Below, one piece after another: positions 1-64,000 of a DNA stretch of 64,000 nt; position 1 is the stretch's first letter, and every line of letters starts with the position of its first letter. Source of the stretch: a gamma proteobacterium HTCC2207 (GTDB taxonomy: Bacteria; Pseudomonadota; Gammaproteobacteria; Pseudomonadales; Porticoccaceae); NCBI GenBank assembly GCA_905182855.1, contig CAJJDA010000004.1, positions 1 through 64,000 on the forward strand, read 5' to 3'. Below the pieces are notes generated by a model. That model worked only from the letters and a program-made list of their open reading frames with translations. It was not told the origin of the DNA and searched no databases. The position numbers and the translations under genes were made by a program.

Positions 1-40
1 GAGTGTTATTCAAAGATCATACGCAATCGTAGGCCCCAAG

Positions 41-511
41 TTGAAAACAGCACCGGACATAGAGGCTATTGATATGTTCTGGGCAAAAGCCGTTGCGCAA
101 AACCCCTCATTGGAACGGGATCACCAAGTGAGATGGATCGGTCTCGACGAAGAGACCACAGCACAGATAATCAGGTTCATTCAGTCGGGCGAAAAGACCG
201 CGACGTTTACCTTGCCATGGGTCAATAGCTTTCACAAATGGCCTGATGGCTATCCCGGGCTTCCTATTATTCTTATGTCCTGCAAAGGTGAACCTCTTCT
301 GGTGGTTCAAATAACAGAGGTTCTTGAGACAACCTTTGGGGCAGTAGATTATTCCGTCACCGGCTTGGATGGGCCGCCAGTCAGAGAAACCGATATATGG
401 CTTGCGCTGCACACTCAATACTGGAACGAAATACTCGAAGACCTAGACTTGCAATGCACGAAGGATATGCCAGTGCTGGTAGAGAAATTTGCCGTAAGGT
501 ATCCGCTCTAA
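41..511 (+). CDS. ASCH domain protein
   Basis: A stand-alone ASCH domain protein, a PUA-like fold usually linked to RNA binding or nucleoside chemistry. The sequence shows the ASCH-type motif SGEKTATFTL at residues 49-58, followed by a beta-rich stretch (ILMSCKGEPLLVVQITEV), and the 156 aa length suits a single-domain member. The frame opens with TTG at 41. An in-frame ATG at 74 (MFWAKAV) lies before the domain and may be the true start, since no clear ribosome site precedes the TTG. Some relatives (YqfB type) are small amidohydrolases, but I cannot assign catalytic residues here, so the substrate is unknown. Upstream context is outside the window, and the next gene is on the other strand. 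Confidence 0.72.
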   Translation: MKTAPDIEAIDMFWAKAVAQNPSLERDHQVRWIGLDEETTAQIIRFIQSGEKTATFTLPWVNSFHKWPDGYPGLPIILMSCKGEPLLVVQITEVLETTFGAVDYSVTGLDGPPVRETDIWLALHTQYWNEILEDLDLQCTKDMPVLVEKFAVRYPL

Positions 512-822
512 CAACATCGCAATGCGTTGCCGCAAAATAGAGTTCATATCATGGACTGTTAATGATAAAAATCTATGCTGCTCTAGAAACTGAACTAGCC
601 TATATTTTTATGCCGAGAACTTAAGTATCGAACCATGAAACGGCTTTTTTTATTTGCCGATTCATTCATCGTCGATTCTAACCAGTGATTTTCTCGGATA
701 CCCCCCAAATTGTCCCCTGTCGCCTTAGATGGTTCAGGACTGATCTACGTCAAAACTAGACTTTTCTAGATGATGCTGAAAAATATATAGGTCTATAGAT
801 ACTATCGGTCTGTGATAGGGAC
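512..822. other. Intergenic region without a recognised gene
   Basis: A stretch of about 310 bases between the ASCH gene and the end of pyrF. It is AT-rich with several short stops in all frames. I see a small inverted repeat (CTAGActttTCTAG near 760) but no convincing hairpin followed by a T-run and no RNA gene. Confidence 0.5.
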
Positions 823-1530
823 TTATACCTTGTGATCGATGGATTCGTTAATCTGACGCAGTGTTTCTAATGGATTTTCTGACTGCGTAATAGGTCTGCC
901 AATCACCAGATAGTCACTTCCCAGAGCAACGGCATCCGCAGGGCTAACAATCCGGCGCTGATCGTCAGCAACACTTGCCGCCAAGCGTATGCCAGGGGTA
1001 ACTAGCTTAAAGTCAGCGCCTAGACTGGCTTTAAGTACCTCAGCTTCTTGAGCAGAGCAGACGACACCATCGAGACCACATTTTTGACTGAGTTGAGCCA
1101 GATGCATTACCTGCTCACCCGGACTGCGCGGCACACCAACCTCCAATAAATCAGCCTCGTCCATACTGGTTAGCACGGTGACTGCAATTAGCTGCATGGC
1201 CCCGCCCTGCTCGTCCAGCGCTTCCTTAGCCGCTGTCATCATGCGACGGCCCCCAGAGGCATGCACGTTAGCCATCCATGCGCCCAGTTCAGCCGCTGCC
1301 TTTATGGCCTTGGCCACGGTATTGGGGATATCATGGAATTTAAGATCGAGGAATACATCGAAGTTGCGGTCGACCAGCGCCTGAACTAACTCTGGTCCAG
1401 CTGCCGTAAAAAGCTCTTTACCCACCTTGAGCCTACACTGGGAGGGATCTATTTGATCTGCAAACGATAGCGCAGCGTGCTGATTATTAAAATCTAGAGC
1501 GACAATCACACGAGAGGTTGAAGCAGTCAT
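823..1530 (-). CDS. pyrF: Orotidine 5'-phosphate decarboxylase
   Basis: Cytosolic enzyme of de novo pyrimidine synthesis that decarboxylates orotidine monophosphate to UMP. The TIM-barrel protein (235 aa, the usual length) has the catalytic signature [10 protein letters not shown] around residues 62-71, the N-terminal strand IVALDFNN with the substrate-binding aspartate, and the phosphate-binding end VTPGIR and VIGRPIT. It begins 7 bp after the lapA stop on the same strand, so the two are probably co-transcribed. This matches the lapA-lapB-pyrF order of many gammaproteobacteria except that lapB is absent here. The reading frame is intact and identification is firm. Confidence 0.96.
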
Positions 1531-1537
1531 ATATTGG

Positions 1538-1786
1538 CTAATCCTTGGTGATGGCGCGAGCCAACTTTCGTCGATAGGAGCCGATAATTAAGGCGCTGGA
1601 AAAAAGACCCAGCACAGTACCTGCGGCTAGAAAAATAATAAGCCACAGCCCCAAACTTATTTCAGGGCTATTGATGAGTACAAAATTGACGCTAAGGGGC
1701 ACACTGTTCTTCAGGGCGAAGACGGCGCCCAATAGAACCAGAGCCAGAAATAATATGCCTTTTAGCAATAACCATAGAGCCCGCAT
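1538..1786 (-). CDS. lapA: LapA family (DUF1049) inner-membrane protein
   Basis: Small inner-membrane protein of the LapA/YciS family, which in Escherichia coli partners LapB in controlling lipopolysaccharide synthesis. The 82 aa sequence shows two hydrophobic segments (roughly residues 4-24 and 43-67) separated by a short loop with the family pattern F(A)[12 protein letters not shown], and a basic C-terminal tail ([10 protein letters not shown]). It starts at ATG 1786 and runs into pyrF 7 bp later. In E. coli lapB lies between lapA and pyrF. Here no TPR-type lapB is present, so a lapB homologue would have to be elsewhere. The region upstream to 1955 is a divergent promoter region shared with the SIMPL gene. 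Confidence 0.82.
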
Positions 1787-1955
1787 TAACGCCTCCGCAT
1801 TATAATATTATCAGTGACCGACATTGTACCTGCTGACAATAGCTCGATCCAAATTACAGGCTGTTTTTGTTAATAATCCCCGCTTTGCTTGATCGGTGCT
1901 AAGCTTGAAGAGGACTGTAACAAACTTTACCACGACCGATAAGGAAGTATCTGTG

Positions 1956-2672
1956 ATGAAAAGCCTGCCACTCGCCATTTGTGCCATCGCGTTTATGCTA
2001 AGCTCGCTTAGCACCCAGACGCAGGCATTAGATAGAACTATTATTACATCGGGAACTGGGGAGGTATCTGCTGAGCCCAATATGGCTGAGATCAATCTGC
2101 AACTAGAAGCCATTAATCTTGACGGTAACAGAGCAAAGTCTGATGTCGATAAACGGGTTAATCGTTTTTTAAGCGCGATTAAACGTCTCGATCTAGACGA
2201 CAGCAGCGTGATTGCCTCAACGTTGCAACTTAATCCCAACTACGAATATCGCAATCAGGCCCGCGTGTTTATAGGTTATCGCGCCTCGCGGAATGTTACT
2301 GTTACCCTCGAAAAATTAGATCTTCTCAATCAGCTAATGGACATTGCTCTAGACTCAGGTATCGATCAAATAGGCCATGTTCAGTTTAAGGTAACTGACG
2401 AGGATAAATACCAGCGCCTAGCTCAGCAGCTTGCCATAGCCGATTCTAAGAAAAAGGCCGCTAGATTAGCCACGGCCTATGGCGCCACCCTGGGGCCCGT
2501 AGCACAAATCCAATATCAGGGCGCAGCAACCCACTTACCTGAAGCCCAATTTAGAATGCAGAGCATGAGCCGCAGCGCCATGCAAGACCAGGCTCCCGGG
2601 AAATACCTTCATGATCAGCTTAGATTTAGTGACCACATCAACGTTATATTTGAATTAATCATCGACAATTGA
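1956..2672 (+). CDS. SIMPL (DUF541) domain periplasmic protein
   Basis: Exported SIMPL-domain protein of unknown molecular role, related to bacterial Oxidative-Stress-Defence-type (YggE-like) proteins. I set the start at ATG 1956, not 1896, because it has the ribosome site AAGGAAG 9 bp upstream and opens a signal peptide (MKSLPLAICAIAF...TQA). After cleavage the family hallmark appears: ITSGTGEVSAEPN, the conserved metal- or ligand-like strand seen at the front of SIMPL proteins, then the alternating helices and strands and the C-terminal region VIFELI. Mature length of about 214 aa is typical. It stands alone, ends at a bidirectional terminator, and is divergent from lapA-pyrF. Confidence 0.82.
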   Translation: MKSLPLAICAIAFMLSSLSTQTQALDRTIITSGTGEVSAEPNMAEINLQLEAINLDGNRAKSDVDKRVNRFLSAIKRLDLDDSSVIASTLQLNPNYEYRNQARVFIGYRASRNVTVTLEKLDLLNQLMDIALDSGIDQIGHVQFKVTDEDKYQRLAQQLAIADSKKKAARLATAYGATLGPVAQIQYQGAATHLPEAQFRMQSMSRSAMQDQAPGKYLHDQLRFSDHINVIFELIIDN

Positions 2673-2706
2673 TCGGTTGGCAGCGACGGATTAAAATACA
2701 GGCAAC

Positions 2707-2743
2707 AAAAAAACGCCACAGAGGTTCCCCATGGCGTTTTTTT
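2707..2743. terminator. Bidirectional rho-independent terminator
   Basis: A-run, AACGCCA stem, 13-base loop, TGGCGTT stem, T-run. It works in both directions: after the SIMPL gene on the plus strand and after rpmE on the minus strand. Confidence 0.88.
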
Positions 2744-2765
2744 CATACCGTCCAACAAACTACAC

Positions 2766-3086
2766 TTAGCTTGCGTCTGGCGTCTCTGTCACTTCAACAG
2801 CGGCTTCTGGAGCAACTTCAACAGCGGCTTCTGGAGCAACTTCAACAGCGGCTTCTGGAGCAACTTCAACAGCGGCTTCCTTCTTAGCAGCACCGAAGCG
2901 CTTGTTAAAGCGATCGATTCGACCACCCGTATCGGCAACTTTCTGCTTGCCGGTATAAAACGGATGACATGCCGAACAAACATCCAAGTAGATGCTCTCA
3001 GCGCGTGTTGAACCAACTGTAATAACATTGCCGCAACTACAGGTAGCCACTAGTTCGTTATAATTTGGGTGAATCTCAGTTTTCAT
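2766..3086 (-). CDS. rpmE: Ribosomal protein bL31 with repeat-extended C-terminal tail
   Basis: Ribosomal protein L31 of the zinc-binding (C+) type, part of the 50S subunit at the subunit interface. The start is the second methionine of [10 protein letters not shown], giving the usual N-terminus; the track start at 3113 would add non-family residues. Zinc ligands are visible as CSCG near residue 16 and CSAC near residue 37, and the family end [16 protein letters not shown] is complete. Beyond it an unusual tail of about 37 residues consists of repeated AAVEVAPE units ending in TETPDAS, encoded by a 24-bp tandem repeat. The gene stands alone between a bidirectional terminator and the divergent priA promoter region. 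Confidence 0.93.
2793..2879 (-). repeat. 24-bp tandem repeat within rpmE
   Basis: Three perfect copies of TTCAACAGCGGCTTCTGGAG(CAAC) plus a 15-base partial copy. The period is a multiple of three, so it encodes tandem AAVEVAPE octapeptides in the tail of L31 without breaking the frame. Confidence 0.95.
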
Positions 3087-3252
3087 CATATACTCCAATT
3101 CGCGAGCCGCCACCCTGTCATTGAACTGGTAAACTACTTATCAATCGCTAACAATAAGTATCACAGTTCCCGCAAAGCACGGTAGGCCATTTCCAAAGAG
3201 CGCGGATTCTAGCAGACATTAACCTGGTTACAAAAGGAATTCTCATATTTTT

Positions 3253-5473
3253 ATGGCTGATCTAACGCCTGTAATTGTCCGCGTTGCGGTGCCCTCACCA
3301 CTGCGCCGACTGTTTGACTATTTGGTACCGGCCGAGATGGTCACGGATGCGCCGCCAAGCGCCCTGCAACCGGGCTGTCGAGTCAGGGTAACCTTTGGTC
3401 GTCGAGAGGTCACTGGCCTGATTATTGAATGCGCTGACACCAGTACCTTCGCGCTTGAAAAACTCAAACCTGTCACCCAACTCATTGATGTAGAGCCTCT
3501 CCTGCCGGCCTCGTTGTTTCGTCTGTTTATCTGGGCTTCACGGTATTATCAGCATCCCATTGGCGATGCTTTGTTTAGCACCCTACCAACGCTGTTACGC
3601 AAAGGTGCTTTGCCCCCAGAACAGGGCCAGAAATGCTGGCAGTTGAGCACGTTCGGTAAAGGCTTGGGGCCAGACTCGCTGAAGCAGGCGCCCAAACAGC
3701 GAGCCGTAATAGATAAGCTGTTGGCCGAGGGTGTCGTCAGTGACGAACAGCTTGTCGCGTTGTTTTCTCGCGCTGTATTGAAACCGCTGGAAGAGAAGCT
3801 ACTGATAGAGTCTTCGATCCAGTGCATACCTGAGGTTGCATTGGATAAACTGCTCAGGCAGGACAATCTCACATTGTACCCATCACAAAAACAGGCATTA
3901 GAGGCTATTGATCACCACCACTTTAACTGCTCATTGCTGGATGGTGTGACCGGAAGCGGCAAAACCGAGATTTACCTGCAGTCGATAGAGAAAACCTTAC
4001 GCTATGAACGCCAGGCTCTGGTGCTTATTCCAGAGATAAGCCTGACCCCTCAGACTGAGAAACGCTTTCGCGATCGCTTTCATGTTCCGATAGTGACGTT
4101 ACATTCGGGGCTGACAGACAAACAGCGACTAAATGCTTGGATGCAGGCGCGTTCCGGGCAAGCGAAAATTATTCTTGGCACTAGATCGGCGATATTTACG
4201 CCACTGAAAGCACCCGGCCTGATTATTCTTGACGAGGAGCATGACCCAGTCCTACAAACAGCAGGAAGGATTTCGATATTCGGCAAGGGATCTCGCGGTA
4301 ATTCGTGCGCAACAGGAACATATTCCCATCATTCTGGGTTCTGCTACGCCATCGCTAGAATCATTAAATAACTGCCATGCAGGTCGTTACCAACATCTGG
4401 TGCTCAGCACTCGGGCCGGCAATGCAGTGCAGCCTGACTGGCAGGTTATCGACTTAAAAACCGAGCGCTCCAATGCAGGGATAGCCGCCACCACGCTGAT
4501 GGCCATTGATCAGACATTGAAAAACAACCATCAGGTATTGGTATTCCTAAACCGCCGGGGTTTTGCCCCAGCCATGCTGTGCCATCAATGTGGCTGGACG
4601 GCAGAATGCCAGCACTGTGATTCAAGACTGACAGTGCATCGCGCGCGCGGTAGGCTAATTTGTCATCACTGCGATTTTCAGCAACGCGTCCCGCAGCAAT
4701 GCCCCAGTTGTCGTAGTCGCGAGCTGATTGCCGCAGGCGAAGGTACCGAACGCAGCGAGGCCTTTTTACAGCAATATTTTCCAGATACTACCGTCTTGCG
4801 GGTAGACCGTGACAGTACGCGCAAAAAAGGGGCTATGCAGGAAGTCTTTAATACCGCTGACAGTGGTGAGTCGTGCATTTTGGTCGGCACGCAGATGTTG
4901 GCCAAGGGTCATCATTTTGAAAACGTCACCTTGGTCGCAGTGCTGGACGCTGACAGCGGGTTATTTAGCCCCGACTTTCGCAGCCATGAACGCATGGGGC
5001 AGTTATTAACACAGGTAGCGGGGCGAAGTGGCAGAGGCATCGCGAGAGGACGCGTAATTGTACAAACCCATCAACCCGACCACCCATTGCTGGCGCTATT
5101 AATTAGTCAGGGTTACGGGCATTTTGCCCGCCAGTTACTGCCCCAAAGAGAGCTTTCGCAACTACCACCTTTTCGGCATATGTCTGTTATCAGGGCTGAA
5201 TCTCACCGCCCCGATGAAGCCGACGCTTTCCTGCGATTGGCTCGCAAGATCGCGGAGAAACTGCAGGTGCCAACCCCTGCCTTGAACTATCTGGGTCCAC
5301 TGCCTGCACTGATGGAGAAGCGCGCTGGGCGATTTAGATATGTACTGCGGATTGATGCCGATCAGCGGCCTGCGCTGCAAGTATTACTGTCCGCTGTGGC
5401 TGTCGAGCTGGAGAATCATAAAGACTCTCGGCGCGTGCGTTGGTCGATTGACGTAGATCCCCAAGAGCTATGA
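3253..5473 (+). CDS. priA: Primosomal protein N' (replication restart helicase PriA), frameshifted in this sequence
   Basis: PriA is the 3'-to-5' DNA helicase that reloads the replisome at collapsed forks. The N-terminal frame (3253-4371) carries the 3'-DNA-binding domain, the Walker A motif GVTGSGKTEIY near residue 230, and ends in DEEHD. The second frame (4229-5473) resumes exactly with SYKQQEGFRYSARDLA and holds the zinc-binding cysteines (CHQCGW, CQHC, CHHC, CPSC) and helicase motifs V-VI (GTQMLAKGHHF, QVAGRSGRG). The join needs removal of one base near 4247-4250. The joined product is about 739 aa, the usual PriA length. Because both sides are perfect family matches and priA is important for growth, an insertion error in the sequence is more likely than a pseudogene. 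Confidence 0.93.
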
Positions 5474-5545
5474 AAAAATGCAACAAGTGCTTTAGGTCAT
5501 TCGCTGGTTCACCTACAATTCAAGTTCTGACTAGGAAAATGCTAT

Positions 5546-6079
5546 ATGGCTCGAGATCACGCAAAAAAATCTGCAACCCGCTACCCTAAACAGTCAACAA
5601 TTAGACCGCCATCATCGAAACCGGCGTTTATTTCAGGTTTGATTGTCGGTGCTCTGTGTATGCATTTCGTACCCGCATTACTCGAACCGAAACCTAGCGA
5701 CGCGATCACTAAAGCTGACCCTCAGGATGGATCTAAGCTCTCGGGTCTGAAATTTGATTTTTATACTCTGCTTAAAGATTCGGAGATTATTGTCCCGGAC
5801 GGTAATCAATCAATCGAGAGTAAAAATCAGCCCGAAACAGACTATACATACCTACTGCAAGCGGGCTCTTTTAGAAACCCGAGGGACGCGGAAAGTCTCA
5901 AAATTCAGTTACTATTACTTAACCTTACCGCAGATATTGAGACCTTTGAACTGGATACGGGTGAGACTGTCAATCGCGTTCTGGTTGGGCCTTTCGCAAG
6001 CAGGGCCAAAACCGCCTCAGCGAAAACAAAACTGGCTGGAAATAATATCAACAGCATCTTATTGAAGCGTAAGCTTTAG
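5546..6079 (+). CDS. ftsN: SPOR-domain, FtsN-like cell division protein
   Basis: Single-pass inner-membrane protein with a periplasmic SPOR domain, probably the divisome protein FtsN that binds denuded septal peptidoglycan and activates septal synthesis. The short basic cytoplasmic N-terminus (residues 1-27) is followed by a membrane helix (AFISGLIVGALCMHFVPALL), a linker, and a SPOR domain from about residue 98 with the family opening YLLQAGSFRNPRDAESLK and closing NRVLVGPFASR...A. At 177 aa it is shorter than E. coli FtsN, mainly in the linker. Position directly after priA fits the priA-(argS)-ftsN order in gammaproteobacteria. The short essential N-terminal region of FtsN cannot be recognised with certainty, so another SPOR protein is possible. 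Confidence 0.7.
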   Translation: MARDHAKKSATRYPKQSTIRPPSSKPAFISGLIVGALCMHFVPALLEPKPSDAITKADPQDGSKLSGLKFDFYTLLKDSEIIVPDGNQSIESKNQPETDYTYLLQAGSFRNPRDAESLKIQLLLLNLTADIETFELDTGETVNRVLVGPFASRAKTASAKTKLAGNNINSILLKRKL

Positions 6080-6149
6080 GCCGAGGTGCGCTCTGGGCCG
6101 AGCATGTTCAACACTATCGCCATCTTCGCAACAGCGGCCTCAGGTCTGT

Positions 6150-7497
6150 CTATAAATAGGCGTCGTATTCCATTAAGGTGACACGGCTATCGAATTCATG
6201 CTTTTCCATGCGCTTGGACATGGCAAAGGTTCGCTGCAGTTCCTCGCCCAGATAGTCGCGAACAAACACTGACTTTTCAAAGATAGCCAAGGCATCATTC
6301 CAAAACTGTGGCAACACCGCTTCGGCATCACCGGCGTCACCCACCACCGGGGCGGGCGCAGTCAGTTTATTTTCAATCCCGTAAAGCGCCCCCGCCAGCA
6401 TTGCTGCCACAGTCAAATAGACGTTGGCATCAGCCCCAGCAACGCGGTGCTCAATGCGCATCGCGTTATTGTCACCCCCAGGAATACGGATCGCTGTGGT
6501 ACGATTTTCGTAGCCCCAATTAGGTGCCAGCGGCGCATAGCAACCTGGCACCATCCGACGATAGGAATTAATATTGGGCGCAAAAATAGCCATGCTCTGG
6601 GACATTGTATCTAGGCAGCCAGCCACTGCATGCTTCAGCAGGTCTGAGCCTGTTTCAGTACCATCGGCAAAAACATTATTTCCATCGGCGTCTATCAGGC
6701 TAAAGTGGATGTGCATACCATTACCCACCTGCTCGGCAAAGGGTTTGGCCATGAACGTGGCCACCCGATTGTGGCTACGTGTCACACTGCGAATAGCCCG
6801 TTTTAACATGCTACTCTGATCACAGGCACGCATCGCGCAATCTTGATGGTAGAGGTTAATCTCAAACTGGGAGGGTCCAAATTCGGAAATCAATGTGTCT
6901 ACGGGCAGGTTTTGGATTTTAGCCGTATCAGTAATGGCATCCATTAAGGGTGCAGCCTCACGCATTACATCAACGCTGTAGGCCTGACCACCCAATGACG
7001 AACTACCATTGATTGCCAGCTGACTATGCTGCGGCTGACCAAATTTATCCGCCTCTAACTCAAACAGATGGAACTCCATCTCACTGGCCACGACGGGCCG
7101 AAGTCCGAGTGCCGTGTAGCGATCCAATACAGTTTGCAGCACTACCCGCGAGTCACCTGCATAGGGCTCAGACCCATCAAAACTGCCCATTGAAATAATC
7201 ACCTGAGCGGTCGGTTTATCGGCCCAAGGCACTCGCGCAAGGGTTGTTGGATGCGCGGTACAGACACCGTCAGCATCACCGGTCTGCAGCACTAGCTCCT
7301 CCAAATCTCGACCCCAGCAATCAAGAGAACAGGTAGGTTTGAGGCATTTTATAATCCCCCTTAAACACCTTCGCTATCTGGTCTCTGGGCAACCATTTGC
7401 CGCGCTGTATGCCATTGAGGTCATGTAAAAGTACCTCGAACATTTCGATATCTGGGTTATCATGCAAAAATTGATCAAGCGTTTCTGAGGCTGTCAT
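6150..7497 (-). CDS. Glutamine synthetase family protein (gamma-glutamylpolyamine synthetase-like), frameshifted
   Basis: ATP-dependent ligase of the glutamine synthetase fold, most like PuuA-type enzymes that gamma-glutamylate putrescine or related amines. The intact frame (6150-7304) holds the GS catalytic core: VASEMEFHLFELE, GPSQFEINLYH, NGMHIHFSL and NRTTAIRIPGGDNNAMRIEHR. The N-terminal beta-grasp part lies just upstream in another frame: from ATG at 7497 the sequence reads MTASETLDQFLHDN ... KMPQTY, then after about 7326 the frame slips and continues DCWGRDLEELVLQTGD. Removing one base near 7326 gives a normal 448-residue enzyme. A class III aminotransferase two genes away supports a polyamine or amino-acid catabolic role; the substrate is not decidable from sequence. 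Confidence 0.8.
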
Positions 7498-7575
7498 CGA
7501 CTCTGTTCTCTAAGGTTTCTCTGGTGTACAGTATCTCATCTAAAACAAGAATAAATATCTTTTGGATCTATGCAC

Positions 7576-7608
7576 TACCCTTAGAGGGTATTTTCTGAAG
7601 TACCCTCT
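7576..7608. promoter_or_regulatory. TACCCT repeat cluster in divergent promoter region
   Basis: Three copies of the hexamer TACCCT in alternating orientation within 33 bp: TACCCT at 7576, AGGGTA ending at 7590, TACCCT at 7601. The last two form an 8-bp inverted repeat, AGAGGGTA-N10-TACCCTCT. It lies between the divergent glutamine synthetase-like gene and the amidohydrolase, as an operator would. A related half-site (AGTACCCTCT, 9764) lies before the aminotransferase gene. Confidence 0.45.
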
Positions 7609-7652
7609 GCAGTAGTTTCGCGGCCCATTTAACGATAAGTGAGTTGTCCCAG

Positions 7653-9641
7653 ATGAATACTAGACTACTGCTACTCATCATGACCGCGCTCAGCGGCTGT
7701 TCAGACCATCAAAATCACTATGCCGATCAGATTTTTAAGGCGGGTGTTGTCTATACCGCTGACAGCGATCAGTCTGTGGCTACGGCTATTGCCATTCTTG
7801 GCGATAAAGTCATCTATGTTGGCACTGATGACTCTATGAATGGTTTTATTGGGCCAAAAACCCAGATCACCGATCTACAGGGAAGGATGATCGTTCCCGG
7901 CCTCCATGATGTCCACATCCACCTACCCGGTATTATTGCCAGCGACGGGTGCGATCTAGACAGTGAACCCCTTGCTCTGGCCGCGCTAGTGCCGCGCCTG
8001 CGGCAGTGTATCGTTGACAGCCAACTGCCACCCGGCCAGTGGCTTTCGGTCGATCAATGGTCCTACACCCATGGTAATGACCGCTCAGAGGAATTTCCGA
8101 CGCTTCGGGCTGCCCTAGATGCAGCCTCCAAGCAGCATCCGATTATATTACTGGGAAATGATGGCCATCACAGCGCCGCCAACAGCGTTGCGCTTGCTCT
8201 GGCAACCGACAAAAACGGCCATCGCATCGGTCTCAATAGCGACACTCTTGCTAATCAGTTTGCTCAGTTTGGAGAACTTATTGGTGCCGATGCTACCGGC
8301 GAGCCCAATGGGTTAATTAATGAAGATGCTCGCAAACTCCTTAATGTGCCCAATCTATGGGGTTACCCCAAGATTGATGCAGTGTTAGCGGGTCGCATTG
8401 GCGAACGTTTAGCATCCGTAGGGATCACTTCTGTGCTAGATGCTGCGCTGACCGCAGACGATATCGAGGGTTTTGCTAGTGCAGCAGCCAATAATCCCCT
8501 GACTTGGCGTCTGTCGGCGGCATTTTATGTGGATGTTGACGACTATCGTTCAGCGCCTGATCGCACTATTGATGCGGAGGCGATAGTGGCGGATGTGCTG
8601 GCGGCACAAAAACACTATCAGGACGTGCCTAATCTCAGAGTCGACACCGCCAAGATATTTATTGACGGCGTGATTGAGGGCGACCCATTATCAGACCCTC
8701 CATCGCTACCGAACGCCGCAGTCCTCGATCACTATCTGCAACCGACCTTTGCCATTGACCCAGTCAGCGGTAAGACTGAGGTCACCGGTTATATCAATAC
8801 CGGTTCTGAAGCCTGTGTCGACGCGCGTAAAAAACGATTTGCCATCGATATGGACGCCTTTTCTCGAGACAATGGATTCTTACCAGAACGCTGCAAGCTC
8901 AGTAAAGGCGTCCTTGAGAAAGATGCGACGTTTTTATACGACTATACGCTGGCCCTATTCAGGGTCGGCATTAATGTCCATAGTCATGCGATTGGTGACC
9001 GCGCCGTCCGCTTTGCCTTAGATGCATTTGCCGCAGCCAGAAAAGCGAGCCCGCAATCACAGGCCACCTTATCCATCGCCCATGCACAGATTGTTCATCC
9101 AGATGATATCCCTCGATTTGGTGCGCTCAATGTCCATCCAGCTTTCACCTACGCTTGGATTGAGCCCGACATCGATTACCAGATGACTGTCTCTCCGTTT
9201 ATAGAACAAATCAAATCGGTGGAGGACCTTTTTGATCCACAGGGGTATGTCTACCAATTCAGCTATCCTGCCGCATCGATTAAAGCTGCCGGCGGTATTC
9301 TTACTGCCGGTAGCGACGCCCCAGTGGAAACTCGAGATCCGCGCCCCCTGTATAATCTTGAAAAAGCCGTAACCCGAAAAAATGATACTACGGGGTATAT
9401 TTATAACCCTAGAGAGCGCATTTCGGTTGCCGATGCATTGGACGCCTACACCATTAATGGCGCTATGGCCCTGGGTCAGAGCCAGCTCACCGGTTCTCTG
9501 GAAGTCGGTAAAAAAGCAGACTTTGTTATCCTCAGTACTGATTTATTAGCTCTTGAAGCAGCCGGCAAGGCCGATGAAATTTCTGATACCCAGATAGTCG
9601 CTACCTGGTTTGACGGCCGCCAGATCTACAGTGCCGACTGA
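7653..9641 (+). CDS. Exported amidohydrolase family lipoprotein (YtcJ-like)
   Basis: A metal-dependent amidohydrolase of the Amidohydro_3/YtcJ type, exported as a lipoprotein. I place the start at ATG 7653 because it opens a lipoprotein signal (MNTRLLLLIMTALSGC, lipobox LSGC); the track start at 7644 is an upstream TTG. The metal-binding HxH is visible in VPGLHDVHIHLPG near residue 86, further ligands in NVHSHAIGDRA and ISIAHAQ-like SIAHAQIVH, and the catalytic aspartate in TAGSDAPVE. A composite beta domain is formed by the first and last 60 residues (GKKADFVILSTD). The 662 aa length is normal. Substrate is unknown; members act on amides, ureas or N-acyl amino acids. It is divergent from the glutamine synthetase gene. 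Confidence 0.8.
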   Translation: MNTRLLLLIMTALSGCSDHQNHYADQIFKAGVVYTADSDQSVATAIAILGDKVIYVGTDDSMNGFIGPKTQITDLQGRMIVPGLHDVHIHLPGIIASDGCDLDSEPLALAALVPRLRQCIVDSQLPPGQWLSVDQWSYTHGNDRSEEFPTLRAALDAASKQHPIILLGNDGHHSAANSVALALATDKNGHRIGLNSDTLANQFAQFGELIGADATGEPNGLINEDARKLLNVPNLWGYPKIDAVLAGRIGERLASVGITSVLDAALTADDIEGFASAAANNPLTWRLSAAFYVDVDDYRSAPDRTIDAEAIVADVLAAQKHYQDVPNLRVDTAKIFIDGVIEGDPLSDPPSLPNAAVLDHYLQPTFAIDPVSGKTEVTGYINTGSEACVDARKKRFAIDMDAFSRDNGFLPERCKLSKGVLEKDATFLYDYTLALFRVGINVHSHAIGDRAVRFALDAFAAARKASPQSQATLSIAHAQIVHPDDIPRFGALNVHPAFTYAWIEPDIDYQMTVSPFIEQIKSVEDLFDPQGYVYQFSYPAASIKAAGGILTAGSDAPVETRDPRPLYNLEKAVTRKNDTTGYIYNPRERISVADALDAYTINGAMALGQSQLTGSLEVGKKADFVILSTDLLALEAAGKADEISDTQIVATWFDGRQIYSAD

Positions 9642-9655
9642 ACGGGGCACGGTGA

Positions 9656-9691
9656 CCTCCTTCTGCCAAAGATATTTGGCTAAAAAGGAGG
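9656..9691. other. Intergenic stem-loop
   Basis: Nested inverted repeat CCTCCTT / AAGGAGG enclosing GCCAAA-gata-TTTGGC. It follows the amidohydrolase stop by 14 bp but has no T-run after it, so it is not a standard terminator; it may be a processing site or attenuator-like hairpin in the leader of the aminotransferase gene. Confidence 0.45.
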
Positions 9692-9831
9692 CTCCAACCC
9701 CTTTGGGTACATGCGCAATGGCATCTTCTGTGGTCAGATAACCCACCTGTGGAGGGGACTTTCAGTACCCTCTCTAAACGGCATTTATTTTGAATAATTA
9801 ACTAATCAGCGGATGATTAGCAGGGCCCATT

Positions 9832-11196
9832 ATGAGCAAAACCAGAACAACCCAACAGTGGCAAGAACTTGACAGTAAAAATCACCTGCATCCCTTTACG
9901 GACTTTGATGGTTACATCAAGAAGCCGGGAAGAATTATTAATCGCGCTGAACATATCTATATTTATGACACCGATGGCACTCAGTTCCTCGATGCTATGT
10001 CGGGCCTCTGGTGCTGCAGCCTGGGATACAGCCAACCTGAGATTGCCGAAGCGGTACAGCGCCAATTTCAGGAACTGCCCTACTACAATAATTTCTTTCA
10101 GTGCAGTAACGCACCGGCGGTTGAATTAGCTGATCGCCTAGTGCAGATGACTCCGGAACAATTTACCCATGTCTTTTTTACCAACTCCGGCTCTGAGGCT
10201 AACGATACCAATATTCGTTTAGTACGCCGTTACTGGGATCTTAAAAATCAGCCTGAGAAGCGTATTATTTTGTCGCGCACTAATGGCTACCACGGCAGCA
10301 CTATCGCTGCGGCCAGTCTAGGGGGCTTTAGCTTCGTCCATAAGCAGTTTGAAACCCTACCCTATGTTGATCATATTGGAGATCCTAACTGGTACTGTAA
10401 TGGCGGTGAGTTGAGTGCCGAAGAGTTTGGTCTGCAGGCCGCTCGTGAACTGGAAAAACGCATTGATGAACTGGGCGAAGAAAATATCGCCGCTTTTATT
10501 GCCGAGCCCATTCAGGGCGCCGGCGGCGTGATTGTGCCGCCAGACAGCTACTGGCCAGAAGTCAGTCGTATCCTTAAAGAACGCGACATTCTATTTATCA
10601 GCGACGAAGTAATCTGCGGCTTTGCCCGCACCGGTAAAATGTTTGGCTGCGAAACTTACGGCACCGAGCCCGACCTGATGACCTTTGCCAAAGCAGTGAC
10701 CAACGGCTTTCAGCCTCTGGGTGGAGTAATGGTTAGCGACAAGGTTGCCAGTGTAATTACCAGTCAGGGTGGTGAATTTGGTCATGGTTTTACTTACTCC
10801 GGTCATCCAATAGCCTGCGCCGCAGCACTGGCAACACTGGATATAATTGAAAGAGAAAATATTGTTGATCGTGTCGCCAGCGATGTTAGCCCGTACCTGC
10901 AAAGCAAATGGATGGCGTTGGCTGACCACCCTATTGTTGGCCATGTGCGTGGCTTAGGAATGCTTGGTTCCATTGAATTGGTGCGCAATAAAGCAACCAA
11001 AGAACGTCTGGCACCAGAGCAGAGCGCCGGGGGGGTCTGTCGTGAACTATGTATTGATAATGGATTGGTGATGCGCGCAGTCGGCGACTCAATGATTATT
11101 TCACCGCAGCTTATTATGAACCATTCGGAAATTGATACTATGCTCGAGAAGGTCATTAGGGCTTTAGACCAAACAGCCGAGCACTACTCGGTATAG
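9832..11196 (+). CDS. Class III PLP aminotransferase (putrescine/omega-amino acid:pyruvate type)
   Basis: Fold-type I, class III aminotransferase that moves a terminal amino group from an amine or omega-amino acid to pyruvate or another keto acid. The 454 aa protein shows the substrate-gate start (LDAMSGLWCCSLGY), the phosphate-binding NSGSEANDTN, the aspartate of ISDEVICGFARTG and the PLP lysine K287 in FAKAVTNGFQPLGG, ending with the usual C-terminal domain. Overall pattern is closest to the SpuC/putrescine-pyruvate and beta-alanine-pyruvate group. ATG 9832 is preceded by a purine-rich stretch. With the PuuA-like ligase and the amidohydrolase upstream it suggests polyamine or related amine catabolism, but the exact substrate is inferred only from context. 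Confidence 0.85.
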   Translation: MSKTRTTQQWQELDSKNHLHPFTDFDGYIKKPGRIINRAEHIYIYDTDGTQFLDAMSGLWCCSLGYSQPEIAEAVQRQFQELPYYNNFFQCSNAPAVELADRLVQMTPEQFTHVFFTNSGSEANDTNIRLVRRYWDLKNQPEKRIILSRTNGYHGSTIAAASLGGFSFVHKQFETLPYVDHIGDPNWYCNGGELSAEEFGLQAARELEKRIDELGEENIAAFIAEPIQGAGGVIVPPDSYWPEVSRILKERDILFISDEVICGFARTGKMFGCETYGTEPDLMTFAKAVTNGFQPLGGVMVSDKVASVITSQGGEFGHGFTYSGHPIACAAALATLDIIERENIVDRVASDVSPYLQSKWMALADHPIVGHVRGLGMLGSIELVRNKATKERLAPEQSAGGVCRELCIDNGLVMRAVGDSMIISPQLIMNHSEIDTMLEKVIRALDQTAEHYSV

Positions 11197-11362
11197 GGGC
11201 TTTTTTCACACAGGATTTTTACCATGGCGACAGGTTTAATAAGATTGAGTGGGCAACGGGCCTTTAAAATACGGAGACTAAATGTCCCGCGGAGGGTATG
11301 CCATATTCATGGTCTAATTTTGGGGCGTGCGTTTTTTACCGTACCCGCGTTCGGTTAAGCCT

Positions 11363-12582
11363 ATGTCGGGTCCACTCTCGGGTTATAAAGTATTGGATAT
11401 GAGCCGCGTCTTGGCCGGCCCCTGGGCTGGCCAAATGCTTGCCGATCTGGGCGCCAGCGTGATCAAGATTGAACGACCCAGTGTGGGTGATGATACCCGT
11501 AGTTGGGGGCCTCCCTACCTCAAAGACAAAGCGGGCGACAATTGCGATGATGCGGCCTATTTCTTTTGTGCCAATCGCGGAAAACAATCAGTCACGGTCG
11601 ATATTACGCAGCCTGAGGGACAAAAAATTATCCATCAGCTCGCGGGTCAATGCGATGTTCTTATTGAAAACTATAAGGTCGACGGACTGAAAAAATATGG
11701 TCTCGACTATGAGTCTATCTCGGCCATTAATCCCAAGCTTGTGTATTGCTCAATTACCGGCTTTGGTCAAACTGGCCCCTATGCTAAGCGCCCAGGCTAT
11801 GATTTTTTAATTCAGGGAATGGGTGGCCTGATGAGTGTCACTGGGGCTCCAGACGATGAAGCAGGGGGCCCCGTTAAAGTGGGCGTGGCTGTCACTGATT
11901 TATTTACCGGCCTCTATGCCGCCAATGCCATACAGGGGGCACTCCTAGAGCGTCATCAATCGGGTTGGGGCAATATATTGATTTGGCTCTGCTCGATGTG
12001 CAGACCGCGGTGCTGGCCAATCAGGCTAGTAACTATCTGATTGGCGGCGACGTTCCGAAACGCCTTGGCAATGCCCACCCGAACATAGTTCCTTATCAGG
12101 CATTCGCAACAGCGGATAGCCATGTGATTTTGGCGGTGGGTAACGATGGGCAATTTAAACGTCTGTGCGACGCACTGGAGAAACCAGAATGGGTAACCGA
12201 TGATCGCTACACCATTAATTCAGCACGAGTCGAACATCGGCAGCAACTCTGCGCCGCCATTAGCCTCTGCCTACGTGAGAAAACCAGCGCCGCTTGGCTA
12301 CAGGCATTTCAAGAGGCAAAGGTCCCCTGTGGACCAATCAATAGCATCGACCAGGTATTTAGTGACCCGCAGATACTGGCACGAAATATGGTAGTGAAGG
12401 TTGCGGATCACAGAGCCGGCGAGATTCCTCTGGTGGCTAACCCAATCAAATACAGCCGTACACCCATCGTCTATACCTTGGCACCCCCAGCGTTAGGAAC
12501 CAGCACCGATGATGTTCTTGAGAATGATCTGGCGTACTCTGAATCACAGATAAAGGCACTGCGAGACAAATCAATCATCTAA
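11363..12582 (+). CDS. CaiB/BaiF family CoA transferase (family III), frameshifted
   Basis: Class III CoA transferase that moves CoA between carboxylic acids by a ping-pong mechanism through an enzyme aspartyl-thioester. The first frame holds MSGPLSGYKVLDMSRVLAGP, IKIERP, the NRGKQSVTVD region and the nucleophile region GYDFLIQGMGG. The second frame (11965-12582) continues QYIDLALLDVQTAVLANQ through VPCGPINSIDQVFSDPQ to the C-terminus. The break lies in GGTTGGGGCAA near 11965-11970; adding one G restores HQSGWGQYIDLAL and a 406-aa protein, the family's normal size. A run of G suggests a homopolymer error. Start ATG 11363 fits family alignments better than the track start. It may act with acyl-CoA degradation, possibly glutarate-type, as in some related gene sets. 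Confidence 0.84.
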
Positions 12583-12585
12583 GCC

Positions 12586-12720
12586 GAGCCCGCAGCTATT
12601 TAGAGCCCTCAGCAGCCTAGAGCCTAAGTGATTTAGAGCCCTCAGCTATTTAGAGCCATCAGCTGTTTAGAGCCATCAGCCATTAAGAGCCATCAGCTAT
12701 TAAGAGCCATCAGTGATGGT
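12586..12720. repeat. Eight-copy 17-bp tandem repeat
   Basis: Eight consecutive units of 16-17 bp with consensus GAGCCATCAGCTATTTA. Inner copies differ mainly at the sixth base (C or A) and the last five. They start within 5 bp of the CoA transferase stop codon and fill the gap to the convergent DUF885 gene. The period is not a multiple of three, and there is no unique spacer, so it is neither coding nor CRISPR. Confidence 0.92.
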
Positions 12721-12763
12721 AAAACACCTCAGCGGTCATAAAAGCGTTAACTCGCTATGAACG

Positions 12764-12796
12764 CCCTCAGCCCGATCGTTAAGACCGCCCTGAGGG
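12764..12796. terminator. Possible terminator hairpin between convergent genes
   Basis: Inverted repeat CCCTCAG (12764) and CTGAGGG (12790) with a long 19-base loop, at the 3' ends of the convergent CoA transferase and DUF885 genes. No strong T-run follows on either strand, so termination is only a suggestion. Confidence 0.35.
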
Positions 12797-12807
12797 TTGC
12801 AAAGGCT

Positions 12808-14616
12808 TTATTTTTGAGAGGCGACCCAGTCAATAATTGTTGATTCTAGAATGTCCAAAGGCATGGCGCCGTTCGATAAAATCACTTCATGAAACTGTTT
12901 AATATCAAACTTTTCGCCCAGTTCCCGCTCGGCCAGGCTACGAATCTTTAGGATCGCTAATTGCCCGACCTTGTAGGCAGTGGCCTGCCCAGGCCAGACT
13001 ACATAGCGCTCAATTTCACGAACCACTTCTGCTTCAGTCATACCTGTCTTATCAAGCATGTAGGTGATCGCCTGCTCGCGACTCCAACGCTTGTCGTGCA
13101 TACCAGTATCAACAACCAGCCTTACGGCACGGAACATCTCAGCCTGCAGGCGTCCGAGATCACCAAGGGCATAATTGTCATACATACCCATATCCACTGC
13201 AGCTAGGCGCTCTGAATACAGCGCCCAGCCCTCAATATAACCACTAAAAAGTCCCACTGTGCGTAAAAAAGGCACATTGTCTATTAGCTGAGCGGAGGAG
13301 ATCTGAAAATGATGGCCGGGAGCGCCCTCGTGATACATCAACGTCGGTAGTGTCCAGCGCGGATTGTCGGTGGTATTTTTCTGATTGATATAAAAGCGCC
13401 CGGGCACAGACCCATCTAGGGCTGGGGGCATATAGTATCCACCGGGCGATGAGTCCTGTGCATATTCAGGCACCCGCACTATTTCGAGAGACTGTAGTGG
13501 AATGTTAATGAAGTAGTCACTCACCTTAGCCATTAACCTACCATTGATCTCATTGAGATAGGCTATCTGCGCAACACGGCCCTCGCTAGTGTCGGCAAAA
13601 TTATGTTCAGGCAGCCTCATCAAATGCTGGACCCGCTCAACTAATGAGCCTTTGGTAAGACCCGCACCAACCAGTATAAGATCCATATCAATTTCTATAC
13701 GGGCGACCTCAGACAGGCCCAGTTGATGGATCTGTTTGGCACTCAACGTAGTGGAGTTGTTTGACTGTAAGGCATCCCGATATATGGTGGCGCCGTTCGA
13801 TAGCCTCCAAATTCCTGCATCATGGTTGCTGATTAACAGTAACTCGTGAAACAAGGCAATCATATCCTCATAACCGGGAATGATTTTTTCATCTACCACC
13901 GCGCGAACTTCAGCCAGTAGGGCGTCTTTACGTGCTTGAGTCATACTATCAAGCGCCGCCAGCTTAGACGATAGCGTTGACACTAACGGATTGGAATCCG
14001 CGCCATCATCGGCAAAATTGTGCATGCCCAGAAGCGCTTTTTCAATAATGAAATCCGGGGGAACAGTGCCGTGATCACGATCATCAATCACCCGTACTCT
14101 GACCTCATCAATCACCCGAGCAAACTCGTGAAGGCGTGAAATATAGCGGTCTACGCTTTTTTCACTAATAATATTGTGCTTGTCAGTTAGAAACTGCGGC
14201 AGACTAACAATGACACCAGATATCTGGTTAACCCTATAGCCGCCGTACTGGTGCCCTGCCACACGCAACTGATCATCTAAAAACCAAGCGCTAATTTCCC
14301 AACTCAATAGCTCCTGGCCAGTCAAGCCCTCAGGGCCATAGCCGTTCAAGCCCTCGCGCGCATCACGGAGCAGCGCAGTGGCCCTTTCATCGGCCTCTGC
14401 GGTATATGAGTCGAGCTTTCCACTGTGGAAATCAATAATGCTATTATCAATAAAACCCAGTGAAGTGATAAGTTCCGGCGACTCCATCAACATCTGAATA
14501 CTGAATTTATTAATATAATTATTGACACCGACCGGGGAGCCCCAAAACCACAGATAGCCCCCCATAAGGACCACGGACAAACAACCCAACAGGTATTTTG
14601 CTGCGGTCTTAATCAT
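12808..14616 (-). CDS. DUF885 family membrane-anchored metallopeptidase-like protein
   Basis: Protein of the DUF885 family, thought to be zinc-dependent carboxypeptidase-like enzymes. The N-terminus (residues 6-26, AKYLLGCLSVVLMGGYLWFW) is an uncleaved membrane anchor or signal, placing the 602-aa body in the periplasm. The characteristic zinc motif YHEGAPGHHFQ occurs near residue 433, followed by the downstream glutamate-bearing helix SGYIEGWALYSERLA, both hallmarks of the family. The C-terminus (YKVGQLAILKIRSLAERELG) is also conserved. It starts at ATG 14616, 30 bp after the decarboxylase stop on the same strand, so the two may be co-transcribed. The natural substrate is unknown. Confidence 0.85.
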   Translation of the reverse strand: MIKTAAKYLLGCLSVVLMGGYLWFWGSPVGVNNYINKFSIQMLMESPELITSLGFIDNSIIDFHSGKLDSYTAEADERATALLRDAREGLNGYGPEGLTGQELLSWEISAWFLDDQLRVAGHQYGGYRVNQISGVIVSLPQFLTDKHNIISEKSVDRYISRLHEFARVIDEVRVRVIDDRDHGTVPPDFIIEKALLGMHNFADDGADSNPLVSTLSSKLAALDSMTQARKDALLAEVRAVVDEKIIPGYEDMIALFHELLLISNHDAGIWRLSNGATIYRDALQSNNSTTLSAKQIHQLGLSEVARIEIDMDLILVGAGLTKGSLVERVQHLMRLPEHNFADTSEGRVAQIAYLNEINGRLMAKVSDYFINIPLQSLEIVRVPEYAQDSSPGGYYMPPALDGSVPGRFYINQKNTTDNPRWTLPTLMYHEGAPGHHFQISSAQLIDNVPFLRTVGLFSGYIEGWALYSERLAAVDMGMYDNYALGDLGRLQAEMFRAVRLVVDTGMHDKRWSREQAITYMLDKTGMTEAEVVREIERYVVWPGQATAYKVGQLAILKIRSLAERELGEKFDIKQFHEVILSNGAMPLDILESTIIDWVASQK

Positions 14617-14645
14617 ACGAATACTCCATCCTTGAATTAATCGCT

Positions 14646-15821
14646 TTATCCTACCATGGTCATTCGCGGCGCGGGGAAACCATTAAAAGTAGAGGCGCAG
14701 GGAGTACAGTAGGCCCCAAGATTTGGCATAAAAATTAGATCCTCTACCTCGGTGTTGCGCGGTAGGCTGTATTTGCCTAATACATCAATCGAATCACAGG
14801 TGGGTCCGGCCACAGTCCATATTTCAGTCTCTCCCGTTCTTTGACTGACCATAATAGAAGGGAACCCCTCAGCTAATTCCATCAGACCGCCGTAAACGCC
14901 AGTATCTAAATATAGCCATCTCTGATCATCTCGGGTAGCCAAGCCAACGACCTGAGAAATCAGGCAGCCAGCAGAACCAACAAAATAGCGCCCCGGTTCA
15001 GCCATGACCTGAATAGAATCTGGGATACCGAGTAGCGCCTGATTTATCTCCAGAGCAATCTCATCAATGGTCGGTTCATCACCCGTAAACTGAAGTGGGT
15101 AGCCACCGCCCAGATTCAATAACTCAGGCGAGAAGCCGTGATCATGGAGTTTCTCAAAAAGGCATTTGGCCGAACGAATACCCTCCACCCAATTATTGAT
15201 ATTGGTACATTGAGAGCCCACGTGAAAGGTTACCCCGGCAATCTGCATAGCCTGCTTGCTAGCCATCTCGATTAAGGCATCCACGCCTTTGGCGCTGGCG
15301 CCAAATTTGCCTGCTAGAGGCCAGGCCGAACCTTCGTTACTGACCTCAATCCGAAGATAGAGCTTAGCATCCTGTTTGATGGCGGCAATTTTTATGATTT
15401 CTTCGGGCGTATCAACGGCGAACCAAACAACACCATGAGCTGCAGCATGTTTTATCGATGCAGGGGACTTAATCGGATTGGAATAAAAGATAGTCCCAAT
15501 ATCCACTCCTAATTCAATCATCGCATCGAGCTCTGCTATGGAAGCAATTTCAAAGTAGGTACCCGCCTCCTTAAAAATCCGCAAAATCTCGGCATCGGGA
15601 TTTGCTTTTACCGCAAAGTGCGGTCGCACACGCGGCATTGCCGCCATAAAACCACGGACATTCTGACGCAGGCGTTCCTCAGACATCACTAATACCGGGC
15701 CGCTATATTTGCCAGCCTGCGAGTTACAGCGAGCAATCTGCTGTCGGATTGCGTTTTCGGCAATTAACCGCCTAGCGTCTGGGCCGCTAGTTTCACATTG
15801 TTTTACCGCTAGTTCAGTCAT
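14646..15821 (-). CDS. Ornithine/lysine-type PLP decarboxylase (fold type III)
   Basis: Eukaryotic-like ornithine decarboxylase family enzyme (Orn/DAP/Arg decarboxylase 2) with an N-terminal PLP barrel and a C-terminal beta domain; it probably makes putrescine or cadaverine. The PLP lysine is K72 in HFAVKANPDAE, the phosphate-binding glycine loop is LNLGGGYPLQF, the substrate region is AEPGRYFVG, and the catalytic cysteine of the dimer interface is in GPTCDSIDVL. Of two ATG codons I prefer 15821: the first ATG (15836) overlaps the GAGCAGG ribosome site that sits 8 bp before the second. It is divergent from an Lrp/AsnC regulator, which may control it. Ornithine versus lysine preference cannot be told by eye. 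Confidence 0.88.
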   Translation of the reverse strand: MTELAVKQCETSGPDARRLIAENAIRQQIARCNSQAGKYSGPVLVMSEERLRQNVRGFMAAMPRVRPHFAVKANPDAEILRIFKEAGTYFEIASIAELDAMIELGVDIGTIFYSNPIKSPASIKHAAAHGVVWFAVDTPEEIIKIAAIKQDAKLYLRIEVSNEGSAWPLAGKFGASAKGVDALIEMASKQAMQIAGVTFHVGSQCTNINNWVEGIRSAKCLFEKLHDHGFSPELLNLGGGYPLQFTGDEPTIDEIALEINQALLGIPDSIQVMAEPGRYFVGSAGCLISQVVGLATRDDQRWLYLDTGVYGGLMELAEGFPSIMVSQRTGETEIWTVAGPTCDSIDVLGKYSLPRNTEVEDLIFMPNLGAYCTPCASTFNGFPAPRMTMVG

Positions 15822-15949
15822 GAAATACCTGCTCATTAGGATGCTGTTGGATCGCTATAATAGGCTTATAAGCTGTCGTTTTGTATTGTCAGACCTTACG
15901 ATTTGTGCTTTATTACCTATCACTTTGATATAAATATAAGCGATTTGAT

Positions 15950-16372
15950 ATGACTAAAGAACAGTACCTTCTTAATCTGCTGCGGGAAAATAGTCGGCGC
16001 TCAGTCTCGGATCTGGCTAAAGAAATGGGTTTGAGTCGCTCTACTGTTCAACAGACCATGGAACGATTGGAGCGAACAGGGGTGATTCAAGGCTATACCG
16101 TTAAGGTCAATCCCCACTACGAACAGCAGCGTGTAAGTGCCTACATAATGATTTCCGCGGTACCCAAAAAGACAATCGAGGTTGTGCGGGAGCTAACCAA
16201 GCAGCCTCAATTGGATATGCTTTGCTCTATTAGTGGCCGATACGACCTCATTGCTCAGGTTACCGAAGAAACCACCGAGGCATTAGATAAAATCATCGAT
16301 CTTATCGCAGCCCTTGATGGCGTCGAAAAGACGCTAAGTCACATTGTATTATCCAGTAAAGTCTCAAGATAA
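15950..16372 (+). CDS. Lrp/AsnC family transcriptional regulator
   Basis: Feast-or-famine regulator that binds DNA as a dimer or octamer and senses an amino acid or small ligand. The 140 aa protein has the N-terminal helix-turn-helix (LLRENSRRSVSDLAKEMGLSRSTVQQTMERLE) and the RAM ligand domain (residues 65-140, with the SGRYDLIAQVTEE turn typical of the binding pocket). It is transcribed away from the decarboxylase gene over a 128-bp gap and lies upstream of the NhaC-M28-M20 genes, so either neighbour could be its target. It is somewhat shorter than E. coli Lrp and closer in size to AsnC. Confidence 0.9.
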   Translation: MTKEQYLLNLLRENSRRSVSDLAKEMGLSRSTVQQTMERLERTGVIQGYTVKVNPHYEQQRVSAYIMISAVPKKTIEVVRELTKQPQLDMLCSISGRYDLIAQVTEETTEALDKIIDLIAALDGVEKTLSHIVLSSKVSR

Positions 16373-16444
16373 TGCGGCGACAGTCAACTTACCTGCTAAC
16401 ATTGCACACTCAAATAAAAACTAATAAAAAGAACCTGTATCCCT

Positions 16445-17905
16445 ATGCGTAAAATAATATCAAAACCCACTCTTCTCGATGCCCTAGTGCCGGTATTTGT
16501 CTTGGTCTTAATGCTTGGCGGCCTGGTTTATGTTTTTGGCAATGACTCCGCGGGCCCCAATCAGGTTGCTCTAATGCTTGCTGCATCGGTCGCCGCTTTG
16601 ATTGGTATTAAAAATGGCCATACCTGGAAGGATATTGAAAGCAGCATGATAGCTACTATTAGCGTGTCGATGCAGGCCATACTTATTTTGCTAATGGTAG
16701 GTGCATTAATCGGCAGCTGGATGCTGGCGGGGACAGTACCCACTATGATTTATTACGGCGTGCAGTTAATGTCTCCGGACTATTTCTACATGACCGCCTG
16801 TGTAGTCTGTGCTCTGGTTGGGTTTAGTATTGGTAGCTCTTGGACAGTGGCTGGTACCTTGGGGATAGGCTTTATGAGTATCGCTGCCACACTCAATCTG
16901 TCCCTGGGAATAAGTGCCGGCGCGATACTATCTGGGGCTTATTTTGGCGACAAACTGTCACCGCTTTCAGACACCACTAATCTCGCCGCGGCGGTAACCA
17001 GCACGAATCTCTTCGACCATATTCAGCATATGCTGTGGACCACGGTACCCAGTATTATTATTGCCCTGCTAGCATTTTTTGTGTTGGGTTTGGGTAGTAG
17101 CGCCAATGTCGTGGTGGAAGATATAGTGCTATTACAGAATGATTTGGCAGCATCCTTTTTGATAAGTCCGCTGATGCTGGGTCCGCTGCTGCTGCTGCTC
17201 TATTTGGCGCTTAAAAAATTACCTGCACTTTCAACGCTGGTTTTGGGCACCCTGACAGGCTGTCTCTTTGCTGTCGTATTCCAATGGGATGTGATCATTG
17301 CTTTGTCAGACAATCAGAGCTTAGTACCAGCCGCAGCTATTTTTAAAGGCCTATTTCATGCTATGTTTTTGGGCTATAGCTCAGTGACCGGCAATGTAGA
17401 TCTTGACCAACTCCTATCCAAAGGAGGAATGGCCAGTATGTTGACGACCGTGGGCCTGATTATTAATGCTATGGCTTTTGGCGGAGCAATGTCCCATACC
17501 GGGCTGCTGGAACGATTAGTTGAGGGCGCTCTGCGTCGAGTGAAGTCTGCTGGCGGTTTAATTACCGCCACAGTAGGCACCTGCATTGGCACCAATGTCT
17601 TAGCCGCGGATCAGTATTTGTCTATTGCGATTCCCGGGCAGATGTTTGTTAACTCCTACAAAAAATACAACCTCAGCCCTCTAAATCTGTCGCGGACATT
17701 GGAAGACTCAGGCACATTAACCGGGGCGCTAATTCCCTGGAATACCTGTGGTGCCTATATGTCCGCAACACTTGGTGTCAGTACGATGGTGTATGCTCCC
17801 TATGCATTTTTTAACCTTTTGTGCCCAATTATTGCTGTTTTTTACGGTTATTGGCGAATTGCGCTGCCCGCTGCCAACCCAGAGGATGCCTCGACAGCTA
17901 ATTAA
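16445..17905 (+). CDS. NhaC family Na+/H+ antiporter
   Basis: Inner-membrane sodium/proton (or malate/lactate-type) antiporter of the NhaC family. The 486 aa sequence shows about eleven hydrophobic helices and the family signatures SIGSSWTVAGTLGIG and GAYFGDKLSPLSDTTNLAAA around residues 135-185, plus TCIGTNVLAADQYLSIAIPGQ near the C-terminus. It follows the Lrp-type regulator by 72 bp and overlaps the next gene in TAATG, so it begins an operon with the M28 and M20 hydrolases. Co-expression with exported hydrolases suggests uptake or exchange of a product, or sodium handling linked to it, but only the antiporter family is certain. Confidence 0.9.
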   Translation: MRKIISKPTLLDALVPVFVLVLMLGGLVYVFGNDSAGPNQVALMLAASVAALIGIKNGHTWKDIESSMIATISVSMQAILILLMVGALIGSWMLAGTVPTMIYYGVQLMSPDYFYMTACVVCALVGFSIGSSWTVAGTLGIGFMSIAATLNLSLGISAGAILSGAYFGDKLSPLSDTTNLAAAVTSTNLFDHIQHMLWTTVPSIIIALLAFFVLGLGSSANVVVEDIVLLQNDLAASFLISPLMLGPLLLLLYLALKKLPALSTLVLGTLTGCLFAVVFQWDVIIALSDNQSLVPAAAIFKGLFHAMFLGYSSVTGNVDLDQLLSKGGMASMLTTVGLIINAMAFGGAMSHTGLLERLVEGALRRVKSAGGLITATVGTCIGTNVLAADQYLSIAIPGQMFVNSYKKYNLSPLNLSRTLEDSGTLTGALIPWNTCGAYMSATLGVSTMVYAPYAFFNLLCPIIAVFYGYWRIALPAANPEDASTAN

Positions 17906-18801
17906 TGAAATATCTAATAAGACTGACACTGGTCGCTACCTTATTGCCCTGTCCAAACGTTCTGTCTGCCCAGACACAGTTTGAAGGCGGCCGTGCCCTG
18001 CAACATATCGTCAATCAGGTCGCGTTTGGCCCGCGGGAACCAAACAACCCTGCCGCCAAGCAGCTGACAGTCGACTATATTCAACAGACTTTAGAGCCCT
18101 TGGCAGATCGCGTCACACTTCAGGAGTTTAGCTACCGAGGCCTGTTTGGGACTAACATTTGGGCGCGAATTAAAAGCCCATCGGGTCACAATGCCCAGCC
18201 AATAATGCTTGGAGCCCATTGGGACACTCGTCCCCAGGCAGAAATGGACCCAGACCCAGCACTGCGTAACAGGCCTATCCTTGGTGCTAATGACGGCGCT
18301 TCGGGTGTGGCTGTACTTTTAGAGATGGCGAGAGTCTTTGCCAATAGCCCACTCCCAGTCGATCTTGATTTGGTGTTTTTTGATTTGGAAGATATGGGTA
18401 ATATCAATAATCTTCCCTATTCCATCGGGGCCAAGCAGTTTGTGACAAAAAATCCCTTTTACCGTCCCAGTGCGGGAATTATTGTAGATATGGTCTGCGC
18501 TAAAAATCTGAGTATCCCACGAGAGCTTTACTCCCAGACTAAGGCCGGCCAATTAATGGACAAAGTCTGGCAGATTGCAAAACAACAAAAAAGTGGCGCT
18601 TTTAAACATCATATGGGTATAAGTATCATTGATGACCATCTACCCTTTTTAAATGCGGGTATTAGTGTGATTGATTTAATCCACTATCCCTTTCCGGATC
18701 ATTGGCACACTACTGCCGATACCGTCGATAAATGCAGCGCCAACAGCTTGCAGCAGGTCGGAGATGTACTGCAGCAATTTATCGCAGCCTACAAACCCTG
18801 A
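17905..18801 (+). CDS. Exported M28 family zinc peptidase / glutaminyl cyclase-like
   Basis: Secreted M28-family enzyme. A signal peptide (MKYLIRLTLVATLLPCPNVLSA) is followed by a compact 275-aa catalytic domain with the metal ligands in order: GAHWDTRP, GANDGASGVA, FFDLEDMGN, DMVCAKN and HYPFPDHWHTTADT. This layout, with one short domain and HWHT at the end, is shared by bacterial glutaminyl-peptide cyclotransferases and M28 aminopeptidases, so either activity is possible. It overlaps the NhaC stop by one base (TAATG) and is followed after 12 bp by an M20 hydrolase, indicating an operon for processing peptides or modified amino acids in the periplasm. Confidence 0.83.
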   Translation: MKYLIRLTLVATLLPCPNVLSAQTQFEGGRALQHIVNQVAFGPREPNNPAAKQLTVDYIQQTLEPLADRVTLQEFSYRGLFGTNIWARIKSPSGHNAQPIMLGAHWDTRPQAEMDPDPALRNRPILGANDGASGVAVLLEMARVFANSPLPVDLDLVFFDLEDMGNINNLPYSIGAKQFVTKNPFYRPSAGIIVDMVCAKNLSIPRELYSQTKAGQLMDKVWQIAKQQKSGAFKHHMGISIIDDHLPFLNAGISVIDLIHYPFPDHWHTTADTVDKCSANSLQQVGDVLQQFIAAYKP

Positions 18802-18813
18802 GAGGTATTTAAG

Positions 18814-20142
18814 ATGAATCGCTTAACAATTACAGTCGCTTTGACCGCAGTATTATTCTCGCAACTTAGCCATGGTAATGATTTAGCCCAATCGATCGAA
18901 GCCGATTACAGAGATCGACTTGGCGCTATGTTTAGAGATTTTCATATTAATCCAGAACTCAGTACCGGAGAGTTTAGAACCGCGAAAAAGCTGGCTAAGG
19001 CACTACGTAAAAGCGGGTTTAAAGTCACCGAAGGCGTCGGCGGAACCGGTGTAGTCGCGCTGTTAAAAAATGGTCCCGGTCCACTCGTGATGATGCGCGG
19101 CGATATGGACGGACTGCCTCTGCTGGAAAAGACGGATCTTGAGTATGCCTCCAAAGCAATGCACAAAGACCCGATTACGGGCAATACCGTCCCTGTGATG
19201 CATGCCTGCGGTCACGATGTGCATGTAACCAGTCTGATCGGGACCGCCAAACAGATGGCCGATCGCAAAGATGACTGGTCAGGCACTCTAATGCTTATCG
19301 GCCAGCCTGCAGAGGAACGCGTTATAGGAGCAAGGGCAATGATGAAAGACGACCTGTGGCAGCGTTTTGGCAAACCCGACTATGCTATGGCTTTTCATGT
19401 TGCTGCAGGACTGCCAGCGGGTATGATCAATGTTCAGGAAGGCGCTCCCTATGCTGGCGCCGATACCGTCGACATAATCATTCATGGCGTGGGTGCCCAC
19501 GGCGCCTCGCCCCATGCCGGCAAAGACCCCGTTTTATTGGGTAGTCAGATAGTTGTCGCACTGCAAACGCTCGTTTCGCGCGAGCTGCCACCCCGACAGG
19601 CTGGCGTAGTTACCGTGGGTTCGTTCCATAGCGGAACCAAACACAATATTATTTCGGATCGAGCGCATTTACAGCTCACCGTTCGCAATACTAATCTTGA
19701 TACCCGTCGCACGCTGCTAGAAGGCATAGAGCGCATTGCCGTAAATTTAGGTCGTGTTGCCGGCTTGCCAGACGACAAGTTGCCTGAGGTTATTGTTTCC
19801 GAAGAATCGACTCCGCCAACTGTTAATAATGACTCGATGGTTCGTCGTTTAAAGAAAGTGTGGATGCGTAAACTGGGCGCAGACAAAGTCTCGTCAATAG
19901 TTTCGCAGGGCATGGGTGCTGAGGACTTTCCGTACTTCACCACAGACCCCGCGATTGCCAGTGTTTACTTTTCAGTAGGGGGCACCAGTCTCGAGGACCT
20001 TGCGGCATCAAAAACCGGCGGTGCACCCATTCCATCGCACCATAGTCCGCTGTTCAAGATAGAACCCGAGCCCGCAATAACTAGTGGTATTCAGGCTACC
20101 GTTTTAGCATTGTTTGAGTTAATGCCTAAACAATCGTCCTAA
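18814..20142 (+). CDS. Exported M20 family amidohydrolase (hippurate/IAA-amino acid hydrolase-like)
   Basis: Dinuclear-metal amidohydrolase of the M20D group that splits N-acyl amino acids. A signal peptide (MNRLTITVALTAVLFSQLSHG) marks it as periplasmic. Metal and catalytic residues appear as MMRGDMDGLPL, MHACGHDVHVTSL, GQPAEER and FHVAAGLPAG, and the lid domain begins at VGAHGASPHAGKDPVLLG. The second half ends with GMGAEDFPYF, again a metal ligand. The length of 442 aa is normal. It is the third gene of the NhaC-M28-M20 operon, separated from M28 by 12 bp with GAGAGGTATTTAAG as ribosome site. Preferred acyl group and amino acid are unknown. Confidence 0.87.
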   Translation: MNRLTITVALTAVLFSQLSHGNDLAQSIEADYRDRLGAMFRDFHINPELSTGEFRTAKKLAKALRKSGFKVTEGVGGTGVVALLKNGPGPLVMMRGDMDGLPLLEKTDLEYASKAMHKDPITGNTVPVMHACGHDVHVTSLIGTAKQMADRKDDWSGTLMLIGQPAEERVIGARAMMKDDLWQRFGKPDYAMAFHVAAGLPAGMINVQEGAPYAGADTVDIIIHGVGAHGASPHAGKDPVLLGSQIVVALQTLVSRELPPRQAGVVTVGSFHSGTKHNIISDRAHLQLTVRNTNLDTRRTLLEGIERIAVNLGRVAGLPDDKLPEVIVSEESTPPTVNNDSMVRRLKKVWMRKLGADKVSSIVSQGMGAEDFPYFTTDPAIASVYFSVGGTSLEDLAASKTGGAPIPSHHSPLFKIEPEPAITSGIQATVLALFELMPKQSS

Positions 20143-20218
20143 CCGTTGCGGCGGTCTTCCGATATTGGGGGCCTTCCGTGCTAACATGCGTGCTTAAACG
20201 ACTGCCTATAAAAACACC

Positions 20219-21880
20219 ATGTTACGACTCAGTGAAATAAAGTTACCTCTCGACCACACAGACGCTGAGCTGAATGAGGCTATCCTCAAAGCACTCAACG
20301 TCAACGCCGAGGATTTACTGAGTGTTAAGCTCTTTAAGCGTAGTTATGACGCTCGGAAAAAAAGCCAGATCCTGTTGATTTATCAGCTCGATGTTGAACT
20401 GACCGCTTGTGCGGAACAATCGGTACTGGCCATCAGTCCCAGTCTACCCAGAATTGGACCCAGTCCAGACACCCGCTATAAGTTTGCCGCTCAGGCAGCA
20501 CTCAATTTCCCCAGTGGCAGCCAACAGCAACCCATTATTATAGGCTTTGGACCCTGCGGTATTCTGGCAGCACTGGTGTTGGCGCAGATGGGACTCAAGC
20601 CCATAGTCGTCGAGCGCGGGCAAGAGGTTCGTCAACGTACTCAGGATACCTGGGGTTTTTGGCGCAAGCGCAAACTTAATGCCGAATCTAATGTGCAATT
20701 TGGCGAGGGTGGTGCCGGGACATTCTCAGACGGAAAACTCTGGAGCCAAGTGAAAGATCGCCGACATCTAGGTCGCAAGGTGCTCAATGAGTTTGTTATC
20801 GCCGGTGCCCCAGAAGAAATCCTAACGGAGAGTCGGCCCCATATAGGAACCTTTAAACTGGTCACCATGGTGGAAAATATGCGCGCAGAGATCATTCGTT
20901 TAGGGGGCGAAATCCGCTTTGATCAAAAGGTCGAAAGCATCCTGCGGGAAGAAGCGCCGGAGGATGTTCCTGACGGCAAGGGTCAGATCACTGGCATCAC
21001 GCTAACCAGCGGTGAAACCCTCCATAGTCGCCATATTGTTTTGGCTATCGGTCACAGTGCTCGCGACAGCTTTCAAATGCTTATGGATCATGGCGTCTGC
21101 ATCGTGGCAAAACCTTTTTCCATTGGCTTTCGCATCGAACATCCCCAGTCAACCATAGACCATGCGCGCTTTGGTGTCGCCGCAGGGCATCCAATTTTGG
21201 GGGCCGCAGAATATAAATTAGTCCATCACTGCAAGAGTGGTCGCAGTGTTTATAGCTTTTGCATGTGTCCGGGAGGCACTGTGGTGGCGGCAACCTCAGA
21301 AGAAGGCCGTGTGGTGACCAATGGCATGTCACAGTATTCGCGCAATGAGCGCAATGCGAATGCCGCTATCGTGGTGGGTATTACCCCAGAGGTAGATTTT
21401 CCTGAGCATCCTTTGGCAGGCATCGATTTGCAGCGCGACATCGAATCATTAGCCTACCAACTGGGCGGGGGGAATTATAACGCTCCGGCACAGCTAGTCG
21501 GTGATTTTTTAAACAATAAACCATCCACTGAGTTAGGCTCGGTTAAGCCGTCCTACAAACCCGGGGTGACCTTGGGCGACTTGTCCAAAGTTCTGCCAGA
21601 ATTTGCCATCGCCGCGATCCGTGAAGCCATTCCGGAGTTTGATAAACAAATTAAAGGCTATGCTAGTGCCGATGCTATTTTGACCGGTGTGGAAACACGT
21701 ACATCGGCACCCATTTGCATCAGACGCGACAAAGACTATGAGAGTTCCAATACCCACGGTCTATATCCCGCGGGTGAAGGTGCCGGTTACGCGGGCGGGA
21801 TTTTATCCGCGGGAATCGACGGCATTAAAGTCGCAGAAGCTCTAGCGTTAAGCCTTTTAGGTACCTCTGGGGTTTCCTAA
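20219..21880 (+). CDS. COG2509 FAD-dependent dehydrogenase-like protein
   Basis: A large uncharacterised flavoprotein of the COG2509 family. After a ferredoxin-like N-terminal domain (residues 1-90, KRSYDARKKSQILLIYQLD) comes the FAD-binding motif IIGFGPCGILAALVLAQMG near residue 105 and the conserved block NVQFGEGGAGTFSDGKLWSQV, then RPHIGTFKLVTMVENMR and LAIGHSARDSF. The C-terminal half ends in GLYPAGEGAGYAGGILSAGIDG, the second FAD-contact typical of these oxidoreductases. Length is 553 aa, as in homologues. The physiological substrate is not known. Its stop overlaps by 4 bp, tail to tail, with the aminotransferase gene on the other strand. Confidence 0.85.
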   Translation: MLRLSEIKLPLDHTDAELNEAILKALNVNAEDLLSVKLFKRSYDARKKSQILLIYQLDVELTACAEQSVLAISPSLPRIGPSPDTRYKFAAQAALNFPSGSQQQPIIIGFGPCGILAALVLAQMGLKPIVVERGQEVRQRTQDTWGFWRKRKLNAESNVQFGEGGAGTFSDGKLWSQVKDRRHLGRKVLNEFVIAGAPEEILTESRPHIGTFKLVTMVENMRAEIIRLGGEIRFDQKVESILREEAPEDVPDGKGQITGITLTSGETLHSRHIVLAIGHSARDSFQMLMDHGVCIVAKPFSIGFRIEHPQSTIDHARFGVAAGHPILGAAEYKLVHHCKSGRSVYSFCMCPGGTVVAATSEEGRVVTNGMSQYSRNERNANAAIVVGITPEVDFPEHPLAGIDLQRDIESLAYQLGGGNYNAPAQLVGDFLNNKPSTELGSVKPSYKPGVTLGDLSKVLPEFAIAAIREAIPEFDKQIKGYASADAILTGVETRTSAPICIRRDKDYESSNTHGLYPAGEGAGYAGGILSAGIDGIKVAEALALSLLGTSGVS

Positions 21881-22992
21881 AGTACCGCTTTGAGCGAATT
21901 GAGACAAAACGCCACGTTTTTCTCACTGCTACCATGACCCATCAAGCCAATACGCCATACCTTGCCCGCCAGCGCACCCAATCCCGAGCCTATCTCTAGA
22001 TCAAACTCAGTAAGAAGTCGCTGCCGCACCAAAGCGTCATCAACGCCTTCGGGAATATAAATAGTATTTAGCTGTGGCAATCGATCCCGCTCCGGCACCA
22101 GGAAGGAGATTCCCATCTCCTGCAGGCCATCGCGCAGCGCCAAGTGGTTTTTATGATGACGCACCCAAGCATTTTCTAGGCCCTCGTCTTGAACAATAAC
22201 TAATGCCTCATGGAGACCGTAGAGACAGTTAACCGGTGCAGTATGATGATAGGCTCGACGACCCTCACCACCCCAGTAACCCATGACTAAGTTTAGATCG
22301 AGAAACCAGCTCTGCACCTTGCTGCTGCGCTGACGTATTTTTTCTGCGGCACGGGCATTAAAACTGACCGGTGACAATCCAGGAGGTGCAGATAAACACT
22401 TTTGGGATCCAGAATAGATCGCATCGATTTCCCATTCATCCACTAACAGCGGCGTGCCTGTTAAACTGGTCACAGCATCAACAATGGTTAAACAGCCATG
22501 CTTATGCGCCAATGCGACAAGCGTTTTGGCGTCAGACTGGGCGCCGGTGGAAGTCTCCGCATGAACAAAGGCCACGAGCACCGCATCGGGATTTTTCACC
22601 AATGCAGCCTCCAACTTCTCGGGGTCAACAGCCGATCCCCAGGCGTCCTGAACCATGACTGCATTGCCACCGCAGCGCTCAACGTTTTCCTGCATGCGAC
22701 CGCCAAAGACCCCATTTTGACAAATAATGACTTTATCACCTGGCTCAACCAGATTGACAAAGCAGCACTCCATGCCCGCCGAACCGGGAGCAGACACGGC
22801 AAACGTCAGCTCATTTTTGGTTTTGAAGGCGTATTGCAGCAGCGTTTTTATCTCATCCATCATCCCTATGAATGCGGGATCCAAATGCCCGATAGTGGGC
22901 CTCGCCATAGCCTGAAGTATGCGGTCACTTACGTCTGATGGTCCAGGTCCCATAAGGGTACGACGTGGCGGATGAAATGAAGCAATGGTCAT
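21877..22992 (-). CDS. Class V aminotransferase (alanine/serine-glyoxylate aminotransferase-like)
   Basis: Fold-type I, class V PLP enzyme of the alanine-glyoxylate / serine-glyoxylate aminotransferase group. It shows the family opening LMGPGPSDVSDRIL and TIGHLDPAF, SAPGSAGMECCF for the phosphate site, IVDAVTSLTGTPL with the PLP-contacting aspartate, and the PLP lysine in YSGSQKCLSAPPGLS. The end carries VWRIGLMGHGSSEKNV, conserved in the group. Length is 371 aa. It starts 11 bp after the downstream neighbour CoA transferase on the minus strand, so the two form a likely operon. Glyoxylate-linked amino-acid breakdown is the expected role, but the amino donor is not determinable. Confidence 0.86.
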   Translation of the reverse strand: MTIASFHPPRRTLMGPGPSDVSDRILQAMARPTIGHLDPAFIGMMDEIKTLLQYAFKTKNELTFAVSAPGSAGMECCFVNLVEPGDKVIICQNGVFGGRMQENVERCGGNAVMVQDAWGSAVDPEKLEAALVKNPDAVLVAFVHAETSTGAQSDAKTLVALAHKHGCLTIVDAVTSLTGTPLLVDEWEIDAIYSGSQKCLSAPPGLSPVSFNARAAEKIRQRSSKVQSWFLDLNLVMGYWGGEGRRAYHHTAPVNCLYGLHEALVIVQDEGLENAWVRHHKNHLALRDGLQEMGISFLVPERDRLPQLNTIYIPEGVDDALVRQRLLTEFDLEIGSGLGALAGKVWRIGLMGHGSSEKNVAFCLNSLKAVL

Positions 22993-23002
22993 AATAGGAT
23001 TC

Positions 23003-24223
23003 CTACGTTGGCTTTATATTAGGCGTCGGACACTCACCGCTGAGTTTAAGTTGCGAAATAGAGGCGTCATCTAGGCCTAGGCTATGCAGGATCTCATCAG
23101 TATGAGAACCGACGTCCGGTCCCGGCCACTCTGTACCGCCCGGGGTACCCTGCAACTTGGGCATGATGGCAGGGATTTTAAGTGGTTCGCCATTAATTTC
23201 AACCGTCTCAAATAATTCTCGGTATTTGAAATGCTCGTCTTCAACCATATCGGCAGCGTTGTAGACCGGCCCACAGGGAACACGGTGATCCTCAAGTATT
23301 GTCATGGCCTCAGTTAATGGATAACTGTCGCACCAGTCAGCCAAAACCTCGTCCAACTCGGCCTCATGAACAACCCGATCCGCATTAGTCTCGTACTTAG
23401 CATCGCTCGCCATATCAGCTCGACCCACTGCTGTCATCAGGCGGGCAAAAATAGAATCGCCATTGCCGCCAATGACCAAGAATTTACCATCTGCGCATTT
23501 ATAGGTATTTGTTGGCACAATGCCGGTCACCGTGGTGCCCGATGGCTGACGTATCACTCCGGCACCGTCGTACTCTGGAATAACCGCTTCAAGCAGATTA
23601 AACATCGATTCATAGAGTGCCACGTCGACTACCTGACCACCTGACTTACCCTCTTTGGTGGCCTCATCTCTCGAGCGCAGCGCCATCAAAATACCGATCA
23701 CCGCATGCAGGCCTGAAACTGTGTCACCAATGCTTAGATTCGGGCGCACGGGTGCTTCGCCTGGATAACCATTGACAAACCGAAAGCCACTAATCGCCTC
23801 GCAGGCTGAGGCAAATCCTGCCTTTTCGGAATAGGGTCCTGTCTGGCCATAGCCAGAAATTCGCGCATAGATTAGATTGGGGTTGTCGGCGCGCAAACTG
23901 TCGGGATCAAGCCCCCATTGTTCAAGCACTCCCGGTCGAAAGTTTTCGACCACGATATCGGCAGATTTCAGCAACTGGCGAACTAGATCACGACCCGCCT
24001 CCGTTTTTAAATCCAGAGAGATGCATTTTTTATTACGCCCTAAACTTCTCCACCAAAGCGATGTACCGTCCTTTACTTCTCGCCAATTGCGAATAGGATC
24101 ACCCCCAGGAGGCTCAACTTTGATGACCTCGGCGCCAAAATAGCCAAGCATGCAACCGGCAAATGGTCCCGCCAAAAGCTGACCTAACTCGATAACTCTT
24201 AACCCTTGTAATGGTTTGCTCAT
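23003..24223 (-). CDS. CaiB/BaiF family CoA transferase lacking the usual nucleophile aspartate
   Basis: Second family III CoA transferase of the window (406 aa). The core is clear: LQGLRVIELGQLLAGPFAG, IKVEPPGGDPIR, ARISGYGQTGPYS and the late VPCGPVYNAADMVEDEHF. However, where the family nucleophile normally sits (GYDFxxQ, as in the CoA transferase at 11.4 kb) this protein has GFASACEAISGFRF, with alanine in place of aspartate and a glutamate four residues on. It may use another residue or act as a differently reacting branch. It lies upstream of and close to the AGT-like aminotransferase on the same strand and is probably first in that operon, perhaps activating the keto or hydroxy acid produced there. 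Confidence 0.83.
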   Translation of the reverse strand: MSKPLQGLRVIELGQLLAGPFAGCMLGYFGAEVIKVEPPGGDPIRNWREVKDGTSLWWRSLGRNKKCISLDLKTEAGRDLVRQLLKSADIVVENFRPGVLEQWGLDPDSLRADNPNLIYARISGYGQTGPYSEKAGFASACEAISGFRFVNGYPGEAPVRPNLSIGDTVSGLHAVIGILMALRSRDEATKEGKSGGQVVDVALYESMFNLLEAVIPEYDGAGVIRQPSGTTVTGIVPTNTYKCADGKFLVIGGNGDSIFARLMTAVGRADMASDAKYETNADRVVHEAELDEVLADWCDSYPLTEAMTILEDHRVPCGPVYNAADMVEDEHFKYRELFETVEINGEPLKIPAIMPKLQGTPGGTEWPGPDVGSHTDEILHSLGLDDASISQLKLSGECPTPNIKPT

Positions 24224-24379
24224 GCTATTCTCTTTAAATCGGCTAAAACTGGATCAATTCTAACAACTTATCGTATAAAGTAAGTCGAAGAACTGCCTAT
24301 GACAGGTAATTCACGCAAAAATATTGTGTTTTTTAGCCCCGCAGGCGGATTTCGTTAATATATAGCCGTTTTTGAGCGT

Positions 24380-24395
24380 TGCCAATGCATTGGCA
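24380..24395. promoter_or_regulatory. Perfect 16-bp palindrome, possible operator
   Basis: TGCCAATGCATTGGCA, 57 bp before the first gene of the 24-38 kb cluster. Its right arm overlaps the -24 element of a sigma-54-like promoter, as a repressor or activator site might. Confidence 0.4.
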
Positions 24396-24408
24396 CGGAA
24401 CCCGCTGC
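24390..24408 (+). promoter_or_regulatory. Candidate sigma-54 (RpoN) promoter
   Basis: TTGGCACG at 24390 is a perfect -24 element, and GC lies exactly 10 bases after its GG (24404), as required; the -12 box reads CCGCTGC, not TTGC, so the match is partial. The predicted start near 24416 would give a leader of about 35 bases to ATG 24452. Confidence 0.45.
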
Positions 24409-24451
24409 AAAGGGACTACTCTATATACTAGAGATAATCTAGGAGTTGGTT

Positions 24452-25708
24452 ATGACCCTTCAAAACTTAACGCGACTGCATCCGATCCGCTGGCTCAGTG
24501 GCGTCAGAATTTCTGCGTTACTATTATTAACTTTGATTAGCTCATTTTCAGGCGCCGACTCATTGACTGAACAGCAGGTCGAGTCTGACTCGATCACCGA
24601 TTATATGGAAGCTATCGACAACAGTGAAGGTCAGTTCGGCGCATACGCAACCGAGCTTTCAGAGCTGTATCTAGGCTTAGGAAATGCTCTCTATGCCGGA
24701 GAGGAATACACCGAGGCTCTTGACGCCTTTCAAAAGGGCATGCAGATTGAACGAGTCAACTATGGCCTCAGCAGCCTGTCACAGTCCCCCTATTTGTTTT
24801 CCATCGCCGATACCGAGCGCTATCTTGGTAACTGGGATAAATCACAGCAGGCACTGGAGCGTGTCTATACCATCAACAGTAAAAACTATGGCGAGGTGGA
24901 TGTGCGCATGCTCGGGGTGCTGGACAAAATCCTAGCGTGGTACATGGATAGTTACAAAGATCGCAGGCCAAAGGGCGGCTACGCTAATCTGGTAATTTCC
25001 GAGCGCATAGCCCAGCGCATGTATGAAATCCTGAACAAGGATATGTCGCTGGATGATCCAGAGGCCCCTGATCGCTTTCGTCGCTTAGGTTACCTGCAAC
25101 ATGTTATTGCGGTTCACCTGAAGGAACACGGCGAGCCATCTGAGTCAGGTCTGAGTATTTCTATGTCTGGTTCCTCAGGTCGACCCAGCAAAGCAACTAC
25201 CTCGCATTTACACTTTCGCAGAGGCAAGTTAGCCTTAGAAAAAGTGATTGCTTCTGTGATCCAGCAGCCCAACAGTACTGAAACTGACCAAGCGCTTGCC
25301 ATTGCTGAACTTGGTGACTGGTATTTAGTGTTTGGTCAAAAAGCTCCAGCCACTGCAGCCTATCAGCTTGCTCTAGATGTACTGGAAACCTCCGAGGATC
25401 CCGAGCAAACCCGCGAGGACCTATTTGGCCTGCCTAGGATGATAGAGTTCAGTATGACTAAAAGCCCGCCAATGGCCGCCGGCGACCAGCCTACAGAATC
25501 ACAACTTGAACTAGCAATGATCATATCCACCTACGGAGTCCCCAACAACATTGAGGTAGTCAATCCGCCCGAGAGTCTCAGCAAAGAGGCATTGCGTGAT
25601 ATACGCAGAGACACCCGCGGAAAGCGCTTTAGACCGAAACTGGTTAATGGATTAGCCGAAGAAGCACCCTACCGCATGCTGTATGATCAACCGATACCAA
25701 AAGGCTAA
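24452..25708 (+). CDS. TPR-like exported protein with TonB C-terminal-like end (cluster gene 1)
   Basis: First gene of the envelope cluster; no described function known to me. ATG 24452 has a strong ribosome site AGGAG (24441) and opens a signal or anchor (MTLQNLTRLH...ISALLLLTLISSFSG). Residues 60-150 look like tetratricopeptide helices (ELYLGLGNALYAGEEYTEALDAFQKG, YLFSIADTERYLGNWDKSQQAL). The last 70 residues (MIISTYGVPNNIEVV, ALRDIRRDTRGKRFRPKLVNG) follow the beta-alpha-beta pattern of TonB C-terminal domains, where a periplasmic transducer contacts an outer-membrane partner. I infer a periplasmic scaffold. It is followed after only 3 bp by the next gene. Confidence 0.6.
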   Translation: MTLQNLTRLHPIRWLSGVRISALLLLTLISSFSGADSLTEQQVESDSITDYMEAIDNSEGQFGAYATELSELYLGLGNALYAGEEYTEALDAFQKGMQIERVNYGLSSLSQSPYLFSIADTERYLGNWDKSQQALERVYTINSKNYGEVDVRMLGVLDKILAWYMDSYKDRRPKGGYANLVISERIAQRMYEILNKDMSLDDPEAPDRFRRLGYLQHVIAVHLKEHGEPSESGLSISMSGSSGRPSKATTSHLHFRRGKLALEKVIASVIQQPNSTETDQALAIAELGDWYLVFGQKAPATAAYQLALDVLETSEDPEQTREDLFGLPRMIEFSMTKSPPMAAGDQPTESQLELAMIISTYGVPNNIEVVNPPESLSKEALRDIRRDTRGKRFRPKLVNGLAEEAPYRMLYDQPIPKG

Positions 25709-25711
25709 ATC

Positions 25712-26503
25712 ATGAATACGAAATTTTCTCTTAGAGCCACAGCCCGGCCATCTGCACGATCGATAATCACAGCCCTAGCCGTGCTTTTTTGTTTGAGTGC
25801 TTGCCAAATGCCCTCACCGGCGAGCTCTTCAGGTCAATCAGGGTCGCCAAGTGGCGGCATGCCCTCACCGCCCAGCGGTGGCGGTGCCCCGAGCAGCGGC
25901 TCTCCGTCAACTAGCCCTTCATCACCGAGCAGTTCTGGAGGGAACGAGCCGGCAGAAGGCGGGGCAGAAGCGTCTGGAGACTCAGTAGGCGAAAGCGGCA
26001 GCCCCCAAGGCGGGGATGACGGTGGTATCGATGGCTCAGAGGGTGAAAGCATCGAAGGGCTAGACGCAGAACTGGACGCCTCTTTAGAAGGCTTCGATGA
26101 CAGCGTCGGAGGCAGTTCCTCACAGGGCCCTAGCGAAATAGATATACTGAGTCCCAGTGGCTCGAGCGGTGTTACCTTGGGCACAGATGAGCCACTCTTT
26201 GAGGAAGCTGACAGCGGCATACCTAATGTAGGTAATGCTGAGGCCGAACAGGCCGCTCAAGACAGCCCTGAGTCGCCCGATAGTGCCGAAGGGGCAGCCG
26301 ACCAATCAGACCCGCAAGGTGGAAAAATGGGTGATGGGCAACAACCGGCCGACGCTGCCGTAATCCCGATCCCCGAGGATATAGATGATGGTCAGGGTGA
26401 CGGTATTGTGCTTCGCCAACTCCGTGATGCCGCGATGCGGGAAACAGACCCTGTTCTCCGTGAAAGACTCTGGGATGAATATCGACGAATCAAAAATCAA
26501 TAG
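25712..26503 (+). CDS. Low-complexity Ser/Gly/Pro-rich lipoprotein (cluster gene 2)
   Basis: Unrecognised lipoprotein. The signal peptide ends in the lipobox LSAC (MNTKFSLR...FCLSAC). The next 60 residues are almost only Ser, Gly and Pro, followed by about 120 acidic, Gly/Ser-rich residues; both are likely disordered and could span periplasm or decorate the surface. The only ordered part seems to be the C-terminal helix RQLRDAAMRETDPVLRERLWDEYRRIKNQ, rich in charged residues and probably a docking helix. It starts 3 bp after gene 1. The third gene's frame overlaps its end, but I place that gene's start after this stop. No enzymatic role is suggested. Confidence 0.6.
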   Translation: MNTKFSLRATARPSARSIITALAVLFCLSACQMPSPASSSGQSGSPSGGMPSPPSGGGAPSSGSPSTSPSSPSSSGGNEPAEGGAEASGDSVGESGSPQGGDDGGIDGSEGESIEGLDAELDASLEGFDDSVGGSSSQGPSEIDILSPSGSSGVTLGTDEPLFEEADSGIPNVGNAEAEQAAQDSPESPDSAEGAADQSDPQGGKMGDGQQPADAAVIPIPEDIDDGQGDGIVLRQLRDAAMRETDPVLRERLWDEYRRIKNQ

Positions 26504-26522
26504 CACAGGCTCGATAACAACG

Positions 26523-27755
26523 ATGATGAAAAAGACCGAATCAATCAGTGCGCGCAATACACTGTTACTAAACGCGCCCAGTCTAGCCGCAGTGCTGCTT
26601 GGACTGCTGGTCAGTGTTGTGACACCCCAAACTGCCACCGCTGGAATCGATAAGGTGACATCGTCGACAGCCTTACCGCTGAAAACACCCTCCGCGCCAA
26701 TTGCCGATGCCGCCTTATTAGATGTCGGCATTACGCCATTGAATGATGGACTAGATCTCACTGATGAAGATGACACGGTATTTCCAGAGGTCCGTTTTGC
26801 CGAGGCCATTTATTTTTCTAACCAGCTGGCTAAAGTGATGGAAAAAAGCGGCGCCTGGGGTGCGATAAGGGTGACACCCAGCGACGACGTTATTACTGAT
26901 GTTTATATCAGCGGCACGATTCTGCACTCAGATGGCGAGACTATGAAGTTACAAATTACTGTCAAAGATAGCCGAGGGCAGCAGTGGATAAGTAAAAAAT
27001 ACAATCAAACCACCGGAAAGTATGCCTACGACCGTCGCCTGAAGAACCTGGCTGATCCCTTTCGAAATCTGTTTGTGCGCATCGCTAATGATATTCTCAA
27101 ATATCGCGAAAAACTAAGCCAAGAAAAAGCATTGGAGTTGCGCACCATCTCTGAACTGCGCTTTGCCAAACAGTTTTCACCAGAGGCCTTCGACGACTAT
27201 ATAGCCGAAAAACGAGACGGCATCCTAACCATTGAACGACTGCCGGCTGAGAACGACAAAATTTTGCAGCGGGTGCGCAAAATTCGTGACCGCGACTATC
27301 TATACATAGATACCATGCAAGATTACTACGACGGCTTCTCTCAACAAATGCATCTAGCCTATCAAGATTTTAGACGCTCATCCTACGAGTCAGTGGTCAA
27401 GGCGAGGCAGCTTGATCAGCAAGGAAACCGGAGAGTAGTGGCGGGTATTGGTGCAATTTTAGCCGGCATCTATGGTCGCACTGAGTCAAACACTCGTATC
27501 GGCAGAGATGCCAGTACCGCCACTGCAGCCACGGGTGGTTTTATCCTCAAATCCGGGCTCGAGAAAAAACAGCAGGCCGCCACCTACAATGAAGCAGTGG
27601 CTGAAATGGGTTCCTCACTAGAAGCCGAGATCGCACCTCAGGTGATAGAGCTCGAGGATCGCACCGTTACGCTCACAGGCACGGTTCAAGGACAGTATGA
27701 GCAGTGGCAGGCACTATTAGATAAGATCTATAAGCAGGAACGCGGTGCGCTTTAA
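26523..27755 (+). CDS. Exported protein of unknown function (cluster gene 3)
   Basis: Not recognised. I place the start at ATG 26523 (or 26526), because it opens a signal peptide (MKKTESISARNTLLLNAPSLAAVLLGLLV...ATAG) and follows the previous stop by 19 bp; the track start at 26385 would overlap gene 2. The body has an alpha/beta region (SGAWGAIRVTPSDDVITDVYISGTI, KLQITVKDSRGQQWISKKYN) that could be a small ligand-binding or oligomerisation domain, then a long charged helical stretch with VRKIRDRDYLYIDTMQDYYDGF and a glycine-rich segment (VVAGIGAILAGIYG) that may be a membrane-associated hairpin. It ends in acidic helices near the next gene, whose start it nearly touches. Confidence 0.55.
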   Translation: MMKKTESISARNTLLLNAPSLAAVLLGLLVSVVTPQTATAGIDKVTSSTALPLKTPSAPIADAALLDVGITPLNDGLDLTDEDDTVFPEVRFAEAIYFSNQLAKVMEKSGAWGAIRVTPSDDVITDVYISGTILHSDGETMKLQITVKDSRGQQWISKKYNQTTGKYAYDRRLKNLADPFRNLFVRIANDILKYREKLSQEKALELRTISELRFAKQFSPEAFDDYIAEKRDGILTIERLPAENDKILQRVRKIRDRDYLYIDTMQDYYDGFSQQMHLAYQDFRRSSYESVVKARQLDQQGNRRVVAGIGAILAGIYGRTESNTRIGRDASTATAATGGFILKSGLEKKQQAATYNEAVAEMGSSLEAEIAPQVIELEDRTVTLTGTVQGQYEQWQALLDKIYKQERGAL

Positions 27756-27765
27756 GCCAAGCCCT

Positions 27766-29202
27766 ATGAACAAGCATCCAGTACCACCTCATCCACAGCC
27801 GGCTAATACGCAGAAAATTATCATAGGCATACTGCTACTTGTGGCTGGGTTAGTCATCCTAGTATTACCCAATTTAGTCTCTAAACCCTGGATAGCAGAC
27901 ACAAGTGAGTCGGCCACCATAGGTGCAGCCAAAACCATGGTTACCCCGTCCACAGCGGCAGAAAAAACTCAGTATCGGCAGAGCTCGCAAACGGTACTGG
28001 CAACTATTATTGCGGTACGTGATCGTCTTAATAGTCAGGGTATCGAACTCTGGGCAGACTTCGAATATCGCCAAGCTATGGCCTTAATAGAACTGGGTGA
28101 CGAGCAGTATATTCAGGGCAATTACGGTGCATCTTTAGAGACTTACAAGCAGTCGCTAGGGCAACTCAGCAACCTCGAACAGCTTGGTCAGGCTCGCCTA
28201 GCTCAGGCCCTGACGGATGGTCTAAACGCGATTGAAAATGCCTCACCAGCCGACTTAAGTATTGCCGAGGATGCCGCGCAGTTGGCCGTGGCTATTGCAC
28301 CCAACAGCTCGCAGACGCAAAATCTCGCTCAGCGGACCGCCCTATTGCCGCAGGTAATTGAGCGACTTCAGGCTGGCGACAGGCTCCTGGCCAGCAAACA
28401 GTTCGAGGCCGCCAGACGCGCCTATCAGCAGGCCGCAAACCAAGATGGTCAGCATCTCAAGGCTTCTGCCGCACTGGACTCTATTGAAAAGACGATAATA
28501 GGAGAGCGTTTTCGGGACTATATGAGTGCGGGATTCAAGGCGCTGGATCAGGACAAGTTTGTCGCGGCGAATCAGGCTTTTAATAATGCGGGGAGTCTTT
28601 ACAACAGTGACCCCGCCGTCGCAAAGGCGCTGTCCCAGGTTAGAACAAGACGGTCACAGGTTGCTGTAAGCCTGAAAATGGAAGAGGCCATTGGCTATGA
28701 AAAAAAGGAACTCTGGTCTACGGCTCTAGAGATTTATCAATCTTTGTTGCTCACAGATCCCTCATTAACTGAGGCTAAAATCAGAATCATCTCGGTCAGC
28801 GTGCGAGCAAATCTGGATAATCAAATCAATGGAATCCTTGCCGACCCGTTAAAATTGGCCTCATCTAGGGTCTATCGCGAAGCCCAAAAACTGCTGCAGG
28901 ACGCCATGAGTATTAACATGCAAGGCCCCCTGTTAAGTCGCCAAATTACCGATTTAGATACCGTCTTGCGACAGTCAAGAACAGCCGTCAAGGTGGTTCT
29001 GCAGTCAGATAACCTGACCGATGTCACCCTGTTTCGTGTTAAGCAGCTAGGTACATTTGAGCGCACCTCAGTGACACTAAAGCCTGGCCGCTATGTGGCC
29101 GCAGGCAAGCGCCTTGGCTTCAAAGACGTGAGAATTGAATTCACTATTACTGGCCAACCACTGCCAGCACCGATTCTGGTAAGCTGTACCGACGCGATTT
29201 AG
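27766..29202 (+). CDS. Membrane-anchored TPR protein with PEGA-like C-terminus (cluster gene 4)
   Basis: Unrecognised inner-membrane protein. I prefer ATG 27766 over GTG 27745, giving a short proline-rich cytoplasmic start, a single membrane helix (IIIGILLLVAGLVILVLPNLV) and a large periplasmic part. Residues 60-360 are helical repeats of tetratricopeptide type (ALIELGDEQYIQGNYGASLETYKQSL; GDRLLASKQFEAARRAYQQA; AGFKALDQDKFVAANQAF). The last 80 residues (VKVVLQSDNLTDVTLFRV, LKPGRYVAAGKRLGFKDVRIEF) form a PEGA-like beta sandwich also present in the following gene. A scaffold role for assembling the cluster's complex is an inference from these repeats. Starts 10 bp after the preceding stop. Confidence 0.62.
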   Translation: MNKHPVPPHPQPANTQKIIIGILLLVAGLVILVLPNLVSKPWIADTSESATIGAAKTMVTPSTAAEKTQYRQSSQTVLATIIAVRDRLNSQGIELWADFEYRQAMALIELGDEQYIQGNYGASLETYKQSLGQLSNLEQLGQARLAQALTDGLNAIENASPADLSIAEDAAQLAVAIAPNSSQTQNLAQRTALLPQVIERLQAGDRLLASKQFEAARRAYQQAANQDGQHLKASAALDSIEKTIIGERFRDYMSAGFKALDQDKFVAANQAFNNAGSLYNSDPAVAKALSQVRTRRSQVAVSLKMEEAIGYEKKELWSTALEIYQSLLLTDPSLTEAKIRIISVSVRANLDNQINGILADPLKLASSRVYREAQKLLQDAMSINMQGPLLSRQITDLDTVLRQSRTAVKVVLQSDNLTDVTLFRVKQLGTFERTSVTLKPGRYVAAGKRLGFKDVRIEFTITGQPLPAPILVSCTDAI

Positions 29203-29291
29203 CCTTAAGCCTAGGTGAAAATTACTCAGTCACTAACGAAAACAGCCACATTATTGAGATAATTAAATACTAACCTAGATACTATAAACCT

Positions 29292-31361
29292 ATGCCCGAC
29301 GATCAAAAACAGCCTATCTTAGCAGCCGAATTCAAGCCTTTGACGGGCGCTGGCAGCAAACGAAGCCTACCCATTTCTTCCGGCATGCTCAGCCTAATAG
29401 TACTTGCCGGTTTCGGCATTATTATTATGGCGTATCTGTTCGTCGCGCGCGCAGTCGTCTTTCAAACAGTCCCTCCCGAGACTCAGATCTCTGTTAGTGG
29501 TCTATCATTTAACATCGGCGACAACTATCTGCTGCTAAGCGGTGACTATGACATTACTGCAACCGCTGACGGCTATTACCCATTAATTGAATCAATCACC
29601 GTGGGCGATGCCGCTAGCCAAGATGTTGGCGTCCAGTTGCTGCCATTACCGGGCAATCTCGCCGTTATCTCAGATTTGGAAGATATACAGGTCACTATTG
29701 ATGATCAGCCGGTCGGTACCGTTCCAGGGATCATAAAAGCTATTAGTCCGGGCATCCGCAAGATGGTCTTTAGCAAGTATCGCTATTTTCCATTGCAGCA
29801 AGAAATTGCTATCGAAGGTCGTGATAGAACCCAGTCGGTGGATATTAGTTTGCGACCCGCCTGGGGCGCAATGCAGTTAACGTCTGAACCCACCGCTGCC
29901 CAAGTCTATATTGACGACCGCCTTGTGGGTCAAACACCCCTAAGTACTGAAGTCTTAGAAACGGGCAGTCGGTTAAAGCTGGTCCTCGCGGGTTATAAGA
30001 CCTACCAGCAGGAGATTTTAGTCAAGGCGGGCACCAGTGTCACACATCCTCCCATTAAGCTAATCGTTGCCGACGGTCTGCTGCAGTTGAGCAGTACGCC
30101 GTCGGGTGCGAGTATCACAGTCAATAATGAATTTGTTGGCAGCACACCAATGACGCTGGCCATGGCGCCATTTAAGCAACATCGCCTGGCGTTCTTTTTG
30201 GAAGGCTATTTAAAAACCACAACAGCAGCGACATTAAAACCGGAGAAAACCACCGTATTAGCTGTTGATCTAGTGCCCAATATCGGCAGTATCGCCTTAA
30301 CTATTAGCCCCAAAGGGGCCCGTGTTTTGGTCGATAATCGCTACCAGGGAGATGGTGACCGCACCCTGTCCCTAACTGCAAAACCCCATCGGCTCAGTAT
30401 TGAAAAATCTGGCTATCAGACAAAATCGCTCTCCGTGATACCTAGGCCCGGACATGAACAGGCACTGAGTATCAAACTGCTAACATTGCAGGAAGCCTAC
30501 TGGGCTTCTCGGCCCCCAGCGATCCAGTCCTCGGTGGGTTCACCGCTTGCATTATTCCGTCCCCAACAGAGCTTTACTATGGGTGCACCGCGACGACAGC
30601 CCGGCCGTCGTGCGAATGAAGTGGAACGCAGAGTGAGTTTGGATAGACCCTTTTATCTCGGTACACGAGAAATCAGTAATGCCGAATATCGCAGCTGGAA
30701 ATCAAGCCATAGCTCCTCAGCACTGCAGGGCCAAACATTGGACAGAGACCGACAGCCTGTTGCCGGTCTTACTTGGGAAGATGCCGCGCTGTATTGCAAC
30801 TGGTTGAGCCGCCGCGAGGGTCTGCCGCTGTTTTACCGCATGGAGAACGGTGTGGTCAATGGATTCAACTGGGACGCTCACGGTTATCGCCTGCCCACCG
30901 AGGCTGAATGGGCCTGGGCAGCAAGAGTTAACACAGACGGCAGCAGTCAGACCCTGCCCTGGGTCAATGGCCTCTATCCACCAACCGATGTCGTTGATAA
31001 TTATGCCGATCGGAGTGCTTCGAGACTCATTCCATTCACTATCGCTAGCTATAATGACCTGACACCCGCGTCAGCAGTCGTAGGTAGCTTTAAACCTAAT
31101 GGCAAAGGCCTTTACAATATGAGTGGCAATGTCTCTGAGTGGGTGAATGACTTCTATGACGTGCGTCCCAATCGCGGTGAATCCAGCGCCGATCCCACCG
31201 GACCAATAACCGGTGTCGCCCATGTTATCCGCGGTGCGAGCTGGGCGCTGGGGTCACGTACTGAATTGCGCCTGAGTTATCGTGAAGCCGGCACCGACAA
31301 ACGTCTGGATGTTGGCTTCAGAATCGCTCGTTATGTTGACAGTCTAGGAGCTAAGCCATGA
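29292..31361 (+). CDS. PEGA-repeat protein fused to a formylglycine-generating-enzyme-like domain (cluster gene 5)
   Basis: Two-part inner-membrane protein. A cytoplasmic start and one helix (residues 30-53, MLSLIVLAGFGIIIMAYLFVA) lead to at least four PEGA-type beta domains, recognisable by lines such as LTSEPTAAQVYIDDRLVGQTPL, LSSTPSGASITVNNEFVGSTPM and ISPKGARVLVDNRYQGDG. From about residue 425 it has a SUMF1/FGE-sulfatase domain (FTMGAP, REISNAEY, GYRLPTEAEWAWAAR, NMSGNVSEWVND, HVIRGASWALGSRTELRLSYRE, VGFRIAR). Catalytic FGE uses two cysteines in the last strand region; here that stretch has none, so it is probably a binding domain and not a formylglycine maker. Overlaps the next gene in ATGA. 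Confidence 0.78.
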   Translation: MPDDQKQPILAAEFKPLTGAGSKRSLPISSGMLSLIVLAGFGIIIMAYLFVARAVVFQTVPPETQISVSGLSFNIGDNYLLLSGDYDITATADGYYPLIESITVGDAASQDVGVQLLPLPGNLAVISDLEDIQVTIDDQPVGTVPGIIKAISPGIRKMVFSKYRYFPLQQEIAIEGRDRTQSVDISLRPAWGAMQLTSEPTAAQVYIDDRLVGQTPLSTEVLETGSRLKLVLAGYKTYQQEILVKAGTSVTHPPIKLIVADGLLQLSSTPSGASITVNNEFVGSTPMTLAMAPFKQHRLAFFLEGYLKTTTAATLKPEKTTVLAVDLVPNIGSIALTISPKGARVLVDNRYQGDGDRTLSLTAKPHRLSIEKSGYQTKSLSVIPRPGHEQALSIKLLTLQEAYWASRPPAIQSSVGSPLALFRPQQSFTMGAPRRQPGRRANEVERRVSLDRPFYLGTREISNAEYRSWKSSHSSSALQGQTLDRDRQPVAGLTWEDAALYCNWLSRREGLPLFYRMENGVVNGFNWDAHGYRLPTEAEWAWAARVNTDGSSQTLPWVNGLYPPTDVVDNYADRSASRLIPFTIASYNDLTPASAVVGSFKPNGKGLYNMSGNVSEWVNDFYDVRPNRGESSADPTGPITGVAHVIRGASWALGSRTELRLSYREAGTDKRLDVGFRIARYVDSLGAKP

Positions 31362-31600
31362 GAGCCTTATTGTTCGTCCTGTTAGTCATGCCCCTAGGGC
31401 TTTTTGCTCAAGAGCAGATTGAGGATATAGAGCCCACGGAGGCTATAAAGCCTGCAGCTAACATGAAACCTCCAGCCACAATTTCACCCGCCGCACCTAT
31501 AGCGCCAATTTCCGAAGCAGGAGCCGTCAGCGATATTGATTTTAAACCCAGCGAGGAAATCTCCGAGGATTTTTCAATAGCACTGCCCTCAGATATTTAA
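31358..31600 (+). CDS. Small exported proline/alanine-rich protein (cluster gene 6)
   Basis: 80-aa protein with a clear signal peptide (MRALLFVLLVMPLGLFAQ) and a mature part made almost wholly of Glu, Pro, Ala and Ile (IKPAANMKPPATISPAAPIAPI), ending acidic (SEEISEDFSIALPSDI). No family recognised. Its ATG overlaps the stop of the PEGA/FGE gene (ATGA), so it is translationally coupled to it. The extended, disordered composition suggests a linker or short periplasmic adaptor between the membrane proteins on either side. It is short enough to be missed by many gene callers, yet coupling to the upstream gene and a good signal peptide support it. Confidence 0.6.
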   Translation: MRALLFVLLVMPLGLFAQEQIEDIEPTEAIKPAANMKPPATISPAAPIAPISEAGAVSDIDFKPSEEISEDFSIALPSDI

Positions 31601-31630
31601 AGCGATCAAGCAACAGACAGGAATAAGAGT

Positions 31631-32437
31631 ATGAATACTTCAACCAATCGTGCCAGTAACGAGATGTTTTTCCAGTTAACCGCCCTTTTACTGGCTATCA
31701 TTATTGTCCACATTATTTTTGTTACCGTGGTCCGACCCAACGCTGACAGCACCATTCGCCAGCATGCGGAAATGGTCGCAGCCGGTGAAGAATATCAGGT
31801 GCCACGCTCATTTTTTATTGTCATTAAAGATCTAGAACAGGAAGCCTGCTTTATTCTGATGTTTTGGTCGCTAGCCATTATGGGTTACAAAACCCGCACC
31901 ACGATTCGCGAACAACGCATGCTAAATCAACCACTAATATCGATTGCCGAAGGCTCCAGAATACTGCCTGATGATGCATCACAGCTTACACGCCCACTAC
32001 AATCACTAGCCGATGAAGAACGCAGCTATCTGTTACCTAGAGCCTTGAATACCGCCCTTAGCCGCTTTCAGGTTACCGAAAGTGTGCAGTTTGCCACCGA
32101 AGCAGTGAGCAGTGTCTGCGCCACAGAAAATGATCGCCTCGACTCAGAACTCTCCATGGTGCGTTACATTACTTGGGCTATTCCATCCATTGGCTTTATT
32201 GGCACCGTGCGCGGTATCGGTGCGGCATTGGGCCAAGCTCACGAAGCTATTGCTGGTGATATTGCTGGCGTCACGAGCAGTCTCGGCGTGGCCTTTAACT
32301 CGACGTTTATTGCCCTTTTAATAAGTATGGTCGTGATGTTTTTTATGCATCAATTACAGCTCTCGCAAGAACGGCTAGTACTCGACTCTCAGTCCTATTG
32401 CGAAAATAATTTGCTGCGCTTTTTAAAAGCGAAATAG
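31631..32437 (+). CDS. MotA/TolQ/ExbB-family proton-channel protein (cluster gene 7)
   Basis: Inner-membrane protein of the MotA/TolQ/ExbB superfamily, which forms a pentamer around two copies of a one-helix partner and lets ion flow drive movement. Four hydrophobic helices lie at about residues 13-34, 72-86, 179-200 and 216-239. The third and fourth carry the family signature: AIPSIGFIGTVRGIGAAL and SSLGVAFNSTFIALLISMVVMFF. A cytoplasmic region of about 90 residues separates helices two and three, as in TolQ. No separate ExbD/TolR gene is present; the two VWA proteins downstream have an ExbD-like helix and are the obvious partners. Ion specificity (proton or sodium) cannot be told. Confidence 0.85.
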   Translation: MNTSTNRASNEMFFQLTALLLAIIIVHIIFVTVVRPNADSTIRQHAEMVAAGEEYQVPRSFFIVIKDLEQEACFILMFWSLAIMGYKTRTTIREQRMLNQPLISIAEGSRILPDDASQLTRPLQSLADEERSYLLPRALNTALSRFQVTESVQFATEAVSSVCATENDRLDSELSMVRYITWAIPSIGFIGTVRGIGAALGQAHEAIAGDIAGVTSSLGVAFNSTFIALLISMVVMFFMHQLQLSQERLVLDSQSYCENNLLRFLKAK

Positions 32438-32440
32438 ATC

Positions 32441-33709
32441 ATGACTATAGCCATCTTGGAATTAAACGATCAGGCTTTGCTGATTCAAACGGAGGAGGGT
32501 CGGTCACATATTGAGCCCGGTTTTGCTAGTGTTACTCCCTCAGGTATTGAAAGTGGCGACAAAGCCTGGGCCATGGCATGGCAAAACCCGCAAGACTGTT
32601 TCAATCAATACTGGCGACAACTGAACCAGCTGCCTCTGCCAAGAAAAACAAACTGGGCGCGGCACCATGGCGACATAGCCTATGCCCAAATCAAGCATAT
32701 GCTCGAAAGTGTTGGTTCCCCCAGCAATATAATTCTGGCGGTTCCCGGCTGCTTTAATGAAGAGCAGCTAGCGCTGCTGCTAGGTTTGGCTCAGGCTATT
32801 CCGGTGCAAGTGGATGCGGTTATCGACAGCGCTCTGGCGATGAGCTTGTATGCTCAGAAGGAAACCCTCCTGCTTGATATACAGCTGCAACAGTCTGTGG
32901 TGAGTCTCATTAGCGAAATCAACGGCAACCTAGTCGTCAGTGAGCAATCAATCATTCCAGATCTTGGGATCCTATATCTCTATAACGGTGTCGCCCGACA
33001 TATTAGTGATCGCCTTATTGATGACTACCGATATGATCCATTGCATACTTCAGAGGGAGAGCAAACCATCTATGATCAGCTGCCCGCTTGGTTAAAACAG
33101 TTCGGATGGCAGAACGAACTTTCGATCAACCTGCCGTCGCCGCGCGGTGATCTACCTATGATATTGCATAGAAAACAAGTCGCCCTAATTATTGAGCAGC
33201 GTCTGGAGAGTCTTAACAACATTATTGAAAAACATCCCAATACGCAAATCACCTTGGCTCATAGCGCCAGTTTATTGCAAGCGATACTGCCCAGGTTTGC
33301 CGGCGCCTTGGTCATGTCACAGACCAGTGGTGTTGATAACTGCCTAACCGCTCGTCGAGAGATTATCGCTAGTAGCGAAACCTTGCACAAAATAATCAGT
33401 TTAGAAAAAGCGGGTGGGAAATCGAATAATCTCCAACCAAAGCCTCGCTGCGCTAGCCACCTGTTGTATCAGAATCAGGCCTGGTCGCTGGACAAGCCGC
33501 TCAGCATAAACCTGCAAGACGGCGAGCTCATTCTGACTAACAGTATTGATAAGAATGCCGCACTAGTGGTGGTTATTAAAGATCAGTCACTGCAGATAAT
33601 CCATCAGTCAGACACCATTGATACGCAGATACCACGGACCTGTGAGCCGGGACAAAGATTCGTATTAGCCGGACATAAACTGAGTTTTATTGAGGTCAGC
33701 AATGCCTAA
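32441..33709 (+). CDS. Actin/Hsp70-fold-like protein (cluster gene 8)
   Basis: Cytoplasmic protein of 422 aa without a named family that I can assign. It has elements of the actin-like ATPase fold: an N-terminal strand-turn (MTIAILELNDQALLIQ) in the position of phosphate-1, then IILAVPGCFNEEQLALLLGLAQ...VDAVIDSALAMSLYA, closely matching the Hsp70/PilM pattern of a VPxxF strand, helix and alanine-rich turn, then a second phosphate-like turn (TLLLDIQLQQSVVSLI). These motifs are loose, with few of the expected glycines, so nucleotide binding may be lost. The last 60 residues are beta-rich and could be an FHA-like domain. It lies 3 bp after the TolQ-like gene. Confidence 0.55.
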   Translation: MTIAILELNDQALLIQTEEGRSHIEPGFASVTPSGIESGDKAWAMAWQNPQDCFNQYWRQLNQLPLPRKTNWARHHGDIAYAQIKHMLESVGSPSNIILAVPGCFNEEQLALLLGLAQAIPVQVDAVIDSALAMSLYAQKETLLLDIQLQQSVVSLISEINGNLVVSEQSIIPDLGILYLYNGVARHISDRLIDDYRYDPLHTSEGEQTIYDQLPAWLKQFGWQNELSINLPSPRGDLPMILHRKQVALIIEQRLESLNNIIEKHPNTQITLAHSASLLQAILPRFAGALVMSQTSGVDNCLTARREIIASSETLHKIISLEKAGGKSNNLQPKPRCASHLLYQNQAWSLDKPLSINLQDGELILTNSIDKNAALVVVIKDQSLQIIHQSDTIDTQIPRTCEPGQRFVLAGHKLSFIEVSNA

Positions 33710-34757
33710 GAAGCGCCGCAATATAGCCTTTAGTTTGTCCTTTTTGGACATCATGGCCTGCGGCTTTGGCGCGGTGACTCTGCTGTTTTTAATTCTGCGC
33801 CACAATGCCACCGAAATTCAAACACCTGATGTGAGACTGTCTGCAGAAGTCAATATGCTGCTTATGGATATCCGTCAGGCCGATGCGGAAAAAACTCTGC
33901 TACTAAACAGTCTTGAACAGATAGATTTAGAATTGGTTAAGGCTCAGGGTCTTTCTGATCGAGTACTCACCGATTTACAGGAAACTGAAAAAAGTATCCA
34001 GTCCGATCCCAATGAGATGGATAAGCTGCGACTTCAGGTCGAAAAACTTGAAGATGAAACCGCCCAAATGGAGGAGGTAGAATTCGGCGATAGGGTGAGG
34101 GAGTTTGTTGGTGATGGTAATCGGCAATATCTTACCGGCCTCAAATTAGGCGGTGAGCGCGTCCTCATTTTGGTTGATGGCTCCGCCAGTATGCTTGCCG
34201 ACACTGTTGTAAATGCAGTGCGTAGACGCAATATGGATGACGAACAAAAAAAGCAGTCACCAAAATGGCAGTGGACATTGCGCACGGTAGAATGGTTGGT
34301 CGCGCAGCTTCCCGCGAGCAGCCGCTTTCAAATCTATATCTTTAATATCAGTGCCGAGCCCGCTCTGATAGATTCAAAGGGAGAATGGCTTGATGCGGCA
34401 GACTCGCTAGTCATGGAAGAGGCCATTGCTGGTCTGAGACAGTATTCGCCTGGGTCGGGGACCAGTTTAACCAATGGCTTTGGCGCCATCGCCGATTTTG
34501 AAGATCGTCCAGATAATGTTTTTTTACTCACTGATGGTCTGCCAACACAGGGTAAAAATCCACCGAAGAAATACATGGTTAGCGGTGGCCAGCGACGCAG
34601 TTACTTTTTGGCGGCAATGAAAGAGTTCCCTCGGGGAGTGCCGCTGAATACTATTTTATTTCCCATGGAGGGAGACCCTGAAGCTGCGGCGTTGTTCTGG
34701 CAGACAGCCCTAGACACCGATGGTGCCTTTATTGCGCCATCTAGAGACTGGCCATGA
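33702..34757 (+). CDS. VWA-domain protein with ExbD/MotB-like membrane helix (cluster gene 9)
   Basis: Single-pass inner-membrane protein. Start ATG 33702 (MPKKRRNIAF) has GAGGT upstream and overlaps the previous gene by 8 bp. The helix SFLDIMACGFGAVTLLFLIL carries an aspartate (D16) near its start, where ExbD, TolR and MotB carry the channel aspartate. A coiled coil follows (residues 45-130), then a von Willebrand A domain from about residue 150 with a complete metal-dependent adhesion site: DGSAS, GTSLTNG and LLTDGLP. VWA domains bind a partner protein through a metal ion. It probably replaces the peptidoglycan- or TonB-binding part of a MotB/ExbD stator subunit with a protein-binding head. 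Confidence 0.78.
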   Translation: MPKKRRNIAFSLSFLDIMACGFGAVTLLFLILRHNATEIQTPDVRLSAEVNMLLMDIRQADAEKTLLLNSLEQIDLELVKAQGLSDRVLTDLQETEKSIQSDPNEMDKLRLQVEKLEDETAQMEEVEFGDRVREFVGDGNRQYLTGLKLGGERVLILVDGSASMLADTVVNAVRRRNMDDEQKKQSPKWQWTLRTVEWLVAQLPASSRFQIYIFNISAEPALIDSKGEWLDAADSLVMEEAIAGLRQYSPGSGTSLTNGFGAIADFEDRPDNVFLLTDGLPTQGKNPPKKYMVSGGQRRSYFLAAMKEFPRGVPLNTILFPMEGDPEAAALFWQTALDTDGAFIAPSRDWP

Positions 34758-35743
34758 GAAAGCAGCGTAGAGAATTACAGGAGGCGAACGTCTCATTTCT
34801 TGATGTTATTAGCTGCGGCTTTGGCGCTATTGTATTACTGTTGATAATCGCTCGAGTCGGTGATCCCGCAGCATTAGAGGAGGCCGACAATCAATTAATG
34901 GGGTCTGTAAAAGAGTATCAGGAGCGACTATTTGAAATACGTGGTGAATCGGTGGTACTTGACGAGCGTTTAAAGTCGCGCCAAGAGCAACTGTCAGAAC
35001 TGACTGAACGCATTGCGCGACTCAAAGCAAAACTCGCCAGCGTCTCGAAGCAGTCCAGTCAGCTATCTCAGTCACAGTCTCGGGAAAAACAGCAGCTCCA
35101 ACTGGTACTACAGGTGCTGTCAGAAGAAATGGAACGGCTGCTGGGACCCGATTTCCAGCGTCAAAATGACCTGGTTGGCGGTATCCCTGCGGACAGTGAC
35201 TATATTATTTTTGTCATAGATACATCTGGTAGTATGCAGATAGCAGCCTGGGAAAAAGTCAAAAAAGAGATGCTCAATATTTTGGATATTTATCCAGAGG
35301 TCAAGGGGATACAGGTACTCAATGATATGGGCCAGTATATGTTTAGCGGCTATAGTAACAAGTGGATCCCTGACAGCCCCGCCATGCGTAAGAACATTAT
35401 CAAGACATTAGCTAGCTGGTCGCCCTTTAGTAATTCTAGCCCAGTGGAAGGTATTAATACCGCTATTCAAGCCTTTTACAAACCAGGCCGAAAAATCAGT
35501 ATTTATACTCTGGGGGACGATTATCAGGGACGCTCCATACGCAGCGTAGTCAAGGCAGTGGATCGACTTAATAAAGCTAACCGAGGCGCTAAACGGCTAG
35601 TACGCATTCATGCAATCGGGTTTCCAGTGCACTTCCCTCCAGGGGGGACACCCAGCGCATCGGCAATAAAGTTTGCCGCACTGATGCGCGAACTTAGTTA
35701 CAACAATGGAGGAACCTTTATCGGCTTAAATAGCCTCAACTAA
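34754..35743 (+). CDS. Second VWA-domain protein with ExbD/MotB-like membrane helix (cluster gene 10)
   Basis: Paralogue of the preceding VWA gene, coupled to it by an ATGA overlap. It has the same near-identical membrane segment SFLDVISCGFGAIVLLLIIA with an aspartate at position 17, then a long coiled coil (residues 40-125, rich in Glu, Gln and Leu), then a VWA domain with the MIDAS start DTSGS near residue 155 and the later TLGDDYQG turn. The C-terminal part has a small insert (PVHFPPGGTPS) before the last helix. The pair could form a hetero-dimer inside the TolQ-like pentamer, as ExbD dimers do. Order TolQ-like, actin-like, VWA, VWA supports a shared complex. Confidence 0.76.
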   Translation: MRKQRRELQEANVSFLDVISCGFGAIVLLLIIARVGDPAALEEADNQLMGSVKEYQERLFEIRGESVVLDERLKSRQEQLSELTERIARLKAKLASVSKQSSQLSQSQSREKQQLQLVLQVLSEEMERLLGPDFQRQNDLVGGIPADSDYIIFVIDTSGSMQIAAWEKVKKEMLNILDIYPEVKGIQVLNDMGQYMFSGYSNKWIPDSPAMRKNIIKTLASWSPFSNSSPVEGINTAIQAFYKPGRKISIYTLGDDYQGRSIRSVVKAVDRLNKANRGAKRLVRIHAIGFPVHFPPGGTPSASAIKFAALMRELSYNNGGTFIGLNSLN

Positions 35744-35757
35744 AGGACTAATAACTT

Positions 35758-36408
35758 ATGCTAACGATAACTATGAAATCATTCGCCGCGCTGTTCGCCT
35801 TATTCATCCTTGGTGGTTGTAGTTCCTCGGCCTCGGTGCAGTTAACCGGCGACTTTCCAAAGGTCCTAGCAAAGCCGAAGCCGCTCAGTGCCGCGGTGGT
35901 GTTTGAACCTAGCTTTGCCACCTATATAGCGCAGCCCAATGCTAAAACAGTCATAGATATGGGTGCAGCTCAGGTGCGGCTGCTGCGCAATGCTTTTGCC
36001 GGTTTATTTGGTCGCCTCGAGTTTGTCGGCAGCAGAGAAGAGATTACCATCGATAATGCTATGGTCATTATTCCCTCTGTGCGTGAAGTACAGGTGTCCA
36101 CGCCATCTGAAAACTACCAGAATGTCTTCGAGGTATGGATTAAATATAACCTAGATCTTGAATCCACAGCGGGCGAATCTATCGACAGTTGGTTTATGCC
36201 CGCCTACGGCAAAACACCGGATGCCTTCATGGCCTCAAAGAGTGATGCTATTGAGCAGGCGGCAATCAGCGCGCTGCGCGATGCAGGCGCAAAACTAACA
36301 TTGGATTTTTATCGTATCCCTTCAGTCAACAACTGGGTGACAGAGGAGCAAGAACGGGCTAGACAGGCTAGTCTTCAGCAGTCAGACAAATCAGAGGTGT
36401 CACCATGA
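35758..36408 (+). CDS. Lipoprotein of unknown function (cluster gene 11)
   Basis: Lipoprotein with lipobox LGGC (signal MLTITMKSFAALFALFILGGC); the internal MKSF at 35773 could be the true start and gives a more typical signal. The mature 190 residues form an alpha/beta domain (VVFEPSFATYIAQ, VRLLRNAFAGLFGRLEFVGSREE, AMVIIPSVREVQVS) reminiscent in outline of LptE-like or YajG-type lipoproteins that fold as a small sandwich, but I do not recognise the family. It ends with a charged helical tail. Its stop overlaps the start of the next lipoprotein gene by four bases, so the two are probably made together and may pair at the outer membrane. Confidence 0.62.
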   Translation: MLTITMKSFAALFALFILGGCSSSASVQLTGDFPKVLAKPKPLSAAVVFEPSFATYIAQPNAKTVIDMGAAQVRLLRNAFAGLFGRLEFVGSREEITIDNAMVIIPSVREVQVSTPSENYQNVFEVWIKYNLDLESTAGESIDSWFMPAYGKTPDAFMASKSDAIEQAAISALRDAGAKLTLDFYRIPSVNNWVTEEQERARQASLQQSDKSEVSP

Positions 36409-37076
36409 GCCCTACTAACAAGTTGATCCCAGTGCTATTTGGCGTCTTCTTAGCCGGCTGCAGCGCCACCACCACCATTGATGAATATAGACCTACTGGT
36501 GAAGCCATAGAGTTAAATGTTGCCGAGCAGGTGGTGATATTAGGGCGCAGAGATGCTGGGCACTATGAAACTGACCGTGAGTTTGTTGACTGCGTCGCCA
36601 GCAAAATGCGTGGCGCAGATATTGGCATACTGCCCGAGCAAGAGTTCATCGATGCTATCTATCCCTGGTTTGAACCGCGCACCGCACCCAAGGGTCTTTC
36701 GCGCCTTAAACGCTTAATGCAGGACACCAGTATCAAAGCCGAGGTGAGTAAACGGGCGGTACGCTATCTGGTCTGGTTAGATGGTTCGACCGAAACGCTT
36801 GATTCCAGCGGTTCTATGAGCTGTGCAGTCGGCCCAGGTGGCGGTGGCTGTTTTGGTTTTGCGAAGTGGGACAAGCTATCGGTTTACGAGGCCATTGTCT
36901 GGGACCTACAAGACCTCACTGAAAAAGGGCGGGTGCGCGTCGATTCTGAGGGCACGTCATATCTGATTGGTGCGGTGGCCCCTATTCCCTTTTTATCCCC
37001 GGTAAAAGACGATGCCTGCTCTAGCCTAGGCAACCAGCTCAAGAGTTTTTTCTCTATTACACCGACAACCCAATAA
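36405..37076 (+). CDS. Lipoprotein of unknown function (cluster gene 12)
   Basis: Lipoprotein with lipobox LAGC (MSPTNKLIPVLFGVFLAGC). The mature 200 aa start with LNVAEQVVILGRRDAGHYETDREFVDCVASKMRG, a Rossmann-like or caspase-like beta-alpha opening, and later a glycine-rich turn with two cysteines, SCAVGPGGGGCFGF, which is likely to be a disulphide loop. A third Cys pair member sits at the end (DDACSSLG). No family recognised. It is coupled (overlap 4 bp) to the preceding lipoprotein and followed after 13 bp by the M48 protease gene, so a joint envelope role is likely. Confidence 0.6.
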   Translation: MSPTNKLIPVLFGVFLAGCSATTTIDEYRPTGEAIELNVAEQVVILGRRDAGHYETDREFVDCVASKMRGADIGILPEQEFIDAIYPWFEPRTAPKGLSRLKRLMQDTSIKAEVSKRAVRYLVWLDGSTETLDSSGSMSCAVGPGGGGCFGFAKWDKLSVYEAIVWDLQDLTEKGRVRVDSEGTSYLIGAVAPIPFLSPVKDDACSSLGNQLKSFFSITPTTQ

Positions 37077-37089
37077 TTAGGCCAATACC

Positions 37090-38594
37090 ATGACTTGTAT
37101 TCCTCGCCAGATAATTGCCGCCCTCCTCATCAGCTGTTTTTGGGGTGGTGGACTGGTACTTTCCGCAAATACCTGGAGCGCAGTTTCTGGTGCCGATATC
37201 TACAAGGAGGTACTTGAAGGTACCGCCATTTATGATGACCCAGTGCTGGATGCCTACATTAAGGAACTCGGGGCGGAGATTATTGCAGTGTCCGAAATGG
37301 CCGGCGAAAAATTTACCTTCACATTACTCGACTCACCTGACTTGAATGCCTTTGCCACCCGAGATAACTACATCTATGTCAATCGTGGTCTGCTTAATTA
37401 TGTTAGCAATGAAGCCCAGCTGGTTTCAGTTCTGGCGCACGAGGTAGGTCACATTACCCGAGACCATGTTACCGGCCAGGAGGGTAAAGCCACCGGTGCC
37501 CAGATGCTCTCAGCTATTGCCGCAGTATTATCGGGCAGCAACGAGGTTTATGAGGCCAGTATGGCCTATGCCAACTCAATCATTCGTGGCCACGGTCGGC
37601 GCAACGAACTGGAAGCAGACGAAGCGGGCGCTGAATATATGGCCAAGCTAGGTTACGCGCCTACCGAAATGCTCAGCATGCTGTCCATTATGAAAGACTA
37701 TGAAACCCTGCAAAAGGATCGGGCCAAAGCCAAGGGAGCATCCAAGCAGACCTATCACGGCATTTTTTCCAGTCACCCACGCAACGACAGTCGTCTGCGC
37801 ACGGTAGTCAGCTAAGGCTAACGCCGTAAAGTCCAAGAGAACAAGAGACAATGGGGCCAGTCGCTACCGCGCACTAACCGACGGCTTAGTCTGGGGCGAA
37901 AATTTTCTGGCTAAGGAACAAAAGCCGGAGCGATTCTCGAATATGCGTCTTAGGGTGCGCTTTGACTTCCCTAAAGACTGGGTCAGCAATGCCAACCCCA
38001 GTCCGTTTATGGCCAGTGGTATGCCCGCAGATAAAACCGCTGTATTAACTATGCAGCCCAATTGCTCGTACGAGTCAAAGCCCAGAGGAATACCTTTACA
38101 ATCATCTAAAGGTATCCCAGCTAACCGACGGTAAAGCTATAGCACCAGCTCGACTTAAGGGTTTCAGCGGTATTTTACCTGGCGGCGAGAACCGCTCCGA
38201 TAGCCGTATCGCCGTAATCTATTACAAGCTTAACGCATACCTATTTAGCGGCGAAATCATAGAACAAAACGCCACTGCCGAAACAGACCTCGTTTCGGAT
38301 AAAGACGTCGCAGCCGGCAAAGAGCCTTCAGAAAAACCAAAAACCTTTGCCGAAAGAGACCAGCAGTTCGTTGCCGCTATTAACACCTTTCGACCTATTT
38401 CAAGCCGCGAAATTGCTGGCCAAAAGCCAAAGACAGTACGTTATGTCAAAGCGACCCGCGCGACTACCTTTGCCAAGCTAGGCCCAGCACTTAAGCTCAA
38501 TGCGGTAGACGTGCAAGATCTGCGTATAATTAACGGCCACTATCCCAGCGGTGAGCCCAAGGCTGGGGACTGGATTAAAATATTTAAACAGTAA
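37090..38594 (+). CDS. Exported M48 family metalloprotease, two frameshifts in this sequence (cluster gene 13)
   Basis: Periplasmic M48 zinc protease related to BepA/LoiP-type envelope quality-control enzymes. The first frame (to 37815) has a signal peptide, the zinc motif HEVGHITRDH and the third ligand in ELEADEAGAEYMAKLGY. The stop in that frame is not the end: from about 37816 the next frame reads KANAVKSKRTRDNGASRYRALTDGLVWGENF..., and a second slip in a CCC run near 38085 leads to PEEYLYNHLKVSQL and on to a C-terminal LysM-like end (RATTFAKLGPALKLNAVDV) closing at TAA 38594. Removing two single bases gives 500 aa. The ORF track shows only the first part. It closes the cluster. Confidence 0.78.
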
Positions 38595-38607
38595 TGAGCT
38601 ATCCACT

Positions 38608-39345
38608 ATGAGTCCTTCGCCGCAACGTCCTGTCCGATTTCTGATTCTCACGGGTACCCTGCTGTTAGCTCTCTTGGGGTCGGGACTTTATGGCCTGTTC
38701 GTGGAGAGGGATGCACCCAGTGATAGGGACTGGGATGCTAACCGTAAAAACCTTCCAGATATCAGCGTTCTGGAACAGCGGATCGAAGCCGATCTATTTG
38801 GGGTGGAAGCGCCATCGTCAGAGGGTATGGGAGCGGATATTTATCAGGTAGTTGACAGTGAGGCCATGGCCGCCAAATTGTCAGGATTAACCAAGCATGT
38901 CACTACTCTCAGGGTACCGACTGAGGCTGAACTAGAGGCCTATTATAATAAGCATGGACCCAGGTACCGTGACACGTCACGTTTTAGCTTTCAGCACGTT
39001 GTCTACACAACTGCCAGACATGGCGGTCAGGCCGATTTAGTGGCTAAGAAGGCGCTGGCCTTGGAGGTAAAAGCGGGTGATCAAACCGCACTAGCCCCGC
39101 GCTATTTTTCAGTGAATTCCAGTAAAGTTGACCGCTTATTTGGCAATGGTTTTGCCGACAAGCTGTTTGAAATGGTAAAAGGTGGAAACCTACCCTGTTG
39201 GGCTGGCCCCATAACTTCCCGTCATGGGGCCCATCTAGTCTGTATCGACAATGCGATTTTGGGCACAGTTCCTGATTTAGCGCAGGTTCGATCTGAGGTC
39301 ATCAATGATTGGCGCTTCTCTGTTGTAGCGGACGCTAAGCCTTAG
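38608..39345 (+). CDS. PpiC-type peptidyl-prolyl isomerase, membrane anchored
   Basis: Parvulin-related prolyl isomerase anchored in the inner membrane, probably a periplasmic folding factor. Start ATG 38608 (MSPSPQRPVRF) lies 13 bp after the M48 stop; the track start at 38551 overlaps that gene. One N-terminal helix (FLILTGTLLLALLGSGLYGLF) is followed by a SurA/PpiC-like segment (PTEAELEAYYNKHGPRYRD) and the parvulin core (FSFQHVVYTT, AGPITSRHGAHLVCID). The core is shorter than standard and lacks some parvulin histidines, so enzymatic activity is uncertain. It may belong to the cluster end or be an independent gene. Tail-to-tail overlap of 4 bp with trpA. Confidence 0.7.
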   Translation: MSPSPQRPVRFLILTGTLLLALLGSGLYGLFVERDAPSDRDWDANRKNLPDISVLEQRIEADLFGVEAPSSEGMGADIYQVVDSEAMAAKLSGLTKHVTTLRVPTEAELEAYYNKHGPRYRDTSRFSFQHVVYTTARHGGQADLVAKKALALEVKAGDQTALAPRYFSVNSSKVDRLFGNGFADKLFEMVKGGNLPCWAGPITSRHGAHLVCIDNAILGTVPDLAQVRSEVINDWRFSVVADAKP

Positions 39346-40110
39346 GCCATCAATGCAGCAAAGAATTTTTTCAGACCTGGAGCGCCTGACTCTTGCCAGG
39401 TTTTAAGCGCCGCAGTGCCAACGATTGCGAGGTCGGCAGAACCCCGTAAAAAGTCCATATCCTCCTTGCCACTGATACCAAAGCCGACACCGATCGGCAT
39501 ATTGGTATGCTGCCGACAGCGCTCAATCAGCGCCAAGACGTCGTCACCCATTTTGGTTTTCGACCCGGTCACGCCCTTTCGCGCGACCACATAAACCATA
39601 CCACGACTCAGGGCTCCCAGTTGCGCCAGACGTTTATCACTGCTCGTTGGAGTCATGAGAATAATCGGCTCAATACCCGCTTTCTCAGACAACTGATGCA
39701 GGTTAGCTGATTCCTCCACCGGCAAATCAGGCAAAATGTAACCGACACCGCCTGCGTCCTTGAGACGCTGCACAAAGCGCTCTTCGCCCATTTTAAAAGC
39801 GGTATTGTAGTAACCCATCATCAACACTTTAAACGGAAACCGGGCACTGACCTCGCGCATAAACTCAAAACACTGGTCTACCGTGGTGCCTGATTTTAAC
39901 GACTGTTCGTTGGCATGGGCAAACAGGGGACCATCGGCACTAGGTTCAGAGAAAGGGAAACTGTAATTCCACCAGATCAACGCCAGCTGCAGCCATTATC
40001 TCTAACGCTTGCATATTAGCCTCAAAGGAGGGGTAGCCACAGACCACATGGGCCATTACCAACAGATCTTTGTCTTTTTTGCGCTCGGCAATAAAATGCT
40101 GTAGACCCAT
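39342..40110 (-). CDS. trpA: Tryptophan synthase alpha subunit, frameshifted
   Basis: Alpha subunit that splits indole-3-glycerol phosphate to indole and glyceraldehyde 3-phosphate. The start is ATG 40110, overlapping the trpB stop by one base (TAATG): MGLQHFIAERKKDKDLLVMAHVVCGYPSFEANMQ...VDLVELQ. One extra T near 39965 then breaks the frame and the track ORF (39342-39980) resumes with FPFSEPSADGPLF. Joined, the catalytic Glu (ELQFPF) and Asp (ADGP) are both present, as is the phosphate loop VARKGVTGSKTKM. The reconstructed protein is 255 aa, a little short, and its ELQFPFSEPSADGP region differs from the standard ELGIPFSDPLADGP. Coupled with trpB. Confidence 0.88.
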
Positions 40111-41367
40111 TAGCCTCTCTCCGCACGGTATTGATCCGACTTACCTTCAACAAAAGACTTCCATTTGGCATCATCCAGGGCATCAGCAATGGTAAAGATA
40201 TCTTTATCCCCTCGTCCAGACTGATTAATCAAAATAATTTCATCTTTAGCCATAGTCGGAGCCTCTTTAAGCGCCGTTACAAAGGCGTGGGTACTTTCTA
40301 GCGCAGGGATTAACCCTTCGGTACGCATAGTCAACTTTAACGTCTCCTTGACCTCCTCATCGGTTGCCGCTTCAAAACGTACCTTGCCCTGTTCCCAGAG
40401 GTGGCTAAAGATGGGATTAATACCAATATAATCGAGGCCAGCGGCAACCGAATGTGTCTCATTCATATTGCCGTCATCGTTTTGCAAGAAATACGTTTTA
40501 TAGCCCTGAGCCACACCCACTGAGGCGTCGTCATAGGCCAGGCGAGCACCATGCATGTAGGTACCGACACCCAGACCGCCAGCCTCGACACCAATCAGCT
40601 CGACATCATCATCGAAAAAACCCTGAAAAATCCCCATAGCATTAGAGCCACCACCGACGCAGGCATAGACACGATCAGGTAATCTTCCGGTCTGCGTCAA
40701 CATCTGTTCCCGCGCTTCAAGGCCGATAATCGATTGGAACCAGCTAACCATTTCAGGGAAAGGGTGCGGGCCACAGGCGGTACCCAAAATATAATGGGTA
40801 TCTTCCATATTGGTCACCCAGTCACGCATACATTCATTAATAGCGTCTTTGAGCGTCTTCTGGCCATCCTGCACGGCGATAACCTCTGCCCCGAGGTTTT
40901 CCATCCAGAAAACATTGGGGCGTTGCCGCGCGACATCGACGGCACCCATATAGATTTTACAGTCAAAACCAAAGCGCGCGGCCATTGTTGCCGTGGCAAA
41001 CCCGTGCTGTCCGGCACCCGTCTCAGCTATCACCTTGCGCTTACCTAGGCGTCTCGCACAGCAGGCCCTGTCCCATGACATTATTAATCTTGTGGGAACC
41101 TGTGTGATTCAGATCGTCGCGTTTTACATAAATCTGCGCGCCACCCAGTTGCCTAGACAGATTTTCCAGATGCGTCACCGGAGTCGGGCGACCTGAATAG
41201 TTTTGCAGTAGCCTGACATAGTCCTGCCAAAATTTAGGGTCTGCTTTGCATTCACGAAAGCACAGCAGCAGCTCCTCGATCGTTGCATGCAGAATCTCAG
41301 GTAGAAAAACGCCACCGTATTCTCCGTAGTAGCCTTCGCGGCCGTCGGAGAAGTCAAAAATATCCAT
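40110..41367 (-). CDS. trpB: Tryptophan synthase beta subunit, frameshifted
   Basis: PLP enzyme that condenses indole with serine to tryptophan. Start ATG 41367 (MDIFDFSDGREGYYGEYGG) has a strong GAGGA 6 bp upstream; the track start (TTG 41379) is less likely. The first frame contains the PLP lysine in HTGSHKINN and ends just after VMGQGLL; the second (40110-41081) continues ARRLGKRKVIAETGAGQHG with the serine-activation glutamate, then CVGGGSNAMGIF for phosphate binding and the end LINQSGRGDKDIF. One extra base near 41052 separates them, so a sequence error is likely. Joined length is 418 aa. It forms a trpBA operon with no trpF, C or D in the window. Confidence 0.92.
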
Positions 41368-41595
41368 GAAAATCCTCAATAAATCGTGGCAGTTTCCCCA
41401 AAGGAAACCCGTTTGTGAAATAAATAACGTTAAAGGTCTATTTTAGCCAACTCCTTGCATTGGCACAATGTTACCGCTGCGGCGTTCCCTCTAATTAAGG
41501 CAATTTCGGGTGTATACGGCCATAATCTGTAATCGGCTTGTCGCACTAAGAGAGTTATTTGATCAACCCCAGAAGTCACGCTGGACTAGGCCGGG

Positions 41596-41604
41596 TTATC
41601 CACA
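41596..41604 (+). promoter_or_regulatory. Consensus DnaA box
   Basis: TTATCCACA, a perfect match to the E. coli DnaA consensus, 239 bp before the nrdJ start. nrd promoters in several bacteria are DnaA-controlled. A single 9-mer can occur by chance. Confidence 0.45.
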
Positions 41605-41653
41605 TGTTTGCCACCGAGTTACCAACGCTTAACGTAGGCAGAATGACAAATAA

Positions 41654-41702
41654 ACACCACATATAGTGCATAAAGACTTGCAAGACACACCATGTAGGAT
41701 AA
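41654..41702 (+). promoter_or_regulatory. Candidate NrdR box pair
   Basis: ACACCACATATAGTGC (41654) matches the NrdR consensus acaCwAtATaTwGtgt at 13 of 16 positions. A weaker copy, ACACCATGTAGGATAA, starts 33 bp on, about three helical turns, as NrdR box pairs usually do. It lies about 135 bp before nrdJ. Confidence 0.5.
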
Positions 41703-41834
41703 ACTCTTCGCCGTAGTCAAGAATAAAAAAGCATCAAACAAGGGTACATTTAATTATAGGGACGTCTTAAATATACATAAATTTGGCCTCAGAACCGCTA
41801 GGTACCTGAGTTGAAAAAGAAAGAAGGTCAGTCA

Positions 41835-43989
41835 ATGAGCAGTGCACCCAAACTAAAAACCGTTAATGCCGTGAAGAAAAAACCACAAATTCAAATGCAA
41901 CATGCGTCCCTCGATATCTGGGATAAGAAGTATCGTCTCAAGGATAAAGATCAGCGTCCTGTGGATGCCGATATTGATGCAACCTATCAACGGGTCGCCA
42001 AGGCATTATCCGATGTAGAAGATGAAGACAAGCGCGAAGAATGGTCTGAGCGTTTTGTATGGGCACTCAAGCAGGGCGCTATTCCAGCTGGGCGTATTAT
42101 TTCCAATGCTGGAGCTCAAGCCTACAAGCCCGCTACCTCTACAATCAATTGCACCGTTTCAGGCATTGTGCCTGATTCCATGCAAGGGATTCTTGAGCGC
42201 AACCTGGAAGCGGGCCTGACGCTGAAAGCAGGCTGCGGTATTGGCTATGAATTCTCCACATTGCGTCCCAAGGGAGCCTATGTTTCTGGGGCTGGCGCCT
42301 ATACCTCTGGCCCGCTATCTTTTATGGATATCTATGACAAGATGTGTTTTACCGTCTCGTCCGCTGGCGGCCGTCGTGGTGCCCAGATGGCAACCTTTGA
42401 TGTCAGCCACCCAGATGTTTTTGATTTTGTTCGCGCCAAACGTGAAGACGGACGTCTGCGTCAGTTCAACCTTTCACTCCTGATTACGGAAGAGTTCATT
42501 GAAGCGGTTCGCAACGATGGCACCTGGGATCTGACCTTCCCTATCAGTGCCAAGGAAATCGAAGGTGGATTGGACCTCAAGGGTGACAACGTAGTTTGGA
42601 AGCCATTTCCAACCAAAGAGAACTACATTAGCAATGATGAGGGCCTTGTCGCCTGTCGCATCTACGAGACAATCCGTGCACAGAAACTGTGGAATGCCAT
42701 CATGTCGTCCACTTACGACTATGCGGAGCCAGGTTTTATTCTGATCGACCAAGTAAACAAAAATAACAACAACTGGTTCTGCGAAGATATTCGTGCAACC
42801 AACCCCTGTGGTGAGCAGCCGCTACCTCCCTATGGTAGCTGTTTGTTGGGCTCAGTAAACCTGACTAAGTTTGTCCGCAACCCGTTCACCCCAGACGCCT
42901 TCTTTGACTGGGAAGAGTACGCCGAGGTGGTTGCCGTATTCACTCGTATGCTCGACAACGTGGTAGCAATAAACGGTCTGCCACTTGAAGGCCAGCGCAA
43001 AGAAATAGAATACAAACGCCGTCATGGCATGGGGTTTCTAGGGCTAGGATCAGCCATTACTATGCTGTGTATGAAGTATGGTGATGAACAATTCACTAGA
43101 GTTCACGGATCGTATCGCCCGTGACATGGCTGTAGCTGGCCTGAAAGCTGGTCTGGAACTAGCGCGCGAGAAGGGCCCTGCGCCCATTATGAATGATGAA
43201 TTCACCGTCACGGCGGCCATGCTGTTTAAGCAGCCGGACATGGTGAGAGATGGCATTAAGGTGGGTGATAAGTTAAAGGGAAAGGTCCTGATAGCGAAGT
43301 ATAGCCGCTATATGCAGACCGTAGCTCAGGCAGCACCTGAACTCGTTGAGGCATTGATCGAGGAAGGTTGTCGCTTTAGCCACCATTCATCGATAGCGCC
43401 GACAGGTACTATCTCGCTATCACTAGCAAACAACGTCAGTAATGGTATTGAGCCCAGTTTTGCTCATCACTATTCGCGCAATGTCATCCGTGAGGGCAAG
43501 AAGTCAAAAGAAAAGGTAGATGTTTTCTCTTATGAGTTACTGGCCTATCGTACATTGATTAACGAAAAAGCCATGCCCTATGGCACGACAGAAGAAGATA
43601 CGCTACCCGATTACTTTATGAGTTCTGAAAATATTATGCCGCGAGCTCATGTGGATATTCAGGCGGCTGCTCAAAAGTGGGTTGATTCTTCAATCTCAAA
43701 GACAATTAATGTACCTACAGATAGTGACTACGAAGAGTTTAAGGATATTTATCTGTATGCTGCTGAGAAGGGCCTTAAAGGTTGCACGACTTTCCGCTTT
43801 AATCCAGAGGCGTTCCAAGGCGTATTGGTTACTGAGCAAGACTTGGAGAAGACTACCTACAGCTTTACGCTAGAAGATGGCTCCACCGTTGAATTTAAAG
43901 GTAATGAAGAAGTTGAGTACGATGGCGAAACCCATACTGCTGCCAACCTTTTTGATGCATTAAAGGAAGGTTACTACGGTAAATTCTGA
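41835..43989 (+). CDS. nrdJ: B12-dependent ribonucleotide reductase, large part (NrdJa), frameshifted
   Basis: Class II, adenosylcobalamin-dependent ribonucleotide reductase that makes deoxyribonucleotides with or without oxygen. Start ATG 41835 (MSSAPKLKTV) is preceded by AGAAGG; the track start is an upstream TTG. The first frame carries GRIISNAGAQ, the substrate-site cysteine STINCTVSG, loop-1/2 specificity regions, the radical-site NPCGEQPLPPYGSC and HGMGFLGLGS. After CMKYGDEQ one extra base near 43098 shifts the frame; the second frame continues SLEFTDRIARDMAVAGL and has APTGTISLSLANNVSNGIEP. The joined protein is 717 aa. A separate C-terminal part follows (NrdJb), as in Pseudomonas. Upstream DnaA and NrdR-like sites fit nrd control. 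Confidence 0.93.
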
Positions 43990-44028
43990 TCCAATTAATA
44001 AAAGCCGTAGAACGCTAGGAGGACGAAC

Positions 44029-44709
44029 ATGAACAAGAAGATTTCACAAAAAATTGTTTCTTACAAAGTAAGTACAGAAGAACAGATGCAAGAAACTGCA
44101 GCCAAAGAAATAGAGTCTAATATCATTCAGATGCACGAGAAAGTCTCGCGTCCTGAGGAGTTGGCTGGTAGTACGTACAAGATCAAGACACCGATGTCTG
44201 ACCATGCGCTGTATCTGACTATTAATGACATTATTTTGAATCAGGGTACCAATCATGAATTGCGCCGCCCTTTCGAAGTGTTTATTAATTCCAAGAACAT
44301 GGATCATTTCCAGTGGATTGTGGCATTAACACGCGTTATCTCAGCGGTCTTCCGTAAAGGGGGAGACTGTACGTTTCTGGTCGAAGAGCTCAAGGCAGTG
44401 TTTGATCCACAGGGCGGGTATTTTAAGCCCGGTGGTCGATTTATGCCCTCGTTAGTGGCTGAAATTGGATGGGCTATAGAAGATCATTTACAGAAAATCG
44501 GCATGATGACCAAAGCAGAGATCCCTGCGCATCAGCAAAAAATTATGGATGAAAAGCGCGCAGATTTTGAAAATGCTGCCGCCCCCGTAGCTGAGGCCAG
44601 TGATTTCCCACCAACTGCCGAACTGTGCAAAAAATGCAGCGTGAAAGCGACCATACTAATGGATGGCTGCATGACCTGTCTAAACTGCGGCGAGTCTAAA
44701 TGCGGTTAA
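44029..44709 (+). CDS. nrdJb: Ribonucleotide reductase class II C-terminal subunit (NrdJb)
   Basis: Separate C-terminal subunit of the split class II reductase, 40 bp downstream of nrdJa with ribosome site AGGAGG. It contains the TSCPD-type domain (residues 55-130, with YLTINDIILNQGTNHELRRPFEVFINSKN) and a cysteine-rich tail LCKKCSVKATILMDGCMTCLNCGES, which carries the redox cysteines that re-reduce the active site after each turnover. At 226 aa it matches Pseudomonas aeruginosa NrdJb in layout. It is needed together with NrdJa for a full enzyme. It is followed by a strong terminator. The reading frame is intact. Confidence 0.88.
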   Translation: MNKKISQKIVSYKVSTEEQMQETAAKEIESNIIQMHEKVSRPEELAGSTYKIKTPMSDHALYLTINDIILNQGTNHELRRPFEVFINSKNMDHFQWIVALTRVISAVFRKGGDCTFLVEELKAVFDPQGGYFKPGGRFMPSLVAEIGWAIEDHLQKIGMMTKAEIPAHQQKIMDEKRADFENAAAPVAEASDFPPTAELCKKCSVKATILMDGCMTCLNCGESKCG

Positions 44710-44730
44710 TGGCACAATGAAAGTCGCGAG

Positions 44731-44766
44731 CAGTAAAAAAGCGACCCTAGGGTCGCTTTTTTACTG
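44731..44766. terminator. Perfect bidirectional terminator
   Basis: CAGTAAAAAAGCGACCC-TA-GGGTCGCTTTTTTACTG: a perfect 36-base inverted repeat with A/T runs on both flanks, shared by the convergent nrdJb and carbonic anhydrase genes. Confidence 0.93.
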
Positions 44767-44808
44767 CCTGAATATTCTAAGCACAGGTAGCGCAACCAGA
44801 ATCTCGCG

Positions 44809-45399
44809 CTAATCTTCCACTGCCGAAAGCCTACCGGATTTGACATCAAAAATGAATCCATGAATCTTAATATGGTTGGGCACCAATTCATGGTTGCGAA
44901 TTAGATTCATATCATTCAAAACACTCTCACGCAGATCAGTGAACGTATGCCATTCTATATTTTTGCCCAGCGACGAGCCCGGCTTGGTATTCTCACTCTG
45001 TTGGCGTTCAGGATTTACCCAGCATTCACCGTTGTGAACCGCGGTCTCCAAATCATGCTCAAGCAAATCACCAATCGCCTCATCGGTTACCAATGTCATA
45101 CCGCAGTTAGTATGGTGAATAACAAACCATTCTAACGTACCTAAAAATTTATGCGAGATAACCAAAGACCGAATTGCATCGTCGGTGGCACGGCCTCCAG
45201 CATTGCGAATAATATGCGCCTCACCGTCGTTTAGGCCGGCAAATTTATAGGGATCCATGCGCGCATCCATACAGGTGAGGATGGCAAAATGCTTAGTAGG
45301 GGCCGGCTTTAGCTCAGCCTGATCAAAAGTCTTTGAATAATATTGATTCGCGTCCATCAAGGCCGCTAAGTTTACACTGGGAGGGCTTTTATCTGTCAT
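44809..45399 (-). CDS. Beta-class carbonic anhydrase
   Basis: Zinc enzyme interconverting CO2 and bicarbonate in the cytosol. The 196 aa protein shows the beta-class ligands: C43 and D45 in TCMDARMDP and the His-Cys pair in HHTNCGM, along with IIRNAGGRATDDAIRSL that lines the active site. The C-terminal half is longer than in minimal members and includes a helical insert (ECWVNPERQQSENTKPG), then VPNHIKIHGFIFDVKSGRL, the conserved last strand. It follows the MeaB gene by 44 bp on the same strand and may be at the end of the propionyl-CoA carboxylase operon, where it could supply bicarbonate to the carboxylase; that link is an inference from position. Confidence 0.9.
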   Translation of the reverse strand: MTDKSPPSVNLAALMDANQYYSKTFDQAELKPAPTKHFAILTCMDARMDPYKFAGLNDGEAHIIRNAGGRATDDAIRSLVISHKFLGTLEWFVIHHTNCGMTLVTDEAIGDLLEHDLETAVHNGECWVNPERQQSENTKPGSSLGKNIEWHTFTDLRESVLNDMNLIRNHELVPNHIKIHGFIFDVKSGRLSAVED

Positions 45400-45443
45400 G
45401 GTTTAGTCACTTTTTTCTATGCAGTTATCGCGGAATTATAAGC

Positions 45444-46421
45444 TTACTCGCTCCCTTTGTAATGCTCTATCAGTCTCTGGGCGGCCACTGTGGCGGGCAA
45501 TTCACCCTTTAAAACAGCCGACTCCAATGTCGGTACAAGCGACTTAACAGCACTGTGGTTTTTTAACCCTACAATCAATAGCTCGGCCGTTTCAGCCCAC
45601 ATCCATGCCCGGGCCTGTTGAGCGCGCAAAACAGCCAACTCACCAGATTCGGTTAAAGCCCCACGAAAAGCTTTAACTATCGTCCATACCTCATCCATAC
45701 CTTTATTATTTAATGCCGAACAGGATTCTACCTGCGGAGTCCAGCTCGGCGTTCGCGCCTGCATAAAATGTAGCGCGCCGCGATAATCAGCCACCGTTTG
45801 GCTTGCTAGCCTTGCCTGATCGCCATCAGCTTTATTGACTAAAACTAGATCGGCCAGTTCCATAATGCCGCGTTTAATACCCTGCAGATCGTCACCACCG
45901 CCCGGTGACAAAAGCAGTAAAAACATATCAGTCATATCTGACACTGCGGTTTCAGACTGGCCCACACCCACGGTTTCGACAATGATGACATCATATCCGG
46001 CCGCCTCGCAAAGCAAAAGAGACTCTCGAGTACGACGTGTAACACCACCTAAGGTCCTGCCAGCAGGTGAGGGACGTACGAAGGCTTTAGGATTAACTGA
46101 GAGGGTTTCCATCCGCGTTTTATCGCCGAGAATCGACCCACCACTCACCGCAGAGGTTGGATCGACCGCTAGCACCGCGACCTGATGACCCCAATCCGTT
46201 AGGGCGTTACCCAGGGACTCGATAAACGTCGACTTACCCACCCCGGGGGCGCCGGAGACACCCAGCCTGATGGAATTGCCGGTATGAGGCATTATCTGCT
46301 CTAACAGCATCGCAGCTTGCTCGCCATGATCGGCACGGGTCGATTCAACCAAGGTAATAGCCTTAGCCAATGCCCTGCGGTCTCCGTCAAGAAGCCGTTC
46401 TGCTAATGCCCTATCCATCAT
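45444..46421 (-). CDS. meaB: Methylmalonyl-CoA mutase-associated GTPase MeaB
   Basis: G3E-family P-loop GTPase that loads and protects methylmalonyl-CoA mutase with its adenosylcobalamin cofactor. The 325 aa sequence has Walker A GAPGVGKSTFIESLG, the switch region VDPTSAVSGGSILGDKTRM, Walker B-like VIIVETVGVGQSE and the specificity motif LVNKADGD, followed by the C-terminal dimerisation helices. It is the last or next to last gene of the mutase-pccB-pccA-meaB set, 25 bp after pccA. Presence beside the mutase makes the assignment firm. A carbonic anhydrase follows. Confidence 0.93.
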   Translation of the reverse strand: MMDRALAERLLDGDRRALAKAITLVESTRADHGEQAAMLLEQIMPHTGNSIRLGVSGAPGVGKSTFIESLGNALTDWGHQVAVLAVDPTSAVSGGSILGDKTRMETLSVNPKAFVRPSPAGRTLGGVTRRTRESLLLCEAAGYDVIIVETVGVGQSETAVSDMTDMFLLLLSPGGGDDLQGIKRGIMELADLVLVNKADGDQARLASQTVADYRGALHFMQARTPSWTPQVESCSALNNKGMDEVWTIVKAFRGALTESGELAVLRAQQARAWMWAETAELLIVGLKNHSAVKSLVPTLESAVLKGELPATVAAQRLIEHYKGSE

Positions 46422-46446
46422 TTATGCAAATCCTTATGGGAACTCT

Positions 46447-48429
46447 TTACTCGAATTCTAAGATGGTCTGATCCACCATCAAACTGTCGCCCGTCTCAGC
46501 AGAGATTTTCGCCACAATACCATCCTGAGTAGCCCTAAGACTATTCTCCATTTTCATGGCCTCAACCACGGCCAGCTCTTCTCCGGCTTTAACCTGATCA
46601 CCCACTTTAACAGCCAATTTTACCAGCAGCCCAGGCATTGGCGACAGTAAGAATCTGGATAGGTCTGCCGGGATCTTTTCTAACATCAGCTGGTTAAGTT
46701 TAGCCGCTTTCGGCGACAGCACCAGCGCATTTATTTCGGCACCGCGATAAAATAACTTATATTCAGAGCCATTACGAGCCACCTGTACGCAGACTGATCG
46801 ACCGTTAATACTAGCCTGAAACAACGGTTCGCCAAGAGCCCAGTCAGTGGCCACTTCATAGTCTTTGTCACCAATAGACACTAGGAATCCCTGCTCGCTC
46901 AATACCGTCGTGACCGAGGTCTCAGTATCCGAGGCAATAACGACCCAGTCGCATGGCACATCATATTGTTGACCACCTGTCTGTCCAGAGATCAGGGCTG
47001 AACGTTCCCGATATTCTTGATGCACTGATGCGGCAACAACTACTGCCACCGCGGGATCATTCTGCGGCACCAGATCGGCATTAAAGCCATCTGGAAATTC
47101 TTCAGCAATAAAATTAGTGGTAAGTTCACCGGCTACGAAACGTGGATGCACCATTAGCGCATTTAAGAAGCTAATATTATGATTTACGCCGCGTATATAA
47201 TAGGCGTCCAAGGCATCAACCATACGATCAATCGCCTGTGTACGGTTATCGCCATAGGTGATTAATTTTGAGATCATCGGGTCATAGTGCATAGAAACCT
47301 CACCCCCCTCATAGACACCACTGTCAACACGCACCCCTTCACCCTCCGGTTCACGATAACCTGATAGTCGACCAATTGACGGCATAAAATTGCGGAAGGG
47401 ATCTTCAGCATAGACTCGAGATTCCATCGCCCAACCGGTCAGCTTAACCTGATCCTGGGTGATCGAAAGCTTCTCACCGGCAGCAACTTTGATCATCATC
47501 TCGACGAGATCCTGGCCTGTTACCAGTTCTGTCACTGGATGCTCAACCTGCAGTCTGGTGTTCATCTCAAGAAAATAAAAGTTCATGTTAGCGTCGGCAA
47601 TAAACTCCACCGTGCCGGCAGATTGATAATCGACAGCTCTGGCTAGAGCACAGCTCTGCTCGCCCATTTTCTGACGCGTGGCTTCATCCAAAAAGGGTGA
47701 CGGCGCCTCTTCAATGACTTTCTGGTGACGACGCTGAATAGAGCACTCTCGTTCACCCAGATAAATGACATTACCATGAGCATCCGCCATTACCTGAATT
47801 TCAATATGACGCGGCTGCTGAATATATTTTTCAATAAATATTCTAGTATCGCCGAAGCTGGAGCGCGCCTCATTAGTAGCACGTTCAAATCCATCTCGGC
47901 ACTCTTCCTCATTCCAGGCCACACGCATACCTTTACCGCCTCCTCCAGCGGAAGCTTTAAGCATTACCGGGTAACCAATCTCAGCGCAGATTTCCACGGC
48001 ATGGGCTGCATCGCGAACCACATCCGTGTAACCTGGGATGCAGTTCACACCCGCTTTACCTGCGATCAGTTTCGAGGTGATTTTATCTCCCATCGACTCA
48101 ATGGCCTTTTTACCTGGGCCGATAAAGGTAATCCCGGCAGCGTCTAATGCATCGTGAAACTTGCTGTTCTCCGAGAGGAATCCATAACCTGGATGCACGG
48201 CATCCGCCCCAGTATCTCGGCAGGCTTGGATGATTTTATCAATAACCAGATAACTTTCCGATGATGCTGCCGGGCCTATATTGACGGCCTCATCTGCCAT
48301 CATTACATGCATTGCGTCGGCATCAGCATCGGAATAAACCGCCACAGTGGCGATACCCATTTTCTTAGCGGTAGCAAAAACACGACAGGCGATCTCGCCT
48401 CGATTGGCTACTAGAATCTTTTTTAACAT
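46447..48429 (-). CDS. pccA: Propionyl-CoA carboxylase alpha subunit (biotin carboxylase/BCCP)
   Basis: Biotin-dependent acyl-CoA carboxylase alpha chain. Residues 1-450 form the biotin carboxylase with ATP-grasp motifs (GGGGKGMRVAWNEEE, GGGG loop; RECSIQRRHQKVIEEAPSP; EMNTRLQVEHPVTE). The C-terminal 80 residues are the biotin carboxyl carrier with the biotinylated lysine in VVEAMKMENSLRA. The middle is the BT linker. Length is 660 aa, as expected. It follows pccB by 48 bp in an operon with methylmalonyl-CoA mutase, so propionyl-CoA is the likely substrate; methylcrotonyl-CoA carboxylases are related, but the context argues against that. It probably acts in breakdown of odd-chain fatty acids or valine and isoleucine. 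Confidence 0.92.
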   Translation of the reverse strand: MLKKILVANRGEIACRVFATAKKMGIATVAVYSDADADAMHVMMADEAVNIGPAASSESYLVIDKIIQACRDTGADAVHPGYGFLSENSKFHDALDAAGITFIGPGKKAIESMGDKITSKLIAGKAGVNCIPGYTDVVRDAAHAVEICAEIGYPVMLKASAGGGGKGMRVAWNEEECRDGFERATNEARSSFGDTRIFIEKYIQQPRHIEIQVMADAHGNVIYLGERECSIQRRHQKVIEEAPSPFLDEATRQKMGEQSCALARAVDYQSAGTVEFIADANMNFYFLEMNTRLQVEHPVTELVTGQDLVEMMIKVAAGEKLSITQDQVKLTGWAMESRVYAEDPFRNFMPSIGRLSGYREPEGEGVRVDSGVYEGGEVSMHYDPMISKLITYGDNRTQAIDRMVDALDAYYIRGVNHNISFLNALMVHPRFVAGELTTNFIAEEFPDGFNADLVPQNDPAVAVVVAASVHQEYRERSALISGQTGGQQYDVPCDWVVIASDTETSVTTVLSEQGFLVSIGDKDYEVATDWALGEPLFQASINGRSVCVQVARNGSEYKLFYRGAEINALVLSPKAAKLNQLMLEKIPADLSRFLLSPMPGLLVKLAVKVGDQVKAGEELAVVEAMKMENSLRATQDGIVAKISAETGDSLMVDQTILEFE

Positions 48430-48477
48430 AATCTTTTCTTCTCTTTATAACGAGCTAAAATCGAGCATAGAGTGGTC

Positions 48478-50010
48478 TTAAAGCGGGATGTTGCCATGTT
48501 TGCGCCAAGGGTTTTCAATACTTTTATTCTTCAGCATAGCCAGCGAGCGCGCCACACGTTTGCGCGTAGTGTGGGGCATAATCACATCGTCAATGTACCC
48601 GCGCTCGGCTGCGCTAAATGGGTTGGCAAACTTCTGACGATATTCCTCAGTGCGTGCGTTTATTTTTTCTTCATCGCCAATGTCCTTGCGGAAGATAATT
48701 TCTACTGCCCCCTTGGGACCCATGACTGCAATCTCAGCCGTTGGCCAAGCCAGGTTGACGTCACCGCGCAGATGCTTGGACGCCATAACATCATAGGCAC
48801 CACCATAGGCTTTGCGCGTAATCAACGTGACCTTCGGCACGGTACATTCGGCATAGGCGTATAGCAGCTTGGCGCCATGCTTAATAATGCCGCCGTATTC
48901 CTGACTCGTCCCGGGCATAAATCCGGGCACATCCACCAGCGTCAGTACCGGAATATTAAAGGCGTCACAGAAACGGATGAATCGCGCTGCTTTGCGTGAG
49001 GCATCAATATCTAAGCAACCTGCCATAACCATTGGTTGGTTTGCCACCACGCCAACTGTTGAGCCTTCGATACGGATAAAGCCAGTAATAATATTTTTCG
49101 CATAGCTGACTTGGAGTTCGAAAAATTCGCCCTCATCAGCGACTTTGAGAATCAGCTCTTTCATATCATAGGGCTTGTTCGGATCACTAGGAACCAAGGT
49201 GTCTAATGACATCTCGATGCGATCGGCCTCATCTTCCGTTGGCCACACTGGCGGCTTCTCACGGTTATTAGCCGGCAGATAATTCATAAAGCGACGGAGC
49301 TTATGTAGGGCATCAACATCATTATCAAAGGCCAAGTCAGCCACGCCAGATTTTGTTGAGTGGGTCATAGCGCCACCTAGCTCTTCCGCCGTGACGGTTT
49401 CGTGGGTGACGGTTTTAACCACATCCGGCCCAGTGACAAACATATAACTACTGTCTTGAACCATAAAGATAAAATCGGTGATCGCGGGGGAATAGACCGC
49501 GCCCCCAGCACAGGGCCCCATAACCATGGAAATCTGTGGAATCACGCCAGAGGCCATGACGTTGCGCTGGAAGACCTCAGCGTACCCACCGAGTGAGGCA
49601 ACACCCTCTTGAATACGTGCGCCTCCAGAATCATTTAAACCAATCACAGGTGCCCCGACTTTCATCGCCTGGTCCATAAGCTTACAGATTTTTTCGGCAT
49701 GGGCTTCTGAAAGAGCACCACCAAATACCGTAAAGTCCTGACTGAACACAAACACCAAACGACCGTTAATCGTGCCATAACCAATCACTACACCATCGCC
49801 GGGAATATGCTGCTGGTCCATATCAAAATCGGTGCAGCGGTGCTCGACCAACATATCCCATTCTTCAAAGCTATCTTCGTCCAGCAATAGATCGAGGCGC
49901 TCGCGAGCGGTCAGTTTGCCCTTCGAATGTTGGGCATCAATACGTTTTTGTCCACCACCCAATCGGGCGAGGCTACGTTTTTCTTCAAGTTGGGCCAGTA
50001 TCTCTTTCAT
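48478..50010 (-). CDS. pccB: Propionyl-CoA carboxylase beta subunit
   Basis: Carboxyltransferase chain that moves the carboxyl group from biotin to propionyl-CoA to give methylmalonyl-CoA. The two crotonase-like halves are visible: [49 protein letters not shown] with the CoA-binding glycines, and later [31 protein letters not shown] and [10 protein letters not shown]. Start at ATG 50010 ([13 protein letters not shown]), 9 bp after the mutase stop. Length is 510 aa. It and pccA make the usual alpha6beta6 complex. The gene is intact, unlike several genes elsewhere in the window. Confidence 0.94.
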
Positions 50011-50019
50011 GTTTTTTCC

Positions 50020-52197
50020 TTATGCACCCTGTTCTTTGTCATTTACCGCTTTGTTAATAATGGCTAGCACGTCTTCTGCCGCCTCGGGAATATTGGTGCC
50101 GGGGCCAAAGATCGCGGCAACACCATCCGCCCTAAGCTGTTCGTAATCTTTTGGCGGAATCACACCGCCGCAGATAGTAATAATGTCGTCAGCCCCTTGA
50201 GTCCGAAGGCTTTTGATTAACTGAGGCACGAGAGTTTTATGACCAGCGGCCTGTGAAGATACGCCGACCACATGAACATCATTTTCGATAGCTTGCTGAG
50301 CGGCTTCTTCTGGAGTCTGAAACATAGGCCCCACATCGACATCAAAACCTAGGTCGGCAAACGCCGTTGCAATAACTTTGGCCCCACGGTCATGGCCATC
50401 CTGGCCCATTTTTACCACCAGCATGCGCGGTCGACGACCATGGTCATCGGCAAAGGCTTCTACTTTTTTCTTAATATTCATAAACCCCTCATCCCCTTTG
50501 TAAGCGGAGCTGTATACACCGCTAATGGACCGCTGAGTAGCCTTATGGCGACCCCATTCAGTTTCCAGTGCATCAGAAATCTCACCCACGGTTGCTCGGG
50601 CACGTGCAGCATCCACCGCCAACGCCAATAAATTTCCCTCACCACTTTTCGCAGCTTGCGTCAACGCCTCTAAAGTTTGCTGACAGACATCGCTGTCACG
50701 AGAACTACGCACCTGAGCCAGTCGGGCTACCTGTGATTCGCGCACCGCACTGTTGTCGATATCGAGAACATCGACCTCAGGCTCAACTGCCATCTGGTAT
50801 TTGTTGACTCCAACGATCACCTCTTCGCCTCGATCAATACCTGCCTGTCGCAGTGCCGCTGCCTCTTCAATACGCAATTTAGGCATACCCGTTTCAACCG
50901 CCTTGGTCATACCACCCTGCTCTTCAACTTCATCAATAATCTCACGGGCGGCTTTGACCAGCTGATCGGTAAGCGATTCCACATAATAGGAACCAGCCAG
51001 AGGATCAACCACATTGGTAATGCCCGTCTCTTCCTGAATCACTAGCTGCGTATTACGGGCAATACGAGCCGAGAATTCGGTGGGAAGCGCCAGAGCTTCA
51101 TCAAAAGAATTGGTGTGCAATGACTGAGTGCCGCCTAGAACCGCAGACATAGCCTCGATCGTGGTACGCATTATATTGTTGTAGGGGTCTTTACTAGTCA
51201 GACTCACACCTGATGTCTGACAGTGGGTGCGCAGAACTAGTGAACGATCATCTTGTGGCGCAAACTTCTCTTCCATTAAGGTCGCCCAGAGAATACGAGC
51301 TGCACGTAGTTTGGCAATTTCCATAAAGAAGTTCATACCAATGGCAAAGAAGAACGACAGCCGCGGCGCAAACTTATCCACATCCATACCGTTGTTAATA
51401 GCCGTACGCACATATTCAATACCGTCAGCAATCGTGTACGCTAACTCCTGCACGTTGGTCGCGCCAGCTTCCTGCATATGGTAGCCGGAGATCGAAATAG
51501 AATTGAATTTGGGCATATGGTTGGCGGTGTAACCAATAATATCTGAGACGATGCGCATCGACGGTGCCGGCGGGTAAATATAGGTATTACGCACCATAAA
51601 CTCTTTCAAAATATCATTTTGCAATGTGCCCGCTAGCTGTTCCGGCGCAACGCCCTGCTCTTCCGCTGCAACAATATAGCTGGCCATCACGGGCAGCACT
51701 GCGCCGTTCATAGTCATAGATACAGACACCTTATCCAGCGGAATCTGATCAAATAGAATCTTCATATCCTCGACTGAATCAATCGCCACACCGGCCTTAC
51801 CCACATCGCCCACGACACGAGGATGATCCGAGTCATAACCGCGGTGAGTTGGCAGATCAAAGGCTACCGATAGCCCCTGCTGACCGGCTGCAAGGTTACT
51901 GCGATAAAAAGCGTTGGACGCTTCGGCAGTAGAGAAGCCCGCATACTGGCGAACAGTCCAGGGACGACCTGCATACATAGTAGCCTTAGGGCCGCGCTTA
52001 TAGGGCGCAAAACCCGGTAGGTTATCCATATGATCCAGGCCTACGGTATCTTCGGCGGTATAGATCGGTTTAACCTCGATACCCTCAGAGGTCTGCCACA
52101 GCAACTCATCAGGCGAGGCTCCTTTGCGCTCTTTGATGGCGAGTTTTTCCCAGTCATTAACAGTTTTACTGGCTATAGGTTTTTTAATATCGGTCAT
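50020..52197 (-). CDS. Methylmalonyl-CoA mutase (adenosylcobalamin-dependent, large chain)
   Basis: Single-chain methylmalonyl-CoA mutase, which rearranges (R)-methylmalonyl-CoA to succinyl-CoA. I place the start at ATG 52197 ([18 protein letters not shown]), giving 725 aa, the normal size; the track ORF adds 33 non-family residues. The TIM-barrel part has [20 protein letters not shown] and the substrate site [15 protein letters not shown]; the C-terminal cobalamin domain has the base-off histidine motif [24 protein letters not shown]. It heads the operon with pccB, pccA and meaB. No methylmalonyl-CoA epimerase is seen here, so that step would be encoded elsewhere. Confidence 0.94.
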
Positions 52198-52384
52198 AGG
52201 ATTCTCGGCTAAGAACAGCGGCTTAAGTTCATTGTCATCACTATGCCGCACCGCGCGGTGTAATAGTAGGTCTATTTTTACCAGACAAACACACATTTAT
52301 TGCCAAATATTTTCCTTAAATACCCGCTAAATATGCTATAAATCGAACATTAACTCACAAATTATATCTTTTTAGAGGCGGTTA

Positions 52385-53428
52385 ATGGCGACCATCTGTA
52401 ACCACCACGTTATCTCCTGCATGCATGGACTCAGAGAACAGAATCTGCCACAACAGCAGGCGCTGGAACGGGCTGGCATCAATCCTTCGGTGATAGGCAA
52501 CCACAGCCAGCGAGTGCACACAGATCAGGTCGCACGGCTATTTAAGACAGTGCAGGAAACGCTCAACGATGAGTTTATGGGTTTCACTGAAAATCATTGC
52601 AAGGTAGGCCTATTTGCCACCATGGGCGAGCTAGTTAGTCATTGCGGCACTCTGGGCGAATTATTAGATAAAGCAGTCAATTTTTATAATTTGGTGAGCA
52701 ATGATATTCCTATGCGAATGAGTCGATCACGGGGCAATGCAGTCCTCAGCTTTACCATGAGCCGGCCCCAACTCGACCCAGAGCACTTCATGGCTGAGTT
52801 TTGGTTAGTAATTTGGCACCGCTTTCCCAGCTGGTATATCGGTGAGCCCATTCGCCTACAGGAAACCCACTTTACCTTTAGCTCCCCCCAGCACCAGGAC
52901 GAACTTCAGATCATGTTTCCAAGTCAATTACAGTTTAGCCGAACGGCTAACCGGCTGATTTTTGACGCCCAATATCTAGATAAACCTCTGGTCCGCTCAG
53001 CCCAGGAGTTAACGACCTATGTACAGAATGCGCCGGCAGATGTTATGACCATTCCCGGCTCAGGCAGCACCTTAGAAGCCAAGATAGAGCGAATGATTGC
53101 TCAGCGTGATCCAGACCGCTTAGTCTTTGCGCCCATTCACCAGCTAGCGGCAGAGCTTGGCATTAGCAGTCAAACACTGCATCGACGGCTCAAGGAAAGT
53201 GCCACCAGCTATCAAAAGATTAAGGATAACTTGAGGCGCGAAGTGGCGATTCAAAAATTGGTCAATGAGCGTTTAAGTGTCGATCAGGTAGCCGATCTTA
53301 TCGGATTTAGCGAGTCGCGGTCGTTTACACGGGCATTTAAACATTGGACTGGGTTAACGCCGAGCGAGTACTGCAAGCAAAATCAACCAATGACCTCCCC
53401 CGCTAAAACAAGTACATTAGTGCGCTAA
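52385..53428 (+). CDS. AraC-family transcriptional regulator
   Basis: AraC-type regulator of the long form with an N-terminal arabinose-binding-like domain (residues 20-200, including RAGINPSVIGNHSQRVHTDQVARLFKTVQE) and a C-terminal double helix-turn-helix (residues 245-335: AAELGISSQTLHRRLKESATSYQKI, VADLIGFSESRSFTRAFKHWTGLTPSEYC). It is divergent from the mutase operon over a 187-bp gap, the usual arrangement for a local activator, so I infer that it controls propionate or branched-chain acid breakdown, with an acyl-CoA or free acid as ligand. Start ATG 52385 has AGAGGCGG 5 bp upstream. Length is 347 aa. It is followed by selD after 23 bp. Confidence 0.88.
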   Translation: MATICNHHVISCMHGLREQNLPQQQALERAGINPSVIGNHSQRVHTDQVARLFKTVQETLNDEFMGFTENHCKVGLFATMGELVSHCGTLGELLDKAVNFYNLVSNDIPMRMSRSRGNAVLSFTMSRPQLDPEHFMAEFWLVIWHRFPSWYIGEPIRLQETHFTFSSPQHQDELQIMFPSQLQFSRTANRLIFDAQYLDKPLVRSAQELTTYVQNAPADVMTIPGSGSTLEAKIERMIAQRDPDRLVFAPIHQLAAELGISSQTLHRRLKESATSYQKIKDNLRREVAIQKLVNERLSVDQVADLIGFSESRSFTRAFKHWTGLTPSEYCKQNQPMTSPAKTSTLVR

Positions 53429-53451
53429 ATTGACAACCCATAATAAAGCTC

Positions 53452-54498
53452 ATGCCCGCAGATAAAATTAGACTTACCCAATACAGCCACGGCGCCGGTT
53501 GCGGCTGCAAAATTGCACCCAGTGTACTTGAGAGGTTCCTCAAGACTGACTATGTGCCACCGAATGACCCTCGTCTACTGGTGGGAAATAATACCAAAGA
53601 CGATGCCGCAGTCTACGATCTGGGAGATGGTACTGGCGTTATCAGTACCACTGATTTCTTTATGCCTATTGTCGATGATCCCTTTGAGTTTGGCCGCGTT
53701 GCGGCCACCAATGCCATTAGCGATATCTATGCCATGGGCGGTACGCCAATGATGGCGATTGCTATTCTAGGCTGGCCAATCAACCAGTTAGCCGCCGAAG
53801 TTGCACAAAAAGTTATCGATGGTGGGCGTTATGCTTGCGGTGAGGCGGGCATCCATCTGGCCGGCGGTCATTCTATCGACTCACCGGAGCCGATCTTTGG
53901 GTTGGCGGTAACTGGCCGTGTGGCACTTACAAATATGAAACAGAACTCTACCGCCAAGGCAGGTGATCAGCTATTTTTAACCAAGCCGATTGGCGTGGGT
54001 ATTCTTACCACCGCCGAGAAGCAGGGAAAATTGCACCCTGAACATTCGCGCCTGGCTGTCGAGAGTATGATGAAGCTAAATACTATTGGTACCGAACTCG
54101 CTAAAATCGCTGGCGTTACCGCCATGACCGATGTTACTGGATTTGGCTTGCTGGGCCATTTGCTTGAAATCTGTCAGGGAAGTCAGCTAGCCGCTGCGGT
54201 TCATTTAGACCAGATTCCCCTACTTGATAACGCAGTTATTGATTATCTGGAGCAGGGCTGCGTCCCCGGCGGTAGTACTCGGAACTGGGAGAGTATCAGA
54301 CAACATATTAGCGGTACCGACCTACAGAGCCGAACGCTGCTTTGCGACCCGCAAACTAGCGGAGGGTTATTAGTAGCCGTTGATGGCGATAGTGCGAGAG
54401 CGGTCGCTGACCTGTTGAAAGCCTCTGGCTGTTATCACTTACCTATCGGTACCCTTGCGCATCAAACCGATGGACCGTCCATAGAGGTCATCTCGTGA
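53452..54498 (+). CDS. selD: Selenide, water dikinase
   Basis: Makes selenophosphate from selenide and ATP for selenium incorporation. The N-terminus [16 protein letters not shown] holds the catalytic Cys (position of E. coli C17) and Lys; here Cys, not selenocysteine, is encoded. The AIR-synthetase fold shows [26 protein letters not shown] and [18 protein letters not shown], then [16 protein letters not shown]-like [17 protein letters not shown] and [12 protein letters not shown]. Length 348 aa is standard. It overlaps mnmH by 4 bp (GTGA), so selenium is used at least for 2-selenouridine in tRNA. selA and selB for selenocysteine are not seen in this window. Confidence 0.95.
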
Positions 54499-55583
54499 AC
54501 TACCCGCTGATCAGCGACTATCGAAAGCTGCTGCTCAATAACACGCCGATGGTTGATGTGCGCGCGCCTATTGAGTTCATCACTGGCGCCCTGCCCTCGG
54601 CAGTTAACCTGCCTTTAATGATTGATGAAGAGCGTCATCAGGTAGGGATTCGCTACAAAAATAATGGTCAGCAGTCGGCCATAGATCTCGGCAATAAGTT
54701 GGTTACCGGCGATATCAAAGAGCAGCGGGTGCAAGCATGGCAGACTTTTATGGCCACCAATCCTAATGCTGTACTCTATTGCGCCCGCGGCGGGCTGCGC
54801 TCACAACTGAGTTGCGAATGGCTGGCGGATATTGGCATTGCCTGCCCAAAGGTTGAAGGCGGCTTCAAATCGCTGCGAGGATTTCTCTACCAATATTTGA
54901 TGGACTACAGCGCCAATCAGTCTTTTAATATTCTCTCTGGCATGACCGGCACCGGTAAAACACAGATCATTCAACAGCTTGCAACCGGCGTTGATCTTGA
55001 GGGTGCCGCCAATCATAAAGGTTCTAGCTTTGGCCGCCCACTGGATGACCAGCCGGTTCAGATTAATTTTGAAAATCGTATTGCGCTGGATATTTTAAAG
55101 CTCGAGACAGAGTTACCCGAGACCAAGATTGTGCTGGAGGATGAGAGCCGTAATATCGGCGCGCGCAATCTGCCCCATTATTTGGCAGACCGTATGGCAC
55201 AGAGTTCGTTCGTGGTCATAGAAATGGATTTTGAAGAACGCCTTGAGCGACTATGGCAAGAATATGTGGTCGAACGCTATCATAAGACAGTGGCATTTTT
55301 TGGTCCCAACGGGGAGGCGGAATTTGCCCGCTATTTGCGCGAGAGTCTGTTGCGCGTAGAAAAGCGTCTTGGCGGCCTGCGCACCCAAGAATTGCTCGCC
55401 TCCATGGATAGCGCTATCGCCGTTCAACATCAGGATAGTTTTGCCAGCCATCGCCACTGGCTCGCCGCGCTGACTCAGGAGTACTACGATCCCATGTACA
55501 GCTATCAACTTGAAAAAAAGAAAGAGCTAGTGGTATTTCGCGGTAATCGTCAAGACGTCACTGATTGGTTGACGAACGCTTAG
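54495..55583 (+). CDS. mnmH: tRNA 2-selenouridine synthase
   Basis: MnmH (SelU/YbbB) replaces sulfur by selenium at the wobble 2-thiouridine of some tRNAs, through a geranylated intermediate. A rhodanese domain covers residues 1-140 with the active-site cysteine in [15 protein letters not shown], followed by a P-loop domain with Walker [16 protein letters not shown] near residue 150 and a later [13 protein letters not shown] block. Length is 362 aa. The start is GTG at 54495, inside the selD stop (GTGA), indicating translational coupling. The selD-mnmH pair is common in gammaproteobacteria. Followed after 18 bp by a gene on the other strand. Confidence 0.95.
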
Positions 55584-55601
55584 CGCCGCAGCGGCGCTTG
55601 T

Positions 55602-56003
55602 CTATTCTGGATATTTGTCGAACTGAGTAGCAGTCTCCGGGATCACTTCCCAACTGGCCTTTGAGTCAACAAAGATATGCTGTGCAATCGCCACCTCGGG
55701 ATCTCCATCAACACAGCCTAGGGTTAGACTATGAATGAGTCCTTGATAAGTAATGCTCAATGTTGAACCGCAGTGCCGACAAAACTGCACACCATAACCC
55801 TGCTCGCCAACATGACTAGTAAGCTGATCTTCGCCCTTAACCCATTGAAATCTCTCAGCATCCACCTCGGCACAAACAGAGGCTTGCGCTGCAAAAATGC
55901 GCCTGCACATTGAACAGTGACAGCTGCGTGCATCGTTTAGCGGGCCCACTAGTGAATACCTAACCGCTTCACAAGAGCAGCCTCCAGAGATTAATTCATT
56001 CAT
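55602..56003 (-). CDS. GFA (CENP-V/GFA) domain zinc protein
   Basis: Small zinc protein of the GFA family (glutathione-dependent formaldehyde-activating-enzyme-like). Cysteine sets appear in the expected order: GGCSCEAVRY, CHCSMCRR and VQFCRHCGSTLSI, which bind structural and catalytic zinc. I place the start at 56003 (MNELISGGC), seven residues into the track ORF, because homologues start near this point and AGATT-like purines precede it. Length is 133 aa. Family members act on glutathione adducts, but most are functionally unassigned. It follows the SDR gene by 31 bp on the same strand. Confidence 0.83.
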   Translation of the reverse strand: MNELISGGCSCEAVRYSLVGPLNDARSCHCSMCRRIFAAQASVCAEVDAERFQWVKGEDQLTSHVGEQGYGVQFCRHCGSTLSITYQGLIHSLTLGCVDGDPEVAIAQHIFVDSKASWEVIPETATQFDKYPE

Positions 56004-56034
56004 TTTTGCCCATCCGTTCACCATGATGTTGTGC

Positions 56035-56808
56035 CTAACGGGGCTGCATTCTCACGCCACCATCGAGGCGAATGGTCTCGCCATTAAGATAGCTGTTTTC
56101 CACCATATGCACCACCAGTTGACCAAATTCAGCAGGCTCGCCTAGACGTTTCGGAAATGGAATGTTAGACACAATGCCATCTTGCACCGGCTGCGGTGCT
56201 GCCAGCATTAATGGGGTTGCCATGACACCCGGCGCAATGGTGTTCACACGAATACCGCCATCAGCTAAGTCCCGCGCCATTGGCAGCGTCATACCCACAA
56301 TACCACCCTTTGTCGCGGCATATGCAACCTGACCCATCTGACCATCGAACGCTGCGATCGAAGCCGTATTAATGATTATGCCTTTCTCGCCCTTTGTATC
56401 AGGCTCATTGTTCATCATCGCTGCCGCCGCGCAGCGGGAAACATTAAAGGTGCCTATCAGATTAACTTCAATAACCTTACGATACAGATCAAGGTCATGG
56501 GGCAAGCCTTCACGGGTAACCGTTTTCATGGCAACACCAATACCGGCGCAATTAACACAGATCGCCACATGACCGAACTCGTTGGTAATATCAGCAAAAG
56601 CAGCCTCAACGTCAGGCCCGCTGGACACATCTAACTTAATAAAATGGGCTTTATCGGCACCCAGTTCAGCAACCGCCTTAGCTCCCGCCTCGGCATTCAT
56701 ATCAATGATCACTACGGTTGCACCGCCGTCAACAAGCGCCTGTGATGCGGCGCGCCCAAGCCCTGATCCACCGCCGGTGACGACCGCTACTTTATTATTC
56801 AAATTCAT
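56035..56808 (-). CDS. Short-chain dehydrogenase (3-hydroxyacyl-CoA dehydrogenase type II-like)
   Basis: NAD-binding short-chain dehydrogenase closest to HSD10 / 3-hydroxy-2-methylbutyryl-CoA dehydrogenases that oxidise 3-hydroxyacyl-CoA in fatty-acid or isoleucine breakdown. It has the cofactor motif VTGGGSGLGRAASQAL, a D (IIDMN) giving NAD preference, NCAGIG, the catalytic Ser in NTASIAAFDGQMGQVAYAATK with YxxxK, and the end GETIRLDGGVRMQPR. Length is 257 aa. With propionyl-CoA carboxylase and mutase nearby, a role in isoleucine or odd-chain acid breakdown is plausible. It precedes the GFA gene on the same strand. Confidence 0.88.
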   Translation of the reverse strand: MNLNNKVAVVTGGGSGLGRAASQALVDGGATVVIIDMNAEAGAKAVAELGADKAHFIKLDVSSGPDVEAAFADITNEFGHVAICVNCAGIGVAMKTVTREGLPHDLDLYRKVIEVNLIGTFNVSRCAAAAMMNNEPDTKGEKGIIINTASIAAFDGQMGQVAYAATKGGIVGMTLPMARDLADGGIRVNTIAPGVMATPLMLAAPQPVQDGIVSNIPFPKRLGEPAEFGQLVVHMVENSYLNGETIRLDGGVRMQPR

Positions 56809-56942
56809 GTTTAGCTCCTAAAAAATGTCATATAGATCTTCATGGGTATAACAAACTGAATGTATTTCTCTGGCAACCTGTGCGGAAAATTCTGTGCCTT
56901 CGGGGTTGTTGAGGCCCCTATGTTTTTTCCTAGCCTGAGACC

Positions 56943-57251
56943 TCAGACTTTAGGCTCCTGCACCAAGACAAAAGGCGGTATCACCAGAGCCCAGAGAGTG
57001 CTATCGCTTTCATGCCATGCCAACGCCTGTTGATCGGTGACAGCAGCGACTTTGTGATCCTCTAACCATTGTTTTATCTGCTGGCTATTATCTTCCGTTA
57101 ACGCAACAGCGACCTTAATCAAGTCACCATCGGCAGCCACGCAGAGTAAATTGCCCGCTGCATAATGCGTTTGTAACTCATACCAGCCTACTTTAGCCGT
57201 CTCATGATTAAGTCGGGTGACTAGGTGATCTTTATCTGCGAGGTAAGTCAT
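56943..57251 (-). CDS. DUF2288 family protein
   Basis: Small cytosolic protein of the DUF2288 family, function unknown. The whole 102 aa fits the family: LNHETAKVGWYELQTHYAAGNLLCVA at the start, the middle LIKVAVALTEDNSQQIKQWLEDHKVAAVT and the final LWALVIPPFVLVQE. No enzyme motif is visible. It stands on the minus strand, divergent from the GNAT gene over 95 bp. Members are usually found as single genes in gammaproteobacteria and cyanobacteria without a fixed partner. Confidence 0.82.
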   Translation of the reverse strand: MTYLADKDHLVTRLNHETAKVGWYELQTHYAAGNLLCVAADGDLIKVAVALTEDNSQQIKQWLEDHKVAAVTDQQALAWHESDSTLWALVIPPFVLVQEPKV

Positions 57252-57346
57252 GCTTTTATTATGTCAGTGCCATTGGTTGCCAAGGATAATGGTCCCGCGT
57301 GAAGGAATCAATTATAGTCCAAGGCTAAAGTAACGGTTTAGCAGCT

Positions 57347-57802
57347 GTGGTGTATATCAAACAGGCAGGAACAGAGGATATTGCGACTATCATCCCCCTG
57401 TTTGCCGCTTACAGAAGTTTTTACAACCTTGAATCCGATCCCGCTGACCTGCGTGACTATCTTTACGAACGCCTAACAAACCATCAGTGCGTTATCTTTC
57501 TTGCCTTTTCCGACAATATTACCGCCGGTTTCACGCAACTCTATCCCGGTTTCAGTTCGCTGAGTTTGCGCAATAGCTGGGCGCTGAACGATCTATTTGT
57601 GGCGCCAGAGGCCCGCGGCCTGTCGGTGGGTCTGCAGCTGATGGACCGCGCCAAACAGTTGGCAGAGGCAACGGGTGCCTGTGAGATTATGTTGCAGACA
57701 GCAGCGGATAATATGACCGCTCAGGGCCTCTACGAAACGTTGGGCTATCAACGCGATAATGACTTCTACGTTTACACCCTAGCCCTTGGCGAAGTGTCCT
57801 AG
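57347..57802 (+). CDS. GNAT family N-acetyltransferase
   Basis: Acetyl-CoA-dependent N-acetyltransferase of the GNAT fold, substrate unknown. Starts with tandem GTG codons (57347 or 57350, VVYIKQAG). The fold order is visible: IKQAGTEDIATIIPLFAAYRSFY, then LNDLFVAPEARGLSVGLQLMDRAKQLAE with the acetyl-CoA-binding R/Q-x-x-G-x-G/A turn (here ARGLSVG), IMLQTAADNMTAQGLYETLGYQRD as the last helices. Length is 151 aa, normal. The stop overlaps by 4 bp, tail to tail, with the true stop of hisH at 57799, which supports the frame-corrected hisH end. Confidence 0.82.
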   Translation: MVYIKQAGTEDIATIIPLFAAYRSFYNLESDPADLRDYLYERLTNHQCVIFLAFSDNITAGFTQLYPGFSSLSLRNSWALNDLFVAPEARGLSVGLQLMDRAKQLAEATGACEIMLQTAADNMTAQGLYETLGYQRDNDFYVYTLALGEVS

Positions 57803-58449
57803 ACCATCCACTGACAGAAATTGCGCAACAACTGCAACCAGCATCAGCACTTTTCTCAGGGTGGAACTGCACAGCAAAAAGGTTGTTATGGCTCAAGGCT
57901 GCTGCAAATTCAGAACCATAGCTCGCAGGTGCCAGACACATTGGGGTTATTTAGCGACTCCACATGGTAGCTGTGCACAAAGTAAAAACGACTGTCCTGC
58001 TCAACACCTTGCCACAGCGGGTGATCGATAGTCTGGTGTACGTTATTCCAACCCATATGCGGTACTTTGAGTTTAGCACCTTGCGGATCGATCAAATCGT
58101 CACCAAAAAACCGAACCTGGCCGGGCAATAGGCCCAAACAGTCGACACCGCCATTTTCTTCGCTACGCTGCATCAGCGCTTGCATACCGATACAGATTGC
58201 CAATACCGGTTTGGTTTTCATCGCCTTGCCAACCACATCACCGACGTTTAAACGCTGAATCTCACCCATACAGTCACGAATAGCGCCGACGCCAGGAAAT
58301 ACCACTCGATCAGCATCTTCAACGACGGCTGGATCCGCGGTTACTGAAATCTTGGCACTAGGACAGACATGCTCAAGTGCCTTAGCCACGGAATGGAGGT
58401 TGCCCATTCCATAGTCAATCACGGCAATATGGCTACGAAAATCAGTCAT
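57799..58449 (-). CDS. hisH: Imidazole glycerol phosphate synthase glutamine amidotransferase, two frameshifts
   Basis: Class I glutamine amidotransferase that feeds ammonia to HisF in histidine synthesis. The first frame (57910-58449) has [30 protein letters not shown] and the nucleophile elbow [10 protein letters not shown], ending YFVHSYHVE with a catalytic His region. After CE the frame slips: one extra base near 57923 then gives [24 protein letters not shown] with the catalytic His-Glu pair, and one missing base near 57838 leads to [12 protein letters not shown] and a stop at 57799. The corrected protein is 216 aa. The opposite slips cancel. hisA and hisF, which normally follow, are not in the window. 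Confidence 0.9.
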
Positions 58450-58508
58450 AAATAGGTATCACAAGCTAGCGGTAGGTTAACGGGCTCTCTATGGGCAAGG
58501 ATACTCCT

Positions 58509-59101
58509 TCAAAGAGTTCCTTTTGTGGAGGGCATTACACCGGCCATACGCTCATCGGCAGAGGCGGCCATGCGAAGCGCGCGGCCAAAAGCTTTAAAAA
58601 TAGTCTCGACCTGATGGTGCGCATTGGCTCCACGCAGATTATCGATGTGCAACGACACCAAGGCGTGGTTAACAAAGCCCTGAAAGAACTCACGCACTAG
58701 ATCCACATCAAAACCACCGACGTGGCTACGCACAAAATCGGCCTTCATAATCAGTCCCGGACGTCCTGAAAAATCCATCACCACGCGTGATAACGCCTCA
58801 TCCAAAGGCACATAGGCATGGCCATAACGGGTTAAACCTGTTTTTTCGCCAATCGCCTCAGCAATCGCCATACCCAGAGTTATGCCGATATCTTCAACGG
58901 TGTGGTGATCATCAATGTGGGTGTCGCCTTCGGCGCTGAACGTCCATGATCAATCACCATGCGAGCAATTTGATCCATCATGTGCTCTAGGAACGGTATC
59001 GGCGTGGCAAAGTTTGCCTTGCCTGTACCATCTAGATTTACCGTTACTGTTATCTGAGATTCTAGTGTATTGCGTGTCACTGTCGCTATGCGATCAGCCA
59101 T
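58509..59101 (-). CDS. hisB: Imidazoleglycerol-phosphate dehydratase, frameshifted
   Basis: Manganese enzyme that dehydrates imidazole glycerol phosphate in histidine synthesis; this is the stand-alone dehydratase without the phosphatase domain. Start ATG 59101 ([25 protein letters not shown]). The first frame reaches [13 protein letters not shown]; the second starts again at about 58955 with [34 protein letters not shown], including both histidine metal clusters. Between them (58945-58975) several bases are wrong or missing, net one base short, so RHGMIDxDFS is scrambled. The restored length is 197 aa, exactly usual. It precedes hisH by 60 bp. Errors in sequence are more likely than loss of function. 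Confidence 0.9.
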
Positions 59102-59224
59102 GGGATTCTCCAAGCTAGTCATGTTCGGTCCGCATTATACTGCAAATTAAAGGTTGCTACATTGCAAAATAAAGTTAAACTCCGGTCTAGTTATCCTTCA
59201 AATTTGCTGGGCTGCACATATTCA

Positions 59225-59494
59225 ATGACAAGGTTTCATACCCTATTCGCTATCTCGCTAGCCTTGATTCTCGGTCTCGGTTCGGTGGTGGCTGTTGCCC
59301 ACAGTCATAGCGATCATCAGGATACCAGCTGCTCGGTTTCTGTATTACAAAACGCCTCAGCCTTGGTTGCGGCCGAAGCTAGCAAAGTTTTCGTCAGCAA
59401 CGCTACAACCGCTAAAACCATTCACGTCAAAAAGGTTATCAGCAACCGCATCAGGGGTTGCAAGCGCGCCCGCGCCCCACCTCACAACCTCTAA
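59225..59494 (+). CDS. Small exported histidine-containing protein upstream of TonB receptor
   Basis: Small protein of unknown function, 89 aa from ATG 59225 (MTRFHTLFAISLALILGLGSVVAVAHSHSDH). It has a signal peptide and, right after it, HSHSDHQDTSC, a likely metal-binding start. The rest has Cys pairs and a basic end (RIRGCKRARAPPHNL). The same kind of small His-containing exported protein often precedes zinc-linked TonB receptors, and the next gene is such a receptor. No family was assigned. I choose 59225 over the track start 59162 because it opens the signal peptide. The 3' end may itself be frame-affected, as the neighbourhood is rich in indels. Confidence 0.5.
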   Translation: MTRFHTLFAISLALILGLGSVVAVAHSHSDHQDTSCSVSVLQNASALVAAEASKVFVSNATTAKTIHVKKVISNRIRGCKRARAPPHNL

Positions 59495-59570
59495 ATAATT
59501 TATCCATCCCCGTTGGGACGAATTTGCGTCGGTCACTCGGCGCACCTATTATTTTTTAGAGGAACACCTT

Positions 59571-61845
59571 ATGAAAAAGCTAAATACTGTTAAGTTACCC
59601 TTAGCAGCTGCCCTTGTCAGTTTATCCTGCAGTGCTCTGACGCAGGAAATGGAAGAATTTATCGTTACATCATCGTTGATTGATCCCTCCTCAGAGGCAA
59701 TCGCCAACCCACTGCATGTTATCAAGGGCGAGTCTATTGCTAACGATGCAAGCCAGAGCATTGGTGCCAGTATCGATGGCCTAGTGGGCGTATCCTCTAG
59801 TGATTATGGCGCCGCAGTTGGCCAGCCTATTATCAGGGGCATGTCGGGAAGCCGGGTAAAAATTCTAAATAACGGTGTGGTGGTTAGAGATGTTTCAGGT
59901 TTGGGACCTGACCATGTTAATGACGTAGATTTAAATAATATCCAGCAAATCGAAATAGTTAGAGGCCCATCGTCCTTACTTTATTCCAACGGCACCATCG
60001 GCGGAATCGTCAATGTGGTTGATAATACGATTGCCAGAAAAGACTTTGAAGAGTCAAAGTTGAGGCTCGGCCTTGAGGTTCAGACGGTCAATGATGGTGA
60101 CTCCCACGACTTCTCTTACCAAAATAATATCGATGGCTTGAATATTAGCGCTGCCTACAAAGACTCTAGCTTTGGTAACTATGACATTCCAAATGGCGCG
60201 GTTATTCATCATGAGGAAGAACACCATGACGATGACCATGACAGGCTGATGAGCACGAAGGCGAAGAACATGAAGAAGATCTGGGTTATTTACCCAATTC
60301 TGACTCTGGGTCTACTGCACAAAGATTAGGTCTTTCCAAGGTCGGAGATTGGGGATATGTTGGTGTATCTATTAGCGATACCAAAAATCTTTACGGCATT
60401 CCTTTTCACGGCGATAGTCACGATGCGCATGGCGATGAAGATGATGACGACCATGCAGACGAGGACGACCATGATGATGACCATGCCGATGAAGATGGCC
60501 ATGAAGGCGAAGGCGAGCATGAGGGCGAGAGAATCTTCTCCAAAACTGAATCTAACGTTATCAATGTAGAGGGATCTTACATCGTACCTAATAGCTGGTT
60601 AACAACAATTGATTACCACTTTAGAGACTCCGACTATGCTCACACTGAGCAGCATGCCGAAGAAGAAGGTCATGAGGGCGAGGAGCACGATGACGAGCAA
60701 CACGAAGAGGGGCCAACAACCTTCACCAATGATGCGCAAGAGTATGGTGCCATCTTTAATTTAGGTAATGATTCGCTATCGCAAAAACTCGCTGTTAATT
60801 ATGTGGTCGAGGATATTGCTGTTATTGGCGATGAGGCCTTTATCAACCCCACAGAGAGTAAAGAGCTGACCCTAGGTTATTATCTGAGCAAAGATCTGGA
60901 CCTATTTCATGTGGACTTTGGTATTAGACATGATCAAATTTCCAGAAATGGTTCTGTTAGCCATGATGAGCATGATGAAGATCATGATGAGCATGAAGAA
61001 GATCGAAGCATGATGATGAGCATGAAGCAGAGTTGGAGTATTTTGATCGGGATATTGATACTACCAGTTATGCCCTGACTCTGAGCAGAGACATTAACGA
61101 GTCATTAGAGGTAAGCTTGGGATTCTCCTCTGTAGAGAGAGCCCCCTCAGCGGTAGAGCTGCTAATGAATGGTCCTCATCTTGCAACAGCTAGATTTGAA
61201 GTTGGTAATTTCAACCTGAAGTCTGAAAGAGCAAATAACGTCGACCTGAGTTTTAAGTATAGCAATGATGGCTTTTATGGTGGGCTGACGTTCTTCCAAA
61301 ATGATGTGAATAACTATATCTACCTTATGGATGAGACTGAAGATGATCATGCAGATCATGAGGATGAGGACGATCATGATGGTTTAACCCTTGCCAAATA
61401 TCTTCAGCAGGATGCCGAATTTAAAGGTTATGAACTTGAAGTGGGTAAAACATTTGACCTTGCTCGCGGCGCACTAAGTCTGTCATTTGCAAGAGATTCT
61501 GTTTCAGGTGAGTTCACAGACGGACATAACATCCCACGCATGACTCCAGAAAGAAACTTATATAAAGTTAACTATGTGGAAGATGGGTTGACGTTTACGC
61601 TGATTCTCAAAGACGTATCGGCTCAGAATGATACGGCAGAAAATGAAACGGCCACTAGTGGATTTCAAATGTTGAACCTGAATCTATCAAAAACAATTGA
61701 GACGAGTCCAGGGTCTGAGCTGGTGCTATCAGTGTTCGGTAAAAACTTGCTGGATGAGGCGGCTAGAAACCACAGTTCATTTGTGAAGGACGAGGTACCA
61801 ATGTCTGGCAGAAACCTGGGTGTAAGGGTGAGCTACTCGTTCTAG
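59571..61845 (+). CDS. TonB-dependent receptor with His/Asp/Glu-rich loops (ZnuD-like), two frameshifts
   Basis: Outer-membrane receptor for uptake driven by TonB, most likely of zinc. Frame 1 (from 59571) has a signal peptide, a TonB-box-like start (MEEFIVTSSLID), and the plug domain (IRGMSGSRVKILNNGVVVRD, DVDLNNIQQIEIVRGPSSLLYSNGTIGGIVNVV). Frame 2 is open from about 60240 to 61078 (DEHEGEEHEEDLGYLPNSDSG...); it has no usual start codon early, so the ORF track shows only its end. Frame 3 (61033-61845) holds the barrel end NLLDEAARNHSSFVKDEVPMSGRNLGVRVSYSF. Adding one base near 60243 and one near 61007 gives about 758 aa. Five loops are dense in His, Asp and Glu, as in ZnuD zinc receptors. 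Confidence 0.86.
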
Positions 61846-61869
61846 ACAGATAGTCGCATGACAATGTTT

Positions 61870-61915
61870 AAGGGTTGCTCTCCTGATCGGATATGAGGTC
61901 TATTGAGCAGCCCTT
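61870..61915 (+). terminator. Possible terminator after TonB receptor
   Basis: Eleven-pair stem AAGGGTTGCTC / GAGCAGCCCTT (one G-T pair) with a 24-base loop, 25 bp after the receptor stop, followed by GAACTTTTCG. The T-run is weak. Confidence 0.5.
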
Positions 61916-62103
61916 GAACTTTTCGTAAGCGTAAAAATTCTATTTAAATCATTAACTACTAGCTTAATTATAACAGTGACTTTTAAGTTTCCCCGCAATG
62001 GTTGCACGTTAGATATTGAACCAAATCTTCTACCTTGGTCAAGCATCTGCATTAAGCTCGTTCCCTCGCCTTATTAGATTCCCACGCCGGTAACTTCGAC
62101 TAA

Positions 62104-62256
62104 TATAGAAGTAGTGCCTACAATAAAGGTTCTGGCATCAGCTTTATCCAAAGTCAAAATCTGATCAACCAGGACATACGTAACGCTAGCTCCTTTTTGC
62201 GCGATACTGCGCCAGAAGCGGGATACAACTTGATTAATGCGGTAAGCTATCAGTTT
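62104..62256 (+). pseudogene. Remnant of a second TonB-dependent receptor (C-terminal end only)
   Basis: Just before the AsmA gene, in one frame, the sequence reads SGISFIQSQNLINQDIRN and ASSFLRDTAPEAGYNLINAVSYQF. This matches the last strands of ZnuD-type receptors (here NLLDEAARNHSSFVKDEVPMSGRNLG at the end of the intact gene) but is clearly divergent from it, so it is not a recent copy. The frame is closed by TAA at 62101 on its 5' side, there is no start or barrel, and the normal stop after the final Phe is missing. The most likely origin is loss of most of an old receptor gene. Confidence 0.6.
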
Positions 62257-62276
62257 ACGCATGGGAGGGACCACCA

Positions 62277-64000
62277 TTGGGTAAGATTTTTAAGTTTTGG
62301 ATGACAACGACACTCACGGTAGTCAGCCTAATAGCGGCGGGCATTTTGTACGTCGTTGTCGTAGTTGATCCCAACGACTATAGGTCAGAGATCCAGGCCC
62401 AGGCGATAGAACAAGGCGTTGCCCTCGAGATTCGTGGGGGTTTGGCATGGCGATTTTTTCCAAAGCCAGGCATCAACATTAGTGACATTCGATTTTCAAC
62501 TCAAAGCACCGAACTGGGTGAGGTGTCTGGTCGCATTGGTCAGGCATCTTTGTCTGGCGATTGGTTGGCGCTATTGGGCTTCGATATTGAGACCACCGAG
62601 CCTGCGTCGTTAATTAGCGGCATAAGCCTGTCAAACTCAAGTTTACGCCTGTCAGCCAATGATGCCTTGCCAATGGAGTTTGACGATATCGAGCTGAATG
62701 CCTCGCAGATATCCTCAACCGGAATTTCTTTTCCTGCCTCTCTATCACTTACAGGCCTCGGTGGCATGCAGGCTAGTGTAGATCTTCATGCGAGTCTCAA
62801 TATCGCGGATAATAGTCTATCGCTCAAACAAATTAGGCTCCGTCTCGATAAGTTGGCGCTTAGCGGCGATGTTGATGTTGATCTGAGAAGTTCAGCCGTC
62901 AAAGGTCATTTGGTTGCTGATGCCTTTAATCTAAAAAGCCAGCTTGAGACGCTGGAAAAGCGCTTCCCTGAGCTTACCTCCCCAAAAATGGCAAGCTCAA
63001 CGGCCATGACGGCAGTCAGTTTCGATAGTCGCTTTGATATTAAACCACTGGGGCATAGCGAAGCTCTTAGCACGGTTAGCTTGGATGGCCAGAAATTTAA
63101 TATGGATCTTCGTGTGGATTATAGCCGCAACCTAATGACATTTAATCTATCCGGTCAGCAGCTGCGACTCGCTGACTATTTACCCGCAGCTGCCAGCAAT
63201 TCTCCGCGTAACACAGCGAGCAATTCAGACAATGCAATATTTGCCCCGCTGGCGATTCCTTTTGCCCTATGGCAAGGACAGAGTCAGGCTGAAATATCCT
63301 TAGGGCGCATTGAACTCAATGGTTATGCAATCAGCAACTTCTATAGCAATATCTTTGGTAACCAGCGGGTATTGCGAGTGACATCATTGAATGCCGATTT
63401 ATTTGATGGTCATATCGATGCCATTGGCAAGTTAGATATGCGCTCCAGTACCCCTAGTTTCACCCTGCAACCCTCTATGAATAATATTAATTTAGCCATC
63501 GCTTTGTCCGCTTTAGCGGACGTGCAGGACGTAACTGGCAGCCTCAGTATGAACGCGTCAGTTCAGGGTTCAGGTAATGGCATTACCAGTCTATTGCAGA
63601 GTCTCGACGGCACCGGGCAATTAGAGATCATTGCGCCGACCTATGCCAAGGTTAATATTGAAGAGACCTTTTGTAGCGCCGCCGCCCTGTTTAGTGGTAA
63701 TGGACAGGGTAGCCAGATTTGGTCTGAAGGCACGCAGTTGGGCGATTTCAAGGGTAAATTCCAACTCGGCAACGGCCGCCTGGTTGTCGAGCCATATGCG
63801 ACCAGCACAGGTAATCTGTCTTTAGAGGGAGGCGCTACTCTGCACATGATCAAGGAGTTTTATACCGTCAAAGCGAACATGGTTTTAGCGGGTATGACGA
63901 CGAGCAGCACTGGGTGCTCCGTTAATAGTCGGCTGCAAAACCGTGTAATTCCGTTTATTTGCAAAGGTCGGCTCGATGATCAGACCAGTGGCAACGCGGT
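62277..64000 (+). CDS. AsmA family protein (partial, runs off window)
   Basis: N-terminal part of an AsmA-family protein, inner-membrane-anchored and reaching through the periplasm, involved in outer-membrane lipid homeostasis. The start is TTG 62277, with a good GGGAGGG 8 bp upstream: GKIFKFWMTTTLTVVSLIAAGILYVVVVVDPNDYRSEIQ gives the anchor helix and the family opening DPNDYR. Then come ALEIRGGLAWRFFPKPGINI, conserved in the AsmA N-terminus, a long beta-rich region, and AsmA_2-like features (LNGYAISNFYSNIFG, TGQLEIIAPTYAKVNIEETF, SGNG loops). About 574 codons are in the window and the frame is still open at 64000. The ORF track misses it because there is no stop. Confidence 0.85.
   Translation, partial: MGKIFKFWMTTTLTVVSLIAAGILYVVVVVDPNDYRSEIQAQAIEQGVALEIRGGLAWRFFPKPGINISDIRFSTQSTELGEVSGRIGQASLSGDWLALLGFDIETTEPASLISGISLSNSSLRLSANDALPMEFDDIELNASQISSTGISFPASLSLTGLGGMQASVDLHASLNIADNSLSLKQIRLRLDKLALSGDVDVDLRSSAVKGHLVADAFNLKSQLETLEKRFPELTSPKMASSTAMTAVSFDSRFDIKPLGHSEALSTVSLDGQKFNMDLRVDYSRNLMTFNLSGQQLRLADYLPAAASNSPRNTASNSDNAIFAPLAIPFALWQGQSQAEISLGRIELNGYAISNFYSNIFGNQRVLRVTSLNADLFDGHIDAIGKLDMRSSTPSFTLQPSMNNINLAIALSALADVQDVTGSLSMNASVQGSGNGITSLLQSLDGTGQLEIIAPTYAKVNIEETFCSAAALFSGNGQGSQIWSEGTQLGDFKGKFQLGNGRLVVEPYATSTGNLSLEGGATLHMIKEFYTVKANMVLAGMTTSSTGCSVNSRLQNRVIPFICKGRLDDQTSGNA

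Follow-up and report, generated by a model that had tools for sequence, protein, structure and literature searches.

A probable pseudo-Hsp70 protein with an FHA-like C terminus as a plausible cytoplasmic partner of an ion-driven motor in gammaproteobacteria

The window, the whole 64,000-nucleotide stretch of DNA from the gamma proteobacterium HTCC2207 analyzed here, contains an operon of ∼12 genes, all on the forward strand, in an order that is conserved across several families. It begins with a TPR protein that is probably exported (positions 24446 to 25708; TPR_12, E = 9e-13) and that also shows a weak TonB C-terminal match at residues 342 to 409 (E = 0.034). Next come a low-complexity probable lipoprotein, recognized as an ORF conserved in the operon (25712 to 26503); a conserved protein of the operon that gives no Pfam match above the cutoff, is probably a lipoprotein or secreted, and likely starts further in (26385 to 27755); and a TPR-like protein with an N-terminal transmembrane helix, also conserved in the operon (27745 to 29202). 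The fifth gene encodes a protein with one N-terminal transmembrane helix in which Pfam recognizes PEGA repeats and an FGE-sulfatase (SUMF1-like) domain (29292 to 31361). In NCBIfam, the FGE-like domain comes closest to GldK/PorK, a component of the type 9 secretion ring (E = 4e-27, falling far short of the cutoff), which is another FGE-type protein beside an ion-driven motor. The MotA/TolQ/ExbB-type channel of 268 amino acids (31631 to 32437; PF01618, E = 1.7e-13), with conserved residues T192 and T225, is followed by the protein considered here, ACT, and by two von Willebrand factor A-type proteins.

The first of these, VWA1 (33702 to 34757), consists of a short basic tail, one transmembrane helix, a coiled coil, and a VWA domain with the MIDAS-type DxSxS, T, and D residues; VWA2 (34754 to 35743; Pfam VWA, E = 8e-4) has the same architecture. 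The transmembrane helices of both contain an invariant Asp residue, D20 in VWA1 (numbered from 33690) and D17 in VWA2. Against the ExbD profile, the helix of VWA1 scored 13.2, which is the noise level, and that of VWA2 scored 21.0, with controls reaching 16.1. N-terminal tails preceding a single transmembrane helix are found in VWA1, VWA2, the PEGA-FGE protein, and the TPR protein. In the gammaproteobacterial version of the operon, two probable lipoprotein genes follow, recognized as ORFs and by operon conservation (35758 to 37076), and then a gene for an M48-type peptidase, identified by comparison with relatives (37090 to 37815). The latter gene is interrupted: the 480 to 500 amino acids of its relatives are spread here over three reading frames (37090 to 38560), owing either to a sequencing or assembly error or to decay. 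Further downstream, two overlapping ORFs take the place of one in both the trpB-like gene (40110 to 41379) and the ribonucleotide-reductase-like gene (41811 to 43989), a pattern suggestive of frameshift errors in the draft genome. In two loci of family f128 (L067 and L261), the channel gene has been relocated behind VWA2, and the pseudo-Hsp70 gene still precedes VWA1.

The ACT gene (32441 to 33709) runs exactly from an ATG to a stop codon in the ORF list of the window and encodes 422 amino acids. It starts 4 bp after the stop codon of the channel gene, and its 3′ end overlaps the ATG of VWA1 (33702) by 8 bp. The gene is present in 46 of 95 related genomes, counting the window's own; these relatives include marine Porticoccaceae/HTCC2207-type metagenome-assembled genomes. 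Its homologues in the relatives are mostly 26 to 70% identical, with the frame open. A class-wide sample of 274 genomes produced 12 matches; leaving out the window's own genome and a fragment with stops (G196), it added 10 further ACT-bearing genomes. At every locus with a readable neighborhood, ACT adjoins the channel gene and/or VWA1, and a search of viral contigs found no ACT relatives. Given the 46 carriers, the open frame, and a gene order shared by several families, ACT is a gene rather than a chance ORF. This confirms it as a real, conserved gene, lying between the channel and the VWA genes where an earlier note, made from the sequence alone, had placed it; the motifs quoted in that note are all present in the ACT sequence.

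The ACT sequence by itself gave no match in phmmer, Pfam, NCBIfam, or PDB searches, and the Hsp70 family (PF00012) was not detected at E ≤ 1 in any of 33 ACT members, the curated Pfam cutoff not being reached. A profile of 54 ACT homologues was scored with hhalign against 606 ORFs; these decoys come from the loci in the analysis rather than from a whole proteome. Hsp70s (DnaK and HscA) hold nearly all of the top 30 places, with scores from 51 to about 29; a single FtsA is also among them, and the best protein from outside the actin superfamily scored 26.7. Compared with a combined Hsp70 profile, the ACT profile scored 57.3 (E = 1.4e-6), with residues 9 to 264 of ACT collinear with Hsp70 residues 21 to 322; overall, the scores were 57 to 60, and an alignment of 61 ACT sequences extended the match to residue 286. 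The region of residues 2 to 290 (32444 to 33310), collinear with the nucleotide-binding domain (NBD) of DnaK in hhalign, can thus be delimited. As E-values from single hhalign pairs are rough, the argument for the Hsp70 relationship rests on the controls: the reversed profile scored 21.7 and nine other families of the operon scored at most 25.2. The profiles of other actin-superfamily members gave 18.9 (PilM, PF11104), 24.9 (FtsA), 19.0 (MreB), and 20.4 (YegD-like), so that an origin of ACT from any of these was rejected, their scores being at noise against the clear Hsp70 match. The ACT profile also retrieved Hsp70s from the PDB, only at E ∼ 1, and a structural model of whole ACT built from five sequences had a pLDDT of 32. 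The profile comparisons support assignment of the N-terminal part of ACT to the actin/Hsp70 superfamily, as the earlier note had claimed, and specifically to Hsp70 (DnaK/HscA); its PilM-like reading found no sequence support.

The nucleotide-binding motifs of this region are degenerate. The phosphate-1 loop, DLGTTNS in Hsp70, appears in ACT as ELNDQ (residues 7 to 11; 32459 to 32473); among the 54 aligned sequences, it is mostly E/D-L-N-D (E/D7 in 49, N9 in 49, D10 in 51) and has no conserved glycine. In place of the phosphate-2 loop YDLGGGTFDIS, ACT has LDIQLQQSVVS (residues 145 to 155; 32873 to 32905), with D/E146 in 54 of 54 homologues and mostly D/E-L-Q-L where DnaK has DLGGGT, the glycines being lost. 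The GG of the adenosine loop is mostly replaced by S/A/T-H. Another conserved motif, R197-x-D199-P200 (33029 to 33040), aligns near GDPLAMQRL of DnaK; R197 is invariant, and D199 and P200 are each found in 52 of 54 sequences. The degenerate glycines noticed earlier in the single sequence are therefore a property of the ACT homologues as a whole, and this erosion makes the loss of ATP binding likely, albeit not proven. Judging from the alignment, ACT is probably a pseudo-ATPase. Acidic residues remain at the positions of both phosphate-loop Asp residues, equivalent to D8 and D194 of DnaK (E/D in 49 and 54 of 54 sequences, respectively), and could reflect residual binding of a nucleotide or a metal.

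The C-terminal part of ACT shows no match to Hsp70 (score 14.3), and the substrate-binding domain is missing. Instead, residues 352 to 421 (33494 to 33703) match the FHA profile with a score of 28.5 (E = 5.5e-5), compared to 10.3 for the reversed profile and at most 18.5 for other families; real FHA proteins rank high in a half-sample of the decoys (Mann-Whitney P = 1e-5). Pfam detected FHA (PF00498) in just 1 of 33 ACT members, at E = 0.15, and the Gly-Arg...Ser...His residues that bind phosphothreonine in FHA domains are absent from the aligned ACT sequences. The earlier note had described a beta-rich, possibly FHA-like C terminus and proposed structure prediction followed by a Foldseek search. 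For the C-terminal domain, AlphaFold with five sequences produced a confident all-beta model (pLDDT of 86, 8 strands, and no helices), which bears out the first point; as to the second, Foldseek placed FHA domains at ranks 7, 11, 16, 19, and 30, all at E > 1, so that the profile support is good and the fold search only suggestive. The C terminus of ACT is probably a degenerate FHA-like domain that replaces the substrate-binding domain of Hsp70. The most basal ACT homologues, which are also the shortest (324 to 338 residues), are too short to contain it. In some relatives, the PEGA-FGE protein carries a cytoplasmic FHA-like N terminus ahead of its membrane helix (E = 1.7e-7; L250:10131-12533, L253:4770-7175, L254:10740-13148, and L068:6093-8531), both in a nested group without ACT and in some ACT carriers. 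FHA-like modules therefore recur in this motor machine.

The core motor is also found without ACT, in one family of another class and in a few gammaproteobacteria. A second ACT-less group (L236, L249 to L251, L253, L255, L264, and L265) is nested in the tree within ACT-bearing lineages, which suggests one gain and one loss of ACT, some nodes having modest support; three loci labeled negative by the score threshold in this tree (L045, L072, and L073) do carry ACT. No ACT copy was detectable elsewhere in the 21 motor-bearing ACT-less genomes, several of which are incomplete. Presumably, the motor works without ACT in those lineages. When channel positions were scanned, after looking at the data, only M84, L112, and R121 were conserved in the 54 ACT carriers and lost in both ACT-less groups. 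Residue L112 is found in 53 of the 54 channels with ACT and in none of the 21 without it, and R121 in 54 of 54 and 1 of 21, respectively; as the sequences within each ACT-less group are related, these numbers represent two contrasts rather than 21. Both residues fall in a loop of the channel that is predicted to be cytoplasmic, and the segment from L112 to R121 (31964 to 31993) is a candidate docking site by its presence pattern. The full motif LPEDxxxxxR was rejected as an ACT-specific docking motif: the nested ACT-less group keeps most of it, so that only L112 and R121 carry the link between ACT and the channel.

Several functions can be considered for such a protein. ACT might be a working Hsp70-type ATPase or chaperone with unusual loops that serves in motor assembly, as the alignment of the whole NBD and the retained acids at the D8 and D194 positions would allow. 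However, the glycine loops that hold phosphate and adenosine are gone across the homologues, the substrate-binding domain is lacking, and no gene for a DnaJ or GrpE partner was found in the operon, all of which makes this role quite unlikely. By analogy with PilM, which binds PilN, ACT might form a PilM/FtsA-like scaffold ring beneath the motor and bind the N-terminal tails offered by VWA1, VWA2, the PEGA-FGE protein, and the TPR protein. The general relation to the actin superfamily agrees with this idea, which is nevertheless unlikely, given the noise-level PilM and FtsA scores and the clear score for Hsp70; taken as a functional analogy, it would overlap with the adaptor role proposed below.

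ACT might also regulate the motor, gating or braking it in response to a phospho-signal in the cytoplasm that its FHA-like domain would read. Such a role would fit the FHA-like match of ACT and the recurrence of such modules on the PEGA-FGE protein, but it appears improbable in view of the missing phosphothreonine-binding residues. The operon as a whole could also be viewed as a Zorya-type defense against phages, with a MotA/MotB-like motor and effectors, since the channel weakly matches ZorA models (E = 1e-3). This match was the only one among five proteins scanned with PADLOC, ACT and VWA1 having none; moreover, the gene order is fixed across families and no nuclease or helicase effector was seen in the operon. 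Zorya defense (ZorA/ZorB with ZorC/D or ZorE) was accordingly rejected, and this reading is very improbable.

The core of the operon matches the TPH-vWA motor predicted in Idiomarina (PMC12204202, Fig. 4c and d; Mol Biol Evol 2025). As described there, this proton-driven TolQ-like motor is encoded by a heterologous VWA gene pair and a TolQ-like gene, with no tolR, and a 5:2 complex is predicted. ACT would then be part of a gammaproteobacterial version of TPH-vWA, in which a TolQ/MotA-type pentamer would surround two different VWA proteins as the axle. The fixed position of ACT in the operon and the co-varying channel residues make a cytoplasmic partner of the ion-driven motor plausible. The gene, its operon, the Hsp70 relationship, the motif loss, the FHA-like profile match, the distribution of ACT among the relatives, and the co-varying channel residues are observed; from these we infer for ACT a cytoplasmic location, docking, a lack of ATPase activity, and an adaptor role. 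The favored and rather likely explanation is that ACT is a nucleotide-independent adaptor, built from an eroded Hsp70 NBD fold and a degenerate FHA-like domain, that sits at the motor's inner face. The Hsp70 fold would dock on the channel loop around L112 and R121, with no need for ATP turnover, and the FHA-like domain may bind another motor part, linking the channel face to other cytoplasmic tails; alternatively to such linking, ACT might set the assembly or activity of the motor. A bolder and more tentative proposal is that a pseudo-Hsp70 has been recruited into a 5:1:1 proton-driven rotary motor, where it would serve in the cytoplasm as a fixed part for coupling or control and attach to the channel loop at a site of two residues; it would possibly be the first Hsp70-fold adaptor among MotA/TolQ/ExbB systems. 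The predicted task of VWA-axle motors is to exert a pull on the outer membrane; a dedicated cytoplasmic partner with a candidate docking site would offer a handle on them, consisting of two channel residues and one gene present or missing by lineage. If true, ACT would clearly exemplify the reuse of the Hsp70 fold as a scaffold that lacks the ATP loops.

Compared with known proteins, ACT is collinear with the NBD of Hsp70s (DnaK and HscA) over roughly residues 2 to 290 but differs from them by its eroded ATP loops, the lack of a substrate-binding domain, and the lack of a Pfam match. With FHA domains (PF00498), it shares the profile match and the beta-only model but not the phosphothreonine-binding residues, and the fold search was not significant. 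PilM of type IV pili and FtsA are likewise actin-superfamily partners of membrane machines in the cytoplasm, a likeness in function by analogy only, as neither profile is related to that of ACT above noise. The AglRQS gliding motor of Myxococcus, in the descriptions available, similarly combines one MotA-type and two MotB-type subunits and needs a cytoplasmic protein of the actin superfamily, MreB; in contrast to ACT, MreB is an actin homologue rather than an Hsp70 relative, and AglQ/S are described without a VWA domain. With the TPH-vWA motor, as far as its published description is available (PMC12204202), the window's operon shares the heterologous VWA pair beside a TolQ-like gene, with no exbD or tolR between or beside them, as well as the conserved transmembrane Asp residues of VWA1 (D20) and VWA2 (D17) and the channel residues T192 and T225. 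Whereas the available text of that paper names no Hsp70, DnaK, FHA-domain, PEGA, or formylglycine component, the operon described here has them.
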